Shown here in pieces: positions 1 to 64,000 of a DNA stretch of 64,000 nt. The position numbers and the translations under genes are program-made. How positions within the stretch are numbered: position 1 is the first letter of the stretch; the number at the start of each line of letters is the position of its first letter. The notes under the pieces are model-generated. The model saw only the letters and a program-made list of their open reading frames with translations. It made no database searches and was not told the DNA's origin. Source of the DNA: Bacteroidaceae bacterium (GTDB lineage: Bacteria; Bacteroidota; Bacteroidia; Bacteroidales; Bacteroidaceae); contig JAFYQK010000016.1 of NCBI GenBank assembly GCA_017547165.1, positions 1-64,000 on the forward strand, written 5' to 3'.

Positions 1-171
1 GACAACGGCAATACCACCCACCACCGGCACAGGGTACTTCTGCAGCTTACGCGCATCGGGGTTATCAACAAGATCCTTGTCTTTTGCCAGTTTCAAAATC
101 TTGAAGTAAATCCACCTTACTGCCAGAAAAGCAGAAAAGGCAGATACTGCTATTGAAATTAAGTAAAACAT
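1..171 (-). CDS. WecA/MraY-like polyprenyl-phosphate sugar-1-phosphate transferase (N-terminal part)
   Basis: Only the first 57 codons are present; the gene runs off the left edge. The frame opens at an ATG (169-171) with a hydrophobic first helix (residues 2-19). It continues into a loop with NPDARKLQ followed by PVPVVGG, the D/N-P-x-x-R-K-x-x-x-P-P-GG pattern found near the N-terminus of MraY/WecA/WbpL-type membrane transferases. These enzymes load the first sugar phosphate onto undecaprenyl phosphate, which would suit the end of a polysaccharide operon. Nine bases separate it from the upstream nucleotidyltransferase-like gene. The family is likely; the sugar cannot be told. Confidence 0.75.
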   Translation of the reverse strand, partial: MFYLISIAVSAFSAFLAVRWIYFKILKLAKDKDLVDNPDARKLQKYPVPVVGGIAVV

Positions 172-180
172 GATATGGTA

Positions 181-1275
181 TTAAATTTTAGATAAATATT
201 TATTAGAATCAAAGTAATTCCACTTCAGTCTCATTATATAGTGCCAGATTTTAAATATCGGCGACCACAATACCTCTGACGGATAACTCCATAGAAATCT
301 GCTGTTTCTTCTTATGCCGTTTATAAATAAAGACCATTCTGAGCGCCCCTCACTTCTGTTTATTCTCTCGTCATACTGTCCAAAGTTTCCTGCAATCAAT
401 ATCTCCTTCAACAAAAACTCACCCTCTTTCTCGTTGGGAGCAAGCAAAAGCAGTTCATCTCTCATCCCAAAGGCTTTCTGCAAAACAAACATCACAGCCC
501 CAGTAAACCGTAACATCCCCAAATCCTTCAAAACCGAGATGCAATGCTCACGTTCCTCATCGCTAAAACCCTGAGCTAAGACATAATAATAATCCATTAG
601 TTGTCTCAGACCTATCCCCTCACTAAATAAATGCCTGTAAATATGCACCAGCAGATATATCCTGTTAAACTTAAGCGATGGAGTAGGGAAGTCACTTTCT
701 GTTGCCTTGGCAAATTCCTTTTCCTTAATCTCATTAAAGAAACGTTGTAACCTATTGTTGCTGAAATAATTGTTCATCCAGGTTGGCGTAAAATGAACCT
801 CTATGTCAGTATAGCCAATTTGTATGAAATCAGCATGATGATAAACAACTTTACAATCCTTTTTGATGCCTCTTAAATATTTTGAAACAATCTTTCTTCC
901 CCCTTCTACCCATACATCAATATCTCCAGACATGCGGAAGTCACCCTCAGGGTACAAACTTGCAATCCCCTGACCCTTTAATATCAGCGAGCGGAACCCA
1001 TCCTCCAGGAAACGTTTTGTCACACTACGTGACTTGGCATTCATCTCCGCGTTTATCTCTTTTATTTTTTCTGTTGTAGCAAACCATTTTAAAAGCAGGT
1101 GCTTCGGTGGTCTTTGAGCCTCAGGTAACTTCTTAATCCCCAAAAAGGCAATACCAATCAAGGCTTGGCGAACAGACAAATCATATATAAATTGCCATTG
1201 TTCCCCTGTTGGGGTATTCGAAAAATTCTCTTTGTTCCCCAGCGCAATCTGTAACAGATCGAAAAACAGTACCAT
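181..1275 (-). CDS. Nucleotidyltransferase-fold protein (NTP_transf_5-like)
   Basis: A 364-residue protein when started at the ATG at 1273-1275; a TTG three codons upstream is the alternative. Residues about 97-123 carry LILKGQGIASLY followed by RMSGDIDVWV, which matches the K-G and G-D-I-D-V motifs of the uncharacterised nucleotidyltransferase family PF14907 (NTP_transf_5). The two acidic residues would bind metal in that fold. Such proteins recur in capsule and LPS loci, but their reaction is not established. It lies between a WecG/TagA-type transferase and a WecA-like transferase, so a role in modifying a glycan or its carrier is an inference. Confidence 0.7.
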   Translation of the reverse strand: MVLFFDLLQIALGNKENFSNTPTGEQWQFIYDLSVRQALIGIAFLGIKKLPEAQRPPKHLLLKWFATTEKIKEINAEMNAKSRSVTKRFLEDGFRSLILKGQGIASLYPEGDFRMSGDIDVWVEGGRKIVSKYLRGIKKDCKVVYHHADFIQIGYTDIEVHFTPTWMNNYFSNNRLQRFFNEIKEKEFAKATESDFPTPSLKFNRIYLLVHIYRHLFSEGIGLRQLMDYYYVLAQGFSDEEREHCISVLKDLGMLRFTGAVMFVLQKAFGMRDELLLLAPNEKEGEFLLKEILIAGNFGQYDERINRSEGRSEWSLFINGIRRNSRFLWSYPSEVLWSPIFKIWHYIMRLKWNYFDSNKYLSKI

Positions 1276-1309
1276 ACGCCTCAAGTTCGCTGATTGTCAT
1301 AAACATCAG

Positions 1310-2053
1310 TCACCCCTTCTGTTTCTTTCTCTTTAACTCCTCAATAAACATTTTTGGCAACATCACCAATATCCAGCCGCATCTCTTCAACTGCTTCTTT
1401 GGATTCTGCCAAATACGGTACAGAAACTCCATGTGATGTTTTGTTATCCACTGTGGAGCACGCTTTTCGTCGAAACCGCTGAAAAAGTTGAATACAGCCC
1501 CCACTGCAATCTGCACACCACTCTTCATATGCTGGTGCAAACGGTTCATGAACACCTCCTGTTTAGGAGCACCTAATGCAACCCACACTATCTCTGCCTC
1601 ATGCTCCTCCAGCATCTTTGCTATGGCAGGGTAGTCAAACTCATGCACATGACAATAAGGCAATTCGTAAAACAGCATATCCTTAACATCCGCATTCCAT
1701 TGCTCTGCAATATTGTCTCGCAACGAGTTCAATGTTTTAGTATTGGTGCCCAAGAACGCCATTTTATATTTACCCTGTTTCACCATATCCTCAAAAATCA
1801 TGGCACCGCAGTACTGCGACCTCTTATGGCCGTATATCCACTTAATATACATTGGCACCCAACTGCTATCGCAAATAGCAAACATGCTCTCCTGCATCAC
1901 CTTCATGTAAGCCTCGTCACGCTGAGCCACATTCAGCACAACACCATCTGCCACACAGATGTATCCCGGTTCACCACTCTTTATACGCTGAGCGATATGT
2001 TCATGAACCATATCCTTGTCAAACTCATACCGTATATTAAAGTACTTTTCCAT
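1310..2053 (-). CDS. WecG/TagA/CpsF-family glycosyltransferase (GT26)
   Basis: A 247-residue protein. The N-terminal half contains the family's typical stretch around residues 31-80 (YICVADGVVLNVA, then SWVPMYIKWIYG), followed by KMAFLGTNTKTLNSL and WVALGAPKQEVFM. These match the GT26 family of WecG (UDP-ManNAcA transferase) and TagA (UDP-ManNAc transferase), which add the second sugar to a polyprenyl-linked acceptor. This fits with the WecA-like gene downstream: together they could start the repeat unit. The C-terminus is basic (LKRKKQKG), suggesting peripheral membrane contact. The exact sugar is unknown. Confidence 0.85.
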   Translation of the reverse strand: MEKYFNIRYEFDKDMVHEHIAQRIKSGEPGYICVADGVVLNVAQRDEAYMKVMQESMFAICDSSWVPMYIKWIYGHKRSQYCGAMIFEDMVKQGKYKMAFLGTNTKTLNSLRDNIAEQWNADVKDMLFYELPYCHVHEFDYPAIAKMLEEHEAEIVWVALGAPKQEVFMNRLHQHMKSGVQIAVGAVFNFFSGFDEKRAPQWITKHHMEFLYRIWQNPKKQLKRCGWILVMLPKMFIEELKRKKQKG

Positions 2054-2086
2054 ATATTATTGCTTTAAATATCTATAAACGCCAAA

Positions 2087-2110
2087 GGGTTGGAACCGCC
2101 GTTCCAACCC
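2087..2110. terminator. Perfect stem-loop inside the polysaccharide operon
   Basis: A 10-bp perfect inverted repeat (GGGTTGGAAC at 2087-2096 and its complement at 2101-2110) encloses a 4-base loop. It lies in the 182-base gap between the GT4 gene (ends 2236) and the WecG-like gene (starts 2053). In the direction of transcription only a short T stretch follows, so it could be a weak terminator, an RNA-processing site or a stabiliser rather than a full stop. Confidence 0.5.
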
Positions 2111-2235
2111 ATATAAGTTTATAATCAGTAAGTCGTTGTTAGTTAACCGTTAATCGAAATTATAGATTTACATTTATCTCATCAAACAAAAGCAAGTAGT
2201 TAAGCATTTTCCTCTCACCTCCCAGTAGTTCAATT

Positions 2236-3384
2236 CTAACCTTTAACCGCTCTATCAAGGCACTCCACGAACCTTTGCTCAAACCTGGACAAAGTAAATT
2301 TCTCCATATACATTCTATATCCCTCTTCACCCATCTGTTTACGCAATGAAGGATTAGTAATAAGTTTCTCCAAAACTATTGCCAATCCATTTACATCTTG
2401 TCTTCCACAAACAAAACCATTCTCACCATCTATAACCATGTCAGGCACCGCACCTTCGTTCGTAGAAACGATAGGTTTGTGATGTTGCATAGCCTCAAGG
2501 ATAGTCAATGGGAAGCAATCCTCGAATGTCGGTTGTACGAAGACATCAGCCATCTCCCAATAACGTTCCTTCTCATCCCCGTATTTCGGACCATGATACG
2601 TAACACAATCATCCAATCTACGTTCACGCACTGCTTGTTCAAAGACAGAACGATTTATTTCTTTAGACTCGCTACCCACAAAGTTACAGTGAAAGTCCAT
2701 CCCCTTTTCCTTAAGTATCTTGCACGCATCAAGCAAAACGTAAACACCTTTGCTTGGAATCAGGTTAGAAAGGAAAAGGAGATTAACGGTTGGCGATGAA
2801 CTGGAAGCGACACTTCCTCGTTCAGCGTTATCTCCGCTAACCATTAACCGCTCACCGCTCACCGTTTCAGGTATCCCATTCGGGCAAATCACCACCTGTT
2901 CACGCTTCACAGCTTTCTCTATATCTGTATACAGATACCACGACAACAGCATCACGCGCGTATGATTATATATATATGGTATCAACCAACGGTATGGCCA
3001 ACGGTCTATACACTTGCTCATACCCTTGTTATGCTGATGTATCAGAACCTTGCACCCGAACAGTTTGCACAGCCACACGAATGGAGCATCCTTCAAGAAT
3101 CCCATCCCATGACATGTTATCGCAAGATAGCACAAATCGTAGCGATGTGATATCAGTTTGAGGAACAGTTTGAGGAAACTACCCACGAATCTCAATAGTT
3201 TCTTCGTCCCCCCCTTACCTATTTCATCCATCCTTCGCGATGTGGACAGGTTTACAAAGTCACACTCAAACTCACCTTGCACCAAGGCACTATCCTTGAT
3301 ATACTGGCTCACCATAGCAGAACCATGCACCGGCGGAGGAAGAGGGGTGATGAAGAGAATACTTTTAGTATTCCTTTTAGTCAT
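2236..3384 (-). CDS. Glycosyltransferase family 4
   Basis: A 382-residue GT-B enzyme. The C-terminal domain has VNLLFLSNLIPSKGV (donor-domain start) and ADVFVQPTFEDCFPLTILEA, the E-x7-E nucleotide-sugar motif of GT4. The start at 3384 is fixed by a 4-base ATGA overlap with the stop of the kinase gene before it. An odd segment near residues 173-190 (VSGERLMVSGDNAERGS) lies between the two Rossmann domains and is encoded by direct repeats of a GTGAGCGGT-type word (2834-2864 on the plus strand). It looks like a small repeat inserted in frame. The sugar and linkage are unknown. Confidence 0.88.
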   Translation of the reverse strand: MTKRNTKSILFITPLPPPVHGSAMVSQYIKDSALVQGEFECDFVNLSTSRRMDEIGKGGTKKLLRFVGSFLKLFLKLISHRYDLCYLAITCHGMGFLKDAPFVWLCKLFGCKVLIHQHNKGMSKCIDRWPYRWLIPYIYNHTRVMLLSWYLYTDIEKAVKREQVVICPNGIPETVSGERLMVSGDNAERGSVASSSSPTVNLLFLSNLIPSKGVYVLLDACKILKEKGMDFHCNFVGSESKEINRSVFEQAVRERRLDDCVTYHGPKYGDEKERYWEMADVFVQPTFEDCFPLTILEAMQHHKPIVSTNEGAVPDMVIDGENGFVCGRQDVNGLAIVLEKLITNPSLRKQMGEEGYRMYMEKFTLSRFEQRFVECLDRAVKG

Positions 3385-4280
3385 AACATGCATTCATATA
3401 ACTTTGCTCGTTCATTAGCTCCCTTTGACAATTCGTATTGAATTCGCCTTTGGGCAAATGCCTTCATATATGGTATCCAATTCTCTATTCCGAACGATGC
3501 GAAATACTTATCTACATACAACTTATGCTTCTCAATCAGTTGCAAGGGAGACATATCAGGTGTCAGCAAAGCACCAACATGGGTAACATATGTAAATATG
3601 TCATAACCTAATTCCCTTTCACCAGCCATCTCCCAATCTATCATTCTATACTCACTCTTAGTTGTCAGAATAATATTCCAAGGAGTAAAATCACCATGAG
3701 AGATACATGTTTTCAAATCTCCATCCCTTAAACCATTTTTGCTAATCCTAATCAATAAGTTTAGAATGTGCTCGTTCATTTCTGGACTCTTTGGATTAGA
3801 TCCCTCAACACATGTTGTTCTAAAGAAAACATACCCATCACTATGCTTGTAATCCAACAACTCTGGTGCCAATCCTGTGCCATGCAAGGATTTTAGAACA
3901 GAAATTTCATTTCTTGACAAATCCTTTGCTGCCTCCTTAGTACTATATTTTGCAAAGAAATGATTTCCATTCTGCTCCAAACCCAACATTGAAATCTTTT
4001 GCTCTGGTCCAGGAGTTCCCATATTAAATGAAAGTATACTACCCTTTGGGCACAAAGCTACAATCTTTGAATATGGAAACTCCATATCGGCATTATTTAC
4101 CAGACACTTGCTACGCACCAGTTTGCAATGTCTGTACATCCACCAATATGCTTTTATCATCATCAAGCGCAAAGGAAATCTGTTGTATGGATGATACAGA
4201 CCAAACAAAAAATCGCCACCCTTTATAGGGTCTGGGAAATAATAGTCTGTCCTGAATGTGTGAAACTTGTATAAATTCAT
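3381..4280 (-). CDS. Aminoglycoside-phosphotransferase-like (choline-kinase-fold) kinase
   Basis: A 299-residue protein with the kinase signature HGDFTPWNI (residues 195-203: catalytic loop with Asp197 and Asn202) and IDWEMAG (214-220: metal-binding Asp215). A possible nucleotide-binding Lys is near residue 111. This is the APH/choline-kinase fold. In a polysaccharide locus it may phosphorylate a sugar or an alcohol substituent, although resistance, homoserine and choline kinases share the fold. It follows the GT4 gene at 4317 by 36 bases and overlaps the next GT4 by four bases, so the three are co-translated. The substrate is not visible from sequence. Confidence 0.75.
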   Translation of the reverse strand: MNLYKFHTFRTDYYFPDPIKGGDFLFGLYHPYNRFPLRLMMIKAYWWMYRHCKLVRSKCLVNNADMEFPYSKIVALCPKGSILSFNMGTPGPEQKISMLGLEQNGNHFFAKYSTKEAAKDLSRNEISVLKSLHGTGLAPELLDYKHSDGYVFFRTTCVEGSNPKSPEMNEHILNLLIRISKNGLRDGDLKTCISHGDFTPWNIILTTKSEYRMIDWEMAGERELGYDIFTYVTHVGALLTPDMSPLQLIEKHKLYVDKYFASFGIENWIPYMKAFAQRRIQYELSKGANERAKLYECML

Positions 4281-4316
4281 TTTATTGTCTCAATGTTATG
4301 GTACAATCCTATCACT

Positions 4317-5534
4317 CTATCTATGAAGCACGTCATTATAGATGTCACTTATAGTTTTTGCCTTATCTTCCCAATTGTACTCCATCGCCCTTTTACGTGC
4401 CCCCTCAGACAGTCTTCTACGCAATTCTTCATTATCTGCCATTTCGCTAATTGCAGAGGCGAAGTCGCGAACCACCTGTGCCTTATTTATTATGGGTATT
4501 TTACGTCCACAATTTTCTGTTATAACATTGCTGAAACCACAATGATCCAGCGCTATCACAGGCATACCATATGAGAGTGCTTCAAGGATGACGGTACTTG
4601 TTAAGTCACTCAAACTTGTAATGCAAAACAAGTGGCAGCTTTGCATAATCCGTAAAGCTTCACTTCGTTCCACCCATCCATGCCATACAATATTTTTCAG
4701 TTTCAAACATTTGGCTTTATCCATCCATTCTTCAGTCTTTTCCCCTTTTCCTATTACATGAAGTTCTATGTCTTCACGCCCCTCAACAGCCAAAGAGTCA
4801 AGCAATAAGTTTAGCGCCTTACGTGGAATATGCAATCCGCTCCAACAAATACGAAGTCTTTCATTGTTATTCCGATGGGCATATTCATTGTTAGTATTTC
4901 CTTCAAATCCTACCTCTGGTATAATAATACTATCTCTATTGTATAAATCTTTTATTTTTTCCTGAATCTTAGCAGTTGCAGAGATTAAAATGTCAGTTTT
5001 CCTCATTGCTTTCTTAATACGGCAATTTGTATGCATCTGCCATGTGTTAATGATATTATAACACGTATAAAACAGTAAACCTTTTAACCCCATTGTTGGA
5101 ATCATACTCCATGGTACGTTTTCCAATCCACCAATAGGTCCCCATACAAATGGTTTATCCATTTTCCAAAGATATCCAGGCTCGCGATATCCCGCCATGT
5201 TTAATTGGTGTACAATATCAAAATGCTCCTTCATGTCCAACTCCTTCGCAAGTGCCAGAGCCTTCTTCTGCCATTCCTTATAAAACCAATAATAGGATGG
5301 AGGCCATATCTTTCTCAAAGTCTTATGCCTGTGTTTCCTTATAAAATAGAAATGGAAGTCCTTCTCTCGTTCCGGATGCTCATTGAAGAACTGCCGTATG
5401 TCTTTTTCAAACTTCCCCTCTGTTATTATATGCAGTTCATGCTTCTGCGATAGCGCATTCACAAACTTCCATCCCATACCAGGCTCACTGCCTTTGTATG
5501 GCGAACACGCATAACAATTAACCAGTACCTTCAT
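4317..5534 (-). CDS. Glycosyltransferase family 4
   Basis: A 405-residue GT4 enzyme. It begins MKVLVNCYACSPYKGSEPGMGW, with the glycine-rich acceptor-domain loop typical of WcaI/PimB-like transferases. The C-terminal domain has LRICWSGLHIPRKALNLLLD and CHLFCITSLSDLTSTVILEA with the conserved Glu of the donor site. No signal peptide is visible; it should act at the inner face of the cytoplasmic membrane. It starts 6 bases after the preceding kinase-fusion gene stops, consistent with one operon. Donor and linkage are unknown. Confidence 0.88.
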   Translation of the reverse strand: MKVLVNCYACSPYKGSEPGMGWKFVNALSQKHELHIITEGKFEKDIRQFFNEHPEREKDFHFYFIRKHRHKTLRKIWPPSYYWFYKEWQKKALALAKELDMKEHFDIVHQLNMAGYREPGYLWKMDKPFVWGPIGGLENVPWSMIPTMGLKGLLFYTCYNIINTWQMHTNCRIKKAMRKTDILISATAKIQEKIKDLYNRDSIIIPEVGFEGNTNNEYAHRNNNERLRICWSGLHIPRKALNLLLDSLAVEGREDIELHVIGKGEKTEEWMDKAKCLKLKNIVWHGWVERSEALRIMQSCHLFCITSLSDLTSTVILEALSYGMPVIALDHCGFSNVITENCGRKIPIINKAQVVRDFASAISEMADNEELRRRLSEGARKRAMEYNWEDKAKTISDIYNDVLHR

Positions 5535-5540
5535 CTTATT

Positions 5541-6860
5541 TTATAGCTTTGTATTGGCAAATCTTTTAGACATCATTTTGACAATTGCATCCATGGCAGC
5601 CTTAATACTTTCTTCTGGCGTTGTAGTGGTATCTACCCATACAGCCTTTTTATGCGTTGATGCAAAGTCCTTCAATACCTTAGTCTGTCTCTTCACCTCC
5701 TCTAACGATGTCTCTGGCTTGCGAGAATATATCTTTTCTGGGTCACCACCGAGACAGATAGTCAGGTCTGGTGCAGGCACAAACAAACCATATAATTTAA
5801 TTATCCAACTTGGTAAGTTTAGTCTTGCTCTACGCTGATCTATATAATAATCGTAATAGTATCGGTCAAATAACCAAACATGCGTTTTAAATGCCTTATC
5901 AAGAAAAACCTTCTTGAAATATCCCCAAGTATAGTCTATCCAGTAATAAGTCAAGCGTATTAACGAGCCAATAAAGCCAGATGGTTTAGAACCGTGCGGA
6001 TTGCTGCAGGCACCAGTTGGTTCATCCGCCTTCTTCTTGCCCATTGCTACAGCCAGCGACGGCAAATAGTTGGGACGCATGTGTTCATAGCGAATACCGT
6101 TGTGGAAAGCTTCATTAAGGACTGGTGTAATAGAATTTATTATAAAGCTCTTACCCGACCCATCTGTTCCAAGCACAGCAATGGTATAACCAGGTTGCTT
6201 GAAAAGACGTAATATTTTTGACAGGAACGTTGATATATTCTTTGAGGATTTACGTCTAATACCTTTTCTGCCAAGGTCAGTTAAAACAAGAATAGATTCC
6301 TTTAACTTATCACTTTTAATTGATTCATAAAGTGTATCTATGAACTTATCATCAAAAGCAGTTAGATTTTTTGCCAAACTGTTCCTGTCATATTTTTCCT
6401 TATTCTCAGCAATAGGAACGATGTACTTATCTTTGCACTTTCCATTATTCAAAATCTCCTTTATAAATGCAATAATATTGCTCAGAGAATCATCCAGCAC
6501 CTTTATTCCATTATAAATTCGGGTATTCTCTTCAATGGTTTCTTCTGATACGATTAGGTAAGTCTTATAAGTGATGGCACCAACGAAGATATCCATTTGT
6601 ATCCCCTCTTCTGTATTTAAGTAACAAAGTTTGGGACATGTATTGCTTGCCGTATAGGATACTAATGAAGCATTAAGCGAATTAGACACCTTTAATAAGA
6701 TTTCAGCTAACTTTGCAATATCCTTTGAAGATACAAAAATATCCAAATCACTTCCTCCACAACTCTCTGGCAAATACTCATAGTTGCGAAGAACAGCATA
6801 TCGTATCCCATTGCTATTCATTTCGCTAAAAAACTTGCCAACGAAATTATTACATTTCAT
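5541..6860 (-). CDS. Nucleotidyltransferase-like domain fused to thymidylate-kinase-like domain
   Basis: A 439-residue two-domain protein, started at the ATG at 6860, four bases after the stop of the previous gene; a longer frame would overlap that gene. Residues 20-43 (RYAVLRNY, then GSDLDIFV) look like a nucleotidyltransferase fold. Residues about 226-430 form a P-loop kinase resembling thymidylate kinase: Walker A GTDGSGKS at 231-238, then WLFDRYYYDYY, which corresponds to the DR-Y motif of TMK, and PDLTICLGGDPEKIY. Housekeeping Tmk lacks the N-terminal domain, so this is a specialised paralog, plausibly a sugar or lipid kinase in glycan synthesis. Its substrate is unknown. Confidence 0.75.
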   Translation of the reverse strand: MKCNNFVGKFFSEMNSNGIRYAVLRNYEYLPESCGGSDLDIFVSSKDIAKLAEILLKVSNSLNASLVSYTASNTCPKLCYLNTEEGIQMDIFVGAITYKTYLIVSEETIEENTRIYNGIKVLDDSLSNIIAFIKEILNNGKCKDKYIVPIAENKEKYDRNSLAKNLTAFDDKFIDTLYESIKSDKLKESILVLTDLGRKGIRRKSSKNISTFLSKILRLFKQPGYTIAVLGTDGSGKSFIINSITPVLNEAFHNGIRYEHMRPNYLPSLAVAMGKKKADEPTGACSNPHGSKPSGFIGSLIRLTYYWIDYTWGYFKKVFLDKAFKTHVWLFDRYYYDYYIDQRRARLNLPSWIIKLYGLFVPAPDLTICLGGDPEKIYSRKPETSLEEVKRQTKVLKDFASTHKKAVWVDTTTTPEESIKAAMDAIVKMMSKRFANTKL

Positions 6861-6864
6861 AAGG

Positions 6865-7383
6865 TTAACTTTTAATCTTAAGTAATTTAGCAGGCACACC
6901 ACCAATGATACAGTTATCTGGGAATGACCGTGTTACAACCGCACCTGCTGCTACAATACATTTGTTGCCTATATGAACTCCAGGCAAGATGATAACTCGG
7001 GTACCAATCCAACAATCATTTCCAATAACAATAGGTTCCTCTGGTTTTGCTCCTTGCATGTTTATAGGAGTATTCAAATCTTTGAATTCATGGCTTGTTG
7101 CCATCATTACGACATCTGGTCCCATTACGACATCATCTCCTATTGTTATGGTGCCCCCCAATCTTGCATTTTGACCTAACTGAGAACGGTCTCCAACTTT
7201 TAGTTTATTACCATTTCCAAAATAACAATTATCCTTTACAACAACATCTTCCCCACAATATGCAAGTAACTTGCGGACTGCCAAATATCTTAATTTGTAT
7301 CCGATTCTGTATCCTGGCATTGGTTGCATAGGTATATGCCTTAAAAAGACATAATATAGAAGTAGAACTATTGTTTTAATCAT
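6865..7383 (-). CDS. Left-handed beta-helix (hexapeptide) O-acetyltransferase
   Basis: A 172-residue protein started at the ATG 7381-7383; a TTG two codons earlier is less likely. Hexapeptide repeats run from about residue 55 (LGQNARLGGTITIGDDVVMG) to the end, including IVIGNDCWIGTRVIILPGVHIG and the terminal IIGGVPAKLLK that is characteristic of the maltose/galactoside O-acetyltransferase class. The catalytic His lies in ATSHEF. It probably acetylates a sugar of the repeat unit using acetyl-CoA. It sits directly after a GT4 gene (stop at 7391), in the same operon. Confidence 0.85.
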   Translation of the reverse strand: MIKTIVLLLYYVFLRHIPMQPMPGYRIGYKLRYLAVRKLLAYCGEDVVVKDNCYFGNGNKLKVGDRSQLGQNARLGGTITIGDDVVMGPDVVMMATSHEFKDLNTPINMQGAKPEEPIVIGNDCWIGTRVIILPGVHIGNKCIVAAGAVVTRSFPDNCIIGGVPAKLLKIKS

Positions 7384-7390
7384 TTTCAAA

Positions 7391-8497
7391 TTATATTATT
7401 TTTTCAACATTCTTAAAATACTCTTCAAATGTCTTAGGCATAAGATTGGGCTTTAATTTTAATGGTAGCTCTATTGGTTGTATTTTATCTAAAACACTAT
7501 CTAATATATTGGAGAATAATGCACTGTCATATGGATCAAAAACTTCACCATTTACACCTTCTTGAATAAGACATCTTGATCCAGCTCTATTAGATATAAG
7601 TGAATAGCATCCTGCTAACAATGCTTCGTTTGTAACTGCACCAAAAGCCTCTTGATAACTTGGCAGAATAAATATCTGCCCAACATTATAGAAAGCAAAT
7701 AAATTGTCGCCTTCCTGCTGTCCAACAAAAATTATTCTATTGGCATCATTAGCTATTTTTTTTAATTCTATTTCATAATCTCCACTTCCAACAATAATTA
7801 ATCTTATATCCTGGTGTTTTGATTTAAGTATTTCTGGAATAACAAATTGTAGATTTTTAAGTTTTACAAGTCTTCCAACAAATACAAGAACTCTCTTATT
7901 GCTTAGATTATATTTCTCAACATATCTGTTACTTATGCTTATAACATTTTTATATCTCTCTCTGGAAATGTCATCTTCACTAACAATAGGCATATATGTA
8001 CCTATATTGTGTTTTTTTTGGTAATAAGAAGCAACATCTTGATCAACACAAATAATATTATCAAATAATGGAATAAGGATTTTTTTCGCTATTGTATGCC
8101 TATATGTGAATTGCTTTTCTTTGTTGATAGTCATATCATAACTATCATCTATCATGCTTATAACCTTAATTTTTCTTCCGAAGAGTCTTTGTGTCATTTT
8201 ATAAATGATGGCTAAAATTGATACAGGTCCACATTCATTCACAAGTATAACATCAGGTCTCTCTTTCTTTAGCTTGCTCCAAATACCTTTAGGAAGGAAC
8301 CTCAAAATCTTATTCCTTTCAGCATAATATTCTACTTTGAAAAGATGTCTTTCTTCTAACTTTGTATTATCTAAAGTCTGTCCATTAAGACCTCTCTTAA
8401 ATACACAGATACTACATTGGTACTTTTTATAAATTGCATTAAAAAAATCTATTCGATAAGGAGCAATCGATTGATGAAACACTAGTAATTTCCTCAT
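7391..8497 (-). CDS. Glycosyltransferase family 4
   Basis: A 368-residue GT4 enzyme. It opens with MRKLLVFHQSIAPYRIDFFN, an acceptor-domain signature (P-Y-R-x-x-F/L-x-x-L) common in capsular GT4 proteins. The donor domain has NKRVLVFVGRLVKLKNLQF and QIFILPSYQEAFGAVTNEA with the E-x7-E pair. Codon use is strongly AT-rich like its neighbours. It precedes the acetyltransferase by a few bases. Specificity is unknown. Confidence 0.88.
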   Translation of the reverse strand: MRKLLVFHQSIAPYRIDFFNAIYKKYQCSICVFKRGLNGQTLDNTKLEERHLFKVEYYAERNKILRFLPKGIWSKLKKERPDVILVNECGPVSILAIIYKMTQRLFGRKIKVISMIDDSYDMTINKEKQFTYRHTIAKKILIPLFDNIICVDQDVASYYQKKHNIGTYMPIVSEDDISRERYKNVISISNRYVEKYNLSNKRVLVFVGRLVKLKNLQFVIPEILKSKHQDIRLIIVGSGDYEIELKKIANDANRIIFVGQQEGDNLFAFYNVGQIFILPSYQEAFGAVTNEALLAGCYSLISNRAGSRCLIQEGVNGEVFDPYDSALFSNILDSVLDKIQPIELPLKLKPNLMPKTFEEYFKNVEKII

Positions 8498-8544
8498 GAT
8501 AATACTTTTTCTTAATCTAATTCTATTAAAGAATTTCTGTTTTA

Positions 8545-9609
8545 TTAAACAGATACAAGTGAATCATATATTAAATCTAAGTTCTTTGCATAAATTTCAG
8601 GTGTAAATCGTGCTTTGTATGTTTCATATCCGTTTTGGGATAGTTTTTTGTATAAGTCCCTGTCATTATATAGCTTAATTATGGCATCTGCCCATTCTTC
8701 TGGATTATATGCATCTACAATCATACCGTCCTCCATGTTTTTTACTAATTCTGGTAATGCTCCTTTGTTTGACAATATAACAGGTAATCCCGACGACATG
8801 GCTTCAGGAACAACTATACCGAATCCTTCCAGATCTGCAGGATGTATAAAAATGTCTGCTTCTTCGTAATATGCTTTAACTTCGTTTTGTTTACCTAGCA
8901 AAATAAGATTTTCTTGTATTTCGTATTCTTCTATCATTTCTTCTAGTTTTTCTCTGTAAGGACCATCTCCTGCAATTTTTATAACAAAAGAAAAATTCCT
9001 AGATTTCAGCACTCTTGCTATTTCTGCATGCATAAAAATATTTTTGGTGGGGTTTAGTCCTGCGACATCAAGAAGTTTGCATTTATTGTCTATATAACGA
9101 GTCATATAACTGAATGTATGATACGCCGAGTTGTCAACAATCACTTTATTCTTACATCTATTGGTTAATTCTTTATAATAGTCCTGAACATATTTTGATA
9201 TAAAAATAATCTTGTCAAAGTAAGGTAAAAGAGATTTAGATATTATATTTATAGTCTTGCTTCTTTTTACAGTTCCTTCAAAAGAGCGAATAATTTTAAG
9301 TTTAGGATTAAGTAATTTCAAAATAAATACAATGTAAGTTTCTCTGGGAAAAAATGCATGAACAATATCAATCTTTTCCTTTTTTATAATTTGATTTAAT
9401 TTTAATACAGTTTTTAATATATTATTAAATGTTTGTATTATTGTTACACTCTTACCTTCCAATAATTTGTCTGGTATCTTATGTCCACCATTATTGCGTG
9501 TAGCAAGATACACTGTGTATTTTGTGTATTTGATTGTAGATATTATCTTTGCTGTAGTACCGCCTGTGGTATCTAACGAAGTAAGCAAATATAGAATTGA
9601 TGGTTTCAT
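8545..9609 (-). CDS. Glycosyltransferase family 4
   Basis: A 354-residue GT4 enzyme beginning MKPSILYLLTSLDTTGGT, a form of the GG-loop of the acceptor domain. Residues about 170-190 (CKLLDVAGLNPTKNIFMH) start the donor domain, and IFIHPADLEGFGIVVPEA carries the E-x7-E motif. Coding sequence is AT-rich. It is 47 bases upstream of the next GT4 gene and 21 bases downstream of a hexapeptide transferase. Together they probably build successive linkages of one repeat unit; the sugars cannot be read from sequence. Confidence 0.88.
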   Translation of the reverse strand: MKPSILYLLTSLDTTGGTTAKIISTIKYTKYTVYLATRNNGGHKIPDKLLEGKSVTIIQTFNNILKTVLKLNQIIKKEKIDIVHAFFPRETYIVFILKLLNPKLKIIRSFEGTVKRSKTINIISKSLLPYFDKIIFISKYVQDYYKELTNRCKNKVIVDNSAYHTFSYMTRYIDNKCKLLDVAGLNPTKNIFMHAEIARVLKSRNFSFVIKIAGDGPYREKLEEMIEEYEIQENLILLGKQNEVKAYYEEADIFIHPADLEGFGIVVPEAMSSGLPVILSNKGALPELVKNMEDGMIVDAYNPEEWADAIIKLYNDRDLYKKLSQNGYETYKARFTPEIYAKNLDLIYDSLVSV

Positions 9610-9630
9610 GTTATGTCTTTTACTATTATA

Positions 9631-10326
9631 TCATATGTAGTCTATTTTATCATCATACAAGTCTCTGAAAATTTCTTCTTTTATTACTTTTGCAGGAGAA
9701 CCACCAAGAAGTACATATGATAAGTCATATCTTTTAGATAATAACGAATTGGTGGCAACAACTGTATATGGCTGAGTTTCTGCATTAGCCAATACTATGC
9801 ACCTTGTTGCAATCCAAGCATCATGTGCGATATTTATACATCCATATCCTTTATTCGCATACTCACCATTGCAGTATTTTAGTCGATGAAAACTCGTATC
9901 GAGTACCAAGTTATCCCAACCAAAACGAACATTATAATCAAAGAAAATCTTGTACCAACAAACCAATCTAAAGGTGGTTGTTGCATTAAAGTTGTCTCCA
10001 AATGTAACATTGGCATTAGGACCAATACATAATGATGAATTATTTCCGATTAAAGCTTTTCCTTTGAACACGACTATACCTCCGTTATTCTCCCAAACAA
10101 TTCCAGAATGAGGATATGCATACGCTTGATTAAAACCAAGTTGTATCATCCCTAAAGTTATATTTTCTGCCTCAATAACAACTTTTCCTTTACATGCTAT
10201 AAATCTAGGTTTATATAAAATAACAGGAATCTTCAAGGCCTGCTTAAAAGGGAAATATCTAAAATTGAAATATAATGTTTGTGGTAAATATCTTAATATA
10301 GACAGAACTTTTTTTACTTTCCTCAT
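9631..10326 (-). CDS. Hexapeptide-repeat acyltransferase (WbbJ/Vat-like)
   Basis: A 231-residue protein. Residues 1-60 form a basic, partly hydrophobic N-terminal segment. Hexapeptide-like turns then run from about residue 66 (VIEAENITLGMIQLG, KALIGNNSSLCIGPNANVTFG) to YVLLGGSPAKVIKEE at the end, the usual close of this acyltransferase class. The middle (VCWYKIFFDYNVRFGWDNLV, DTSFHRLKY) contains the likely active-site His. The repeats are less regular than in the other two acetyltransferases of the locus, so donor and acceptor are uncertain. It lies between the GT2 and a GT4 gene. Confidence 0.75.
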   Translation of the reverse strand: MRKVKKVLSILRYLPQTLYFNFRYFPFKQALKIPVILYKPRFIACKGKVVIEAENITLGMIQLGFNQAYAYPHSGIVWENNGGIVVFKGKALIGNNSSLCIGPNANVTFGDNFNATTTFRLVCWYKIFFDYNVRFGWDNLVLDTSFHRLKYCNGEYANKGYGCINIAHDAWIATRCIVLANAETQPYTVVATNSLLSKRYDLSYVLLGGSPAKVIKEEIFRDLYDDKIDYI

Positions 10327-10339
10327 TTCTTATTATTTA

Positions 10340-11095
10340 TCAAGTTAACATTCTCTTAAAAGGATACTTCACAAACTGCCACATCAGCCAAATATTACCT
10401 GATGAAAAGATGTGTGCTTTGTGTTTCTTCTTTAAAGTAAGCATGTTCTTGTAAAAATTTATCTGTGCCGTGGTTGTCTTGGAATCTTCCCATACTCTGA
10501 ACTTGGCTATATCTGCATCAATGGTATAAGAAGTGTACTCCTTTGCTATACGTATGAAGAGGTCTAAGTCCATGGTATAATGTAGATTTTCATCCAGCAA
10601 ACCAACCTTATCTAATACTTCTTTGCGGAATACTGTAGAGTTCTGCATTACACTGCAATAACGTGTATTTAGTAAACGGTCATAGGTAAAAGACTCAGCC
10701 TTGATAACATGGTCTATTTTACTATTGCCATTGATGATTAACTGATTACCTGTAACAACATGCTTATCTGGATTCTCAGTAAAAAACTTGTTGAGTACCT
10801 CAAATGCACCTTCGCACATAACATCGTCACTATTCAACCAAACAATGAGGTCGCCTGTTGCTTTACGAAATCCTTTGTTGAGTCCATCGCTCTGTCCTTT
10901 GTCTGGTTCAGATGTCCATACGAGATGATCATATTTCTTTAATATATCCAACGTGTTATCCTTTGAGCAAGCATCAATAATGATGTGCTCAAAGTTATCA
11001 TATTTCTGATTCTGCACCGAAAGAATGTTTTCTTCAATAAAACGTCCTTGGTTATATGATACTGTAATTACCGAAATCTTGAGTTTTTCTGTCAT
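10340..11095 (-). CDS. Glycosyltransferase family 2
   Basis: A 251-residue GT-A enzyme. It opens KISVITVSYNQGRFIEENI, followed by HIIIDACSKDNTLDIL and the DxD-type LIVWLNSDDVMCEGAFEVL near residue 90, the nucleotide-sugar/metal site. The C-terminal third is not a long membrane domain, so this is a soluble, single-turnover GT2. Its start lies 44 bases inside the 3' end of the polymerase gene, so the two are translationally coupled. Donor unknown. Confidence 0.88.
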   Translation of the reverse strand: MTEKLKISVITVSYNQGRFIEENILSVQNQKYDNFEHIIIDACSKDNTLDILKKYDHLVWTSEPDKGQSDGLNKGFRKATGDLIVWLNSDDVMCEGAFEVLNKFFTENPDKHVVTGNQLIINGNSKIDHVIKAESFTYDRLLNTRYCSVMQNSTVFRKEVLDKVGLLDENLHYTMDLDLFIRIAKEYTSYTIDADIAKFRVWEDSKTTTAQINFYKNMLTLKKKHKAHIFSSGNIWLMWQFVKYPFKRMLT

Positions 11096-12329
11096 AATTC
11101 TCTTTAATTTTAAACATTATTATTATACCTAAAATCAACGGATAGTTTGTTAATGCCTTAGTCTGTACATAATTAACAGATGAAGCTACTATGCAAGCTA
11201 TAACAATAATATCAAGCCAATAAATTCTTTTTTTCTTAAATAAATTTGAAAGAGACTCCCTACATAGTATTGCAAAAGGTAAAGTCCTTAAGATTATTCC
11301 AATCCAACCTTCACACCACAAAATAGGAGCAATGTAGGTATCACCACCCATAACCATGCTATACTCGCCCTTAGCCACATCTCGTATATATCCAAGTCCG
11401 AACAATGGATTGTGCCGTATGGCATATATGGCATCAGCAATAAGTTGCTCACGAAATGCAAAAGTCCCCATATCATGTTTCAAGTCTTCATTAAATGTAC
11501 TGGAAAGTTTTGCAATCCAAAAATCTATAGCACTTGGCATGATAACACTAAGTACAACAATACCCAATAAAGTTGCCGCCAGCATTTTCACACTGCGTCC
11601 AAACTGATTGGAATTCTTTAATATACTCAAAATTATAACAACTGTAGCTACTATTAGTGTTGAAAAAAAGATATTTCTTGTAAAAGATATTAGTAAGGTT
11701 AACAGTATCAACATCAAATACTTGTTCGCATTAGGCACTTTCATCATCGTGTATACAAAAAGCAAAGATGTCCACAATGGGTCAAATAAAGGCATTCCAA
11801 TAATACTTCGATCAACAGATACCCCTCCCTGAGATTCTGATAAATTTCCCTTTACCCCCATCCAATCATAACCAAGATTATTAGACAAGTAAATAATTGT
11901 AAATACTATCAAACATCTAAACACACCATTAAGAACATAATTAACCTCATCTTTCTTTAGGCTAAATATAAACGGCAATAAAATAAACAAATTCAATGCC
12001 TGCATATAACTATACCTAAACACTTGTATAGATGCATAGAAAGAAGTTTTTCCAACGGTTACAATGAAAGTAATAATCAAATATGTTATTAGTAACGTAA
12101 TAGCTACCAAAGTTCCCTTTAAATTACCATAATTTTTATTGAAACTACGTAATAAAGGCAAAGACAAGACGAAAACAAGTAAATTATATCCTAAAATATT
12201 GGGGATAAATCTGTTAATAACCGTTGTAAGACCACTGACTTCTATCATTGGTATTATAAAAAATACAAAAATAAAATATTTTAGTATCTTTCTTCTATGA
12301 TTAGATATTACTATATTGTTTTTTTCCAT
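11052..12329 (-). CDS. Wzy-like O-antigen/capsule polymerase
   Basis: A 425-residue integral membrane protein with about ten to twelve hydrophobic helices spread across its length. A large loop between late helices (about residues 280-340) contains the FREQLIADAIYAIRHNPLFGLGYIRD stretch, shown here only in part as HNPLFGLGY. That H-P-x-x-G-x-G motif is typical of the Wzy_C/O-antigen ligase-polymerase superfamily. Position after wzx and before glycosyltransferases supports polymerisation of the lipid-linked repeat unit at the periplasmic face. Wzy proteins diverge strongly, so the call rests on topology, motif and context. Confidence 0.8.
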   Translation of the reverse strand: MEKNNIVISNHRRKILKYFIFVFFIIPMIEVSGLTTVINRFIPNILGYNLLVFVLSLPLLRSFNKNYGNLKGTLVAITLLITYLIITFIVTVGKTSFYASIQVFRYSYMQALNLFILLPFIFSLKKDEVNYVLNGVFRCLIVFTIIYLSNNLGYDWMGVKGNLSESQGGVSVDRSIIGMPLFDPLWTSLLFVYTMMKVPNANKYLMLILLTLLISFTRNIFFSTLIVATVVIILSILKNSNQFGRSVKMLAATLLGIVVLSVIMPSAIDFWIAKLSSTFNEDLKHDMGTFAFREQLIADAIYAIRHNPLFGLGYIRDVAKGEYSMVMGGDTYIAPILWCEGWIGIILRTLPFAILCRESLSNLFKKKRIYWLDIIVIACIVASSVNYVQTKALTNYPLILGIIIMFKIKENYDRKTQDFGNYSII

Positions 12330-12928
12330 TAGTCTATCTTTTTTATGAATTTTGCAGGGTTGCCACCCCAGATTTCTCCAGCAGGAATATCTCTAGTAAC
12401 AACACTACCTGCTGCAACAATAGACCTGTCACCGATTGTTATTCCTTTACCAATTATGCATCGTGCTCCAATGAATACATGATTTCCAATATTTATAGAT
12501 GCAATTTTTGCTCTTTCGATGTCAATAGTGCGTTCTTCTCTATCTTGCCAGCTTGTACTGTGAAAGTTTGTGTCATATATAATTGTCCCAGCTCCAATGT
12601 TAACATAGTTGCCAATTGTAATGTGTTTATAACAATGTATTAATGTGTTGGAAATTCCTACATTATTCCCAATTGTGAGTTCGGCATTACCCATTACAAC
12701 AATTTTACTATGCCCATAATCAATGCATTTATTTATACTGCTGTTGCATATAAAATTCTTCCCGATAAATAGGTGCCCATTTATAGTCAATTCTGTAGGT
12801 CCATTGAATCTTGCATCACAACCAATTATAGCTTTAGCCTTTTTTAGTTGGTGTATGGCAGCCCGTTGATATAAGATGCTTCGTATTTTGTTAGTGATTC
12901 TTTTGTATAGTATGTATATACGTATCAT
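12329..12928 (-). CDS. Hexapeptide-repeat O-acetyltransferase (WcaF/LacA-like)
   Basis: A 199-residue protein. Hexapeptide repeats run from about residue 35 through IVVMGNAELTIGNNVGIS and HITIGNYVNIGAGTIIYD to HVFIGARCIIGKGITIGDRS, ending with GGNPAKFIKK. The His in DTNFHS is the probable catalytic residue. It likely O-acetylates a sugar. Its stop codon overlaps the polymerase start by one base (TAATG), and it begins 8 bases after wzx stops, so the genes are tightly coupled. Confidence 0.85.
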   Translation of the reverse strand: MIRIYILYKRITNKIRSILYQRAAIHQLKKAKAIIGCDARFNGPTELTINGHLFIGKNFICNSSINKCIDYGHSKIVVMGNAELTIGNNVGISNTLIHCYKHITIGNYVNIGAGTIIYDTNFHSTSWQDREERTIDIERAKIASINIGNHVFIGARCIIGKGITIGDRSIVAAGSVVTRDIPAGEIWGGNPAKFIKKID

Positions 12929-12935
12929 AACTTTA

Positions 12936-14297
12936 CTATTTGTTCCAGATTCCGGTTGCTGTTTGGTTGATAATTTTCTTTAGTTGTATCCTGCAAATAA
13001 TAAATTGCGCGAAAAATGCTATTGATGGAACTATAACAATTCCTACAAGCCCCCATTGGCGGCAGCTATATATCATAACTGGGATTGCAAAAACAGCAAT
13101 GACAATATAGGTTATTAACTGAATTCTTACTTTTCCAATTCCATTTAGTTGGTGCATATAAATTGCTCCCATTATTTTGCAAAATGTAAAGAACGCAATG
13201 GCAATCGATATTTGTATTGATGTATTGACATTATCTCCCAACCATACTGAAAATACAAAAGGGGAAATTATAGTCAACAATGTAAGTGCAGATAAACTGA
13301 AGAGTCCCATTTTTTCAAGTTTAACAGAACACCTTTTCATCCATCCATAATCCTTATGTGTGTAAGCATCTGTATATGCAGACCAAATAGGCGATAGTAC
13401 AATCATTACAACCATTTCAATAATATGAAAAAGTTTATATGTCACATTGTATATGGTTACCGATTCCGGACCAAGTTCTCTTGATATTATGATGTTTGTG
13501 AATTGAAAGATAAAAAGAAGACACAACATTATAAGAAAGAACTGTCCTCCCATTCCTACTATTTTCTTTGTAAGCGAAAAATCAATCAAACTAAAAGATG
13601 GTGCGTACTTCTTATATTTTCCTTTACAAAATACAATTATTGAAACAATTATCGTAAGTAAACATGGTATACCTGAAAAAGCTATTGCAAGATATTCAAG
13701 ACTTCCTTTTGTTGTGTATGTAAGGATTATGATTGCAATTAACGAAAGGAAATTTCCTATTGTTTTTATTGCTGTTGATGCAGCTGGGCGTTGACTAGCA
13801 ATAAGCATTGTTGAAAAGACTTCTGCAACAATGTTAATGCAAAAGAATAATATGAGTATACGGAATACAGATTTTAGTTCAATATTCAAACCGGGATCAA
13901 CATTTAATACACTACTCCAATTAATATAATTGTTTGCTATTGACGTTATAATCATTAATATTGTAAATATTATTGTCAAAACAGCATATGTTGTACTGAC
14001 GTACTTACGAGCCAAAATGTGTTCGTTCTTCGCCACAGCCTCTGCAAACCTATTTCTGAAGCCGTGTGCAAATCCAAAATCAAAATATGATAACCAAGCT
14101 ATGATTGAACTTAATGTCAACCATATTCCATAACGTTCTGAGTTTATGTAATTGATAGTAGCCGGCACAACCATTAATGAAATAACAATGCTAATTACTC
14201 TTAGCAAAGATGATGCCATTATATTCTTTTTAATAAGTACTGTTCTTTCGCTACCGGAAAAAAGTATCTTGATAATGTTTTGAACCTTCTGTTTCAT
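12936..14297 (-). CDS. Wzx-like flippase (polysaccharide transporter family)
   Basis: A 453-residue protein with about twelve to fourteen transmembrane helices and no signal peptide. It has an N-terminal first helix with VISIVISLMVVPATINYI and the following YGIWLTLSSI, the pattern of MOP-superfamily Wzx/RfbX proteins. It would move the undecaprenyl-linked repeat unit to the periplasm. It is the first enzyme gene of the locus after the UpxY gene, separated by about 0.9 kb of gene-free DNA. Base composition is extreme: the 60 bases from 13921 contain only 10 G or C. Confidence 0.85.
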   Translation of the reverse strand: MKQKVQNIIKILFSGSERTVLIKKNIMASSLLRVISIVISLMVVPATINYINSERYGIWLTLSSIIAWLSYFDFGFAHGFRNRFAEAVAKNEHILARKYVSTTYAVLTIIFTILMIITSIANNYINWSSVLNVDPGLNIELKSVFRILILFFCINIVAEVFSTMLIASQRPAASTAIKTIGNFLSLIAIIILTYTTKGSLEYLAIAFSGIPCLLTIIVSIIVFCKGKYKKYAPSFSLIDFSLTKKIVGMGGQFFLIMLCLLFIFQFTNIIISRELGPESVTIYNVTYKLFHIIEMVVMIVLSPIWSAYTDAYTHKDYGWMKRCSVKLEKMGLFSLSALTLLTIISPFVFSVWLGDNVNTSIQISIAIAFFTFCKIMGAIYMHQLNGIGKVRIQLITYIVIAVFAIPVMIYSCRQWGLVGIVIVPSIAFFAQFIICRIQLKKIINQTATGIWNK

Positions 14298-14708
14298 CTA
14301 AAAACTAATATTAAATCTTTTTATATGACAAAAATCATTTTTTATGATTTTTCTTTTCTAACCATAATTTGGGTCACCTGCAAAACCATGTGTCTACGCA
14401 AATAGTTTTGTCAGTCTAAAGAGAAAGAACTTCACATCGGATACGGCTCTTAGTTGAGCTATTGCAATATCTCGTTCTTTTGGGAATTTAGTATCAAGAA
14501 CCTACGGCAAACCTATTTCTAATTTTCATTTACTCCATCACCAACTCCCGATACCATATTTGTACTCGTTATAGTCGAAGCTTGTAAGAGCTGTTGGATG
14601 TGTTTTGATGAAAAGCGTATTGAAGTGATTCGCCTTTTAAGAGATATATCGGTAATGAAGTAAAAAATAAAGTGGACGGGACGTAACTGAAAACAGAAAA
14701 TAATATCC

Positions 14709-14773
14709 ATTAACGAATTACATAATGTCTTTCGTTAAATATATAATATTGATTTGGTGTAAATATTTTTTAC
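14709..14773 (+). repeat. Modular intergenic repeat, copy 1 (stem plus tail)
   Basis: An 8-bp inverted repeat, TTAACGAA at 14710-14717 and TTCGTTAA at 14731-14738, is followed by the tail TTGGTGTAAATATTTTTTAC at 14754-14773. The stem sequence is unlike that of the other copies, but the tail is the same. Confidence 0.5.
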
Positions 14774-14985
14774 TATAGTTGTTCTGTGGATAATATGTGT
14801 GGCGGACATCGAGAAATTCACTTAATAGGAATACTGCCACAATAACTTATAATTATCACAAGTAGGACGGTAGGGTTATATTGTATTGAAAATCAGTATA
14901 ATAGCCGGTGTGGTCGGTCTTCTTGAGAGGGGGTGCTAAAGGTGTTTGTGGTCATTGAGGAATGACTCCACATTCTTTCAATAAA

Positions 14986-15112
14986 GACGCCCTAATGTTT
15001 TGGTCAAAAGAAAGTATTGTTTCGACCTAAACAAAGTAATGTTTTGCCTCAATCAATACTTTGTTTTTTGTGGGGGATAAGGTGGTGTGAGGGGTGTAAA
15101 TATTTTTCGTCA
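14986..15112 (+). repeat. Modular intergenic repeat, copy 2
   Basis: It begins with GACGCCCTAAT (shared with copies 3 and 5), has an inverted pair AAAGTATTG / CAATACTTT with related words (AAAGTAATG) between, and ends with GGGGTGTAAATATTTTTCG at about 15091-15109. The head and tail match the other copies while the core words are different. Confidence 0.6.
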
Positions 15113-15191
15113 GGTTGATTTTTTATCAACATGACGATACATGATTGAACGGAGGATTTAGAGACTGGTGAAATGTAATATTTGGAAATGC

Positions 15192-15758
15192 TCAGTCGAG
15201 GACTTGGATGTAGCCGTCGGTGATGTGGGTGAGCATGACACCGATGATGCCTTCCACCATGATGACAACCTCTTTCTTGCGTCTTGTGGCTACCTTTACG
15301 AAGATGCCTTCAACGCCATCGAATGCTCCGCCAATGATTTTTACTCTGGTGCCTTTCTGCAGGTTGACTTCATCGGGGGAGAGGTAACGGAGTTTATCGT
15401 TGTAGGTGTTGCAGACAGTGATGAATTGTTGCATCTGTGGCTCGGGTACAGTGATGGGGATGTTCCTGCCTTCAACTGTCTTGATGAGGTAGTGAAGGTA
15501 GTTGAGCCGGGATTTGACATCTTGGATATGTCTGCGTGTGGTGTTGATAAAGATGAGGTTGTTGATGGCGGAGACAAGCTTGCGAGTGGTTGTCTGTTTC
15601 TTGTCCTTCTGGATTTCGTATCGCATGGGGACGAAGCATTCGATGTTCTCTTGCTCGAGGAAAGTTTTTGCCTTTAGTTCCCGACCATAGGTGGCACTCA
15701 TGGCAAACCATTGCTTTTCTTGCTGGCTTGCTTGCGGGGTGTTTTCTTGTTCCAACAT
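15192..15758 (-). CDS. UpxY-family transcription antiterminator (NusG paralog)
   Basis: A 188-residue protein. Residues 16-115 form a NusG N-terminal-like domain (QWFAMSATYGRELKAKTFL, then IECFVPMRYEIQ), and residues 134-165 a KOW motif (LQKGTRVKIIGGAFDGVEGI). This is the arrangement of UpxY proteins, which in Bacteroides are encoded first in each capsule operon and let RNA polymerase read through the long operon by acting on its own 5' leader. Here a strong promoter lies about 180 bases upstream and all downstream genes are polysaccharide genes on the same strand, which supports the same role. Confidence 0.88.
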   Translation of the reverse strand: MLEQENTPQASQQEKQWFAMSATYGRELKAKTFLEQENIECFVPMRYEIQKDKKQTTTRKLVSAINNLIFINTTRRHIQDVKSRLNYLHYLIKTVEGRNIPITVPEPQMQQFITVCNTYNDKLRYLSPDEVNLQKGTRVKIIGGAFDGVEGIFVKVATRRKKEVVIMVEGIIGVMLTHITDGYIQVLD

Positions 15759-15941
15759 CAGGTGGGAGTTTTGGGCTTAGTATATTCTCTTGGCTCCCTG
15801 ATTTCTGTATATGTTATTAGAAATCAAGTTATTACATGTGGTGAAGGCGCTTTGGGTGTCAAAGCTTAGATGATTTACATGTGTAGTGAGCATGTCACTG
15901 GAGAATGGGTAAAAGTCGCTTTTTAAACGAATTTTCACATG

Positions 15942-15972
15942 CAAATATAATGTATATTTATTATGTGGCAAA
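15942..15972 (-). promoter_or_regulatory. Bacteroidetes-type promoter of the polysaccharide operon
   Basis: Read on the minus strand, TTTG (15972-15969) is followed after 19 bases by TATATTTG (15949-15942), matching the Bacteroidetes -33/-7 consensus. Transcription would start near 15935, leaving a leader of about 180 bases before the UpxY gene. The leader contains a 6-bp hairpin (15849-15865). No long inverted repeats flank it, so there is no sign that it is invertible. Confidence 0.75.
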
Positions 15973-16369
15973 GTTTTTTGTGTTTTAATTTTAGTCTATA
16001 GCATATTGGGCAATGTTAAATGAACTAAAGGACTTAACACGAATCGGTAATTAGACAGTTTAGAGCCGATTTAGGTTTGAAAATATCTAATTATCATCTT
16101 CTCCGAAGTTTTGCTTTTCATCGCCTCAGTGTTGGAGGAGTTGTTGGTTAATTATTAGGAGGTGTAAATAATTTTTACTACATGTGATTTGTGCTATCTG
16201 AGGATATGGGTATGTATGCTTTGGTTCTTGGTGTTGCAAGTGGGTGAATTGGCGTTTAACCTCGATGTTTAGGGCGGATGTGCCTATGTTGCTGTGTAGC
16301 AAAGATTTAAGTATGCTATGCTTTGCGCCTCGCTGAGATTGGTGAGCTTGCAAGTAGTGTAAGAAACAT

Positions 16370-16514
16370 GGCGCCCTAATCTTTGGTCTAACGCGCCCTA
16401 ATCTTCGGGGCAGAAGATTACAATCTTGTGGACGGAAGATTACAATCTTATGGGCGGAAGATTGTAATGTGTTTTTAAGAGAAAAATGGTGTGGGGGATG
16501 TGTAAGAATTTTTA
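16370..16514 (+). repeat. Modular intergenic repeat, copy 3
   Basis: Head GGCGCCCTAATCTT, then CGCGCCCTAATCTTCGGGG, followed by GAAGATTACAATCTT twice and GAAGATTGTAAT once, each nearly palindromic. It ends with the tail GGATGTGTAAGAATTTTTAT at about 16496-16514. Copy 5 at 34742-34887 has nearly the same core. Confidence 0.65.
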
Positions 16515-16903
16515 TTTAACGGAAAACGGACAGCTTTTTCTTTTGCACGCAGATTCCGCGAAGGGACAGATTTGGCAGAGGAAGATAGCGCTTCGCAGGA
16601 TTAACGAAGTGGTCGCAAGCTTCGCTACGACGGAGAACGCAAAGAAGAACGGACTGCTTTAGCTTGATGAGCGCAGGCGAATAAATGTGAAAACGGAAAA
16701 CTATTTATCCACCCCCTCCGTCGCTTCGCTCCTCGTCCCACCTGTCTAAGGGGAGGGGGAGGAGGATGGGGCGGGTGAACTTGAGGAGGTAGGGAGGGTT
16801 GGTTTTGGCGCTTGGAATAACAATCATCGGTTGTGTAAATAGGGTTTAGTGTTTTGAATGTCTGTTTTTGTTGTTCTAATGTTATAGATATAATTGGAAA
16901 TAT

Positions 16904-16934
16904 TTTGTTATGAATTGTATTTTTTGTAACTTTG
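16904..16934 (+). promoter_or_regulatory. Bacteroidetes-type promoter of the aryl-polyene-like cluster
   Basis: TTTG (16904-16907) and TAACTTTG (16927-16934) are separated by 19 bases, an excellent match to the Bacteroidetes consensus. Transcription would begin near 16941, about 50 bases before the GNAT-like gene. Gaps between the following genes are short up to 29146, so this could serve the whole cluster. Confidence 0.75.
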
Positions 16935-16988
16935 TAACCGATTTAAATCATGCTCACATTAATGTGATGATACTAGGCAAGTTTGCAG

Positions 16989-18128
16989 ATGAATACTATG
17001 AGTGATATCATTGTTAAGAAAGTTGAAACAAAGCATGATCTGGATGAATTCGTTAGATTTCCTCTTGATTTGTATGCCGGCAATGAGCAGTTTGTACCAG
17101 AGATGGCAAGCGATGTTCGTAACAGTTTTAATCCTGATAAAAATCATGGTTTGTCGTTCACAGAAGTACAGGCTTTTATTGCTGTAGATGGCAAGAAGAC
17201 AGTGGGGCGTATCGTAGGCATCATCAATAAGAGGGCAAACACAAAGTGGAACACTCAGGTTGTTCGTTTTGGATATATTGATTTTATTGATGACCTGAGA
17301 GTTAGCAAGGCATTATTGGATACGGTTGTTGAGTGGGGACGCGAGAGAGGTATGACTGAGATTCAAGGTCCCCTCGGCATAACTGACTTCGATAAGGAGG
17401 GTATGCTGGTGGAGGATTTTGATCGCGAAGGCTCGATGATTGATATCTATAACTATCCTTACTATCCGAAGCACATGGAGGCTCATGGGTATAGCAAGGT
17501 GGTTGACTGGGTTCAAATCCGTGTGGCAATACCAAAGGAGGTTCCTGCAAGATATGCCAGAGTAGCAAAGCTCAGTAAGGAAATGTATGGACTTACCGTT
17601 AAGAAAGTATCGCTGAAGGAGGCTTATAACGGAGAGGGGCACCGATTGTTTGAACTGATGAATGTGGCTTATGCTCCGTTGTTTGGTTACAGTTCGTTTA
17701 CGCCTCGACAGATAGATTTCTTCTTGAAAACGTACTTGCCGTTGGCAGATATGGACCTTATTCCTATTGTTGAAAACGAAAAGGGAGAGATGGTGGCTGC
17801 TGCTGTAACAATGGCGAGTATGTCACAAGCTTTAAGGAAGTCGAAAGGAAAATTGCTGCCCTTTGGTTGGTGGCATATGCTGAAGGCTTTGAAACTGAAG
17901 CACGAAGAAACTGCCAATCTGATGCTTATTGCAGTGAGGCCTGATATGCAGGGATTGGGAGTGAATGCGTTGATATTCGACGACCTTATTCCTGTTTATA
18001 ACAGAAAGGGATACAAATATGCTGAAACGGGTCCGCAGCTTGAGGATAATGTGAAGGAACTTTCGCAGTGGAAGCCGCTTAATCCCGAGGTGATAAAGAG
18101 AAGAAGGTGCTTCTCAAAGAAATTGTAA
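16989..18128 (+). CDS. GNAT-fold N-acyltransferase-like protein, first gene of the lipid/pigment cluster
   Basis: A protein of about 379 residues with ATG starts at 16989 and 16998. Two stretches resemble GNAT folds: residues about 55-130 (VGRIVGIINKRAN, then EIQGPLGITDFDKEG) and the C-terminal third (NLMLIAVRPDMQGLGVNALIFDDL), the latter with the V-x-P-x-x-Q/R-G-x-G acyl-CoA loop. Similar long GNAT-like proteins are found in Bacteroidetes next to lipid and aryl-polyene genes, but their acceptor is not known. An N- or O-acyl transfer from the cluster's ACP is possible, as no other acyltransferase is present. The spacing of 41 bases to the ketosynthase supports one operon. Confidence 0.75.
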   Translation: MNTMSDIIVKKVETKHDLDEFVRFPLDLYAGNEQFVPEMASDVRNSFNPDKNHGLSFTEVQAFIAVDGKKTVGRIVGIINKRANTKWNTQVVRFGYIDFIDDLRVSKALLDTVVEWGRERGMTEIQGPLGITDFDKEGMLVEDFDREGSMIDIYNYPYYPKHMEAHGYSKVVDWVQIRVAIPKEVPARYARVAKLSKEMYGLTVKKVSLKEAYNGEGHRLFELMNVAYAPLFGYSSFTPRQIDFFLKTYLPLADMDLIPIVENEKGEMVAAAVTMASMSQALRKSKGKLLPFGWWHMLKALKLKHEETANLMLIAVRPDMQGLGVNALIFDDLIPVYNRKGYKYAETGPQLEDNVKELSQWKPLNPEVIKRRRCFSKKL

Positions 18129-18169
18129 TTAAGATAAGAGAATAACAAATAAAATACATTTAAGATTTT

Positions 18170-19390
18170 ATGGAAAATAGAGTTGTAATCACAGGTATGG
18201 GCATTTGGTCTTGCTTAGGTCAAACACTTGACGAGGTTCGTCAGAGTCTTTACGACGGCAAGAGCGGAATCATCTTCTCTCAAGAGAGAAAGGATATGGG
18301 TTTCCGTAGCGGTTTGTGCGCTGATGTTCCCACTCCTGATTTGAAGAAATTGGTTAGCAGAACAATGCGCCAGTTTATGCCCGAAGAGGCACAGTATGCT
18401 TATATGGCAACTAAGAGTGCGTTGGAACATGCACGCCTTGATCAGGACTATATTGATTCTCACGAGGTTGGTATTATTTATGGCAATGATAGTGTTGCTG
18501 AGGCTACTATGGTGGCTTTGGATCGTTTCCGTGAGTTTAAGGAGACAAGTGCTTGCGGTAGCGGTGCTATCTTCCAGAGCATGAACAGTACCGTGACCAT
18601 GAACCTTGCATGCTTGTTCCGTTTGCGTGGCATTAACCTTACCAGCAGTGCGGCATGTGCAAGTTCTTCTTTGGCTATAGGTAACGCATACCTTCTTATC
18701 AAGAACGGTTTGTCGGATTGTATTATCACTGGTGGTGCTCAGGAGGCTAATATGTATTGTGTAGCAAGTTTCGACGGTATTCAGGCGTTCTCAACTCGTG
18801 AGGATGAACCCACCAAGGCTTGTCGTCCTTTCGATAAGAACCGTGATGGTCTGGTTCCTGGTGGTGGTGCAGCTACCATCATTCTCGAGAGCTACGAACA
18901 TGCAGTGAAGCGTGGTGCACCAATCCTTGCTGAGATTGTAGGTTGGGGCTTCAGTGGTAACGGTGACCATATCTCTACCCCCAACGTAGCAGGTCCTGCA
19001 CGTTCATTGGAGTTGGCACTTCGTAATGGTGGTATCAATCCCAACGAGATTGGTTACCTGAATGCACATGCTACAAGTACTCATGCGGGTGACGGTCGTG
19101 AGGCAATGGCAATCAAGCAGATTTTCGGTGACTATGCTATACCCGTGACATCAACCAAATCACAGACTGGTCATGAGATGTGGGCAGCTGGTGCTGCTGA
19201 GTGTGTATACAGCATGCTGATGATGAAGAACGACTTTATCGCTGGTAACATCAACTTTGAGGAGCCCGACGAGGAGACTGCATGTGTTAATGTCATTCCC
19301 GAGACTACAGAGAGACATTTTGATATGTTCCTGAGCAACAGCTTCGGTTTTGGCGGTACCAACAGCACCTTGATTGTGAAGAATCTGTAA
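18170..19390 (+). CDS. Beta-ketoacyl-ACP synthase (FabF/ApeO-like)
   Basis: A 406-residue thiolase-fold ketosynthase with the full catalytic set: Cys163 in SSAACASSSL, His300 in NAHATSTHAGD, Lys330 and His335 in STKSQTGHEMWAAG, and GFGGTNSTL near the end. It is therefore an active condensing enzyme and not a chain-length factor. It condenses malonyl-ACP with a growing acyl-ACP. The next gene is an ACP, and dehydratases and a ketoreductase follow, so it probably builds a polyene or fatty acyl chain. It is the only ketosynthase in the cluster, whereas characterised aryl-polyene systems have two or three. Confidence 0.9.
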   Translation: MENRVVITGMGIWSCLGQTLDEVRQSLYDGKSGIIFSQERKDMGFRSGLCADVPTPDLKKLVSRTMRQFMPEEAQYAYMATKSALEHARLDQDYIDSHEVGIIYGNDSVAEATMVALDRFREFKETSACGSGAIFQSMNSTVTMNLACLFRLRGINLTSSAACASSSLAIGNAYLLIKNGLSDCIITGGAQEANMYCVASFDGIQAFSTREDEPTKACRPFDKNRDGLVPGGGAATIILESYEHAVKRGAPILAEIVGWGFSGNGDHISTPNVAGPARSLELALRNGGINPNEIGYLNAHATSTHAGDGREAMAIKQIFGDYAIPVTSTKSQTGHEMWAAGAAECVYSMLMMKNDFIAGNINFEEPDEETACVNVIPETTERHFDMFLSNSFGFGGTNSTLIVKNL

Positions 19391-19449
19391 ACAGAATTAT
19401 ATATAGAAAACCCTAAATTTATTAACATTATAACCAAATTTTTTTGATT

Positions 19450-19689
19450 ATGACAAGAGAAGAAATCATTGAAAAGGTAATTGAGACCCTTTCTGAAGAG
19501 TTTGAGGTAGAGCAGGAGGTTATCACTCCCGATGCTGTTATCTACGACACATTGCAGTTGGATAGCTTGAGTCTGGTTGACCTTGTTGCTGTAGTACAGT
19601 ACACCTTCAAGGTTAAGATTCCTGTTGCTGACCTTCCAAGTGTAAAGACTTTCAACGACTTGTATGACTACATCGAGAGCCATCAGTAA
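19450..19689 (+). CDS. Acyl carrier protein
   Basis: A 79-residue acidic protein. LQLDSLSLVDLVAVVQ contains the phosphopantetheine attachment Ser39 in the D-S-L motif, with the usual helix II after it. The ATG at 19450 gives the normal N-terminus (MTREEIIEKV); an upstream TTG is less likely. It should carry the acyl chain for the neighbouring ketosynthase, dehydratases and ketoreductase. Its 3' end overlaps the next gene by 26 bases, so the two are translationally linked. Confidence 0.92.
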   Translation: MTREEIIEKVIETLSEEFEVEQEVITPDAVIYDTLQLDSLSLVDLVAVVQYTFKVKIPVADLPSVKTFNDLYDYIESHQ

Positions 19690-20098
19690 GATTGAAGAAC
19701 TTATACCCCAGCGCTCGCCCATCATGATGGTGGACGAGCTGCTGAAGGTAGAAGGTGATGAGTGCACATGCCAGTTGACCGTTAGAGAGGACAACTACTT
19801 CGTTGAGGGCGATGGCATGATGGCAGAGCCTGGTGTGATTGAGCACATTGCACAAAGTGCTTCGGCTTTTGCCGGTTATAAGGCTGTTGCTGAAGGTGCC
19901 ACAGAACCACCTGTTGGCTATATTGGCGAGGTGAAGAATTTCAGAATTTACCGTCGCCCAATGGTAGGTGATGTCCTTAGTACCGTTATCACTATGGGAG
20001 CAACAGTAGGTGGTGTTACCATCATAAGCGGTTGCACATATTGCAAGGACGAGTGTATTGCTGAAACCCAAATGAAAATCTTTGTTCGCGAAGATTAA
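19664..20098 (+). CDS. ApeP-like hotdog dehydratase subunit
   Basis: A 144-residue hotdog protein: SKIEELIPQRSPIMMVDELL at the N-terminus, then NYFVEGDGMMAEPGVIEHIAQ at residues 44-64. It aligns with FabZ around E-x-x-A-Q (Glu60), but the FabZ catalytic His of G-H-F-P-G is replaced (GDG at 49-51), as in the ApeP-type partner dehydratases of aryl-polyene pathways, which have EHxAQ. It probably acts together with the second dehydratase (20184). This is based on motifs; whether it is active alone is unclear. Confidence 0.75.
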   Translation: MTTSRAISKIEELIPQRSPIMMVDELLKVEGDECTCQLTVREDNYFVEGDGMMAEPGVIEHIAQSASAFAGYKAVAEGATEPPVGYIGEVKNFRIYRRPMVGDVLSTVITMGATVGGVTIISGCTYCKDECIAETQMKIFVRED

Positions 20099-20183
20099 GT
20101 GACGTGAATATAATAAGCTGTCTTTATTAAAACGGAGCAGATTATTTTTGAATGTCACTAACATTATACCTTATATATAATAT

Positions 20184-20555
20184 ATGTTGCTGGAAAATAA
20201 ATTTTACAAGGTCTTGTCCGTAAACCAAACAGATACTTTGCAGGCTGAATACAGGCTTGCCATATTGTCGGAGTGTGATGTTTATAACGGGCATTTTCCT
20301 GGTGACCCTGTTTGTCCCGGCGTCTGCAATATTGAGACAATAAAAGAATGTGCAATGTTGCTGACTGGCGAGGTGTTGCGATACAACACCATCAAGCAAT
20401 GCCGTCTGACAGCATTGGCGACTCCTACTGTTTGTCCTGAGGTTAAGGTGCAGTTGGCGTTGACCGCCACCGATGCTGGTTATAATATTCAGGCCACAAT
20501 TGCTGACGACAATCAGGTTTACATGATTTTAAAAGGTCTATTGGATAAGCAATGA
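20184..20555 (+). CDS. FabZ/ApeI-like 3-hydroxyacyl-ACP dehydratase
   Basis: A 123-residue hotdog protein with the classical FabZ motif GHFPGDPVCPGVCNIETIKE (residues 36-55): catalytic His37 and Glu51 are both there. It should dehydrate 3-hydroxyacyl-ACP to trans-2-enoyl-ACP. The length is shorter than FabZ (about 140-150). An ATGA overlap with the MMPL transporter shows tight coupling. With no enoyl reductase in the cluster, double bonds made here should remain, as in a polyene. Confidence 0.82.
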   Translation: MLLENKFYKVLSVNQTDTLQAEYRLAILSECDVYNGHFPGDPVCPGVCNIETIKECAMLLTGEVLRYNTIKQCRLTALATPTVCPEVKVQLALTATDAGYNIQATIADDNQVYMILKGLLDKQ

Positions 20556-23053
20556 CACGATTATTTCTGAAAATTTACGAATTCTTTAGTAAACATCGGG
20601 CAGTTATGTGGTGCTCGATGCTTATAATTTTTGTTTTTTGCGGTTATTTTACCACACAGATTCATTTAGAGGAAGACTTGAACAAACTGATGCCATCGTC
20701 TAAGAATGAGGATGGTACGACAAAGTTGGCATTCTCTAACTTGAGGATAGTTGACAAGACTTTCCTTTTGTTTGAGTCGAAAGAAGGTTCCACCCCCGAG
20801 AATTTGATAAGCTGTTGCGATGAGTTTGCAGACTCGTTGTTTGCTTATAACGAATCATTGGATAGTAATAAGGTTTTCTCTGATATTTTTTATTGTTTGG
20901 ACGAGAACCTGATGCCTGACGCCATTGATTATCTTAGTCAGCATATTCCATCTTATATAGATACATCATACTATTCTGCTTTCGACACCTTGTTGACAGA
21001 AGAACATGTTCTTGCCCAGATGCATAAGAATGCGGAGGATTTCGACAGTGATTTTGGAAGCATGTTCCCCGAACTTATAGAAATGGACCCTATTGGCATG
21101 CGTAATATCATCGCTTCGTCGATGTCGTCGTTGTTGAAGGGCGGAACAGGTGGAATTGCCACAATAGAAAACCATTTCTTCGTGCCCGATTCTTCGGTAT
21201 GCATGGCTTTCATCACACCACAGTTTTCTTCGACCAACACTGGTCAGGGTGGAAAAATGTTTGAGAGGATAAACAAGCAGATTGTGGATTTTGCCGTTAA
21301 ATATCCCGACGTACATATTTGTTATCACGGTACACCTGCATATGGGTTCTATAACTCAAGAACCATTAAGGATGATTTGGTGGGTACTGTGGCATGGAGT
21401 GAAATCCTTGTTCTCTTGCTTCTGTTCTTATGTATGCGCAACTGGAACACCATACCATTGCTGTTCCTGCCTGTTGCCTTTGGTACATTGTTCGGACTTG
21501 CGACAATGTATTTCATAAAGGGACAGTTCTCGCTGATGGCACTTGGCATTGGTGCGATAATACTTGGTGTGGCGATGAGTTATGTTCTGCACATATTGGT
21601 TCACTACAAGTATGTCAACGACCCTGTACAGGTGTTGCGCGATGAGACAAAGCCTGTGCTTTTAGGATGTGTCACCACCATTGGCTCGTTTATCGGTCTG
21701 CTGTTCGTGAAGACAGATCTTCTGCAGGACTTCGGTCTTTTTGCTGCCTTGGCCATTGTTGGTACAACAGTGTTCTCTCTTGTATATCTTCCTCATCTTA
21801 TGAAGATGGAGAAGAACAAGGTAAACAAGAAGGCTTTTTCTTTGATAGACAAGGTGAATACCTACAAGTTCCACGACAAGAAATGGTTATTGGCATTGAT
21901 AGGTGTGATTATTACCGTTTGTGTAGGATTCTATTTTGCCAAAGGAACCAATTTTGATGCCAACATGAACAATTTGGGTTATGTTGACAAGGAGGTCGGT
22001 TATGCAAGCAAATTGTATCGTGACAAGACTGCCACCGGTTACAGTTCAACATATTTTGCTTCGCAGGGTAAGACCGTTGAGGAGGCATTGCATAACTTTG
22101 ATCTTTTAGACAGCAAGCTGGACTCTCTTAAGCAGCTTGGTGTCGTAAAGCAATATACTCCAATAAACCGTTTCTTCATCAATCTTGACAAGCAGCAGGA
22201 AAGAATAGACGCATGGTATGCCTATTGGACAGAAGAACGTCAGCAGAAGGTTCGTGACCTTGTTGCTGCTACCGCTCCCAAGGCAGGACTTAACGCTGAG
22301 GGTTTCGAGGCTTTCTTCGATATGGTAAATGCGGAGTATGAGCCAGCGCCTTTGTATGAGGCAGGAATAGTGCCTGATGGTTATCTGTCGACATTGATAG
22401 AGAAGACATGGGGTGGTGAGTACTTATGCTTTGCCAATGTTCAATATGAGGGTGACAAGGATTTCAGTGAGAACAGTAATTTCATGAGAATATGCAATAC
22501 CGTCTCTGCAGAACCTACCTTGTTGGTTTTGGATACCACATATTACACACAGGATTCGCTGAATGTTCTGAACAACGACTTCAATGTGCTGCAGTGGATG
22601 AGCATGGCATTTGTGTTTTTTGTTTTGCTGGTAAGTTTCCACTTTAACCTGAAATATACCATTCTTGGGTTTGCTCCAATTCTGTTGAGCTGGCTCATTG
22701 TTTTGGGTTCTATGGCAATATTCAACGTACAATTCAATCTCATTAACATCATCATCTCAACCTTCATCTTCGGTGTGGGTGTTGACTACAGCATTTTTGT
22801 TATGAATGGCTTGATTGCTGATAAGGAAAACGGAGGAGATAACAACTTGATGTTACGTTATCACAAGACGGCCATAGCTTTTAGTGCCGTAATACTGATT
22901 GTTACTGTTGCAAGTATGCTGTTTGCCAATCATCCTGCTATAAAGAGCGTCGGCTTCGCTACCCTTATAGGTATGATAAGTGCTGTTGTTCTAAGCTATG
23001 TCTGCCAACCGGCACTCTTTAAGTTGATGAAGAATAAGCGTACCGAAAAATAA
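20552..23053 (+). CDS. MMPL/RND-family exporter
   Basis: An 833-residue protein. Helix 1 lies at about residues 17-37, a group of helices at about 275-430, another at about 448-468, and a second group at about 680-825, with large periplasmic segments between. This is the duplicated RND layout of MMPL proteins. ILGVAMSYVLHILVHY and FGVGVDYSIFVMNGL carry the mid-membrane motif that in this family holds proton-relay Asp residues; the first copy has Ser instead of Asp. In aryl-polyene clusters a homologous exporter moves the lipid-linked product across the inner membrane, which fits the neighbouring LolA-like gene. Confidence 0.88.
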   Translation: MTRLFLKIYEFFSKHRAVMWCSMLIIFVFCGYFTTQIHLEEDLNKLMPSSKNEDGTTKLAFSNLRIVDKTFLLFESKEGSTPENLISCCDEFADSLFAYNESLDSNKVFSDIFYCLDENLMPDAIDYLSQHIPSYIDTSYYSAFDTLLTEEHVLAQMHKNAEDFDSDFGSMFPELIEMDPIGMRNIIASSMSSLLKGGTGGIATIENHFFVPDSSVCMAFITPQFSSTNTGQGGKMFERINKQIVDFAVKYPDVHICYHGTPAYGFYNSRTIKDDLVGTVAWSEILVLLLLFLCMRNWNTIPLLFLPVAFGTLFGLATMYFIKGQFSLMALGIGAIILGVAMSYVLHILVHYKYVNDPVQVLRDETKPVLLGCVTTIGSFIGLLFVKTDLLQDFGLFAALAIVGTTVFSLVYLPHLMKMEKNKVNKKAFSLIDKVNTYKFHDKKWLLALIGVIITVCVGFYFAKGTNFDANMNNLGYVDKEVGYASKLYRDKTATGYSSTYFASQGKTVEEALHNFDLLDSKLDSLKQLGVVKQYTPINRFFINLDKQQERIDAWYAYWTEERQQKVRDLVAATAPKAGLNAEGFEAFFDMVNAEYEPAPLYEAGIVPDGYLSTLIEKTWGGEYLCFANVQYEGDKDFSENSNFMRICNTVSAEPTLLVLDTTYYTQDSLNVLNNDFNVLQWMSMAFVFFVLLVSFHFNLKYTILGFAPILLSWLIVLGSMAIFNVQFNLINIIISTFIFGVGVDYSIFVMNGLIADKENGGDNNLMLRYHKTAIAFSAVILIVTVASMLFANHPAIKSVGFATLIGMISAVVLSYVCQPALFKLMKNKRTEK

Positions 23054-23057
23054 TAAG

Positions 23058-24476
23058 ATGTATCAGGCTGATATCATCATAATAGGAAGTGGATTAGGAG
23101 GGCTTGAGGTAGCCCTTGCTATGGCTCAGGAAGGCAAGAAGGTTCTTGTTTTGGAACGTCAGGTCCAGCCTGGCGGATGCATGCAGAGCTACCGAAGGGG
23201 AGCGATGCATCTGGATACCGGTTTGCATTATGTTGGCGGTCTTTCAGAAAGCAGTGCCCTTTATGAGTCGTTCAATAAATATGGCCTGATGTCCCTTCCA
23301 TGGAAGCAGATGGATACGGAATGTTTTGAGGAAATACATATTGCCGGAAAATCATATTGTTGGCCACAGGGTATTGATAACTTCATTAATGCTATGAAGA
23401 CCTATTTCCCCCACGAAACAGATGGTCTTGACAAATATGCAAAGTTGTTGTATTGCACCGATGAGTTGTGGATGCAACAGACAAATGCCTGGGACTATCT
23501 GAATTCCATAATATCTGACAAAACGTTGATTCAGGTTCTTACTGCTCCAGCCCTGTGCAAGATGGAGTTGCGTAAGGAATCGCTGCCATTGTTCACTTTT
23601 GTACATGGAACAGCACCATTTATTGAGAACAGTTGGCGCTTGGCAACAGACGGCAATGCCATTGTTGAGCGCCTTGTGGAGCAGATAAGAGAACTTGGTG
23701 GAGAGGTACTGACCGGCAAGGAAGTCGTTTCGCTTGAAGAGGAGGGTGGTATCGTTACAAAGGCACATTGCTTGGACGGCAGCGAATATTCGGCAAAATG
23801 GTTTGTGAGTAATGCTCACCCTGCTGTTACATGCAGTCTTGTCAAGGATAGCAAGGTGATGAAGAACATCTTCCGCCGTCGTATGCAGTCACAACCCAAC
23901 ACACATGGCATGTTCACACTGCATCTTCAATTGCATAACAATGCCTTGGAATACTTCAATCACAACAAGATTGTCCTGCCAGAGGAAGAGTGCTGGGATG
24001 TTGCTGTAGGCAGCGATTTAAAGGTTAAGGCCATAATGATAAGTGCGCGCATACCTGAGGATGGTAGCAAGGTAACAAATGTAGATATACTGACACCAAT
24101 GCTGTGGGATTGTGTCTCGGAATATACTGATTCGACATTGTTCCACCGCCCTGAGTTGTATATGAAATTAAAAGAAGAAATTGCTGCTCAATGTCTTGAT
24201 ATTGCCGAGTCGGTAATACCTGATCTACGCTCTATGGTTGTTAAGTCGTGGAGCAGCAGTCCGCTTACCTACAGGGATTATAACCTGACTCCCGAAGGCA
24301 GTGCTTTTGGTTTCAGAAAGGATTTCTCAAATCCGATGTCAACGATTATATCCCCTAAAACGCAGATTCCCAATCTGCTGATGACAGGCCAGAGTCTTAT
24401 GTTGCATGGACTGCATGGAGTTACCATGACAGCGGCCTACACCTGCAATGAGATAAACAAGAACACCATAAACTAA
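23058..24476 (+). CDS. CrtI-like NAD(P)/FAD-dependent oxidoreductase
   Basis: A 472-residue flavoprotein of the phytoene-desaturase/carotenoid-isomerase class. The Rossmann dinucleotide motif IIIIGSGLGGLE lies at residues 6-17, followed by LVLERQVQPGGCMQSY. The C-terminal NLLMTGQSLMLHGLHGVTM matches the FAD-closing motif of this family. It could desaturate, isomerise or reduce a polyene or an aromatic precursor. CrtI-like proteins are not part of the E. coli aryl-polyene cluster but occur in Bacteroidetes pigment clusters. The substrate is unknown. Confidence 0.85.
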   Translation: MYQADIIIIGSGLGGLEVALAMAQEGKKVLVLERQVQPGGCMQSYRRGAMHLDTGLHYVGGLSESSALYESFNKYGLMSLPWKQMDTECFEEIHIAGKSYCWPQGIDNFINAMKTYFPHETDGLDKYAKLLYCTDELWMQQTNAWDYLNSIISDKTLIQVLTAPALCKMELRKESLPLFTFVHGTAPFIENSWRLATDGNAIVERLVEQIRELGGEVLTGKEVVSLEEEGGIVTKAHCLDGSEYSAKWFVSNAHPAVTCSLVKDSKVMKNIFRRRMQSQPNTHGMFTLHLQLHNNALEYFNHNKIVLPEEECWDVAVGSDLKVKAIMISARIPEDGSKVTNVDILTPMLWDCVSEYTDSTLFHRPELYMKLKEEIAAQCLDIAESVIPDLRSMVVKSWSSSPLTYRDYNLTPEGSAFGFRKDFSNPMSTIISPKTQIPNLLMTGQSLMLHGLHGVTMTAAYTCNEINKNTIN

Positions 24477-24493
24477 ATTATAAACTACGAACG

Positions 24494-27190
24494 ATGACAA
24501 AACGTAATATTTTATTTCTGCTTTTTTTCTTCGTGCTTATACCGGTGTATGCACAATATATCACCGGTAAGGTAGTTGCTGATGATGACGGAATGCCCCT
24601 TGTAGGTGCCACCGTATGGTTCGAGGAGAATCCCGCCGCCAAGGTCAGGGTAGGTGAGGACGGACAATACCGTATACGTTTCCGTAAAGGCACTCTTGTG
24701 TTCCACTGCTTCGGTTTCAAAGACTATAAGTCGGAAGTTACCCGTAACCGTCAGGTCAATGTACGCTTGAAACCATCAGCCCTTGATATGCAGGAGGTTA
24801 CAATCGAGGTGAAGAAGAAAAAGTACACACGCAAGAACAATCCTGCCGTTGAACTGATGGAGAAGGTAATTGCCGCCAAGAAGTTCAGGGACATGCGTTC
24901 TAATGACTTTGTATCATACAAGAAGTATGCCCGCACGATGCTCGCTCTTAATGAGTTTTCGGCTGATTCGCTTGATAATGACGAGAACCTCAAGAAAAAG
25001 AAGTCATTCCTTGCAAACTATGCCGAGGTATGTCCTGAGACAGGAAAGACCATTGTTCCAATCTCTATTGAGGAAAAGACATCGACTGAGATATACCGTA
25101 AGAGCGATGACAAGAGCAAGAGTCTTGTTCATGGACACCATGCAGAAAGTTTGCTTGATGTATTGGCTGCCGGTGAGTTCCTTGAGACTAAATTTAAGGA
25201 CAACCTGAAGGATGTGGATATTTACAAGGATCAGATGGTTTTGCTGGAGCATAACTTTATCAGTCCCATCGGTGGCACTCCTGCCATAAGATTCTATCAT
25301 TACGCTATAGAAGACACCGTCGACCTTGATGGTGAGAAGTGTGTCAAGGTTGTGTTTTCGCCAGGCAATCCACAGGATTTTGGTTTCAGCGGACATCTGT
25401 ATATTCTTGCAGACAGCACCTATAGGGTAAGGCGTGCCAAGTTTGGTGTGCCTGTAGCCAGTGGCATAAATTTTGTTGAGACAATGAATGTTGACCAGGA
25501 GTATGTTTCGCTACCCACTGGTGAGCAGATTTGCAGCAAAAACCGTATGATGATGCAATTGAAACTGACGTCGTATCTGAATAAGATTTTTGTTGACTAT
25601 AATGTAAATTACAGTGATTGGACTTTTGAACCGATTGCAGAGACAGAATTTGATTTTCTCGGAGATGAGCGCTATGACAAGAATGCCAAGTTGCGTGACA
25701 ACGAGTATTGGGTGAATTCACGTCCTGACACTCTTTCGTATGCTCAGGCTAATGTTGCAGAGATGAAGCGCCGCTTTGTAGACCGTCCTGCAGTGAAAGC
25801 GATGATTTACGGTCTGCGCATCATCCTGGACAACTACCTTGAGACAAGCACCAATCCTAATAAGCCCAGTAAGGTTATCATCGGTCCTTTCTTCTCTATG
25901 TTGGGTCATAACAACACTGAGGGATTCCATGTTCGTGTAGGTGCTCAGACAACAGGCGCTTTCAATAAACACTGGTTTATGTCGGGTTGGCTGAAGTATG
26001 GTTTCAAGGACCGTCGTCCAAAGGGATTCTTTGAGTTGACCTATTCTTTCAACGAGAAAGAAAAGGAGGTTATCGCTTATCCGATACGTACTCTCTCCAT
26101 CTCTTATGCCAATGATATCCAGAGTCCTGCAGACAAATATCTGCAATTTGACAAGGATAATGCCTTCATGGCTATTGCGTGGGCAAGCAATCATTTCCAT
26201 TCTTACTACGAGCGCTTTAAGTTCAAATACGACTGGGAGTTTAACAATGGTTTGAGACTTAATGCTGCATTCGTGAGAGAAAGCAACAAAGGAGCTGGTA
26301 ACCTGTATTTCAATACCGTTAAGGAATGGGACGATGCAAAGAGCATTCAGAAGGATGTGAATGCCAATATGAATACCAATGTTCAGTTGGACGAGATTAT
26401 TAAATCCAACAAGATCGTCTACACTGAGTTCCAACTCGGTGCAGAGTATCAGCCTGGTGTAAAGTATCTTAACACCAAGACCAAGCGTTTCCTAGCTAAC
26501 CGTGAGGCTCCCATTTATGGCATACAGCATACTGTAGGTATAAAAGGTTTCTTGGGTTGTGACTATAACTACAATTATTCTGAATTCACCCTTAAAAAAC
26601 GCTTCTGGTTGAATTCGTGGGGTAGTATTGACGCCTTCCATTGTGTTGGCATACAGTGGAATACCGTTCCATTCCAGTTGTTGAGTTTGCCACGTGCCAA
26701 CTTGAGCTATGTGAGAAGTGACAACACATTCTCTTTGGTAAGGAATCTTGAGTTCCTGAACGACAGAACCTTCACTATAATGTATCGTTGGGATTTAGGT
26801 GGCAAATTGTTTAACCGTATACCTCTTATGAAAAAACTTAAGTGGCGTGAGGCAATCGGTTTCAACATGATGTGGGGATATTTGACCGACAAGAACAATC
26901 CAAATCGTTTCAATGACATAAGCAGGTATCCTACTTTGGAGAGCAAGATGGCTGATCCAGGTTATGACTACCTGTATAATATGCCAGGAGAATGGGTCAG
27001 CAACAATGGAAATGTCAGCTATGATCCTATTGTGAAGCATATGAACAGCTGGAAACCTTATGTGGAGGTGAATGTGGGTATTCACAACATCTGGAAGTTC
27101 TTCAGTGTAGACTACTATCACCGCTTGACCTACAACACTCCTGGTACACAGACATGGGGCTTCCGTTTCGCCTTTGAGGCCTCGTTCTAA
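24494..27190 (+). CDS. DUF5686 outer-membrane protein with carboxypeptidase-like domain
   Basis: An 898-residue exported protein: signal peptide at residues 1-20 (hydrophobic then VYAQ), then a carboxypeptidase-D regulatory-like domain (ITGKVVADDDGMPLVGATVW) to about residue 100. The rest matches DUF5686-type proteins and ends in FRFAFEASF, a beta-barrel C-terminus with terminal Phe. Many aromatic-rich alternating segments support a barrel. Its role is not known; in this cluster it may place or anchor the final product in the outer membrane. It starts 17 bases after the oxidoreductase stops. Confidence 0.82.
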   Translation: MTKRNILFLLFFFVLIPVYAQYITGKVVADDDGMPLVGATVWFEENPAAKVRVGEDGQYRIRFRKGTLVFHCFGFKDYKSEVTRNRQVNVRLKPSALDMQEVTIEVKKKKYTRKNNPAVELMEKVIAAKKFRDMRSNDFVSYKKYARTMLALNEFSADSLDNDENLKKKKSFLANYAEVCPETGKTIVPISIEEKTSTEIYRKSDDKSKSLVHGHHAESLLDVLAAGEFLETKFKDNLKDVDIYKDQMVLLEHNFISPIGGTPAIRFYHYAIEDTVDLDGEKCVKVVFSPGNPQDFGFSGHLYILADSTYRVRRAKFGVPVASGINFVETMNVDQEYVSLPTGEQICSKNRMMMQLKLTSYLNKIFVDYNVNYSDWTFEPIAETEFDFLGDERYDKNAKLRDNEYWVNSRPDTLSYAQANVAEMKRRFVDRPAVKAMIYGLRIILDNYLETSTNPNKPSKVIIGPFFSMLGHNNTEGFHVRVGAQTTGAFNKHWFMSGWLKYGFKDRRPKGFFELTYSFNEKEKEVIAYPIRTLSISYANDIQSPADKYLQFDKDNAFMAIAWASNHFHSYYERFKFKYDWEFNNGLRLNAAFVRESNKGAGNLYFNTVKEWDDAKSIQKDVNANMNTNVQLDEIIKSNKIVYTEFQLGAEYQPGVKYLNTKTKRFLANREAPIYGIQHTVGIKGFLGCDYNYNYSEFTLKKRFWLNSWGSIDAFHCVGIQWNTVPFQLLSLPRANLSYVRSDNTFSLVRNLEFLNDRTFTIMYRWDLGGKLFNRIPLMKKLKWREAIGFNMMWGYLTDKNNPNRFNDISRYPTLESKMADPGYDYLYNMPGEWVSNNGNVSYDPIVKHMNSWKPYVEVNVGIHNIWKFFSVDYYHRLTYNTPGTQTWGFRFAFEASF

Positions 27191-27234
27191 TAACAGAATT
27201 ATACAGACTTTTATATAAATAGAATATACAAATT

Positions 27235-27969
27235 ATGAAGTATGCTTTAGTTACTGGCGGCAGTCGTGGTATCGGTCGTGCCGTATGTGTAAAGTTGGCC
27301 CAAATGGGTTATAATGTACTTATCAACTATGCTGGAAATGTTGCTGCGGCAGAAGAGACATTGCGCTTGGTGCGTGAGGCCGGCACTGACGGCGAGCTAA
27401 TGAAGTTTGACGTTAGCAATGCCGAAGAGACACGCAATATGATTGAAACATGGCAGCGAGCACATGAGGATGCTGATGAGTATATCGAGATTCTTGTGAA
27501 CAACGCTGGTATCCGTAAGGATAATATCATGGGTTTGATGCCTGCTGAGGACTGGATGAGTGTTTTAGGTGTCAGTCTTAACGGTTTCTACAATGTGACC
27601 CAGCCCTTGCTTATGCCAATGCAGTTCCATAAGTTTGGTCGTATCATTAATATGGCAAGCGTTAGCGGTATCATGGGCATGCAGGGACAGACTAACTACT
27701 CAGCAGCAAAGGGTGGACTTATCGCTGCCACAAAGGCTCTTGCAAAAGAGGTGGCAAAGAAGAATGTTACATGTAATGCCATTGCCCCTGGATTCATAAA
27801 GACCGACATGGTAGAGGGTTTAGACGAGGCTGCGCTGAAGAAAACCATTCCTGCCAACCGTTTTGGAACTCCTGAAGAAGTTGCCGAATGTGTCGCTTTC
27901 CTGTGCAGCAAGCAAGCTGGTTACATCACAGGTAATGTGATTTCCATTAACGGCGGACTTTATACCTAA
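27235..27969 (+). CDS. fabG: 3-oxoacyl-ACP reductase (FabG/ApeQ-like)
   Basis: A 244-residue short-chain dehydrogenase. The NADP-binding glycine motif TGGSRGIGRAV lies at residues 7-17, NNAG at 89-92 and the catalytic set Ser142-Tyr155-Lys159 in NMASVSGIMGMQGQTNYSAAK (shown in part). The ending GNVISINGGL is typical of FabG. It reduces 3-ketoacyl-ACP with NADPH. The position inside the ketosynthase/ACP cluster suggests it is dedicated to that pathway and not the housekeeping FabG. Confidence 0.9.
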   Translation: MKYALVTGGSRGIGRAVCVKLAQMGYNVLINYAGNVAAAEETLRLVREAGTDGELMKFDVSNAEETRNMIETWQRAHEDADEYIEILVNNAGIRKDNIMGLMPAEDWMSVLGVSLNGFYNVTQPLLMPMQFHKFGRIINMASVSGIMGMQGQTNYSAAKGGLIAATKALAKEVAKKNVTCNAIAPGFIKTDMVEGLDEAALKKTIPANRFGTPEEVAECVAFLCSKQAGYITGNVISINGGLYT

Positions 27970-28045
27970 ATTTTAAACACCATATTATATAATGAGGGGA
28001 GGATGTGCCTTCCCTCATATTAAATATCATTATTTTGTTTAAAGT

Positions 28046-28627
28046 ATGAAAAGATTATCTTTATTTATTATAGCATTGTTTATGTGCATTGTTTCCTTTG
28101 CACAGAATGCGGATTTTGCCAAGGCTGTTTCCAAATTCAAAACAGCCAAGACTGTTAAGGCTGTCGCAGTAAGAGTTGATCATAAGGCAGCTGTAGCTAA
28201 TGATGAGAAATTGACAGGAACATTGACAATTGCGAGTCCCGACAAAATGAATATCTGTGTTGCTGAGGGTAAGGAGCAACTTGATATGAACGGTCAGGAT
28301 TTCACTATGGTTATGCGTGGACGAGAGCATAAGACCAACAGCAGCAAGAATTCACAGTTTGTCGCTTTTCAGGCGGTACTTACAGCAATAATAAATGGTG
28401 ATCCTGCGCGTTTGAACAATGTTGGTGGCATTGAGATGAAGAAAAGTGGTGATATTCTCACTATATCAATGGACCCCTCTTATGGTATGGCAAAGAAGAA
28501 GAGAATGATGTTTTCTTCTTTTGTGATAACTCTCGATTGCAAGAAGGGAGAGATTAAGACATTGCGCATGAACGGACGTGGAAGCAACTATACAGAATAT
28601 TCGTTCAGTAACTTCGTCTTCAAATAG
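28046..28627 (+). CDS. LolA-like outer-membrane lipoprotein/lipid carrier
   Basis: A 193-residue protein with a signal peptide (residues 1-19, ending VSFAQ). The rest has alternating beta strands and a TLTIASPDKMNI segment like the half-barrel of LolA-fold periplasmic carriers. Genes for a LolA-like carrier beside an MMPL exporter are a hallmark of aryl-polyene clusters, where they probably carry the hydrophobic product through the periplasm. The similarity is by fold and context only. It starts 76 bases after fabG. Confidence 0.78.
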   Translation: MKRLSLFIIALFMCIVSFAQNADFAKAVSKFKTAKTVKAVAVRVDHKAAVANDEKLTGTLTIASPDKMNICVAEGKEQLDMNGQDFTMVMRGREHKTNSSKNSQFVAFQAVLTAIINGDPARLNNVGGIEMKKSGDILTISMDPSYGMAKKKRMMFSSFVITLDCKKGEIKTLRMNGRGSNYTEYSFSNFVFK

Positions 28628-28723
28628 GACGAAGTTTTTCTTTCTTGCCACTTTGTGATATGAGAAAATAACCAGTATCAGTTTTAGAATATATTTTGAT
28701 TTACCATTTTATATAAATACTTT

Positions 28724-29146
28724 ATGGAAATGACAGATATATGCCGTGTGCCTGTGAAATTCAGTGAGATAGACTCTATGCGTATAGTGTGGCATGGCAA
28801 TTATGTCGTATATTTTGAGGATGGTAGGGAGTCGTTCGGTCGCCATTATCCTGGTATGGGTTATGATATCATGCAGGAAACTGGCATATATGCTCCTATC
28901 TATGACGTGCATCTCAGACATTACGCCTCGCTACAGATGGGGGATGTTGCTGTGATACACACTACATTCGTTCCCAAACGTGGAGCACGTCTTGACTATA
29001 AATACAAAATCTATCGTGAGAGAGATAATCAACTGTGCTGTGAAGGAGAGACGACACAACTCTTTATTGATACAAATGGGGAACTTCTGCTTGAACTTCC
29101 TGATTTTGTGCAGGAGTGGAAAAAGAAATGGCTATCTGCCAGATAA
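28724..29146 (+). CDS. YbgC-type acyl-CoA/ACP thioesterase (4HBT)
   Basis: A 140-residue hotdog thioesterase. The N-terminal VPVKFSEIDSMRIVWHGNYVVYFEDGR resembles the 4HBT motif (Y/F-x-D-x-D-x-x-G-V-V-x-x-x-x-Y-x-x-x-F/E), with Glu/Asp and Ser where FabM/YbgC have Asp-x-x-Gly. It probably releases the acyl chain from the ACP or hydrolyses stray acyl-ACP. It is the last gene of the cluster; 132 bases of AT-rich DNA follow before a convergent gene. Confidence 0.85.
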   Translation: MEMTDICRVPVKFSEIDSMRIVWHGNYVVYFEDGRESFGRHYPGMGYDIMQETGIYAPIYDVHLRHYASLQMGDVAVIHTTFVPKRGARLDYKYKIYRERDNQLCCEGETTQLFIDTNGELLLELPDFVQEWKKKWLSAR

Positions 29147-29278
29147 GAAACACTTAATATTCTGTCTGGAGTTATTTGTGAGATCAGACTTTAAAATTTA
29201 CTTTTAGATAAAAAATAATGGTGCATCAAGAACAATTGTTTCTAATGCACCATTGTTTGATATCCTATATGGATGCGG

Positions 29279-29479
29279 TTATTGCTTATCTGAAAGCAGT
29301 GAGGTGAAGTGTTTTGCAATTTCTTCTCTAACTTGTGTAGTGGTGTGTGGATAATATGTTTTGAGAATCTCCTGCAAGGCCTTTTGAGCTTTCATTTTCA
29401 TCTGCATCCTTCCGGTGGCAAGACCACTATGGTAGGGCGTATGTGGCAGGAGGGCCCGGTTGAAATTGCCGTCGCTCAT
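29279..29479 (-). CDS. Small hypothetical protein at the end of the YtxH operon
   Basis: A 66-residue protein of no recognised family. It begins MSDGNFNRALLPHTPYHSG, followed by a Lys-rich helix (MQMKMKAQKALQEILKTYY). Its ATG overlaps the stop of the preceding gene (ATGA at 29476-29479), which is good evidence that it is translated. The three genes before it code for small envelope proteins, so a related function is possible. No signal or membrane helix is visible. Confidence 0.65.
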   Translation of the reverse strand: MSDGNFNRALLPHTPYHSGLATGRMQMKMKAQKALQEILKTYYPHTTTQVREEIAKHFTSLLSDKQ

Positions 29480-29739
29480 CTTCGCTTTCTAAAAATAGTT
29501 TGAATACTGCGCACTACCTTCATTCCGATGCTTATGCCTTGCCACACACTAAATGCATTGCGTGCAAGGTTCATTGCCATTTCCATGTTACTTGTTGGCT
29601 TGGAAGAAGGTGTTATGACTTCCTGCATAGCTATGACAATCTTTTGACGAACGGCCTCTTTTTCGGCCTTTTTCTGTGCCTTTTGGATTTGAAGGGCAAG
29701 AAGTATGTCCCGACTATTGAGTATCTCCTGTGTTGTCAT
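29476..29739 (-). CDS. Small hypothetical protein, YtxH/holin-like operon
   Basis: An 87-residue protein when begun at the ATG 29737-29739, which is 26 bases inside the previous gene; a longer reading would be almost fully inside it. It has a Gln/Lys-rich N-terminal helix (ALQIQKAQKKAEKEAVRQK), then a Met/Ala-rich segment (MNLARNAFSVWQGISIGMK) that may touch the membrane, and a basic end (IFRKRR). No known family. It is coupled at both ends to neighbours by overlaps. Confidence 0.65.
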   Translation of the reverse strand: MTTQEILNSRDILLALQIQKAQKKAEKEAVRQKIVIAMQEVITPSSKPTSNMEMAMNLARNAFSVWQGISIGMKVVRSIQTIFRKRR

Positions 29740-30109
29740 TTTTATTGCCGTTGTTAGTGTTTGTTTCCTGTTGGTCTGCAAGCAGGTTCTTGACAATGTA
29801 ACGCGCCACGGGCTGAATTATCCAACTGTTGCGCTTCAACCATATTATTAGGATGAATAGCAGTAGTATGGCTGAGGTAATAGCAAGACCGATGTGGTAT
29901 TCGTTATTAAAATACGTTTTGCTTATCCATATTGCAAAGGCAACACTACATAGTAGTGCAACGAGGCATACTATGGAGAGGATAATGGCACCCACTATAG
30001 CAGCCGAGAGAAATTTTATCAGTCTTTCGGCTGCAGAGAGTGTCAGTTCTTCCTTTTGTTTGTGGATATACTCCTTGACGAGAAGGATAAGTTTATGTAT
30101 ATCTTCCAA
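29714..30109 (-). CDS. Phage-holin-superfamily (YqjE-like) membrane protein
   Basis: A 131-residue protein with an N-terminal amphipathic region (EYIHKQKEELTLSAAERLIK), two hydrophobic helices at about residues 32-62 and 76-97, and a hydrophilic tail. This is the layout of the small holin-III-like/YqjE family often encoded next to YtxH genes in Bacteroidetes. No ATG lies near; the frame starts at a TTG (30107-30109), with an in-frame stop ten codons before. It is probably an envelope-stress protein rather than a phage lysis gene. Confidence 0.72.
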   Translation of the reverse strand: MEDIHKLILLVKEYIHKQKEELTLSAAERLIKFLSAAIVGAIILSIVCLVALLCSVAFAIWISKTYFNNEYHIGLAITSAILLLFILIIWLKRNSWIIQPVARYIVKNLLADQQETNTNNGNKNDNTGDTQ

Positions 30110-30190
30110 GGTTATTCGAATTTGGTATACTTAAAGCTTTTTCAGATAAATGTTCATCCAGAGGTTGAACCTTGAGGAACTTAGGTTGAT

Positions 30191-30400
30191 TTATTCGGTT
30201 GCACCAATGCCAAGGTCTTCAGCAATGTCGTTGGCCAGATCTTCCATTTCCTTCTTGCTCATCTTAAGGCCGCGAGCTTTAAGGTTTTCTATGATTTTGG
30301 CTCTGGTTTCAGAACCTTTATCAGGAGCGAATAAAATACCGCATGCTGCACCTACTGCTGCGCCACCAAGGAAGGCGAGGAAATAATTTACTGCTTTCAT
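30191..30400 (-). CDS. YtxH-domain membrane protein
   Basis: A 69-residue protein. Residues 3-24 are hydrophobic and glycine/alanine-rich (FLAFLGGAAVGAACGILFAP), followed by the charged KGSETRAKIIENLK typical of the YtxH family. It is a single-pass small membrane protein of unknown function. A possible TATATTTG box lies on the minus strand at 30470-30463. The holin-like gene follows after about 80 bases. Confidence 0.8.
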   Translation of the reverse strand: MKAVNYFLAFLGGAAVGAACGILFAPDKGSETRAKIIENLKARGLKMSKKEMEDLANDIAEDLGIGATE

Positions 30401-30588
30401 AGTTGTAATGTTTTATAAGTTTTTTATATTAGATTTGTTTTGTTTCGATTTTTTTACAATCACAAATATACTGAATTATTTATCTTCGGAGAACTTGAAT
30501 ACATAGTTTTTTATTGCATTTAACTAATTTTATGTGTATTCTAATTAATATTCACAATTTGTATGTCATTAGATTTATTAAAAAAGAG

Positions 30589-30596
30589 TATCTTTG
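30589..30596 (+). promoter_or_regulatory. Probable -7 box (TATCTTTG) for the SPOR-ruvX-def operon
   Basis: TATCTTTG matches the Bacteroidetes -7 consensus; a -33 element at 19-21 bases is not clear. It lies 42 bases before the SPOR gene. The genes after it run close together to 34103. Confidence 0.5.
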
Positions 30597-30638
30597 CATT
30601 CGTAATTTATTAAAAACAATAAAGTAGAATATATTTTT

Positions 30639-31121
30639 ATGAAGAAGTCAATTGTAATTGGTTCAGCTATGTTGGCAGTTTTTGCCATGAGTTCTTGTAA
30701 GAGTGGTGAGAGTGCATATAAGAAGGCTTATGAGAAAGCCCAGGCTCAGCAGACAACAAGCACAACCGTTACCCCAGTGAATGCTCAGACAGAGACACAG
30801 ACTGTCAGTGTAACACCTATTCAGTCTGTAACAACAACAGATTACAGCAATGTTACTGTGCGTACAGAGGAGGTTACTTTAGTAAATGGTACTGGTTTGA
30901 GAGCTTACAGTGTTGTTGTTGGCAGTTTCGGTATTCAGGCAAATGCTGTTGCTTTGCAAAGCAAACTTGTTGGTCAAGGTTATCAGGCTCAGGTTGTCAA
31001 GAGTCCATCAAACATGTATCGCGTAATTTTGAGTACCCACGATGATAAGGCTTCTGCAGCTCAGAGCAGAGATTTGGTTCGCGCTACATATCCCGATGCT
31101 TGGTTGCTCTATAAGCAGTAA
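30639..31121 (+). CDS. SPOR-domain lipoprotein
   Basis: A 160-residue protein with a lipoprotein signal peptide: MKKSIVIGSAMLAVFAMSSC, the lipid-attachment Cys being residue 20. A Thr/Gln-rich linker follows (about 35-80), and the C-terminal 70 residues (YSVVVGSFGIQANAVALQS and MYRVILSTHDDKASA) make a SPOR domain, which binds denuded peptidoglycan at division sites. It is probably outer-membrane-anchored facing the periplasm. It is first in an operon with ruvX and def. Confidence 0.87.
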   Translation: MKKSIVIGSAMLAVFAMSSCKSGESAYKKAYEKAQAQQTTSTTVTPVNAQTETQTVSVTPIQSVTTTDYSNVTVRTEEVTLVNGTGLRAYSVVVGSFGIQANAVALQSKLVGQGYQAQVVKSPSNMYRVILSTHDDKASAAQSRDLVRATYPDAWLLYKQ

Positions 31122-31124
31122 TCC

Positions 31125-31538
31125 ATGGCTCGGGTATTGAGTATAGATTATGGTAAACGGCGTACAGGTTTGGCTGTGACTGATCCATGCCAGATTATTG
31201 CCGGTGCGTTGACTACAGTTGAGACTAAGGACTTGTTGAAATACCTTCAGGAGTATGTTTCTCGAGAACCTGTTGAAAGATTTGTAGTAGGTTTACCAAA
31301 ACAAACTAATGGCCTGGATAGCGAAAATTTGCCTCGCGTCCAGGCTTTTGTTCAACGCCTCTCCAAGGTGCTGCCTGATATTCCCGTAGAATGGTGGGAT
31401 GAGCGATATACCAGTGTGATGGCACACAGGGTGATGCTGGATAGCGGTATTGGCAAGAAGGCCAGGCAGAACAAGGCGCTTGTTGATGAAATCAGTGCCA
31501 CCATCATATTGCAAGGATGGATGGAGAGGAGAAGATAG
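31125..31538 (+). CDS. ruvX: RuvX/YqgF Holliday-junction resolvase-like nuclease
   Basis: A 137-residue RNase H-fold protein. The motif LSIDYGKRRTGLAVTDP with the first catalytic Asp lies at residues 5-21; RFVVGLPKQTNG and WDERYTSVMAHR carry the other conserved positions, and the final Asp is in LVDEISATIIL. It helps process the 5' end of 16S pre-rRNA in other bacteria and is essential there. It begins 3 bases after the SPOR gene. Confidence 0.93.
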   Translation: MARVLSIDYGKRRTGLAVTDPCQIIAGALTTVETKDLLKYLQEYVSREPVERFVVGLPKQTNGLDSENLPRVQAFVQRLSKVLPDIPVEWWDERYTSVMAHRVMLDSGIGKKARQNKALVDEISATIILQGWMERRR

Positions 31539-31561
31539 GTTTTTATTTTTTTTAGGTTTAT

Positions 31562-32122
31562 ATGATTCTTCCTATTTATACATACGGTCAGCCTGTTTTA
31601 CGTAAAGAGACTGAAGAGATTGATTCTGATTATCCAAACTTGAAGGAGATTATTCAAGATATGTGGGATACACTTGCCAAGAGTCGCGGTGTGGGGCTGG
31701 CTGCTCCTCAAGTTGGATTGCCAATACGTCTTGCACTTATTGATTTGGATTGTATCAGTGATGATGAACCTCAGTATAAGGGTTATAAGCGCACATTTAT
31801 CAATCCGTACATTGAAGAGGTTGACGAGAGCGAGAAGGATACACAAGAGGAAGGATGCTTGTCGCTACCAGGATTGTCAGAAAAGGTGACTCGTCCCACC
31901 AGAATCAGGGTGAGTTATCAGGATGAGAATTTTGTTGAGCATGATGAGTGGGTTGATGGATTTTTGGCCCGTGTTATGCAGCACGAGTTTGATCATCTTG
32001 ATGGTGTTGTTTACACCGACCACCTTAAAGGATTGCGTCGTCAGCTTATGGCGCCAAAATTGAAGCAGTTGGTAAGAGGTGGGTTTTCTGCTGACTACAA
32101 AGTAAAGCCTTTGCGCAAGTAA
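31562..32122 (+). CDS. def: Peptide deformylase
   Basis: A 186-residue metalloprotease with all three motifs: GVGLAAPQVG (43-52), EEGCLSLPG (97-105, metal ligand Cys99), and QHEFDHLDG (140-148: ligands His141, His145, catalytic Glu142). It removes the formyl group from new proteins. It lies 23 bases after ruvX and before a TPR gene. Confidence 0.96.
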   Translation: MILPIYTYGQPVLRKETEEIDSDYPNLKEIIQDMWDTLAKSRGVGLAAPQVGLPIRLALIDLDCISDDEPQYKGYKRTFINPYIEEVDESEKDTQEEGCLSLPGLSEKVTRPTRIRVSYQDENFVEHDEWVDGFLARVMQHEFDHLDGVVYTDHLKGLRRQLMAPKLKQLVRGGFSADYKVKPLRK

Positions 32123-32153
32123 TTTGTAGTAGTTTTTTTAAAAATATAATATA

Positions 32154-34103
32154 ATGCGTTTAAAATTTTTGTTTTCCATAGTGTTATCTTTTGTATTTGT
32201 CGTGGCTTCTTATTGTCAGATAAATACAGATAGGGTGATGCTTATGGGACGAAATGCATTATATTATGAGGATTATGTGCTTGCCATTCAGCGCTTTAAC
32301 GCTGTTATAGATACCAAACCATACCTGGCTGATCCATATTTTTACAGGGGACTGGCAAAATTTTATCTTGAAGACTATGCTGGAGGAGTGAGCGATTGTT
32401 CACTGGCATTAGACAGAAAACCCTACACCTCTCAGTATTACACTTTGAGGGGATTATGTAGAATCAACATGCAACAATATGCACTGGCTATTGCCGATTA
32501 CCGGGCTTCGTTACAGCAGAATCCGACAGAAAAGAACAATTGGCACAATATGGTGCTTTGTATGATGGAGCTAAAACTGTTTGACGAAGCTAATCAGGCA
32601 CTTGATACAATGATGTATTTTTGGCCTCGGGAATCATCACTGTGCACAATGAAGGCGCAGGTGTTTCTTGCCAAGCAAGACACGCTTATTGCTGAAGAAT
32701 GGGTAGACAGTGCTCTTGTGCTTAATAAATATGACGGCGGTGCCTGGGGCATGAAAGCCGCTATGTTTGCAAAGCGTGAGCAGTTTAAGGATGCTGAAAT
32801 GGCTCTGGATATGGCCATTATGCAAAAGCCTCGTGTACCAATCTTATATGTAAACAGAGCTCTTGCCCGTTATCAGCAAAACAATATTCGTGGTGCCATG
32901 GCTGACTACGATCAGGCTATAGAAATAGATGCCTCAAGTTATGTTGCACATTATAATCGTGGTTTGTTAAGAGCTCAGGTGGGAGACAATAACAGAGCCA
33001 TAGAGGATTTTGATTTTGTATTGTCGCTTGATTCGACCGATATGGTGGCCTTATACAATCGTGCCATATTGCTTGATATGGTAGGGGATTATAAGGGAGC
33101 AATCAGGGATATTAGTTTAGTGTTGGATGTTTATCCCCAGTTTTGGGTTGGTTACAGACAACGCGCAGCAATTCTAAGGAAGATAGGAGATGTGTACGGT
33201 GCTGAGCGTGATGAGTTTCGTGTGCTTAAGGCGGAGATGGAGGTCCGTACCGGTACTTATAAGGTGCAGAGTTCTACCCGAAAGAAAAGCGAACAGCGCA
33301 TTGAGGACTATAACAAGCTTGTAGTTGATGAGGAGCAGGATAATGCAACGCATTATGCAAGTGAGTTCCGTGGTAGGGTACAGAATAAACAAACGGAACT
33401 GCGCTGTATGCCTGAGTATGTGTTGGCTTTTTATGCGAAGCCACATCCGACCCGTCGTTATATGCCCTACAGCAAAAACGTTGATGACTTTTCGAAAGCT
33501 AATAAACTTGAGCCATCTTTAGTGTTGTCGTGTGGAGATTTCTCATTGGATAGTATTCAGATAAATAATCATCAGCAACGTATTTCTGCAGATATTGTGA
33601 TCGGTGCCACTTGTCAGCTTGTGATGGATTATTATTTAGTCAGAGATTTTGAGTCGGCTATGTCGGTATTGGATTCGGTGATTGTTTCTGACAAGAAAAG
33701 CAGTCCTCTTTATCTCTTTTTGCGTGCCCAGGTGCGGACTGCGCAGATAGAAGCCCAGCCTATTAATGAGTCAGAAATGCGATTAAGGTATTTTGAGATT
33801 CTTCAGGATTACAAGTTGTGTTCCAAAAATCTTGCTGATTTTCCATATTCGTTATATAATACAGGTAACATATACGTGAAACTGAAGGATTATGCTTCGG
33901 CAGTTAATGCATATACAGAAGCTATCAAGTATGATGCTCGCATGCCAGAGGCATTTTTCAATCGTGGTGTTGCATATATCCTATCTGGAAAATATAGTTT
34001 AGGTTTGGCGGATTTATCTAAGGCAGGTGAAATGGGGTTGTATCAAGCCTATAATTTGATAAAACGATATTCAAAGGAACTTAGCAGGGAGACAAAGGAA
34101 TGA
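32154..34103 (+). CDS. Exported TPR-repeat protein
   Basis: A 649-residue protein with a signal peptide (residues 1-22, ending SYC-Q). It has at least eight TPR-like repeats: residues about 30-130 (DPYFYRGLAKFYLEDYAGGV), 165-330 (YVAHYNRGLLRAQVGDNNRA) and a last group near 560-640. The middle (about 340-520) lacks TPRs and may form a separate domain. TPRs mediate protein contacts; the partner is unknown. The Cys at the end of the signal may be a lipid-attachment site but is not in a clear lipobox. Confidence 0.85.
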   Translation: MRLKFLFSIVLSFVFVVASYCQINTDRVMLMGRNALYYEDYVLAIQRFNAVIDTKPYLADPYFYRGLAKFYLEDYAGGVSDCSLALDRKPYTSQYYTLRGLCRINMQQYALAIADYRASLQQNPTEKNNWHNMVLCMMELKLFDEANQALDTMMYFWPRESSLCTMKAQVFLAKQDTLIAEEWVDSALVLNKYDGGAWGMKAAMFAKREQFKDAEMALDMAIMQKPRVPILYVNRALARYQQNNIRGAMADYDQAIEIDASSYVAHYNRGLLRAQVGDNNRAIEDFDFVLSLDSTDMVALYNRAILLDMVGDYKGAIRDISLVLDVYPQFWVGYRQRAAILRKIGDVYGAERDEFRVLKAEMEVRTGTYKVQSSTRKKSEQRIEDYNKLVVDEEQDNATHYASEFRGRVQNKQTELRCMPEYVLAFYAKPHPTRRYMPYSKNVDDFSKANKLEPSLVLSCGDFSLDSIQINNHQQRISADIVIGATCQLVMDYYLVRDFESAMSVLDSVIVSDKKSSPLYLFLRAQVRTAQIEAQPINESEMRLRYFEILQDYKLCSKNLADFPYSLYNTGNIYVKLKDYASAVNAYTEAIKYDARMPEAFFNRGVAYILSGKYSLGLADLSKAGEMGLYQAYNLIKRYSKELSRETKE

Positions 34104-34477
34104 TTATTCTTGGCAAGACAATGTGTGCCATAAGCCTTCTTCTTTTATCCCAAATCGGTTACTAGACTGTTATGTGCTAATGAAACCATTTTTTATCTGT
34201 TTCGTCACTTTTCTGTTATAGTGGTGTTGCCCCCATTGTACATTCTAAACGGCAAAACATCTGTTGAATTATATTCGGCCATTTTTCGCCAAGGCTGACT
34301 TTGAACGAGTTTTGCTATTGTTTCCCTTCATGTCTCTCGGAATAATTCAGGCAAGCTTGGTTCTGCGCTCACTCCTGCGTCGGTTGAGTCCGCTCAATTG
34401 ACTAAACGAAAGGGTTTAAAAATAAACGCTATTATTATCATATGGCTAATGGCCGATTTTGGTTTATTCATGAGATA

Positions 34478-34549
34478 ATTATAGCGAGACATATGCCAAG
34501 GCCTTGGCATATGTCTCGCTATAATATTTGATGTGTAAAAATTTTTCTT
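34478..34549 (+). repeat. Modular intergenic repeat, copy 4, with a perfect 48-bp palindrome
   Basis: The left arm 34478-34501 (starting ATTATAGCGAGACATATG) is exactly complementary in reverse to the right arm 34502-34525, with no loop. The tail ATGTGTAAAAATTTTTCTT follows at 34531-34549. The arm sequence is not shared with other copies, but the tail is. Extruded as RNA or single-stranded DNA this would form a very stable hairpin. Confidence 0.75.
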
Positions 34550-34741
34550 GGTTGGGAAATAAGTCTTTGCCCTAGTAGATAATGTTGACCCTTGATGCTT
34601 GGTATATGAAGTCGCTACTGTTGGTCAGAAATTTTTCTTGATGTTTTTTCGGTTTGTATCTACTTGGTAATTAGTATGATATGTATTTGTTCTGGTTTGA
34701 AAAGTGTTGCTTCAAATTGTGTTTTATATTGAGTGAAACGT

Positions 34742-34887
34742 GGTGTCCCGATCTTCGGCTCGACGCTCCCTAATCTTCGGGGTTGAAGATTACAATCTTA
34801 TGGCTATAAGAATACAATCTTTTGCCCCGAAGATTGTATTGCGTTTTTATACATGAAGTATGGTGTAAGAAGTGTAATTATTTTTGA
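34742..34887 (+). repeat. Modular intergenic repeat, copy 5
   Basis: The core is close to copy 3: CGACGCTCCCTAATCTTCGG, GAAGATTACAATCTTATGG. An outer 11-bp inverted pair AATCTTCGGGG / CCCCGAAGATT frames it. The tail GGTGTAAGAAGTGTAATTATTTTTG ends it at about 34887 (the last part only is conserved). Confidence 0.65.
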
Positions 34888-34910
34888 TTTATAATTTCTC
34901 TGTGCTTAAC

Positions 34911-34946
34911 AAAAAAAGAAATGGAATCATCAAAAGATGATTCCAT
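34911..34946 (-). terminator. Intrinsic terminator of tRNA-Ser
   Basis: Read on the minus strand, an 11-bp perfect stem (34946-34936 with 34931-34921, loop TTTT) is followed by a T-rich run (TTCTTTTTTT at 34920-34911). It lies 10 bases downstream of the tRNA. Confidence 0.8.
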
Positions 34947-34956
34947 TGTTAGTTTG

Positions 34957-35041
34957 CGGAGAGAGAGGGATTCGAACCCCCGGCACCTCTCAGTGCGGCA
35001 GTTTTCAAGACTGCTGTAATCGACCACTCTACCATCTCTCC
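34957..35041 (-). tRNA. tRNA-Ser (anticodon UGA)
   Basis: An 85-nt cloverleaf on the minus strand. The acceptor arm GGAGAGA pairs with TCTCTCC. The anticodon stem GCAGT/ACTGC encloses the loop CTTGAAA with anticodon TGA. There is a long variable arm, and the T-arm has GGTTCGAATCC. CCA is not encoded. A promoter and a terminator flank it, so it is transcribed alone. Confidence 0.95.
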
Positions 35042-35080
35042 AGACGTCCTTTGTGGGCGGCTTTCCTTTCAAAAGCGATG

Positions 35081-35111
35081 CAAAGGTACGATATTTTATT
35101 TTAACTTGCAA
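35081..35111 (-). promoter_or_regulatory. Promoter of tRNA-Ser
   Basis: On the minus strand TTG (35111-35109), 20 bases, TACCTTTG (35088-35081), a good Bacteroidetes promoter. The start would lie about 30 bases before the tRNA. Confidence 0.7.
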
Positions 35112-35172
35112 GTGTTTTGTTATTTTTTTTGTATTTTTATTAATGTTTTCCGCTATGTTCTTATTAATTTTG

Positions 35173-35180
35173 TAATTTTG
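35173..35180 (+). promoter_or_regulatory. Possible -7 box (TAATTTTG) directly before the PAP2 gene
   Basis: TAATTTTG ends only five bases before the ATG at 35186. If used, the mRNA would be almost leaderless. No good -33 box was found at the right distance. Confidence 0.35.
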
Positions 35181-35185
35181 CCTTC

Positions 35186-35938
35186 ATGAAAAATATATTT
35201 ATAATTTTCTTTTCTCTCTTTTTGACTTTAGGCAGTTTTGCTCAGGTTGACAGTGTCAGTGTGTATTTTGGAAAGAAATCTTCTCTTGTCTTACCTGTTG
35301 ATATGAAAATCAGTGCCAGGCAATTTAATATGAATCGTCTGCATCACTCCTTTTCTTTGGCTATGCCAGTGGCGGTAGTAGGTTTTGCAATGATGCCTAT
35401 AGATAACACGGTAAAGAGTTCTGTTGTTGGTGGGATTCCAAATTTCAAGACAAGTGTTGATGATTATCTTCAGTATGTGCCATTAGCCACGCAATTAACA
35501 ATGGGTCTTGCTGGTGTTAAGGGCAGGAGTAAGAACCGATGGCAGATTCTTGTTACTGATGCTCTTGCTGCAGGTATGATGGCTGCTGTTGTCAATGGTA
35601 TGAAGTACAGTATTGACAGAACCAGGCCCAATGGTGGGCATGGGAGTTTTCCTTCGGGGCATACTGCAACTGCATTTATGGGAGCGACATTGTTAGCCCA
35701 TGAGTATGGTCATAAAAGTATATGGATACCCATAGCTGGATATTCATTGGCAACGGCAACTGGTGTTTTACGAATACTTAACAATCGCCATTATGTGAGT
35801 GATGTGTTGGTTGGGGCTGCCATTGGTATACTGACGGCGGAGTTGGCTTATTGGGCAACTGATGCAATATTTAATGACAGGAAGTTATTTAAACCCAAGA
35901 AGGCGAGAATACATTATGAGGTGCTGAAAAACTATTGA
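35186..35938 (+). CDS. PAP2-family phosphatase (exported)
   Basis: A 250-residue protein with a signal peptide (residues 1-20, ending SFAQ). All three parts of the phosphatase signature are present: KYSIDRTRP (140-148), PSGHT (156-160, catalytic His159) and [11 protein letters not shown] (196-206, His202, Asp206). Three to four hydrophobic helices surround them. PAP2 enzymes dephosphorylate lipid phosphates such as undecaprenyl pyrophosphate, phosphatidate or lipid A. Its 3' end overlaps the convergent gene by 7 bases. Confidence 0.9.
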
Positions 35939-36291
35939 ATTTCAGTGTATTTGGCCCATTTGAGCAAACGTCGAAGATATTCGCTTTCCTTAGGGTCTTC
36001 AATGTGTAAGGTGAAGGTCTTTCCTGTGCCATCAAGAGCGTACAAGACACGATCCATAAGACGTTGAATTCTGCCTTCTGGCTGGAGATGGAAGTCGATG
36101 TGGTCTGCTTCGTGGAAGAGTGGTATACAGAGTTGGGCATCGTCATCGTAGTTGATGCATTTGTTTAGTCGTCGGCATGCCAGGCATCCTCGGCATTTGC
36201 CAATTTGCTTTTCGTCTACAACGATAACTTGTCTTTCGTATTGGGTGGATGGGACTTCTATAGGGTAGGTTGATATAATGATTCTTTTCAT
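35932..36291 (-). CDS. Cys-rich protein resembling the middle of iron-sulfur flavoproteins
   Basis: A 119-residue protein. QIGKCRGCLACRRLNKCINYDDDAQ (about residues 29-53; shown here only as motif C-x2-C-x2-C-x5-C followed by DDD) matches the C-x2-C-x2-C-x4-7-C then D-D-M pattern of NADPH-dependent FMN reductase/iron-sulfur flavoproteins, followed by PLFHEADHIDF, which resembles their I-x-x-A-D-x-I-I. The flavodoxin-like N-terminal strand is replaced by a short piece and the C-terminal half differs, so it may be a shortened or diverged member. Function unknown. Confidence 0.55.
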   Translation of the reverse strand: MKRIIISTYPIEVPSTQYERQVIVVDEKQIGKCRGCLACRRLNKCINYDDDAQLCIPLFHEADHIDFHLQPEGRIQRLMDRVLYALDGTGKTFTLHIEDPKESEYLRRLLKWAKYTEIQ

Positions 36292-36466
36292 ATTGCTGTC
36301 ATTATTTGGTGATTCATTTTTGTAATTTTTACAAAATTACGATTATCTTCCTAATAACACAAGATTTTGATGTTATATAATAGCGCGTGTGAACATTATT
36401 TAATTTTATTTCACAATTTTGATTAACAAATCTTTATGTGCCTAGTACTATATGAGAAAAAAATAG

Positions 36467-36474
36467 TATCTTTG
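36467..36474 (+). promoter_or_regulatory. Probable -7 box (TATCTTTG) for thrS-infC-rpmI-rplT
   Basis: TATCTTTG lies 33 bases before the thrS start. A matching -33 element is not clear. There is a 216-base gap before thrS with no other recognised feature, such as a T-box. Confidence 0.55.
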
Positions 36475-36507
36475 CAACCAAATATAAATAAAATATAAGT
36501 AAAGAAA

Positions 36508-38451
36508 ATGATTAATATTACTTTTCCCGATGGCTCTGTTCGTCAATACGAAGCAGGTGTCACCGGTCTCCAAATTGCCGAAAGCATCAGCAGTCGTTTG
36601 GCTCAAGATGTTATAGCATGTGGTGTAAATGGTGAAACTGTGGAGTTGAACCGTCCAATTAATGAGGATTCCAGCATACAACTTTTCAAGTGGGATGATA
36701 AGGAAGGCAAGCATGCTTTTTGGCATACAAGCGCTCACCTGATGGCCGAGGCTCTTCAGGAATTGTATCCTGGCACTCAGTTCGGTATTGGTCCTGCCAT
36801 CGAAAATGGTTTTTATTACGATATTATGCCGGCTGAAGGTGTGGTGATCCGTGAGGCTGTTTTTGCTGATATAGAGAAGAAATTCATGGAGTTGGCTCAG
36901 CGTAAAGAGCAACTGGTTCGTCAGGATATCAGTAAGGCTGATGCTTTGAAATTCTTTGGTGATCGTGGTCAGACCTATAAAAATGAGTTGATAGAAGACC
37001 TTGAGGATGGTCATATTACCACTTATACTCAAGGCGCATTCACTGATTTGTGTCGTGGTCCTCATTTGGTGTCCACAGCTCCAATTAAAGCATTTAAGGT
37101 TTTGAGCACAAGTTCTGCTTACTGGCGTGGCGACGAGAAGCGTCCTCAGATGACCCGTATCTATGCTATCTCTTTCCCCAAGCAAAAGATGTTGACTGAA
37201 CATATGCAGTTGCTTGAGGAGGCAAAGAAACGTGATCATCGCCGTATAGGTAAGGAGATGGAATTGTTCATGTTCTCAGAACTTGTAGGTAAGGGTTTGC
37301 CTATTTGGCTTCCTAAGGGAACTGCGTTGCGTCTGCGCTTGGAGGATTTCCTGAAGAAGATACAGCGTCGTTATGGTTACGAACAGGTGATGTGTCCTCA
37401 TATTGGTGGTAAGGGTTTGTATGTGACTTCTGGTCACTGGGATCATTATGGCAAGGACAGTTTCCAGCCTATACAGACTCCAGAGGAGGGCGAGGAGTAT
37501 TTGCTTAAACCAATGAACTGCCCCCATCACTGTCAGATATTTGCTTGCAAGCCTCGTTCTTATAAGGAACTTCCTTTCCGTTGTGCTGAGTTCGGTACAG
37601 TATATCGTTATGAGCAGAGTGGTGAACTCCATGGTCTGACTCGCGTGCGTTCGTTCACCCAGGATGATGCGCATATCTTCTGTCGTCCTGATCAAGTGAA
37701 GCAGGAGTTTATCCGTGTGATGGAGATTATACAAATTATCTTTAAGGCATTGGATTTCACAAATTTCGAAGCGCAGATATCTTTGCGTGATCCTTCAAAT
37801 ACCGAAAAATATATTGGTTCGGATGAGGTGTGGAACGAAGCAGAGACTGCCATTATTGAGGCTTGTGCAGAGAAGGGTATGAAGACCACCACAGAACTTG
37901 GCGAGGCTGCGTTCTATGGTCCTAAACTTGACTTTATGGTTAAGGATGCTTTGGGCCGCCGTTGGCAGTTAGGAACGATTCAGGTGGATTATAACTTACC
38001 CGAACGTTTTAATTTGGAGTATACTGGTGAGGATGGCAAAAAACATCGTCCAGTGATGATTCATCGTGCTCCCTTCGGTTCTATGGAACGTTTCACTGCA
38101 GTGCTGATTGAGCACACAGCTGGTCGTTTCCCATTGTGGTTGGTGCCTGACCAGGTTGCGATTTTGCCTGTGAGTGAGAAGTATCAGGAGTATGCTGAGA
38201 AGTTGCGTGATTATTTCGATACGCAGGATGTTCGTTGCTATATTGACGACAGAGCAGAGAAGATTGGCCGTAAGATTCGTGATAATGAATTGAAGCACAC
38301 TCCATATTTGCTTGTAGTTGGTGAGAAGGAGCAGGAAGAAGGCACTGTTAGTTTCCGCAGACAAGGAGGTGGTGAGCAGGGTTGCATGAAATTCGAGGAT
38401 TTCGCAAAGAAAATCAATGAAGAAGTTCGTAATATGACAGAAAATTACTAA
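36508..38451 (+). CDS. thrS: Threonyl-tRNA synthetase
   Basis: A 647-residue class II synthetase of normal length. Order: TGS domain (1-62), [11 protein letters not shown] editing-domain motif (H-x3-H, 73-77) with later Cys-His in LCRGPHL, then the catalytic core with MNCPHHC (zinc-ligand Cys near 336), motif 2 [18 protein letters not shown] (shown as [11 protein letters not shown]) and motif 3 [11 protein letters not shown], and an anticodon-binding domain at the end. It charges tRNA-Thr. infC follows after 25 bases, the conserved thrS-infC-rpmI-rplT order. Confidence 0.97.
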
Positions 38452-38476
38452 CTTTGCACACCGAAATATAAAATTA

Positions 38477-39139
38477 ATGAAGAAGGACAATAAACTTAAG
38501 GATACGTATCGCGTAAACGGACAGATCAGAGTTCCCGAGGTACGCATCGTAGGTGATAATATCGAAAGTCAGGTGCTCTCTATTGGCAGAGCTCGTCAGA
38601 TGGCAGAAGATATGGGAGTGGATCTTGTTGAGATTAGTCCCAATGCTGATCCTCCAGTATGCCGTCTTATCGAATTCTCCAAGTTTATCTATCTGCAAAA
38701 GAAGCATGCCAAGGAAGTTAAGGCCAAGCAGGTTAAGGTGGAAGTTAAGGAGATTCGTTTCGGACCACAAACCGATGACCACGATTATGAATTCAAACTT
38801 AAGCATGCCAAGAGTTTTTTGACTGATGGTGACAAAGTGAAGGCTTATGTTTTCTTCAAGGGTCGTTCAATTCTTTTTAAAGAGCAAGGCGAGGTGCTTC
38901 TTCTGCGTTTTGCACAGGATTTGGAAGAATATGGAAAGGTTGAGTCTATGCCAACTCTTGAGGGTAAGAGAATGATTATGTTCATTGCACCTAAAAAGGT
39001 TATTGCCAAGCCAATGAAGACTGCAGAGGAATTGGAGAGTGAAAAAGTTATTGACACCCCTGTAAAGAAGCAACCTCAGAAAAAAGCAAAAAAAGAGTAT
39101 ACCGGACCTAAGGTTGAGGGCGAGGATTTTGACGATTAG
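38477..39139 (+). CDS. infC: Translation initiation factor IF-3
   Basis: A 220-residue protein. The N-terminal domain has [16 protein letters not shown], the linker is Lys-rich ([18 protein letters not shown]), and the C-terminal domain has [19 protein letters not shown]. It has an added basic tail of about 40 residues, common in Bacteroidetes. It starts with ATG rather than the ATT of E. coli, so the E. coli type of start-codon autoregulation does not apply. Confidence 0.96.
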
Positions 39140-39234
39140 TCTGAACTACTCTTTGTCATTTAAGAGAAAAATCTGTGCGCCGTGCCTTTTGGATGCGCGG
39201 CCACGATATTAATAATAATTAAATAATTAACAAA

Positions 39235-39432
39235 ATGCCAAAAGTAAAGACCAATTCCGGCGCAAAGAAGCGTTTCACTCTCACCGGAACAGGCAAGGTA
39301 AAGCGTAAACACGCTTTCCACAGCCACATTTTGACCAAAAAGACCAAGAAGCAGAAGCGTAACTTGGTTCACACAGGTCTTGTAGTAACATCAGACATGA
39401 AGCAGGTTCGCGACCTGTTGTGCATGCGCTAA
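39235..39432 (+). CDS. rpmI: 50S ribosomal protein L35
   Basis: A 65-residue very basic protein beginning [14 protein letters not shown], standard for L35, with [19 protein letters not shown]. It sits between infC and rplT. The 95-base spacer before it holds a GC-rich stretch (about 39170-39203) able to fold, perhaps a leader for L20 control; this is not proven. Confidence 0.97.
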
Positions 39433-39460
39433 ACATTAACCCCTAAAAAGACTAAAGAAA

Positions 39461-39805
39461 ATGCCAAGATCAGTCAATCATGTAGCATCACGTGCTAAGA
39501 GAAAGAAGATATTGGGTCTGACCAGAGGTTACTTTGGCGCCCGCAAGAATGTTTGGACCGTTGCCAAGAACACTTGGGAGAAGGGTCTTACCTATGCTTT
39601 CCGCGACCGTCGCAACAAGAAGCGCACTTTCCGTGCTCTTTGGATTCAGCGTATCAACGCTGCAGCTCGTTTGGAGGGTCTCAGCTACAGCCAGCTCATG
39701 GGCTTGTTGCACAAGGCAGGTATCGAGATTAACCGTAAGGTTCTTGCTGACCTCGCTGTTAACAACCCTGAGGCTTTCAAGGCTATCGTAGCTAAGGTAA
39801 AGTAA
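39461..39805 (+). CDS. rplT: 50S ribosomal protein L20
   Basis: A 114-residue basic protein: [37 protein letters not shown], and [20 protein letters not shown] are standard L20 segments. In other bacteria L20 represses its own operon. A strong terminator follows. Confidence 0.97.
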
Positions 39806-39832
39806 AGGATTGAAAGAAACAAATCCAAAATC

Positions 39833-39868
39833 AAGCGCCCACCCTTGTGAAAGGGCGGGCGCTTTTCT
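39833..39868 (+). terminator. Intrinsic terminator after rplT
   Basis: A GC-rich hairpin: AAGCGCCCACCCTT, loop GTGA, AAGGGCGGGCGCTT with one mismatch, then TTTTC. It is 28 bases after the rplT stop. Confidence 0.88.
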
Positions 39869-39939
39869 TAACCTTTCAGTTTTTCATTGCTCTTGAATGC
39901 ATAGAACATATATAAATTCTCATAACATCCTGCTACGAT

Positions 39940-40803
39940 ATGATAACTGCAAGTATAGTTACATATAATGATCATTTTCTTGACATCGAAGCAATATTAC
40001 GTTCAATAATTGCTTCGCCTATAAGTAAACTTTGGATAATTGATCATAGTGATGAAGTTACAACGTTACGTGAGGAACTTCAGCAATATATGTTTCGTGA
40101 CGAGGAGTTTTGTGCTCACCTTAAGCGTGGTTTCCAGATTGAATATCTTCATGAAGTAAATACTGGTTATGGTAGAGGTAACAACCGTGCTATGAAATTA
40201 GCTATTGCTGAGGGAAGCACTTATCATTTGGTAGTTAATCCGGATGTCTGGTTCTCATCTAATGTCATTCCAACAATTTGGAAGTTTATGGAAGAACATG
40301 ATGATGTTGGACAGATAATGCCAAAGGTTCTGTTTCTTGATGGATCGATTCAACCTTTAGTAAAAATGTTGCCGACCCCACTGGATATGTTCTGCAGAAT
40401 GTTTGTGCCTGAAAGATTTTTTCGAAACCGTAACAAGAGATACGAGTTGGCTCATTCGAAATACACTCATATAATGAATGCACCTTGTCTTTCTGGATGC
40501 TTTATGTTTTTAAGGACAGAGGTATTGCTTGATGTCGGTTTTTTTGATGAGCGATATTTTATGTATGCCGAGGATTTTGATTTGACTCGCCGTATACATA
40601 GGAAATATAAGACGTTATTTCTTCCACAAGTGTCTGTCTATCATAAGTTTAGTCGAGGTTCACACCGAAGCCTGCGCCTGTTTTTCGCACACACAATTAG
40701 CATGATCAAATATTTTAATAAATTTGGTTGGTTTATTGATAAAGAGCGATTAAAGTTTAATAAACAGATACTTAATGAAATAAAACGTCTTACTGCAGAA
40801 TGA
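39940..40803 (+). CDS. Glycosyltransferase family 2 (rhamnosyltransferase-like)
   Basis: A 287-residue GT-A enzyme: MITASIVTYNDHFLDIEAIL at the N-terminus, then VVNPDVWFSSNVI with the metal-binding Asp (about residue 107) and FDERYFMYAEDFDLTRRIHRK (about 198-218), the E-D-x-D motif of this class. It adds a sugar to a surface glycan; donor unknown. It lies outside the capsule locus. Its stop overlaps the start of the next gene by 4 bases (ATGA). Confidence 0.87.
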   Translation: MITASIVTYNDHFLDIEAILRSIIASPISKLWIIDHSDEVTTLREELQQYMFRDEEFCAHLKRGFQIEYLHEVNTGYGRGNNRAMKLAIAEGSTYHLVVNPDVWFSSNVIPTIWKFMEEHDDVGQIMPKVLFLDGSIQPLVKMLPTPLDMFCRMFVPERFFRNRNKRYELAHSKYTHIMNAPCLSGCFMFLRTEVLLDVGFFDERYFMYAEDFDLTRRIHRKYKTLFLPQVSVYHKFSRGSHRSLRLFFAHTISMIKYFNKFGWFIDKERLKFNKQILNEIKRLTAE

Positions 40804-41789
40804 ACATTCTCTCAGTTTATATCAGGCGATTTGGCTTGTTAATTAGTATGTTGTTGGGTGCAACATTATATCTGGCATTTGCCAATATGGATTTGTCTGA
40901 TAATGTACGTTGCTTTATCAAGGGACTTGTTGATGTCATGCAACCTACATTACTTTTCCTGATGCTTTTGATCACTTTTTTGAAAATCAAACCTGCAGAT
41001 TTGTCTTTTAGAAAATGGCAGTTAATGGGACTTTTGTTTCAAGGGTGTTTCTGGATTTTTGGATGCTTGCTGATTTCTTTTTGTGAAATTCCTATGTGTT
41101 ATAAGCTTGGGCTTGAGGGTTTTCTGCTATGCATGATTTGTCCTACGGCAACTGCTGCAGCTGTTATTACAGGAAAATTGTCTGGAAATCAAGGGTCTTT
41201 GGTTTTGTATATTATAATGGCAAACTTGTTAGCTTCGTTGCTGATTCCTTTAATGCTTCCTCTTGTTTCACCCCAATCGGACGTTTCGCTGTTTACAATC
41301 TTTCTTAAGATAGTGCTAAAGATTTTTCCATTACTTTTCTCGCCATTGGTGTGCGCTATGGTAATGAGAAAAACAATGCCATATATAACTTCGTTATTGA
41401 TTAAGATTCCTAATCTTGCTTTTTATTTATGGTTACTGGCTCTTTCTGTAGCAATAGCCGTCAGCGTGAAAATTATGCATAAAAGCATATTATCCGGAGT
41501 AGGATATTATCCATTGGTAATGATTGTGGTGGGAAGTATAATTGCTTGTGTGATACAATTTTCTTTTGGAAGATGGTATACTGTAAAACATCATTATCCA
41601 GAAAATGAGATTATAAGTTCCTCTCAAGCCTTGGGTCAAAAGAACACAATTTTTGCTATATGGTGTGGTTATACTTTTATGGACCCTCTTTGCAGCATTG
41701 CAGGTGGATTTTATAGCATTTGGCACAATATATACAATTCGTACCAGTTGAATAAAAAAGAAAATTCAAAAATAAAAGAGGAGAATTGA
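40800..41789 (+). CDS. BASS-like (bile acid:sodium symporter fold) membrane transporter
   Basis: A 329-residue protein with about ten hydrophobic helices. CPTATAAAVITGKLSGN (about 118-134) and SSSQALGQKNTIFAIWCGY (about 277-295) match the two crossing-helix regions of BASS/SBF transporters. The substrate is unknown; the name should not be read as bile acid transport. It is coupled to the GT2 gene by a 4-base overlap, which is unusual for a BASS gene. Confidence 0.7.
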   Translation: MNILSVYIRRFGLLISMLLGATLYLAFANMDLSDNVRCFIKGLVDVMQPTLLFLMLLITFLKIKPADLSFRKWQLMGLLFQGCFWIFGCLLISFCEIPMCYKLGLEGFLLCMICPTATAAAVITGKLSGNQGSLVLYIIMANLLASLLIPLMLPLVSPQSDVSLFTIFLKIVLKIFPLLFSPLVCAMVMRKTMPYITSLLIKIPNLAFYLWLLALSVAIAVSVKIMHKSILSGVGYYPLVMIVVGSIIACVIQFSFGRWYTVKHHYPENEIISSSQALGQKNTIFAIWCGYTFMDPLCSIAGGFYSIWHNIYNSYQLNKKENSKIKEEN

Positions 41790-41790
41790 A

Positions 41791-42456
41791 TTATATATAA
41801 TTACTGATAAGTCGCTTTAATTCATCTGTATTGTTAGAAATAGCAAAGGGAGAATATTTCTGCAGAATCTTTTTTTCTCTAAATCCCCAACTAACTCCGA
41901 TAGTATCGACTTCAGCATTCACTCCAGTTTGCATATCTACCTCAGAGTCACCGATATAAAGGACATCCTCTTTGGGTATGTGTATCTCAGAGAGGATGTT
42001 GTTTATTATTGCAGGGTGTGGCTTTATGGGCACTTCTGCCTTCTGTCCGCTTATATTGCAGAAGTTTATTGTCGGGAAATAATGCGCAACAAGTTGTTCT
42101 GTTGCTTTTTGGTATTTGTTGGAGGCTATAGCCAATAAGATTTCCTTGTTTTGAAAATACTCTAAGGTTTCGGTAATGCCAGGGTAAGGTCGTGTAAGGT
42201 CTGTGTTATGAGCGTTATAAAATGCCACGAAGTCACCTTGTACGCATTTTATGTTTTCTGCGTTTCTGTCCTGGCAAGGTATGGCCCTTTCTATGAGTTT
42301 TCCTATTCCGTTGCCAACGAATGTACTTATAGTTTCCTTATTGTGGTTGATATTGATGTTGTTTTTACTCAACGCATGGTTAACCGCCTGAGTCAGGTCT
42401 CCAACGGTATCAAGTAGTGTGCCGTCAAGATCAAATATCAAAAGTCTTTTTCTCAT
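41791..42456 (-). CDS. HAD-family hydrolase (Gph-like phosphoglycolate phosphatase)
   Basis: A 221-residue protein started at the ATG 42454-42456 (MRKRLLIFDLDGTLLD). The HAD motifs are DLDGT (I, with nucleophile Asp), ASNKYQKATEQL (II and III region) and YIGDSEVDMQTG (IV). It has the helical cap of the Gph/beta-phosphoglucomutase group. Likely a sugar-phosphate or phosphoglycolate phosphatase. It is convergent with the BASS-like gene, with only 1 base between. Confidence 0.85.
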   Translation of the reverse strand: MRKRLLIFDLDGTLLDTVGDLTQAVNHALSKNNININHNKETISTFVGNGIGKLIERAIPCQDRNAENIKCVQGDFVAFYNAHNTDLTRPYPGITETLEYFQNKEILLAIASNKYQKATEQLVAHYFPTINFCNISGQKAEVPIKPHPAIINNILSEIHIPKEDVLYIGDSEVDMQTGVNAEVDTIGVSWGFREKKILQKYSPFAISNNTDELKRLISNYI

Positions 42457-42495
42457 TTTATTACCTCGCATAAAGATCAGGGTAGGGGAGTACTA

Positions 42496-43686
42496 TTATT
42501 CGGAATATAGCTGCCCATTGCAGAAGTCTATGCCCATTGGGGACTGGAATACGCGAAGACCAAATGTTGGCAACATTGCAAAAACATGCTCGAAGATTTC
42601 TGACTGAAGGTTCTCGTAAGGAACCCAATCGGTACCATTATAAAAGAAATAAAGTTCAAGTGGAAGTCCTTGGGCCGTTGGCTGCAGCTGTCGAACCAAA
42701 ATCATGAGATGCTGGTTTACTCGTGGATGGTTGCGCAAATATTTTTCAAGATAATTTCTGAATACATGCAGGTTGACTACAAATTGGTCCTCTCTCTCCA
42801 CTCCTTCTAGCCAATTGTTTTTCTTGAATTCTTGAAGTTGCTCCGATGTGGAAAAAGTTATTGATCTCATGTCTATATATACTGAACGCTTCACACGTCT
42901 GCCACCGCTTTCTTTCATTCCACGCCAGTTTTGGAATGAGTCGCTAATCAAGGCATATGGTGGTATCGTGGTGATGGTCTTATCCCAATTACGCACTTTT
43001 ACTGTGGTGAGTGTCACTTCAATGACGTCACCATCTGCTCCATATTTAGGCATACTTATCCAATCGCCAGGACGTAGCATGTCGTTTGCAGAAAGCTGAA
43101 CTCCTGCGACAAGTCCCATAATCATGTCTTTAAATACAAGCATCAGAACAGCTGCTGATGCGCCTAATGCGGTAAGAATGTATCCGGGATTCTTGTTTAT
43201 CAGTATGCTGACTATGATTATCAGTGACACGCAAATAACAGCAATTTTAAGCATCTGGTAGATGCCCTTAAGCGGATGGTTCTTAAGTTTGTCACTTTTG
43301 TATGAAAGCTCATATAGTGAATTCAAAAATGTGCATAGGATCTTTGATACAACAACAATCAAATATATGTTGTTGACTTTTAGAAGAAATTCCAAAGTAT
43401 TATCTTGAGTGCTGAAAAAGTAGGGTAGACTTACACCCAAGACAATGGCAGGAATTAAAAAAGTGATCTCTTTTAGGATTTTTTCATTTAATAGAATATC
43501 ATCCCATTTTGAACGTGTTTCTGTGGTAATCCTTTTTATCAATGGAATGACAGCCTTAATGCAGATAAGGTTGAAGACTGAGATAATAAGGATAAGACTT
43601 ATGCTTACTCCACCACAATATATCCAATATGATGTATTTTGACTAAAACCTAAGTCTTTAAGTATTTCTGTAAAATATATGTACAT
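42496..43686 (-). CDS. Mechanosensitive ion channel (MscS family, YbdG-like)
   Basis: A 396-residue membrane protein from the ATG 43684-43686; a longer frame would overlap the phospholipase D gene. It has about five helices, then the MscS pore helix and beta domain: ALGASAAVLMLVFKDMIMGLVAG and MLRPGDWISMPKYGADGDV, TLTTVKVRNWDKTITTIPPY. The C-terminal region is longer than in MscS, as in YbdG (MscM). It should protect against osmotic shock. Confidence 0.87.
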   Translation of the reverse strand: MYIYFTEILKDLGFSQNTSYWIYCGGVSISLILIISVFNLICIKAVIPLIKRITTETRSKWDDILLNEKILKEITFLIPAIVLGVSLPYFFSTQDNTLEFLLKVNNIYLIVVVSKILCTFLNSLYELSYKSDKLKNHPLKGIYQMLKIAVICVSLIIIVSILINKNPGYILTALGASAAVLMLVFKDMIMGLVAGVQLSANDMLRPGDWISMPKYGADGDVIEVTLTTVKVRNWDKTITTIPPYALISDSFQNWRGMKESGGRRVKRSVYIDMRSITFSTSEQLQEFKKNNWLEGVEREDQFVVNLHVFRNYLEKYLRNHPRVNQHLMILVRQLQPTAQGLPLELYFFYNGTDWVPYENLQSEIFEHVFAMLPTFGLRVFQSPMGIDFCNGQLYSE

Positions 43687-43697
43687 ATTTATATTTT

Positions 43698-44936
43698 TTA
43701 TAAAATTCCTCTGATTCCTTTTGTCCACCAACCAAGTCGACGCTTGTTTCTTGGGTATAGGGAAGTCCAATTGTCTTTAGTTAGCAGAACACTTGTTTTG
43801 CGATGTTCTTCAAAGTAACTATTCAATTCCTTACAATGCTTTGGTGAAAGCATATATACATTTACCTCATAATCGAAGCTAAGTGAACGGGCATCAAGGT
43901 TAGCTGTGCCTACCGTACACAAACTATCGTCAACAATCATAACCTTGTCATGGTGAAAACATTCTTTACACAGCCATACATTGGCTCCACGTCGGGAAAG
44001 ATTGTATATTTCTCGGGCAGTGCTTACTTCGCTGATGAGATTATCACCATTATGTCCGAGAAGAATTTCCACCTCAACACCTCGCTTGATGCAGTCATAT
44101 AAGGCTTTTCTGACGCTACGGACAAGAATGATATAAGGATTAATTATTCTTATTTTTTTTTGTGCATGCTTGAAGCACGAGATATAACTTTTTCTTATAT
44201 GGTTGCTTTTTCTGCCAGGTTCTCTGTCAACGACAAAAGCGGTGTATCCACCTTCGTTGGTCTTGTCTGTTGGTGATGTTCTGAAAAGGTATGCATTGTG
44301 ATTTAATATTTCTTCTGTCTCACGGTACCACATGTCTGCAAAGAGTTTTTGATATTCCGCAACAATTGGTCCTGTTAGTTTGGTATGCATGTCTGCCCAT
44401 TTGCCCAGTTCCGGTTTGCCTTTGATATAATAGTCTGCAACATTCAGCCCTCCGGTGTATACACACTTACCATCTATTATAACCATTTTTCGGTGCAATC
44501 TATGCAAGGCATGATTGATATATGGGAAACGCATTGGGTCGAAACCAATCATGTTAATTCCTTTTGACTGGTATTTCTTGATAAATTCTGCAGTTACTTG
44601 TGGATCGTTTCCGCTGCATCCGAAGGCATCATACATAAGTCTTACATTTACGCCTTTGCTGGCACTTTTTGCAAGAAGGTCTAATATGTGGTTTCCTATG
44701 CTGTCGTTATACCACTTATAATATTCGATATGTATGTAGTGCTTTGCCTTTTTTATGTCTTCTTCAAGTTTTTTAAACTTTGTCTTGCCTGGAAAGAGCA
44801 ACTGCATGTCGCAATGCTCAAAATTAGCAAACCCAAATTGAATAAAATCTTTTCGGATCAATTCAACTTGGGCGTAAATAAGGTTGACACCAAAAAGTAG
44901 TGCACAGACTACAATGATTATTTGGCGTTTGTTCAC
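43698..44936 (-). CDS. Cardiolipin-synthase-type phospholipase D protein
   Basis: A 412-residue protein with an N-terminal signal anchor (residues 4-22) and two HKD motifs: HRKMVIIDGK (His148, Lys150, Asp155) and HHDKVMIVDD (His329, Lys331, Asp336). These form one active site in PLD-superfamily enzymes. It probably makes cardiolipin from phosphatidylglycerol or transfers another phosphatidyl group. It lacks the two N-terminal helices of ClsA and is like ClsB/C in that respect. It is 11 bases before the mechanosensitive channel gene. Confidence 0.87.
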   Translation of the reverse strand: MNKRQIIIVVCALLFGVNLIYAQVELIRKDFIQFGFANFEHCDMQLLFPGKTKFKKLEEDIKKAKHYIHIEYYKWYNDSIGNHILDLLAKSASKGVNVRLMYDAFGCSGNDPQVTAEFIKKYQSKGINMIGFDPMRFPYINHALHRLHRKMVIIDGKCVYTGGLNVADYYIKGKPELGKWADMHTKLTGPIVAEYQKLFADMWYRETEEILNHNAYLFRTSPTDKTNEGGYTAFVVDREPGRKSNHIRKSYISCFKHAQKKIRIINPYIILVRSVRKALYDCIKRGVEVEILLGHNGDNLISEVSTAREIYNLSRRGANVWLCKECFHHDKVMIVDDSLCTVGTANLDARSLSFDYEVNVYMLSPKHCKELNSYFEEHRKTSVLLTKDNWTSLYPRNKRRLGWWTKGIRGIL

Positions 44937-44959
44937 TGTGTGTGTTCTTTATTAATAAT

Positions 44960-45421
44960 TTAATTTTTGAAATAATATACGAAGGTTGCAATGCCTTCTA
45001 CTGCCTTTTTGCCGGTTTCCTTAATTTCCACCACAAACTTTACATTGGTCTTAACAGCTCCACGCAGATTTTGTATTTCGTCAAGTGTAACTTTCATTCT
45101 TATGTTTTGGCCTGACAACACGGGCTGCCCAAAGCGCATCTTCTCCATTCCGTAGTTCATCATGCGCTCCAAATTGTTGACTTGTATAGTTTGGTTCCAC
45201 ATCAGTGGAATCAGGCTTATTGTGAGATAACCATGGGCAATAGTCTGTCCAAATGGACTTTCCGCTTTGCATTTTTCTTCATCAATATGTATCCACTGAT
45301 GGTCATCTGTTGCATCCGCAAATTGATTTATTCTTTCTTGTGAGACTAAAACCCACTCGCTTACTCCCAACTCTTTGCCCTCGTAAGTAGCAAACTCGTC
45401 GTACGAATTAATTGTTAACAT
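44960..45421 (-). CDS. MaoC-like dehydratase
   Basis: A 153-residue hotdog protein. FADATDDHQWIHIDEEKC and the following SPFGQTIAHGYLT carry the Asp-x4-His of R-specific enoyl-CoA hydratases (PhaJ/MaoC). It hydrates enoyl-CoA or dehydrates 3-hydroxyacyl-CoA. It sits between dapA and the PLD gene. The actual pathway is unclear, since no beta-oxidation genes are near. Confidence 0.88.
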   Translation of the reverse strand: MLTINSYDEFATYEGKELGVSEWVLVSQERINQFADATDDHQWIHIDEEKCKAESPFGQTIAHGYLTISLIPLMWNQTIQVNNLERMMNYGMEKMRFGQPVLSGQNIRMKVTLDEIQNLRGAVKTNVKFVVEIKETGKKAVEGIATFVYYFKN

Positions 45422-45468
45422 AAGTAATTATTGTTTATTGGTTAAAGAAAGAATATGTCGCTTGTTTT

Positions 45469-46362
45469 TTAAATTCTGATACCAAGTTCTTTGGCTAGTT
45501 CAGAGATTCTCTTTTCTGTACCCAGGCGAGCTGGCACTAGTGGCAACCTGAGTTCGTTTTGTATCAATCCCATTTCGCTTAGTAAGGCTTTGACTCCGGC
45601 TGGGTTGCCGTCAACAAAAAGAAGATTGAAGAGTTCTGTGAAGCGGTGATGTATTTCAAGTGCTTGCGGATACTCTCCACGAAGCGCAAGGCGTACCATG
45701 CGGCTGAATTCGTAAGGTAATGCATTACCAATTACGCTGATCACACCTACTGCGCCAAGAGTGATTAAGGGGAATGTTATTCCGTCGTCACCGCTGATTA
45801 CATCAAAATCTTGTGGTTTGTTTTTGATAATTTCGTCCATTTGACTGATATTGCCTGAAGCCTCCTTGATTGCCACAACATTTTCAAATTCGCGAGCCAG
45901 TCGCAAAGTGGTTTCTGCTGTCATATTAACACCTGTTCGGCCAGGAACATTATACAGGACAACCGGTACAGGACTAACCTTTGCTATTGCGGCAAAGTGC
46001 TGGTATATGCCTTCTTGTGATGGTTTGTTATAGTATGGGCACACACTTAAAATACCGTCAATTCCAGTGAAATCTTCAGTTTGCAGTTCTTTTATTACTG
46101 CAGCAGTGCTATTGCCTCCACATCCAAGAAGTATGGGGATGCGTCCACCAACCCTTTGGGTAATTTCTGTTTTAATCTGTTTTTTTTCTTCTGTTGTCAG
46201 TGTTGGAGTCTCTGCTGTTGTGCCCATGACACAAAGAAAATCTATACCTCGTGAGATTTGGTATTCCACCAATTTAAAAAGTGAATCCCAATCAATGCTC
46301 CCATCGGAGTTGAATGGAGTGACAAGTGCTACACCTAATCCCTTAAACTTATTTAGAGCCAT
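45469..46362 (-). CDS. dapA: 4-hydroxy-tetrahydrodipicolinate synthase
   Basis: A 297-residue TIM-barrel enzyme. Tyr137 in VVLYNVPGRTGVN and Schiff-base Lys166 in VVAIKEASGN are the catalytic residues, and GTTAETPTL is the pyruvate-binding loop (canonical GTTGE-S/A-x-T has Gly where this has Ala). It condenses pyruvate with aspartate semialdehyde in lysine and diaminopimelate synthesis. It is divergent from ligA. Confidence 0.94.
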   Translation of the reverse strand: MALNKFKGLGVALVTPFNSDGSIDWDSLFKLVEYQISRGIDFLCVMGTTAETPTLTTEEKKQIKTEITQRVGGRIPILLGCGGNSTAAVIKELQTEDFTGIDGILSVCPYYNKPSQEGIYQHFAAIAKVSPVPVVLYNVPGRTGVNMTAETTLRLAREFENVVAIKEASGNISQMDEIIKNKPQDFDVISGDDGITFPLITLGAVGVISVIGNALPYEFSRMVRLALRGEYPQALEIHHRFTELFNLLFVDGNPAGVKALLSEMGLIQNELRLPLVPARLGTEKRISELAKELGIRI

Positions 46363-46394
46363 GTTTTAGTTGGTTCGTTTTTACTTTTCTATAA

Positions 46395-48458
<2,064 letters not shown>

Positions 48459-48488
48459 TTTCGTGATTTTGACACTTATTTTGAATAA

Positions 48489-49298
48489 ATGTTAGCAACA
48501 TTGCGCTTCGGTGTCAGGGAGCTGAAACCGTATATAAATTGGCTTTACTTCTATCATGCTTGGGGAGTGAAGGGAGAAGGTCAGAAAGACCTAAGGCATG
48601 AGGCAGAAGAACTTCTTGATGATTGGTCGAGAAGTGGGGTGTATGTACTATTTAGATTCAGGTTGCTTAAAGCCAATGCTAATGATGATTCTATTTATTT
48701 TGTTGATAATAAGTGTGCAAACATAGATAGTATAAACGAAACAGTTAATACTCTATTTCCGCCTATTCCGCTTCTGCGCCAACAGAAAAACCCATATTTA
48801 TGTCTATCTGATTTCCTTCCTCCCATAGGTTTAAAACCAGCAACGATAGGAGTGTTTGTCTCAACTATGCCCTTTATGGCAGATGATTTGCTTTCTCTCA
48901 CTCTTGCCGACAGACTCGCTGAAGCTGCTGCCGAGAAGGGGCACGAACATGCAAGAAAATTTTTCTGGAAATATGCTCAAGATGAAGACTTGACTCCTAT
49001 GGAACTTTTCTCAGAACGTTATATTGGCAAGCGTCCAGCTATAGGCTATCCTTCATTGCCAGATCATAGTGTAAATTTTATTTTAAGCACCATACTTGAT
49101 TTCTCTTCTTTAGGAATCAGTCTTACTGAGAATGCGGCAATGATTCCGCATTCGACTACCTCTGGGTTGATGATATCACATCCAGAGTGCCGGCATTTTT
49201 CGGTTGGAACAATAGGTGAGGATCAATTGTTGGATTACTCAAAACGCAGAGGAATAGATTCCTTAATATTAAGGAAATATCTTGATATATCCTCTTAA
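48489..49298 (+). CDS. Stand-alone methionine synthase (MetH) activation domain protein
   Basis: A 269-residue protein. GKRPAIGYPSLPDHS (about residues 178-192) and MIPHSTTSGLMISHPECRHFSVG (about 219-241; shown in part as SGLMISHPE) are the S-adenosylmethionine- and cobalamin-contacting motifs of the MetH activation domain, also with the upstream DDLLSLTLADRLAEAAAE helix. This domain normally ends a 1,200-residue MetH. Here it is a separate gene, so it should serve a split MetH elsewhere in the genome. The preceding gene is ligA, ending 30 bases upstream. Confidence 0.87.
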   Translation: MLATLRFGVRELKPYINWLYFYHAWGVKGEGQKDLRHEAEELLDDWSRSGVYVLFRFRLLKANANDDSIYFVDNKCANIDSINETVNTLFPPIPLLRQQKNPYLCLSDFLPPIGLKPATIGVFVSTMPFMADDLLSLTLADRLAEAAAEKGHEHARKFFWKYAQDEDLTPMELFSERYIGKRPAIGYPSLPDHSVNFILSTILDFSSLGISLTENAAMIPHSTTSGLMISHPECRHFSVGTIGEDQLLDYSKRRGIDSLILRKYLDISS

Positions 49299-49490
49299 GG
49301 TGGGGCCGATAAATTAGTGAGCCAATTTTCTGTATAAATCTAATAGCTTCGGTTATTTAATGCCCTTGGCTATTCTCTATTATTATTTACTCATTCAGAA
49401 CACTATGTTCAATCTTTCGAATTAAAAATTTACAGCCATCAAACAACTCAAAGCTAATTTACAGAACCTACCCTAAAATTATCTGTTTCG

Positions 49491-50861
49491 ATGATATACT
49501 TTGCAGAATATAAAAACATCATTAAATTAGGTCTTCCTATTACCATTGCTCAAGTAGGCCTTACGCTTCAAGGTATGGCCGACACACTAATGCTTGGACA
49601 ATATAATGCATCCGACCTTGCTGCTGCAGGTTTTGCAAATTCATTACTTATCATGGCTCAATTATTGGGCATGGGCTTTAGTATGTCTTCGGTACCAGTA
49701 ATTGGCAAGTTATATAGTCAACGTAGATATGCTAAAATTGTTTCCGAACTAAAGACTTCTCTTTTTGCTGATATCATGCAGGGTGTTTTAGTGTGCCTTC
49801 TGATGTATATGTGCTATGCTCTTTTGCCTTTTATTGGAGTGCAATCGGAGTTGTTACCTCAGATAAAACATTATATATTCATACTGATACCTTCGTTGCT
49901 TGTTATGAATTTTTGTTATGGCATGAAGAATTTCTATGACTGTCTAACTGATACTCGTATTACAATGTGGATAGTGTTAACAGGCAACATATGGAATATT
50001 ATCTGGAATTGGGTCCTGATTTTTGGAAGGCTTGGTTTTCCAGAGATGGGCATTGTCGGTGCCGCATGGGCAACACTTACAAGCCGCATACTAATGGCAA
50101 TGCTGTATATCTTGTTTTTTGTTAACAACAAAAAGTATGCTTTATACCGACGTTTATGGGCGGACTCACTAATATCGAAATCATCATTGATGAATTTAAA
50201 CAAGCTTGGTTGGCCTATAGCTTTTCAGTTAAGTATTGAATTGGCGGCTTTTTCTGGTATAGCTCTTACACTTGGCTGGGGAGGTGACTCATGGGATGCG
50301 ACGTCGGCATTGGTTGCTCATCAGGTGGGATGCCAGATAGCTTCTTTTGTGTATATGTTTTATATTGGAATTGGTTCTGCCGTAGCTATACGAGTTTCCC
50401 ATTATTTCGGTTTACAGGGATGGAATGGAATTCAGAAATCTGCTCATGCAGGTTACCATTTGATATTTCTAATTGGCTTATTAGCAACGTTATTGGTTTT
50501 TGTTTTCCGCAATAGTATCACAGCATTTTTTGTCTCAAACGATAATCCTCAACTATTCACTCGAATTTCTTCAACCGTGGTTTCCATGATAGTGCCTTTA
50601 ATTTTTTATCAGGTTGGTGATGGTATGCAAACTTGCTATGTAAATGCATTAAGAGGAATGGGGGATGTTAAAAAACTACTGAAATATTCTATCATCTGCT
50701 ATGCATTGATAACAATACCATGCAGTTATCTTTTTGGTATAACATTGGATTTTGGAGCCGTAGGTATTTGGTGGGGATTTCCTATAGGACTCACAATAGC
50801 CGGCATACTTTATTTCCGTCGTTTCCTTTATATTGTTAAAGAGAAAAGTGTTGATTTGTAA
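49491..50861 (+). CDS. MATE-family efflux transporter
   Basis: A 456-residue protein with twelve hydrophobic helices in two bundles. LGLPITIAQVGLTLQGMADTLMLG at residues 13-36 (shown in part) is a typical MATE N-terminus (G-P-x3-x-Q). It exports cationic compounds with Na+ or H+. The 192 bases before it show no clear promoter. The nearest relative by eye is the NorM/DinF-type. Confidence 0.9.
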   Translation: MIYFAEYKNIIKLGLPITIAQVGLTLQGMADTLMLGQYNASDLAAAGFANSLLIMAQLLGMGFSMSSVPVIGKLYSQRRYAKIVSELKTSLFADIMQGVLVCLLMYMCYALLPFIGVQSELLPQIKHYIFILIPSLLVMNFCYGMKNFYDCLTDTRITMWIVLTGNIWNIIWNWVLIFGRLGFPEMGIVGAAWATLTSRILMAMLYILFFVNNKKYALYRRLWADSLISKSSLMNLNKLGWPIAFQLSIELAAFSGIALTLGWGGDSWDATSALVAHQVGCQIASFVYMFYIGIGSAVAIRVSHYFGLQGWNGIQKSAHAGYHLIFLIGLLATLLVFVFRNSITAFFVSNDNPQLFTRISSTVVSMIVPLIFYQVGDGMQTCYVNALRGMGDVKKLLKYSIICYALITIPCSYLFGITLDFGAVGIWWGFPIGLTIAGILYFRRFLYIVKEKSVDL

Positions 50862-50936
50862 TGATTAAACAAGTATCAATCCTATAACGCTCTGACAATT
50901 TATAAAGAGAATATTTATTAAACTGTATTAATAAAA

Positions 50937-50966
50937 AAAGAGGGTATACAAATGTATATCCTCTTT
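50937..50966. terminator. Bidirectional terminator between MATE gene and spt
   Basis: A hairpin (AAAGAGGGTATAC, loop AAAT, GTATATCCTCTTT) with an A-run before (AAAAAAAG) and TTT after, so it can stop transcription from both convergent genes. Confidence 0.75.
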
Positions 50967-50991
50967 AATATTGCAATTAATTAAAATCAGT

Positions 50992-52182
50992 TTATTCCGC
51001 AATAATTCCTTGTTCTACGAAGACCTTCTTGAGGCTCTTTACTGCGCGGTCGACCTGCTCATGTGTGTGATTGGCCATTAGTGCTACGCGAACTAGTGTG
51101 TCGGTGGGGGCGCATGCTGGTGGAATAACAGGGTTGATGAAGACGCCTTCTTCAAATGCACGTGCTGTTACGATGAAAGTCTTTTCGAGGTCACGAACGT
51201 AAAGGGGAATAATGGGACTCTCGGTATCGCCAATCTCAAAGCCTTCTTCCTTAAAGCGCTTAAGAGCATAATGTGTTACATCCCAAAGTGCTTCAAGACG
51301 CTCGGGCTCTGATTTCAAAATGCGAAGTGCCTCGCGTGCTGATGCTGTTGCAGCTGGTGTGCAACTTGCACTGAAGATATAGGTACGGGCAGTGTGACGC
51401 AGGTAGTTGATAATTGTCTTGTCAGCTGCAATGAATCCGCCAATACTTGCAAGACTCTTAGAGAATGTGCCCATAATGAGGTCAACCTCGTGAGTTAGAC
51501 CGAAATGATCGCAAACACCGCGACCATCACGTCCGAATACACCAATGCCGTGAGCCTCGTCAACCATAATAGCTGCATTGTACTTATGCTTTAGTTCTAC
51601 TATCTCGGGGAGTTTGCAAAGGTCTCCTTCCATTGAGAATACACCATCAACAACGATAAGCTTGATGCTGTCGGGGTTACAACGCTTGAGAACACGCTCA
51701 AGGTCTTCCATGTCGTTGTGTTTGTAACGTAATTGGTTTGCAAAGCTTAAGCGACGGCCATCTACAATAGATGCGTGGTCGCGATCGTCGCAGATGATGT
51801 AATCGTCTTTTCCCAATAATTGAGGGATTACACCGCTATTTACCGTGAAACCAGTGGCGAAGACCAAAGCCTCGTCCATGCCAATGAATTCTGCCAACTC
51901 TTTCTCAAGTTCAACATGTATGTCAAGTGTGCCATTTAGGAAACGGCTGCCTGCGCATCCGCTACCATATTGACGCATAGCTTCTACGCCTGCCTCAATA
52001 ACGCGATCATCGCCAGTAAGGCCTGTGTATGCATTGCTACCAAACATCAATACATTATGTCCACCCATAGACACCTCGGTGCCTTGTTTGCCTTCAATCT
52101 CGCGGAAATAAGGATAGATACCTTTTGCCTTAATCTCTTCTGGCAGAGTGTATTTTGCCAGTTTGTCTTGTAACAATCCCAT
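50992..52182 (-). CDS. spt: Serine palmitoyltransferase-like alpha-oxoamine synthase
   Basis: A 396-residue PLP enzyme. The PLP-binding Lys242 is in GTFSKSLASIGGF; His136 (CDDRDHAS) and DEAHGIGVFG (208-217) complete the site. It belongs with KBL, BioF and SPT; the MGLLQDKLAKYTLPEEIKAKGIYPYF N-terminus (shown in part as LPEEIKAKGIYPYF) resembles Bacteroides SPT, which makes 3-ketodihydrosphingosine from serine and acyl-CoA. KBL is the main alternative. A -7-like TACCTTTG lies on the minus strand at 52236-52229. A lipid-kinase gene is divergent to it. Confidence 0.82.
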   Translation of the reverse strand: MGLLQDKLAKYTLPEEIKAKGIYPYFREIEGKQGTEVSMGGHNVLMFGSNAYTGLTGDDRVIEAGVEAMRQYGSGCAGSRFLNGTLDIHVELEKELAEFIGMDEALVFATGFTVNSGVIPQLLGKDDYIICDDRDHASIVDGRRLSFANQLRYKHNDMEDLERVLKRCNPDSIKLIVVDGVFSMEGDLCKLPEIVELKHKYNAAIMVDEAHGIGVFGRDGRGVCDHFGLTHEVDLIMGTFSKSLASIGGFIAADKTIINYLRHTARTYIFSASCTPAATASAREALRILKSEPERLEALWDVTHYALKRFKEEGFEIGDTESPIIPLYVRDLEKTFIVTARAFEEGVFINPVIPPACAPTDTLVRVALMANHTHEQVDRAVKSLKKVFVEQGIIAE

Positions 52183-52341
52183 TGTGGTTTATGTTAAAAT
52201 TAATTTACTATCGCTTTTATATCATCTGCAAAGGTACGTTTTTTATTCAATAAACGAATGTGTTTTTGCATAAAAAGTGAAGTTTTGTGCAATTTTGAAT
52301 TAGATTGAGGTGTTTTTAGTAACAATGACGTTATATTTACC

Positions 52342-52349
52342 TACCTTTG
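52342..52349 (+). promoter_or_regulatory. Probable -7 box (TACCTTTG) for the lipid-kinase/ispE operon
   Basis: TACCTTTG lies 22 bases before the ATG of the lipid kinase. The -33 element is weak. A second box points the other way toward spt, so the 190-base gap is a divergent promoter region. Confidence 0.5.
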
Positions 52350-52371
52350 TAGAGGATTATGAAATGTTGAT

Positions 52372-53400
52372 ATGTCTATAAAAAGCATATGGTTTATAGT
52401 TAACCCAGTTTCGGGAACTAACCAGAAGAAGAAGGTTGTAAAAAAGATACCAGAATACTTCTCAAAGAATAGTTTTGACATAGCCATAAAGTATACGGAA
52501 TATGCTGGTCATGCAGCAGAAATTGCAAGTGAGGCTGTCAGACTTGGAGTTGATATTGTAGTTGCCGTGGGTGGTGATGGTACTGTCAATGAGACAGCCA
52601 GGGCTTTGGTGCATTCAGATGTTGCATTAGGCATAGTTCCCTGCGGTAGTGGTAATGGGCTTGCACGCCACCTCTTCTTGCCTATGAATGTGGATGGTGC
52701 CTTGCAGATTATTTCTGAGTGCAATATACATACACTTGACTATGGTTTAATCAATGATAAACCTTTCTTCTGCACGGCTGGTGTTGGTTTTGATGCTTTT
52801 TTGTCTGACAAATTCAATAAGGCTGGAAGAAGAGGGTTCTTGACTTATGTTGAAAATGCTTTGAAAGAGGGTGTGAAATATGAACCCGAGACATACGAGT
52901 TGGAGATAAACGAGCCTCAAATGGAGAATAAGCAAACTTATAAGGCTTTTCTGATAACATGTGCCAATGCTTCGCAGTATGGTAATGATTTTTATATCGC
53001 CCCTCATGCATCGATGTCAGATGGTTTGTTGGATGTCACCATCATGGAACCATTCAGTCTTTTGGAATCTGCTCAAATAGCTTACCAATTGGTGAACAGG
53101 ACCATATTGCAGAATTCACGTATCAAGACTTTTCGTTGTAAGGAACTTACTATAAGGAGAGCTTCAGAAGGTGCGATTCACATTGATGGAGATCCAATGC
53201 AGGAGGGGAAAGAATTAAAGGTGAAATTAGTGGCTAAGGATATAAAAATGGTTGTGAATCTTAATAAGCAACCATGGCAACCTCCTTTGCTTAAACTCTT
53301 CTCTGATATTTATAATGGTGTTAGTTCTCCTATCATGGCTACACCAAAGAAAATCAGCAGAATTAACGAGGATTTGCTTAATAAATTACGAAAGAGATGA
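52372..53400 (+). CDS. Diacylglycerol/sphingosine kinase family lipid kinase
   Basis: A 342-residue protein with the catalytic domain motifs: FIVNPVSGTNQKKK (residues 7-20), VVAVGGDGTVNETARALV (61-78; the GGDGT loop binds ATP) and LGIVPCGSGNGLARHL. The C-terminal half is beta-rich with HIDGDPMQEG. It belongs to the DgkB/YegS/LCB5 family and may phosphorylate diacylglycerol or a sphingoid base. Its neighbour spt makes the sphingoid option attractive. ispE overlaps its stop by 4 bases. Confidence 0.88.
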   Translation: MSIKSIWFIVNPVSGTNQKKKVVKKIPEYFSKNSFDIAIKYTEYAGHAAEIASEAVRLGVDIVVAVGGDGTVNETARALVHSDVALGIVPCGSGNGLARHLFLPMNVDGALQIISECNIHTLDYGLINDKPFFCTAGVGFDAFLSDKFNKAGRRGFLTYVENALKEGVKYEPETYELEINEPQMENKQTYKAFLITCANASQYGNDFYIAPHASMSDGLLDVTIMEPFSLLESAQIAYQLVNRTILQNSRIKTFRCKELTIRRASEGAIHIDGDPMQEGKELKVKLVAKDIKMVVNLNKQPWQPPLLKLFSDIYNGVSSPIMATPKKISRINEDLLNKLRKR

Positions 53401-54287
53401 TACTTTATCCTAATTGCAAGATAAATCTTGGACTGAATATCGTCGGTCGTAGAGCAGATGGTTATCATAATATTGAAACCATCTTTTTACCTATACCTTT
53501 GGCTGATTGCCTTGAGATGACTCCGGCTTGTGAAGACTCTTTTGTTATAGATGGCAGAGAGTTGGATTGCTTGGCTAATGATAATTTGGTAATGAAGGTC
53601 TTGGCCTTGTTGCGTGCGGAAGGGATAGAGGTACCTCCAGTAGCTATTCGTTTGACAAAGAATATTCCATCTGGAGCCGGTTTGGGCGGAGGTAGTACTG
53701 ATGCTGCCTTTATGATTAAGGGATTAAATGAACTTTTCAACTTAGGGTTGTCTAATTACAGAATGGCAGCTTTAGTTGGAAAATTGGGCGCTGACTGTCC
53801 CGTATTCATTAACAATGTGCCAGTTTATGCAGAAGGTAAGGGAGATGAATTTTATAATCTTTCCCTTTCTATGGTTGAGAAAAGTTATTTTGCTTTACCA
53901 CCAATAGGAAGTTTTTTGCCTCCAACAATAAAACTCTCCATGCCAGAGGTCTTAGATGGATATTGGTTGGTGCTTGTCAAACCGGATGATTTTGTTTCTA
54001 CGCGTGAGGCTTATTCTTCTGTAATTCCACATGTATCAAAGGTGTCATTAAAGAATATAATATCAATGCCTGTGAGAGCTTGGAAGGGTATGATGGTAAA
54101 TGATTTTGAACAAAGCGTATTTGCCTCGCATCCTGTGATAAAAGGTATATTGGAACAGATGTATATGCTTGGTGCCACTTATGCAGCGATGAGTGGTAGC
54201 GGCAGTACTGTTTATGGATTATTTCGTAACCAACCTCATTTAGGTGATGTTTTTGCTGACCATTTCCAATGGCAATGTCGTCTTTAA
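53397..54287 (+). CDS. ispE: 4-diphosphocytidyl-2-C-methyl-D-erythritol kinase
   Basis: A 296-residue GHMP kinase. PNCKINLGLNIVGRRADGYH at residues 4-23 and the ATP loop PSGAGLGGGSTDAAF near 91-105 are IspE-type; MSGSGSTVYGLF is the third GHMP motif. It phosphorylates CDP-ME in the MEP isoprenoid pathway. Translational coupling to the lipid kinase through ATGA is conserved in many Bacteroidetes. The undecaprenyl carrier used by the capsule locus comes from this pathway. Confidence 0.93.
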   Translation: MILYPNCKINLGLNIVGRRADGYHNIETIFLPIPLADCLEMTPACEDSFVIDGRELDCLANDNLVMKVLALLRAEGIEVPPVAIRLTKNIPSGAGLGGGSTDAAFMIKGLNELFNLGLSNYRMAALVGKLGADCPVFINNVPVYAEGKGDEFYNLSLSMVEKSYFALPPIGSFLPPTIKLSMPEVLDGYWLVLVKPDDFVSTREAYSSVIPHVSKVSLKNIISMPVRAWKGMMVNDFEQSVFASHPVIKGILEQMYMLGATYAAMSGSGSTVYGLFRNQPHLGDVFADHFQWQCRL

Positions 54288-54326
54288 AGAGTTTTTTTCT
54301 TGATTTACAACGGAGGCAATAATATT

Positions 54327-54902
54327 ATGAAGTTTTCTATGGAAAGAAAAAGAGAAGATAAGTGGAAGATACTGGAGAGTGAATATATTGCTCACCGTCC
54401 ATGGATGACAGCAAGGTGTGATAAAGTGGAATTGCCTGATGGACGCATTATTCCGGAATATTGGGTTTTGGAGTTTCCAGATTGGGTAAATGTGATAGCA
54501 CTAACAAAGGAAGGTGATATGGTAATGGTTCGTCAATATAGGCATGCACTTGGGGTAACTGGTTATGAGCTGTGCGCAGGTGTTATGGAAGAGGGAGAGA
54601 CCCCATTACAGGCAGCTAAGCGCGAATTGATGGAGGAAACAGGTTTTGGAGGTGGTGATTGGACAGAGTTTATGAGTCTGTGTGCCAATCCATCAAACCA
54701 TACAAATTTAGCTCATACATTTCTCGCAGTTGGTGTTGAGCGAATTAATGAACAGCACCTTGATGAAAGCGAAGAGCTAACTTGGCATATTATGCCCCAA
54801 TCGGAAGTATTTGAAATGTTGAAAAGAGATGAAATCCTCCAGGCTTTGATGACTGCCCCATTATGGAAATTCTTCTATGAAAAGAAGATTTCTGAAAAAT
54901 AG
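54327..54902 (+). CDS. NUDIX hydrolase (ADP-ribose pyrophosphatase-like)
   Basis: A 191-residue protein from the ATG at 54327, with a GGAGG ribosome-binding site 11 bases upstream (54311-54315); this is rare in the window and supports this start. The NUDIX box runs GVMEEGETPLQAAKRELMEE (residues about 86-105) followed by TGF. WVNVIALTKEGDMVMVRQYRH before it is typical of ADP-ribose and nucleoside-diphosphate-sugar pyrophosphatases. It probably cleans up ADP-ribose or sugar nucleotides. Confidence 0.88.
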   Translation: MKFSMERKREDKWKILESEYIAHRPWMTARCDKVELPDGRIIPEYWVLEFPDWVNVIALTKEGDMVMVRQYRHALGVTGYELCAGVMEEGETPLQAAKRELMEETGFGGGDWTEFMSLCANPSNHTNLAHTFLAVGVERINEQHLDESEELTWHIMPQSEVFEMLKRDEILQALMTAPLWKFFYEKKISEK

Positions 54903-54949
54903 ATTTTATTGTAACGTGTTTGGATAAACTTCAATCAGTATAAGGTTTT

Positions 54950-55648
54950 CTATATCAGTGTGGAGAACACTGATGTTGCTATCACGGTGATGATGCCACT
55001 AGTAACAATGGCAAGAGAACTCATTGCTCCTTCGGTTTGTCCCATCTCCATTGCTTTTGATGTTCCAATCACATGCGAAGCTGATCCTATTGCTATACCT
55101 TTGGCAATGGGATTTTTGATTTTTATTATCCTTAGGAACTTCTCGGCAAAAATATTGCCGATGATACCTGTACAAACTATAGACATTATTGTAACGGGAA
55201 CAATGCCACCTAACTCTTCAGAAACTCCCATTCCTATAGCTGTGGTGATAGATTTTGGGAGAAGTGTTACATATGATGTATGATCAAGTCCAAATAGCAA
55301 ACTCATGCCAAATATTGAGAAAATGCTTGCAAGCACTCCAGAGGTGATGCCTATTCCAATAGCAGAAGGATTCTTTTTAATTTGATGAATCTGCTCATAA
55401 AGTGGAATGGCAAGGCAAATAGTAGAAGGTGTGAGAAAAAAGTTAATTATATTTACATCTTCGTTGTATGATTCGTATGAAATTCCTGCTAATACTAAAA
55501 AACTCGTTGTTAATATTATTGATGTTAGCAGTGGATTCAGGATAGAGATTCCTGTTTTCTTGTTTAGCCAAAGTCCTATTCCGTATGAACTAATTGTAAG
55601 CAATACTCCAATGTATGCAGAATCTGAAATGAAGTTTGTTGTTGACAT
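54950..55648 (-). CDS. lrgB: LrgB/CidB-family membrane protein
   Basis: A 232-residue protein from the ATG 55646-55648; a longer frame would overlap the lrgA gene. It has six to seven hydrophobic helices. LLPKSITTAIGMGVSEELGG and AIGSASHVIGTSKAME are typical LrgB segments. LrgA/LrgB act like a holin/antiholin pair and may export pyruvate or control murein hydrolase activity in other bacteria. Its start is 29 bases after the stop of lrgA. Confidence 0.88.
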   Translation of the reverse strand: MSTTNFISDSAYIGVLLTISSYGIGLWLNKKTGISILNPLLTSIILTTSFLVLAGISYESYNEDVNIINFFLTPSTICLAIPLYEQIHQIKKNPSAIGIGITSGVLASIFSIFGMSLLFGLDHTSYVTLLPKSITTAIGMGVSEELGGIVPVTIMSIVCTGIIGNIFAEKFLRIIKIKNPIAKGIAIGSASHVIGTSKAMEMGQTEGAMSSLAIVTSGIITVIATSVFSTLI

Positions 55649-55677
55649 TAGGCAGAGAAAGGGTATAAATGTTTTTG

Positions 55678-56040
55678 TTATGTTTTTTTTCGATTTTTCT
55701 TTTTTTCTATTATATATTGGGTTGCCCATCCGGCTGCTGCCATAACAACAAATGTGCTGATGAAGGTAATGGCAAGATATTTTGGCCATTGGGCTTTCAT
55801 GTAGTGCAAGTTGTTCAATAACCCCACTGCTGGTGGTACAAACATTATAGGCATTGCCATAATCAGGGTAGTGCTGACAGCTTTAATATTCTCGATCTTC
55901 ACTATTTTTAATTCAAGAGAAATATACAATAGAACTATTCCGTATATGCTTGCAGGGAATGGGAAGGGTAGAAAGTGATGTAATAATTCTCCGCAAAAAG
56001 AAAAGAATAATATTATTAGTAATTGCAGAACGTATCTCAT
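55678..56040 (-). CDS. lrgA: LrgA/CidA-family holin-like protein
   Basis: A 120-residue protein with four helices. FPFPASIYGIVLLYISLELK and MFVPPAVGLLNNLH are the conserved LrgA/CidA segments, with basic tail KKKNRKKT. A holin-like membrane protein paired with the lrgB gene downstream. A possible -7 box lies on the minus strand at 56147-56140. Confidence 0.88.
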   Translation of the reverse strand: MRYVLQLLIILFFSFCGELLHHFLPFPFPASIYGIVLLYISLELKIVKIENIKAVSTTLIMAMPIMFVPPAVGLLNNLHYMKAQWPKYLAITFISTFVVMAAAGWATQYIIEKKKNRKKT

Positions 56041-56169
56041 CTAAAAAACTATTATTGTTTAATATACACTCATATACTCTATATAATATATAATAGGTAT
56101 ATATATTCTTAAAAAATGTTTATAGTTTAAAATTTAATGCAAAAATACAAATTATTTTCTTGATAATAC

Positions 56170-56200
56170 TTGCATATAATTAGAAAATGATGTAATTTTG
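56170..56200 (+). promoter_or_regulatory. Promoter of rubrerythrin-rubredoxin
   Basis: TTG (56170-56172), 20 bases, TAATTTTG (56193-56200) fits the Bacteroidetes consensus. The start would be near 56207, giving a leader of about 66 bases. Confidence 0.7.
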
Positions 56201-56273
56201 TAACGATTACAGAAATAGGGTAATCAATAAAACAACTTAAATTAAATATTAACTAATAAAAAAGAATAAGATT

Positions 56274-56810
56274 ATGTCAAAGTACGCAGGAACACAGACA
56301 GAGAAGAATTTGATGGAGGCATTTGCTGGTGAATCACAGGCAAGAAACAAGTACACTTATTTTGCTTCAAAGGCAAAGAAGGAGGGTTTTGAGCAGATTG
56401 CAGAGATTTTCCAGAAGACAGCTGATAATGAGAAGGAACATGCAAAACTTTGGTTCAAGGAACTTGAGGGTATAGGCGATACTGCCCAGAACTTGTTGCA
56501 TGCGGCTGAGGGTGAGAACTACGAATGGACTGACATGTACGAAGGTTTTGCAAAGACTGCCGAGGAGGAGGGGTTCAAGGCTTTGGCTATGAAGTTCCGT
56601 TTGGTTGCAGCAATCGAAAAGCGTCATGAGGAGCGTTATCGTGCTCTCCTTAAGAATGTAGAGTTGCAGGAGGTATTTGCCAAGAGCGATGTAAAGGTTT
56701 GGGAGTGCCGCAACTGTGGTCATATTGTAGTTGGTGAGAAGGCTCCAGAAATGTGCCCAACATGTGCTCATCCCCAAGCATACTTCGAAATCCATATTGA
56801 CAACTATTAA
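56274..56810 (+). CDS. rbr: Rubrerythrin
   Basis: A 178-residue protein. The ferritin-like four-helix part (residues 1-135) has the diiron ligands in [16 protein letters not shown] (Glu) and [10 protein letters not shown] (E-x2-H), AAEGENYEW, and KRHEERY (E-x2-H type). A rubredoxin-like domain follows at the end: [20 protein letters not shown], with two C-x2-C pairs. It reduces hydrogen peroxide in anaerobes, taking electrons from rubredoxin, whose gene is next. Confidence 0.95.
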
Positions 56811-56867
56811 TTTGTTGTATCAATCTTTTTGTTAACCCTTAAAAGTTACAACTAACGAAATCCAACT

Positions 56868-57029
56868 ATGAAAAAGTATATTTGTGATGTTTGTGGCTGG
56901 GAATATGATCCTGAAGTTGGCGTGCCCGAGCAAAATATCGCTCCAGGAACAGCTTTCGAGGATTTACCAAAGGATTTCTTCTGCCCATTGTGTGATGTTG
57001 GTGCCGACCAGTTTTCACCTATTGATTAA
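56868..57029 (+). CDS. Rubredoxin
   Basis: A 53-residue protein, MKKYICDVCGWEYDPEVG at the start and DFFCPLCDVG near the end: two C-x2-C pairs (Cys6/Cys9 and Cys39/Cys42) that hold one iron. The length is typical. It is the likely electron donor to rubrerythrin encoded 57 bases upstream, and a terminator follows 29 bases later, so these two form one operon. Confidence 0.93.
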   Translation: MKKYICDVCGWEYDPEVGVPEQNIAPGTAFEDLPKDFFCPLCDVGADQFSPID

Positions 57030-57058
57030 TGATTTGAAGTTTATCTAACTATAATTAT

Positions 57059-57092
57059 GAGGATGTGTCCTATTTGACACATCCTCTTTTTT
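57059..57092 (+). terminator. Intrinsic terminator of the rubrerythrin-rubredoxin operon
   Basis: An 11-bp stem (GAGGATGTGTC / GACACATCCTC) with loop CTATTT, followed by TTTTTTAT. Confidence 0.88.
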
Positions 57093-57289
57093 ATCAGTTA
57101 TCTACGGATAATATCACTTTAAACAGCCAATAGTTAATTGGGCAATTAATTATTTTGACTCAAAGTTATGCATATTATGTTATCCCTATTAATTATTTAC
57201 TTGTAATAATTATTTAGAATATAAAGGACATAAAGGACTTTGATATATTAAAGGTTTAAAATGTATTCTTATTCACTTATTCTCTTCAC

Positions 57290-57772
57290 TCACTTCTTTA
57301 AGTTTTTCAACGTATCTTCGGTTAGGCGGTATATCTTCCATTCGTCCAGAGAGGTGGCACCCATGGATCGGTAGAAGTCTATGCTGGGTTGGTTCCAATT
57401 GAGGCACACCCATTCCATTCTGCCACATTTGCGCTGACGGGCTATGCGGGTGAGCTCGAGAAAGAGGGCTTGGCCATAACCCTTGCCACGGTGCTCGGGC
57501 TGGACATAGAGGTCTTCCAGATAGAGACCGCTTCTGCCCATAAAGGTGGAGAAGTTGTGAAAGAACAGGGCAAAGCCTACTTCACGACCATTCTCTACGG
57601 CAAAGAGAACCTCGGCACGGTGCAGGTCGAAGAGTTGCTGCTCGAGGGTGTGGACATCGGCAACAACCTCGTCTTCCATCTTCTCGTATCGGGCTATGCC
57701 ACGGATGAAGTCGAGGATGAGGGGTGTGTCCTGACGCTCGGCCTTGCGGATGTGGAATATATTGTTGTTCAT
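57290..57772 (-). CDS. GNAT N-acetyltransferase (diamine acetyltransferase-like)
   Basis: A 160-residue protein. FHIRKAERQDTPLILDFI begins the GNAT fold; LYLEDLYVQPEHRGKGYGQA (residues about 83-102) has the acyl-CoA loop R-G-x-G-x-G/A; WNQPSIDFYRSMGA is motif B. It resembles the spermidine/spermine acetyltransferase group. It comes after the fuc operon but a hairpin separates them. Substrate not certain. Confidence 0.88.
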   Translation of the reverse strand: MNNNIFHIRKAERQDTPLILDFIRGIARYEKMEDEVVADVHTLEQQLFDLHRAEVLFAVENGREVGFALFFHNFSTFMGRSGLYLEDLYVQPEHRGKGYGQALFLELTRIARQRKCGRMEWVCLNWNQPSIDFYRSMGATSLDEWKIYRLTEDTLKNLKK

Positions 57773-57795
57773 GAGGTTTGGTATTAAAAATATAA

Positions 57796-57822
57796 TTCCG
57801 TAGCCAAAAATTGACTACGGAA
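57796..57822 (-). terminator. Hairpin after fucP
   Basis: An 8-bp perfect stem (TTCCGTAG / CTACGGAA) with an 11-base loop; on the minus strand it is followed by a T/A-rich stretch (TTATATTTTTAATA). It is a moderate terminator for the fuc operon. Confidence 0.6.
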
Positions 57823-57858
57823 ATGGGGGAGTGTTTGTGGTTGTTTTGCTTTACGTTC

Positions 57859-59148
57859 TTACTTTGCTGCCTTCCTGTACGAGCGGATGCCGTAGATGGA
57901 TATTACGAAGAAGCATATCAGTGGCAGGACAAACGACACGTTGACAGCGGGATGGCCATAGATGACGCCCATGTCGATGATGGTGCCCTGTATGGGGGGC
58001 ATGAGTGCTCCGCCCACGATGGCCATAACGAGGAACGCTGCACCGAGCGAGGTGTCCTGGCTTTCTACATTCTCCAGAGCTATACCATAGATGGTGGGGA
58101 ACATGAGCGACATGAAGGCCGAGATGCCTACGAGGCAATACAAACCTGGCATGCCCACGATGAGGATGGCACCTGCGGTGCAGAGCATGGCTCCGATGCC
58201 GAAGATTGTGAGAAGCATGCGCGAGTTGACATACTTCATAAGGAAGGTGCTGATGAAACGGCTACAGAGGAACATGCTCATGGCAAAGATGTTGTAGTTC
58301 TGTGCCGTGGCCTTGTTGATACCCAGATTGTCGGCATACTGGATGATGAAGGTCCATACCATAATCTGTGCGGCAACATAGAAGATCTGTGCCATTACAC
58401 CTTCGCGGTAGATGGTGTTGTTCCAGAGGCGCCCCAGGGTGGCCAAGGCAGAATCCTGCTTAACGTCGGCAGAGGTCTGTGGCATCTTCTTGATGGCGAT
58501 GATGATGAACATGACGAGCACCACGACGCCAAGCATAACATAGGGGTCGCGAATCTCTGCCAAATCGTGCACACGGATGTCGGCCTTCTCTGCCTCGCTG
58601 AGGGTGTGGAAGATGATTTCGCCAGCCTCGTTGCGACGGTCGGACCACAGGGAGGGCAATACCACCAGTGATGCCACTGCCATGCCGGAGAGCGAACCCA
58701 TGGGGTTGAAGGCTTGTGCCAAATTGAGACGGCGAGTGGAGCTTTCCTTGCTGCCTAGCGAGAGGATGAAGGGATTGGCGGTTGTCTCAAGGAATGCCAA
58801 ACCGAAGGTGAGGATGTAGAGCGAGAGACAGAAGAATAGGAAGTTCTGCATGGATGCGGCTGGTATGAATAGGAATGCACCGATGGCATAAAGTCCTAAT
58901 CCTAAGAGTATTCCGCTCTTGTAGCTAAACTTTCGGATGAAGAATGCTGCGGGCAGGGCCATAGTGGCATATCCGCCATAGAATGCGCACTGTACCCAAG
59001 AGGCTTCGAAGGCCGAGAGCTCCATCACCGTCTGGAATGCTGCCACCATAGGATTGGTGATATCGTTGGCAAAACCCCAGAGCGCAAAGAGCGAGGTGAT
59101 GAGGATGAAGGTGATGAGATACTTCTTTTCTACAAGTTTTTCTTTCAT
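57859..59148 (-). CDS. fucP: L-fucose:H+ symporter
   Basis: A 429-residue MFS transporter with twelve helices. FALWGFANDITNPMVAAFQ (residues 21-39) with Asp at 29 in the first helix is the FucP signature (E. coli Asp46), and FGLAFLETTANPFILSLG (about 115-132) with Glu (E. coli Glu135) is the other proton/sugar-coupling residue. It brings L-fucose in with protons. The last gene of the fuc operon. Confidence 0.9.
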   Translation of the reverse strand: MKEKLVEKKYLITFILITSLFALWGFANDITNPMVAAFQTVMELSAFEASWVQCAFYGGYATMALPAAFFIRKFSYKSGILLGLGLYAIGAFLFIPAASMQNFLFFCLSLYILTFGLAFLETTANPFILSLGSKESSTRRLNLAQAFNPMGSLSGMAVASLVVLPSLWSDRRNEAGEIIFHTLSEAEKADIRVHDLAEIRDPYVMLGVVVLVMFIIIAIKKMPQTSADVKQDSALATLGRLWNNTIYREGVMAQIFYVAAQIMVWTFIIQYADNLGINKATAQNYNIFAMSMFLCSRFISTFLMKYVNSRMLLTIFGIGAMLCTAGAILIVGMPGLYCLVGISAFMSLMFPTIYGIALENVESQDTSLGAAFLVMAIVGGALMPPIQGTIIDMGVIYGHPAVNVSFVLPLICFFVISIYGIRSYRKAAK

Positions 59149-59192
59149 GGTTTATGTTAAGGTTTCAGGCATGTGTGCCTGTGTGGGATGGG

Positions 59193-59579
59193 TTAATAGA
59201 GATGGAAGATGCGTTCCATCAGTTGCCACTTCTCTGCCGAGGACATGCCGGCCTTTACCAACTGGAACTCTGCCATGTAGTCCTCCCATTCGGCTTGACG
59301 GGGAAGGGTGCCAAGGCGTGCCATGGCGGTGTCCCAGTCAAAGTCTATGGGGGTCTCCACTATCATGAACAGGCGTGTGCCCAGCAGGTAGATTTCCATC
59401 TCCAGGATGCCCACCTGGCGAATGCCTTCGGGGACTTCCTTCCAGATGTGTTCCTGGCTATGACGGCGACGATACTCGGCTATGAGTTCGGGATTGTCGC
59501 GAAGGTCCAGCGTCTGGCAATAGCGCTTGACAGGACCGTGGTATTCTTGTACGGGATAACCGTTCTTGGGATTTTCCAT
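59193..59579 (-). CDS. RhaM-family sugar mutarotase
   Basis: A 128-residue protein. VKRYCQTLDLRDNPELIAEY, HSQEHIWKEVPEGIRQVGI and LFMIVETPIDFDW match the L-rhamnose mutarotase family (RhaM/YiiL), with the conserved His in the active site. L-rhamnose and L-fucose are both 6-deoxy-L-sugars, and the gene lies within the fuc operon, so fucose is the probable substrate. FucU, the usual fucose mutarotase, is a different family. Confidence 0.82.
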   Translation of the reverse strand: MENPKNGYPVQEYHGPVKRYCQTLDLRDNPELIAEYRRRHSQEHIWKEVPEGIRQVGILEMEIYLLGTRLFMIVETPIDFDWDTAMARLGTLPRQAEWEDYMAEFQLVKAGMSSAEKWQLMERIFHLY

Positions 59580-59600
59580 AGGGGTAAAAGGTTTTTCGGA

Positions 59601-59663
59601 GTAATCAGAATATTCAGAGTAATCAGAGTAATCAGAGTAATCAGAGTATTCAGAGTATTCAGA
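59601..59663 (+). repeat. 9-bp tandem repeat, seven units
   Basis: Seven consecutive 9-mers of the form GTAATCAGA or GTATTCAGA (one begins with A) fill 63 bases exactly between the kinase stop and the mutarotase start. A unit number that varies between strains would be expected. It shifts the spacing within the fuc operon. Confidence 0.85.
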
Positions 59664-59678
59664 GATTTTCGTTAATCG

Positions 59679-61100
59679 TTAGTCATTCGTTGGTTCGAAG
59701 ATTCGGGGTGTTACGCTACGGCGTACCACTTCGCGAAGTTCGCTCATGTCGGCAACCTCGCCAGAGGCCATGGCCTGAACCAGGATATTGCCCATAGCGG
59801 TAGCCTCTACGGGTCCTGCCCATACGGGGATGCCCAGGGCATCGGCGGTGAACTGGTTGAGGAGGTCGTTCTGCGAACCGCCTCCTATGATGTGGAGGCG
59901 CTTGGGCATTTCGGGCAGGATGTCCTTAACTCCGTCGATGGCCTCCTTGTACTTTGTTGCCAGGGAGGTGAGGAGGCAACGTACAATCTCGGCCTTGGTT
60001 TGTGGTACCTGTTGTCCGCTCTGTGCGCAATAGTTGCAGATGGCCTTTTCCATGGATGCAGGATTCATGAAGGCAGCATCTGCCACGGGGATGATGCTGG
60101 AGATCTGTGCCTTTTCAGCAGCGGGGAGTATCACGCCAAAGCTCTGCTCCTCGCCACGTTCCTTCCACTCTGCCATGAGGCACTGCATAATCCAGAGACC
60201 TGTGATGTTCTGCAAGAAGCGGATACGGCCACCCACACCGCCCTCGTTGGTGAACTCGGCCTTGCGGGCTTCTTCTGTGAGGATGGGCTCGGGCAATTCG
60301 AAACCAAGCAAAGACCATGTGCCTGAACTGAGGAAGGCCATGGCACCATCGCCCTCGATGGCAGGTACGGCGGCTACGGCAGAGGCTGTGTCGTGCGAAC
60401 CTACGGCAATAACCTTTATCTGGCCAAGACCTGTCTCCTCAGCAATATCGTCGCGAAGTGAACCGCGAACGCTACCGGGCATGACTATTTCGCCAAATAT
60501 CTTCTTGGGCAATCCCAAAGCCTCGATGGTTTCCCACGACCACTCTCTGCCCTTGGCATCAAGGAGTTCGGAGGTGGAAGCTATGCAGTACTCGTTGTTG
60601 GCTTTTCCGGTGAGGAAATAGCTGAACAGGTCGGGCATGAACAGAAGGTGCTCGGCTGACTCGAGCTGGGCAGTGCCCTTGATGCTGAGCAGCTGTGCCA
60701 GAGTGTTTATCTCCATCACCTGAATGCCGGTGGTGGCATAGTGCTCGGTGGGGGAGAGTGTCTCAAAGAGTTTCTCAGTCATGCCGGCGGTGCGTGCATC
60801 GCGATAGCATACGGGATTGCCAATAAGCTGGCCGTCGCGGTCAATCAAACCGAAGTCCACGCCCCAGGTGTCCACACCAATACTTTCAACCTCGTAACCC
60901 TTTGCGGCCGCTTTCTTCAGGCCTACTTTCATGTCCTCGAACAGGGCAGGAAAATCCCAATGGACATGGTTGCCAAGGCGAACCTGACGGTTGCCGAAAC
61001 GATGAACCTCCTCCATGACGAGCTTGCCATCCTGGAGCCAACCGGCTATAACACGACCACTACCGCCACCGAAGTCTGCGGCAAGATATACTTTGCTCAT
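59679..61100 (-). CDS. Rhamnulokinase-family sugar kinase, probable L-fuculokinase
   Basis: A 473-residue FGGY kinase. YLAADFGGGSGRVIAGWL (residues 5-22) is the ATP-binding start, VDTWGVDFGLID (about 76-87) has the catalytic-loop Asp, and LHIIGGGSQNDLLNQFTADA (about 405-424) the C-terminal ATP motif. The sequence is closest to RhaB, but its position between fucA and the mutarotase says L-fuculose is the substrate, as for kinases of the same class in other Bacteroides fucose operons. E. coli-type FucK is not present. Confidence 0.85.
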   Translation of the reverse strand: MSKVYLAADFGGGSGRVIAGWLQDGKLVMEEVHRFGNRQVRLGNHVHWDFPALFEDMKVGLKKAAAKGYEVESIGVDTWGVDFGLIDRDGQLIGNPVCYRDARTAGMTEKLFETLSPTEHYATTGIQVMEINTLAQLLSIKGTAQLESAEHLLFMPDLFSYFLTGKANNEYCIASTSELLDAKGREWSWETIEALGLPKKIFGEIVMPGSVRGSLRDDIAEETGLGQIKVIAVGSHDTASAVAAVPAIEGDGAMAFLSSGTWSLLGFELPEPILTEEARKAEFTNEGGVGGRIRFLQNITGLWIMQCLMAEWKERGEEQSFGVILPAAEKAQISSIIPVADAAFMNPASMEKAICNYCAQSGQQVPQTKAEIVRCLLTSLATKYKEAIDGVKDILPEMPKRLHIIGGGSQNDLLNQFTADALGIPVWAGPVEATAMGNILVQAMASGEVADMSELREVVRRSVTPRIFEPTND

Positions 61101-61223
61101 TCTTGCTACTTAAAATATTAAATACGGTATGGGTATAGGAGTGTAGCGTGTGTGTTCGCAACATTCTTCTGCCTATACCCATTCGCTTGTTTATCAGTTA
61201 ATGTTCTACACAATAGGTATGTA

Positions 61224-61871
61224 TTACTGCTGCAGGGGAGTCTTCTTACCCAGAACGTAGATGTCCAGATCCTCAATCTCATGGGGAGTGAGCACGGAGT
61301 AATCACCACCTGTCTGAACGATGATGCGACATGCCATCTCAAAGAACATGGCACGTTCGAAAGCCTGGTCAAAGTCCTTACCACATACCACCTGACCGTG
61401 GTTGGTGAGCAGGATGGAGTTGTGGTCCTTCATAGCCTCTACAACGGCGGCAGCCAACTCGGGAGAACCGGGACGGAGGTAGGGGATAACGGGTATCTCG
61501 CGACCAACGTGGCAGGGAACCTCGGCAGTTACATTGTAGTTCTCGGGCTTCTTCTTCATGCAGGATACTGCAGTAGCATAGGGAGACTGGAAGTGCAGTA
61601 CCACGTTTACATCGGGACGCTCGCGGAGCACACCCAGGTGGAAGCCGCTCTCCATAGAGGGCTTAACGCCGTTGAGAACCTCGCCGGTAGCTACAACGCA
61701 CTGGGAAACCTTCTCCTTCTGGATGGTGGGAACCCAAGAACCTGTACCTGATACGAGTGCCTCCTCGCCAATGCGCCAAGAGAGGTTGCCACTGCTGCAA
61801 ACTGTCAAACCAGCATCGCCCACGCGGTGAGCTTGCTTGATGAATTCTTCAATATGGAGATTTGTAATCAT
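61224..61871 (-). CDS. fucA: L-fuculose-1-phosphate aldolase
   Basis: A 215-residue class II aldolase. AGLTVCSSGNLSWRIGE (about 20-36) is the phosphate-binding loop; NVVLHFQSPYATAVSCM (about 87-103) contains zinc ligand His (canonical H-x-H has His here and Gln at the second position), and HNSILLTNHGQVVCGKD another His. It splits fuculose-1-phosphate into DHAP and L-lactaldehyde. 123 bases before the kinase gene, no hairpin seen. Confidence 0.88.
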   Translation of the reverse strand: MITNLHIEEFIKQAHRVGDAGLTVCSSGNLSWRIGEEALVSGTGSWVPTIQKEKVSQCVVATGEVLNGVKPSMESGFHLGVLRERPDVNVVLHFQSPYATAVSCMKKKPENYNVTAEVPCHVGREIPVIPYLRPGSPELAAAVVEAMKDHNSILLTNHGQVVCGKDFDQAFERAMFFEMACRIIVQTGGDYSVLTPHEIEDLDIYVLGKKTPLQQ

Positions 61872-61946
61872 ATTATTTAAATTATTGTAACCCAGTATTA
61901 TGTGATTATTGAATTAAAGTTTAGGTTTAGTATGCTTAGGTTTGGT

Positions 61947-63101
61947 TTAAAGCACTTTCTCGTAAAGTCCCTGGATTATTTCCTTGTTCACGAAACGGGG
62001 ATTTCCTGGTGTGCACACATCGGCTGCAGCAGCTGTGGCAAGACGGTCGAGATCTTCTGCCTTGATGCCCAGGTCGGAGAGATGCTGAGGAATGCCAACG
62101 CGGATGGCCAACTGGCGTACTGCCTCTACGGCAGCCTCCGCTGCTTCCTCGTCGCTCATGCCAACGGAGTAAACATTCATTGCCTTGGCAATCTGTACAT
62201 ACTTGTCTATGGCAGCAGGCATGTTGAATTCCATCACCGTGGGCAGAAGCAGAGCGTTTGCCACACCATGAGGAATGTCGAAGATAGCTCCCATAGGATG
62301 TGCCATGCCATGAACTACACCAAGACCCACATTGGAGAATGCCATGCCGGCAATGTACTGAGCTACTGCCATGCCATTACGTGCTTCGGCATTCTGTGGC
62401 TCGTTGACGGCGGTCTCCAGATAGCGTGCTATCATCTCGATGGCCTTCAACTCGAACATGTCGCTCATCTCCCAAGCACCCTTGGTGATGAGACCTTCGA
62501 TGGCATGTGTGAGAGCATCCATACCTGTGGCAGCAGTGAGACTGCGGGGTAGGGTGTACATCAGCTCGGCATCTACAATGGCCATGATGGGGATGTCGTT
62601 GGGATCCACGCACACCATCTTCTTCTGATTCTCCTCGTCGGTGATGACATAGTTGATAGTCACCTCGGCAGCAGTACCTGCGGTGGTGGGAAGTGCGATG
62701 ATGGGCACTGACTTCTTCTTGGTGTCGGCCACGCCTTCAAGAGAAACAACATCGGCAAAGTCGGGGTTGTTGGTAATGATACCTACGGCCTTGGCGGTAT
62801 CCATAGATGAACCACCACCGATGGCGATGATAAAGTCGGCACCTGACTTGGCAAAGGCCTCAACACCAGCCTTCACGTTGGAAACGGTGGGGTTGGGTTT
62901 GATTTCGCTGAATACCTCATAGGGGATATTGGCTCCCTCAAGAACCTTTAGCACCTTGTCAGCAACACCAAACTTGATAAGATCCTTGTCTGTTGCTACA
63001 AAAGCCTTCTTGAAACCAAGGCGGGCAATCTCCTGAGGCAATACCTCGCGAGCACCTGGACCGAAGTATGAAACTTCGTTAAGTATAAAACGGTTGATCA
63101 T
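61947..63101 (-). CDS. fucO: Lactaldehyde reductase
   Basis: A 384-residue iron-type alcohol dehydrogenase from the ATG 63099-63101. FIIAIGGGSSMDTAKAVGI (about 92-110) binds NAD; GLGVVHGMAHPMGAIFDIPHG (about 256-276; shown in part as VVHGMAHPMGA) carries the iron-binding His residues. FucO reduces L-lactaldehyde to (S)-1,2-propanediol under anaerobic conditions, regenerating NAD+. It lies between fucI and fucA. Confidence 0.92.
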   Translation of the reverse strand: MINRFILNEVSYFGPGAREVLPQEIARLGFKKAFVATDKDLIKFGVADKVLKVLEGANIPYEVFSEIKPNPTVSNVKAGVEAFAKSGADFIIAIGGGSSMDTAKAVGIITNNPDFADVVSLEGVADTKKKSVPIIALPTTAGTAAEVTINYVITDEENQKKMVCVDPNDIPIMAIVDAELMYTLPRSLTAATGMDALTHAIEGLITKGAWEMSDMFELKAIEMIARYLETAVNEPQNAEARNGMAVAQYIAGMAFSNVGLGVVHGMAHPMGAIFDIPHGVANALLLPTVMEFNMPAAIDKYVQIAKAMNVYSVGMSDEEAAEAAVEAVRQLAIRVGIPQHLSDLGIKAEDLDRLATAAAADVCTPGNPRFVNKEIIQGLYEKVL

Positions 63102-63199
63102 TGTATCTATATTTAAGGTAATATTTATAAAAAGGGGTTGAAAAGGCGGTGCTGTGTTTGTTGTGTGCATCTTGCCTTTTCAACCCGATGTTTGATTAA

Positions 63200-64000
63200 T
63201 TACTTATAGATGGGACCATAGGTCTGACATGCTCTGTAGTCAGAACCCTCCTTGTCCATGCCGAATGCATTCCATGATGCGGGACGGAAGATGTTCTCTT
63301 CAGGAACATTGTGCATGCACACGGGGATGCGGAGCATAGAGCACAGAGTGATGAGGTCGGCACCGATGTGGCCATAGCTGATGGCACCGTGGTTAGCTCC
63401 CCAGTTGTTCATTACAGAATATACATCCTTGAAGGGAGCCTTTGTCTCGTCCAAACGAGGAACGAACCATGTTGTGGGCCATGTGGGGTCGGTACGCATG
63501 TTCAGCACCTCGTGGATTTCGGGATCTACGTCGGCTGTCCAACCCTCGGCAATCTGCAGAACGGGACCAAGACCCTTGATGAGGTTTAGACGAGACATGG
63601 TAACGGGCATGCCACCCTTGGAGAGGAAGTTGGAAGAGAAACCACCACCACGGAAGTAGTCGCGGTCGGCTGGCATCCAGTTGGTGTTCTTCAAGCAACC
63701 CTCAACATCGGCCTCGGTCATTTCCCATGCGGGCTTCATGCAGGGCTCGCCCTTAGCATTGGTGCTGGCACCTGTAGCATCGAGAGTGGTAGCACCAGAG
63801 TTGATCAAGTGAATCATACCGCCAGAAGCCAAACCTGTCAACTCCTTGCCAGTTACGCGCTTAACAGCCTCGGGGCTCCAGTATGTACGAACGTCGGAGA
63901 ACATCTGGCCGCAACCTGTCAGCAACTTGCCAAAGAGCATAGCCACGGCATTGCATGCATCGTTCTCGGTGGCAACTACATAAGCCTCGCGGATACCGTT
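63200..64000 (-). CDS. fucI: L-fucose isomerase (C-terminal part)
   Basis: The last 266 codons; the gene continues past the right edge. The sequence [22 protein letters not shown], then [18 protein letters not shown], is typical of FucI, ending with [31 protein letters not shown] near the end holds the conserved His that helps bind the metal. The complete enzyme is about 590 residues. It converts L-fucose to L-fuculose, using Mn2+. It is the first gene seen in the operon; the regulator and promoter would be to the right. Confidence 0.93.

What the first reader, a model, noticed from the sequence alone, without database searches (positions are those of the whole stretch)
16904..29146. Minimal aryl-polyene-like type II synthase cluster with one ketosynthase and no starter-unit genes
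Seen: one active ketosynthase (Cys163, His300, His335), one ACP, two hotdog dehydratases, ketoreductase, thioesterase, MMPL exporter, LolA-like carrier, DUF5686 protein and CrtI-like oxidoreductase, all on one strand behind one promoter. Known: aryl-polyene (Ape) clusters also encode a chain-length-factor-like ketosynthase, often a third one, an ammonia-lyase or equivalent, an AMP ligase and an acyltransferase. None is here. Inference: either the missing genes lie elsewhere, or this is a different pathway making a non-aryl polyene or branched lipid, perhaps with the GNAT-like protein transferring the product.
Basis: partly seen in the sequence, partly recalled or inferred. Interest (0 to 1): 0.78.

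Follow-up and report, generated by a model that had tools for sequence, protein, structure and literature searches.

The report
One-ketosynthase cluster with ceramide-synthase-like gene
A set of gut-bacterium genes that looks like a cut-down pigment pathway more probably makes a special fatty chain, attaches it to a sphingolipid-type base with a duplicated ceramide-synthase-like enzyme, and ships the lipid to the outer membrane; the product itself has not been seen.

Summary
In detail: eleven co-directed genes (16998-29146) with one intact ketosynthase, and no second ketosynthase/chain-length factor, ammonia-lyase or AMP ligase in the cluster. It is conserved, not a local loss: 18 of 151 family genomes carry this ketosynthase type; of 80 named loci, 0 show an ammonia-lyase and 1 a further ketosynthase. 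The ketosynthase groups with one enzyme of three-ketosynthase, flexirubin-like clusters; the other two are gone. The new point is the "GNAT": an end-to-end homologue of E. coli YghO, the N-acyltransferase of bacterial ceramide synthesis. Its family sits directly behind spt in 68 of 101 Bacteroidota genomes where both were listed, or beside sulfonolipid genes. The cluster copies tested form one clade within the family's other copies. In other Bacteroidales a PlsC acyltransferase often fills that slot. Best reading: a dedicated type II synthase builds an unusual, probably unsaturated chain that is N-linked to a long-chain base and exported. Acceptor and chain chemistry are inferred; some relatives lack ketoreductase and dehydratase genes, which weakens "polyene".

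The parts
16904..16934 (+). putative Bacteroidota-type promoter (-33/-7 like)
   Evidence: pattern match, 6 found vs 4.2 expected in window; supported by position only
16998..18128 (+). GNAT-like N-acyltransferase of the YghO/bacterial ceramide synthase family, cluster paralogue
   Evidence: 27% identity over 380 aligned positions to E. coli YghO, E=2e-37; clade of 20 cluster copies 97/96
18170..19390 (+). FabB-like ketosynthase, Cys163-His300-His335
19444..19689 (+). acyl carrier protein (DSL motif)
   Evidence: PF00550 41.6 bits; motif read
19664..20098 (+). hotdog protein HD1, FabZ-like without the catalytic His (ApeP-like half by motif)
20184..20555 (+). hotdog protein HD2 with GHFPG motif (ApeI-like half)
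20552..23053 (+). MMPL/RND-type lipid exporter
   Evidence: PF03176 49.4 bits; ApeM match E=1.7e-18
23058..24476 (+). CrtI/CrtD/carotenoid-isomerase-like FAD oxidoreductase (these NCBIfam models all below cut-off)
24494..27190 (+). DUF5686 protein with CarboxypepD_reg_2 domain (outer-membrane barrel inferred)
   Evidence: PF18939 156 bits
27235..27969 (+). SDR ketoreductase, over the cut-off of NCBIfam FlxB; 47% to E. coli ApeQ
   Evidence: 386.8 bits vs cut-off 340
28046..28627 (+). LolA-like carrier (LolA and LolA2_flexi models both below cut-off; no ApeL match)
28724..29146 (+). YbgC/ApeK-like thioesterase
50992..52182 (-). serine palmitoyltransferase (source of the proposed acceptor; not part of the operon)
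   Evidence: NCBIfam SerpalmtaseCFB 664.7 bits vs cut-off 640; PDB 3A2B 489 bits

Best explanation
The operon is a dedicated acyl-chain-plus-transfer pathway for an outer-membrane N-acyl lipid, probably a sphingolipid. A FabB-like ketosynthase elongates an acyl primer (most likely from ordinary fatty acid synthesis) on the cluster's own ACP. The FlxB-like ketoreductase and the HD1/HD2 dehydratase introduce double bonds that are not reduced, since no enoyl reductase is encoded in the cluster, and the CrtI-like flavoenzyme isomerises, desaturates or saturates the chain. The YghO-type N-acyltransferase then moves the chain from ACP to the amine of a long-chain base made by SPT. MMPL, LolA-like and DUF5686 proteins carry the lipid to the outer membrane. 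Shown: gene content, homologies, conservation, phylogeny, family link of the acyltransferase to spt. Inferred: primer, degree of unsaturation, acceptor, order of steps, export target.
For: GNAT homologous end to end to E. coli YghO, whose gene in CFT073 lies beside acyl-AMP ligase, epimerase/dehydratase, ACP and spt; PMC9386255 passages list yghO/CC_1154 as the N-acyltransferase gene for dihydroceramide. Phylum survey: YghO-like gene directly downstream of spt, same strand, in 68 of 101 genomes where both hits were listed, 198 examined (the own genome, not adjacent, is the 101st). The window copy's own clade B includes a member in spt-GNAT-epimerase order (L222), and members beside cysteate synthase CapA (L228, L229) with a SulA homologue shown in L228. 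SPT is in the genome. All 20 cluster copies put in a tree (window plus 19 of 35 named loci) form one clade inside the family's other copies (97/96). Before the KS lies this GNAT in 35 of 80 loci and a PlsC in 24 of 80, none with both; two same-genus loci, L052 and L053, have both (PlsC by Pfam in L052): an acyltransferase slot. ACP and CrtI-like are in 26 of 26 long GNAT-type loci; MMPL and LolA together in 17, never one alone.
Against: The cluster is not near spt in any of the 109 other loci searched; the 22 kb distance in the window looks like chance. The window GNAT is in clade B, not in the clade of YghO and the six spt-adjacent genes tested, and clade B also occurs in genomes whose best SPT-like hit is weak (e.g. 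G284, 1.9e-71). In the three alpha-oxoamine synthase neighbourhoods (L228, L229, L237) the GNAT is convergent, not co-directional. KR was found in only 15 of 26, HD1 in 18 and HD2 in 8 long GNAT-type loci, so polyunsaturation is not secured. In 33 of the 101 genomes with both hits listed there is no adjacency among the listed rows. No structure could be predicted (server busy).
Confidence: 0.5

Rival explanations
1. It is a true aryl polyene/flexirubin pathway whose starter unit, ligase and elongation partner are supplied in trans from elsewhere in the genome.
For: KR scores over the FlxB cut-off; KR, KS, HD2, TE, MMPL and ACP each have an Ape counterpart; 11 AMP-binding hits elsewhere in the genome.
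Against: No PF00221 hit in the own genome, and in 1 of the 18 genomes with this KS type (G084, on another contig); 14 of those 18 have only two KS hits at E<=1e-10; no DarB candidate beyond one KAS III protein; no ammonia-lyase found in 80 loci. The own genome is only 84.5% complete.
Confidence: 0.12
2. Same synthase, but the GNAT acylates a different amine (amino-acid lipid, aminosugar or protein), so the product is not a sphingolipid.
For: The cluster copy has diverged to 47% from the genome's other copy; the cluster is not linked to spt; in other Bacteroidales a PlsC-type acyltransferase often holds the slot, so acceptors can change.
Against: 26 residues are invariant across 25 rows from E. 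coli YghO to cluster members, four of them within the motif by which rows were picked; contexts found for the family are spt and sulfonolipid loci, besides stand-alone copies, several near parE-like genes.
Confidence: 0.25
3. The chain is a short beta-keto, beta-hydroxy or singly unsaturated acyl group, made by one or few condensations, not a polyene.
For: The KS is of the FabB/ApeR kind; ApeR is described as the initiation KS and ApeO-ApeC as the elongating pair (PMC8253772 passages), and no such pair is here. L159 and L132 show no KR or dehydratase gene in the locus.
Against: A carotenoid-desaturase-like enzyme is present in 26 of 26 long loci, which suggests a conjugated substrate.
Confidence: 0.35
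4. A decaying relic of a flexirubin-like cluster.
For: The KS nests with one KS of larger clusters; one relative, G140/L147, has a stop in the GNAT.
Against: Catalytic Cys-His-His kept in 18 of 18 one-KS rows; cluster genes recur in many loci. No selection test was run.
Confidence: 0.03

Closest known systems
Flexirubin polyene cluster (Chitinophaga pinensis flxA-Y, PMC3992019, passages)
   Same: FlxB-type KR (NCBIfam cut-off met); KS, dehydratases, LolA-like protein and exporter in a type II synthase operon of Bacteroidota
   Different: no TAL, coumarate ligase or DAR genes found; one KS instead of several; YghO-type N-acyltransferase added. No flx protein was compared other than through the NCBIfam models
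E. coli CFT073 aryl polyene cluster (ape)
   Same: BLAST counterparts of ApeR, ApeQ, ApeI, ApeK, ApeM, ApeE; ApeP/ApeI-like split of the dehydratase motif
   Different: no match to ApeC, ApeH, ApeD, ApeJ, ApeB, ApeG, nor to ApeP, ApeL, ApeF, ApeN at the cut-offs used; ApeO only as a weaker match to the same KS
Bacterial ceramide synthase (bCerS/Aca: CC_1154, YghO)
   Same: end-to-end homology; a dedicated ACP in sphingolipid synthesis has a precedent in AcpR (PMC9386255, title, start of abstract and passages)
   Different: clade B, second copy, in an operon with its own KS, not with spt
PKS-derived sphingolipids of Pseudomonas fluorescens MYb115 (SgaAB, PMC12134224, passages)
   Same: polyketide synthase serving sphingolipid synthesis
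   Different: monomodular PKS plus alpha-oxoamine synthase make the base; here a type II synthase would make the N-acyl chain

Membership tests
Aryl polyene (APE) cluster | KS-chain length factor pair (ApeO-ApeC) | tested here: not met
   no ApeC match in the cluster; one KS in cluster, two KS hits in genome; tree
Aryl polyene (APE) cluster | aryl starter supply and activation (ammonia-lyase or equivalent, AMP ligase) | tested here: not met
   no PF00221 in genome; no ApeH match in window; AMP-binding proteins elsewhere leave a trans-acting ligase open
Aryl polyene (APE) cluster | ApeQ-like KR | tested here: met
   47% to ApeQ
Aryl polyene (APE) cluster | ApeI/ApeP-like dehydratase pair | tested here: inconclusive
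   HD2 matches ApeI, HD1 has no BLAST match to ApeP; motif split agrees
Aryl polyene (APE) cluster | aryl polyenoic product | not testable with these tools
   needs chemistry
Flexirubin cluster | FlxB ketoreductase | tested here: met
   386.8 bits, cut-off 340
Flexirubin cluster | tyrosine ammonia-lyase FlxA | tested here: not met
   no PF00221 hit in the 84.5% complete genome
Flexirubin cluster | DarA/DarB dialkylresorcinol genes | tested here: inconclusive
   one ACP_syn_III_C protein in an 84.5% complete genome; DarA not sought
YghO/bacterial ceramide synthase family | full-length homology to YghO | tested here: met
   27% over 380 aligned positions, E=2e-37
YghO/bacterial ceramide synthase family | linkage of the gene to spt | tested here: not met
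   no SPT near the cluster in 109 other loci; the wider family is linked, 68 of 101
YghO/bacterial ceramide synthase family | N-acylation of (keto)sphinganine | not testable with these tools
   needs assay
FabB (KAS I) | NCBIfam equivalog cut-off | tested here: not met
   371.4 bits vs 630

The most novel reading that the evidence does not exclude
Rumen and gut Prevotella and relatives make an undescribed class of outer-membrane ceramides whose N-acyl chain is a conjugated polyene built by a one-ketosynthase type II polyketide synthase, after a single capture of a duplicated ceramide-synthase gene by a flexirubin-derived operon.
Probability: 0.28. Interest if true: 0.87.

Novelty: new variant of a known kind. 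Interest (0 to 1): 0.66.

Why it matters
Sphingolipids of Bacteroidota are said to modulate the host immune response (passages of PMC11087976). A dedicated, exported N-acyl lipid with its own chain-building synthase would be a new lipid class in rumen and gut bacteria. It would also show how a pigment-type pathway can be rewired into lipid synthesis by swapping the starter and transfer modules. Independently, the coupling of YghO-like genes with spt across the phylum, and their place beside sulfonolipid genes, gives a testable candidate for the N-acyltransferase step in Bacteroidota.

Tried and rejected
Local loss of Ape genes: rejected, relatives lack them too. PlsC as a missing partner in the window: the L052/L053 PlsC has no match in the own genome at E<=0.001. 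SPT proximity in the window as evidence: dropped, no other searched locus repeats it. A PF03706 membrane protein as stand-in for MMPL (suggested by L054): not supported, its relatives were found in 3 of 26 long loci, all of which have MMPL. A plain GNAT acetyltransferase: the Pfam hit is below cut-off and the PDB search gives nothing credible. Ketosynthase pocket residues compared with FabB, FabF and ApeR gave no clear chain-length signal. The first GNAT tree mis-oriented minus-strand loci; the second dropped 7 of 29 loci for want of a motif word; one search replaces both, though its non-cluster rows of the family come. Structure prediction of the GNAT never started (server busy). Paper search for sphingolipid + Prevotella + biosynthetic gene cluster + acyl carrier protein: 0 papers; the listing for polyene + ceramide + Bacteroidetes + ketosynthase (10 of 32 papers listed, titles and abstract starts) showed nothing on this cluster. 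Stankeviciute et al. is not held.
Full report
Observation. The window is contig 15 of a 2.26 Mb, 26-contig assembly, 84.5% complete. In that genome the KS query finds itself and one other KS, FabF-like in the tree; there is no PF00221 ammonia-lyase, one KAS-III-type protein and 11 AMP-binding hits on other contigs, two of them in one 2,434-residue frame.

Conserved, not a local loss. Among 151 genomes of the family, 18 (own included) have a KS 64-100% identical to the window's; 14 of these 18 have exactly two KS hits at E<=1e-10, G050 has three, G088 four, G038 and G118 five (the extra hits of G050 and G088 were not examined). One of the 18 (G084) has a PF00221 hit, on another contig. A second set of genomes has a KS only 52-60% identical plus further KS. 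In the 12 fetched loci of that set (L069-L079, L081) the cluster has three KS and is flexirubin-like by gene content; an ammonia-lyase lies beside it in two (G032, G037). G038 and G118 hold both kinds on different contigs, and there an AMP-binding ligase lies within about 20 kb of the three-KS cluster, and none was found on the contig of the one-KS cluster.

Origin of the KS. In a 60-row tree the window KS falls in an 18-row one-KS clade (100/98) inside a 30-row group (100/100) with the KS that in most three-KS loci follows the FlxB-like ketoreductase; that group is next to E. coli FabB (100/92). By position this KS corresponds to FlxC, but no FlxC sequence was compared. The other two KS of the large clusters fall elsewhere, one set with ApeO, on long branches. 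The best PDB matches are FabB. Against E. coli Ape proteins the KS is nearest to ApeR (35%, whole length); KR matches ApeQ (47%), HD2 ApeI, the thioesterase ApeK, MMPL ApeM and ACP ApeE. No match was found to ApeC, ApeH, ApeD, ApeJ, ApeB or ApeG, nor to ApeP, ApeL, ApeF or ApeN. ApeR is described as the initiation KS and ApeO/ApeC as the elongating pair (PMC8253772, passages). So the kept KS is of the initiation or FabB kind, and the elongating pair is gone.

The hotdogs. As I read the alignment, HD1 lacks the catalytic His of FabZ and keeps the Glu region, and HD2 keeps GHFPG or a close variant; the same split shows in the other aligned one-KS and three-KS loci and between E. coli ApeP and ApeI. 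HD1 and HD2 each match, weakly (E about 0.01), a different chain of PDB 6QSR; E. coli ApeP matches its chain B strongly. That 6QSR is an ApeI-ApeP heterodimer is my reading. I take HD1 and HD2 as one heteromeric dehydratase; that is inference.

The GNAT. It aligns end to end with E. coli YghO (27%, E=2e-37). In CFT073 yghO lies next to fatty acyl-AMP ligase, epimerase/dehydratase, ACP and spt, and PMC9386255 (passages) lists yghO and CC_1154 as the N-acyltransferase gene required for dihydroceramide. The own genome has a second copy (47%) beside a parE-like gene (gene read by eye). In the family sample 147 of 151 genomes have at least one copy and 148 of 151 an Spt-like hit, which at that cut-off may include other alpha-oxoamine synthases. 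In a phylum sample of 198 genomes, 189 have a YghO-like hit. From the listed rows, a YghO-like and a strong SPT-like hit were both placed in 101 genomes, the own included; in 68 the YghO-like gene lies directly downstream of spt on the same strand, median gap 72 bp (both lists were cut by the tool). In a 23-row tree the family splits into clade A (YghO and six spt-adjacent genes, partly picked for adjacency) and clade B, which holds the window's gene. Clade B members include one in spt-GNAT-epimerase order (L222; SPT 673.8 bits, cut-off 640) and genes convergent with an alpha-oxoamine synthase in L228, L229 and L237. In L228 and L229 a CapA cysteate synthase lies on the far side of that synthase (650.3 bits, cut-off 600); the L228 synthase is a homologue of cysteate-C-fatty acyltransferase (PDB 28EH, 706 bits), while those of L229 and L237 were not searched against the PDB. 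So the family is tied to N-acylation of long-chain bases, sphingoid and probably capnoid. Twenty cluster copies (window plus 19 of the 35 named GNAT-type loci) form one clade (97/96) among the other copies of the family; a stand-alone second copy of G125 is its nearest neighbour. SPT itself is encoded at 50992-52182 (664.7 bits, cut-off 640). None of 109 other loci searched has SPT near the cluster, so I give the proximity no weight.

An acyltransferase slot. GNAT types have KS identities of 74% and more; PlsC types are mostly 65-69%, in Bacteroidales, Paludibacteraceae, Tannerella and other records. Not every one of the 80 is this cluster: several of the 'neither' loci show little beyond a KS and KR. 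In the same-genus loci L052 and L053 both acyltransferases are present; the PlsC has no match in the own genome. Of the 80, one (L182) has extra KS and none a match to the G032 ammonia-lyase; five have AMP-ligase-like stretches, two of them GNAT-type. That ligase search also found nothing in the 12 three-KS stretches, where in the two cases looked at the ligase lies beyond the stretch, so it only speaks for about 10 kb around the KS.

Variable parts. In the 26 GNAT-type loci (of 35) with at least 9.5 kb downstream, ACP and CrtI-like are in 26, DUF5686 18, HD1 18, MMPL 17, LolA-like 17 (always together with MMPL), KR 15, HD2 8, thioesterase 8 (similarity search, so diverged hotdogs may be missed). 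ORF lists show in L159 only GNAT, KS, ACP, CrtI-like and DUF5686, and in L132 only GNAT, KS, ACP, MMPL, CrtI-like and LolA-like. The core is thus KS, ACP, N-acyltransferase and CrtI-like enzyme. This favours an N-acylated product and is a result against a firm polyene claim, since KR and dehydratase may have to come from fatty acid synthesis.

Mechanism. Shown: gene content, conservation, phylogeny, family link of the GNAT to spt and its place beside sulfonolipid genes. Inferred: acyl primer from fatty acid synthesis; partly unreduced chain on the dedicated ACP; chain modification by the CrtI-like enzyme; N-transfer to a sphingoid base; export by MMPL, LolA-like and DUF5686 proteins. A dedicated ACP in bacterial sphingolipid synthesis has a precedent (PMC9386255).

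Verdict. Not filed as aryl polyene or flexirubin: defining features were tested and not met. It works like a reduced flexirubin-type synthase with a ceramide-synthase-type transfer enzyme: a new variant of a known kind, with an unknown product.

Noticed in passing
L228, L229, L237: YghO-like N-acyltransferase genes convergent with alpha-oxoamine synthase genes (SulA homologue shown in L228; CapA in L228 and L229): a candidate for the sulfonolipid N-acylation step.
   Followed up: partly
window 50992-52182: Serine palmitoyltransferase on the - strand, 22 kb from the cluster; not repeated near other clusters.
   Followed up: yes
   Followed up: no
GNAT-type loci among L132-L170: MMPL and LolA-like genes occur together in 17 of 26 long loci and never singly.
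   Followed up: partly
L054:8377-9438: PF03706 (LPG synthase TM region) gene beside the DUF5686 gene in a cluster without MMPL; relatives were found in 3 of 26 long loci, all with MMPL, so replacement is not supported.
   Followed up: partly
window 12936-14297 and 15192-15758: Flippase-like and NusG/UpxY-like ORFs upstream on the - strand, read by eye only; the ORFs from 181 to 12928 were not translated.
   Followed up: no
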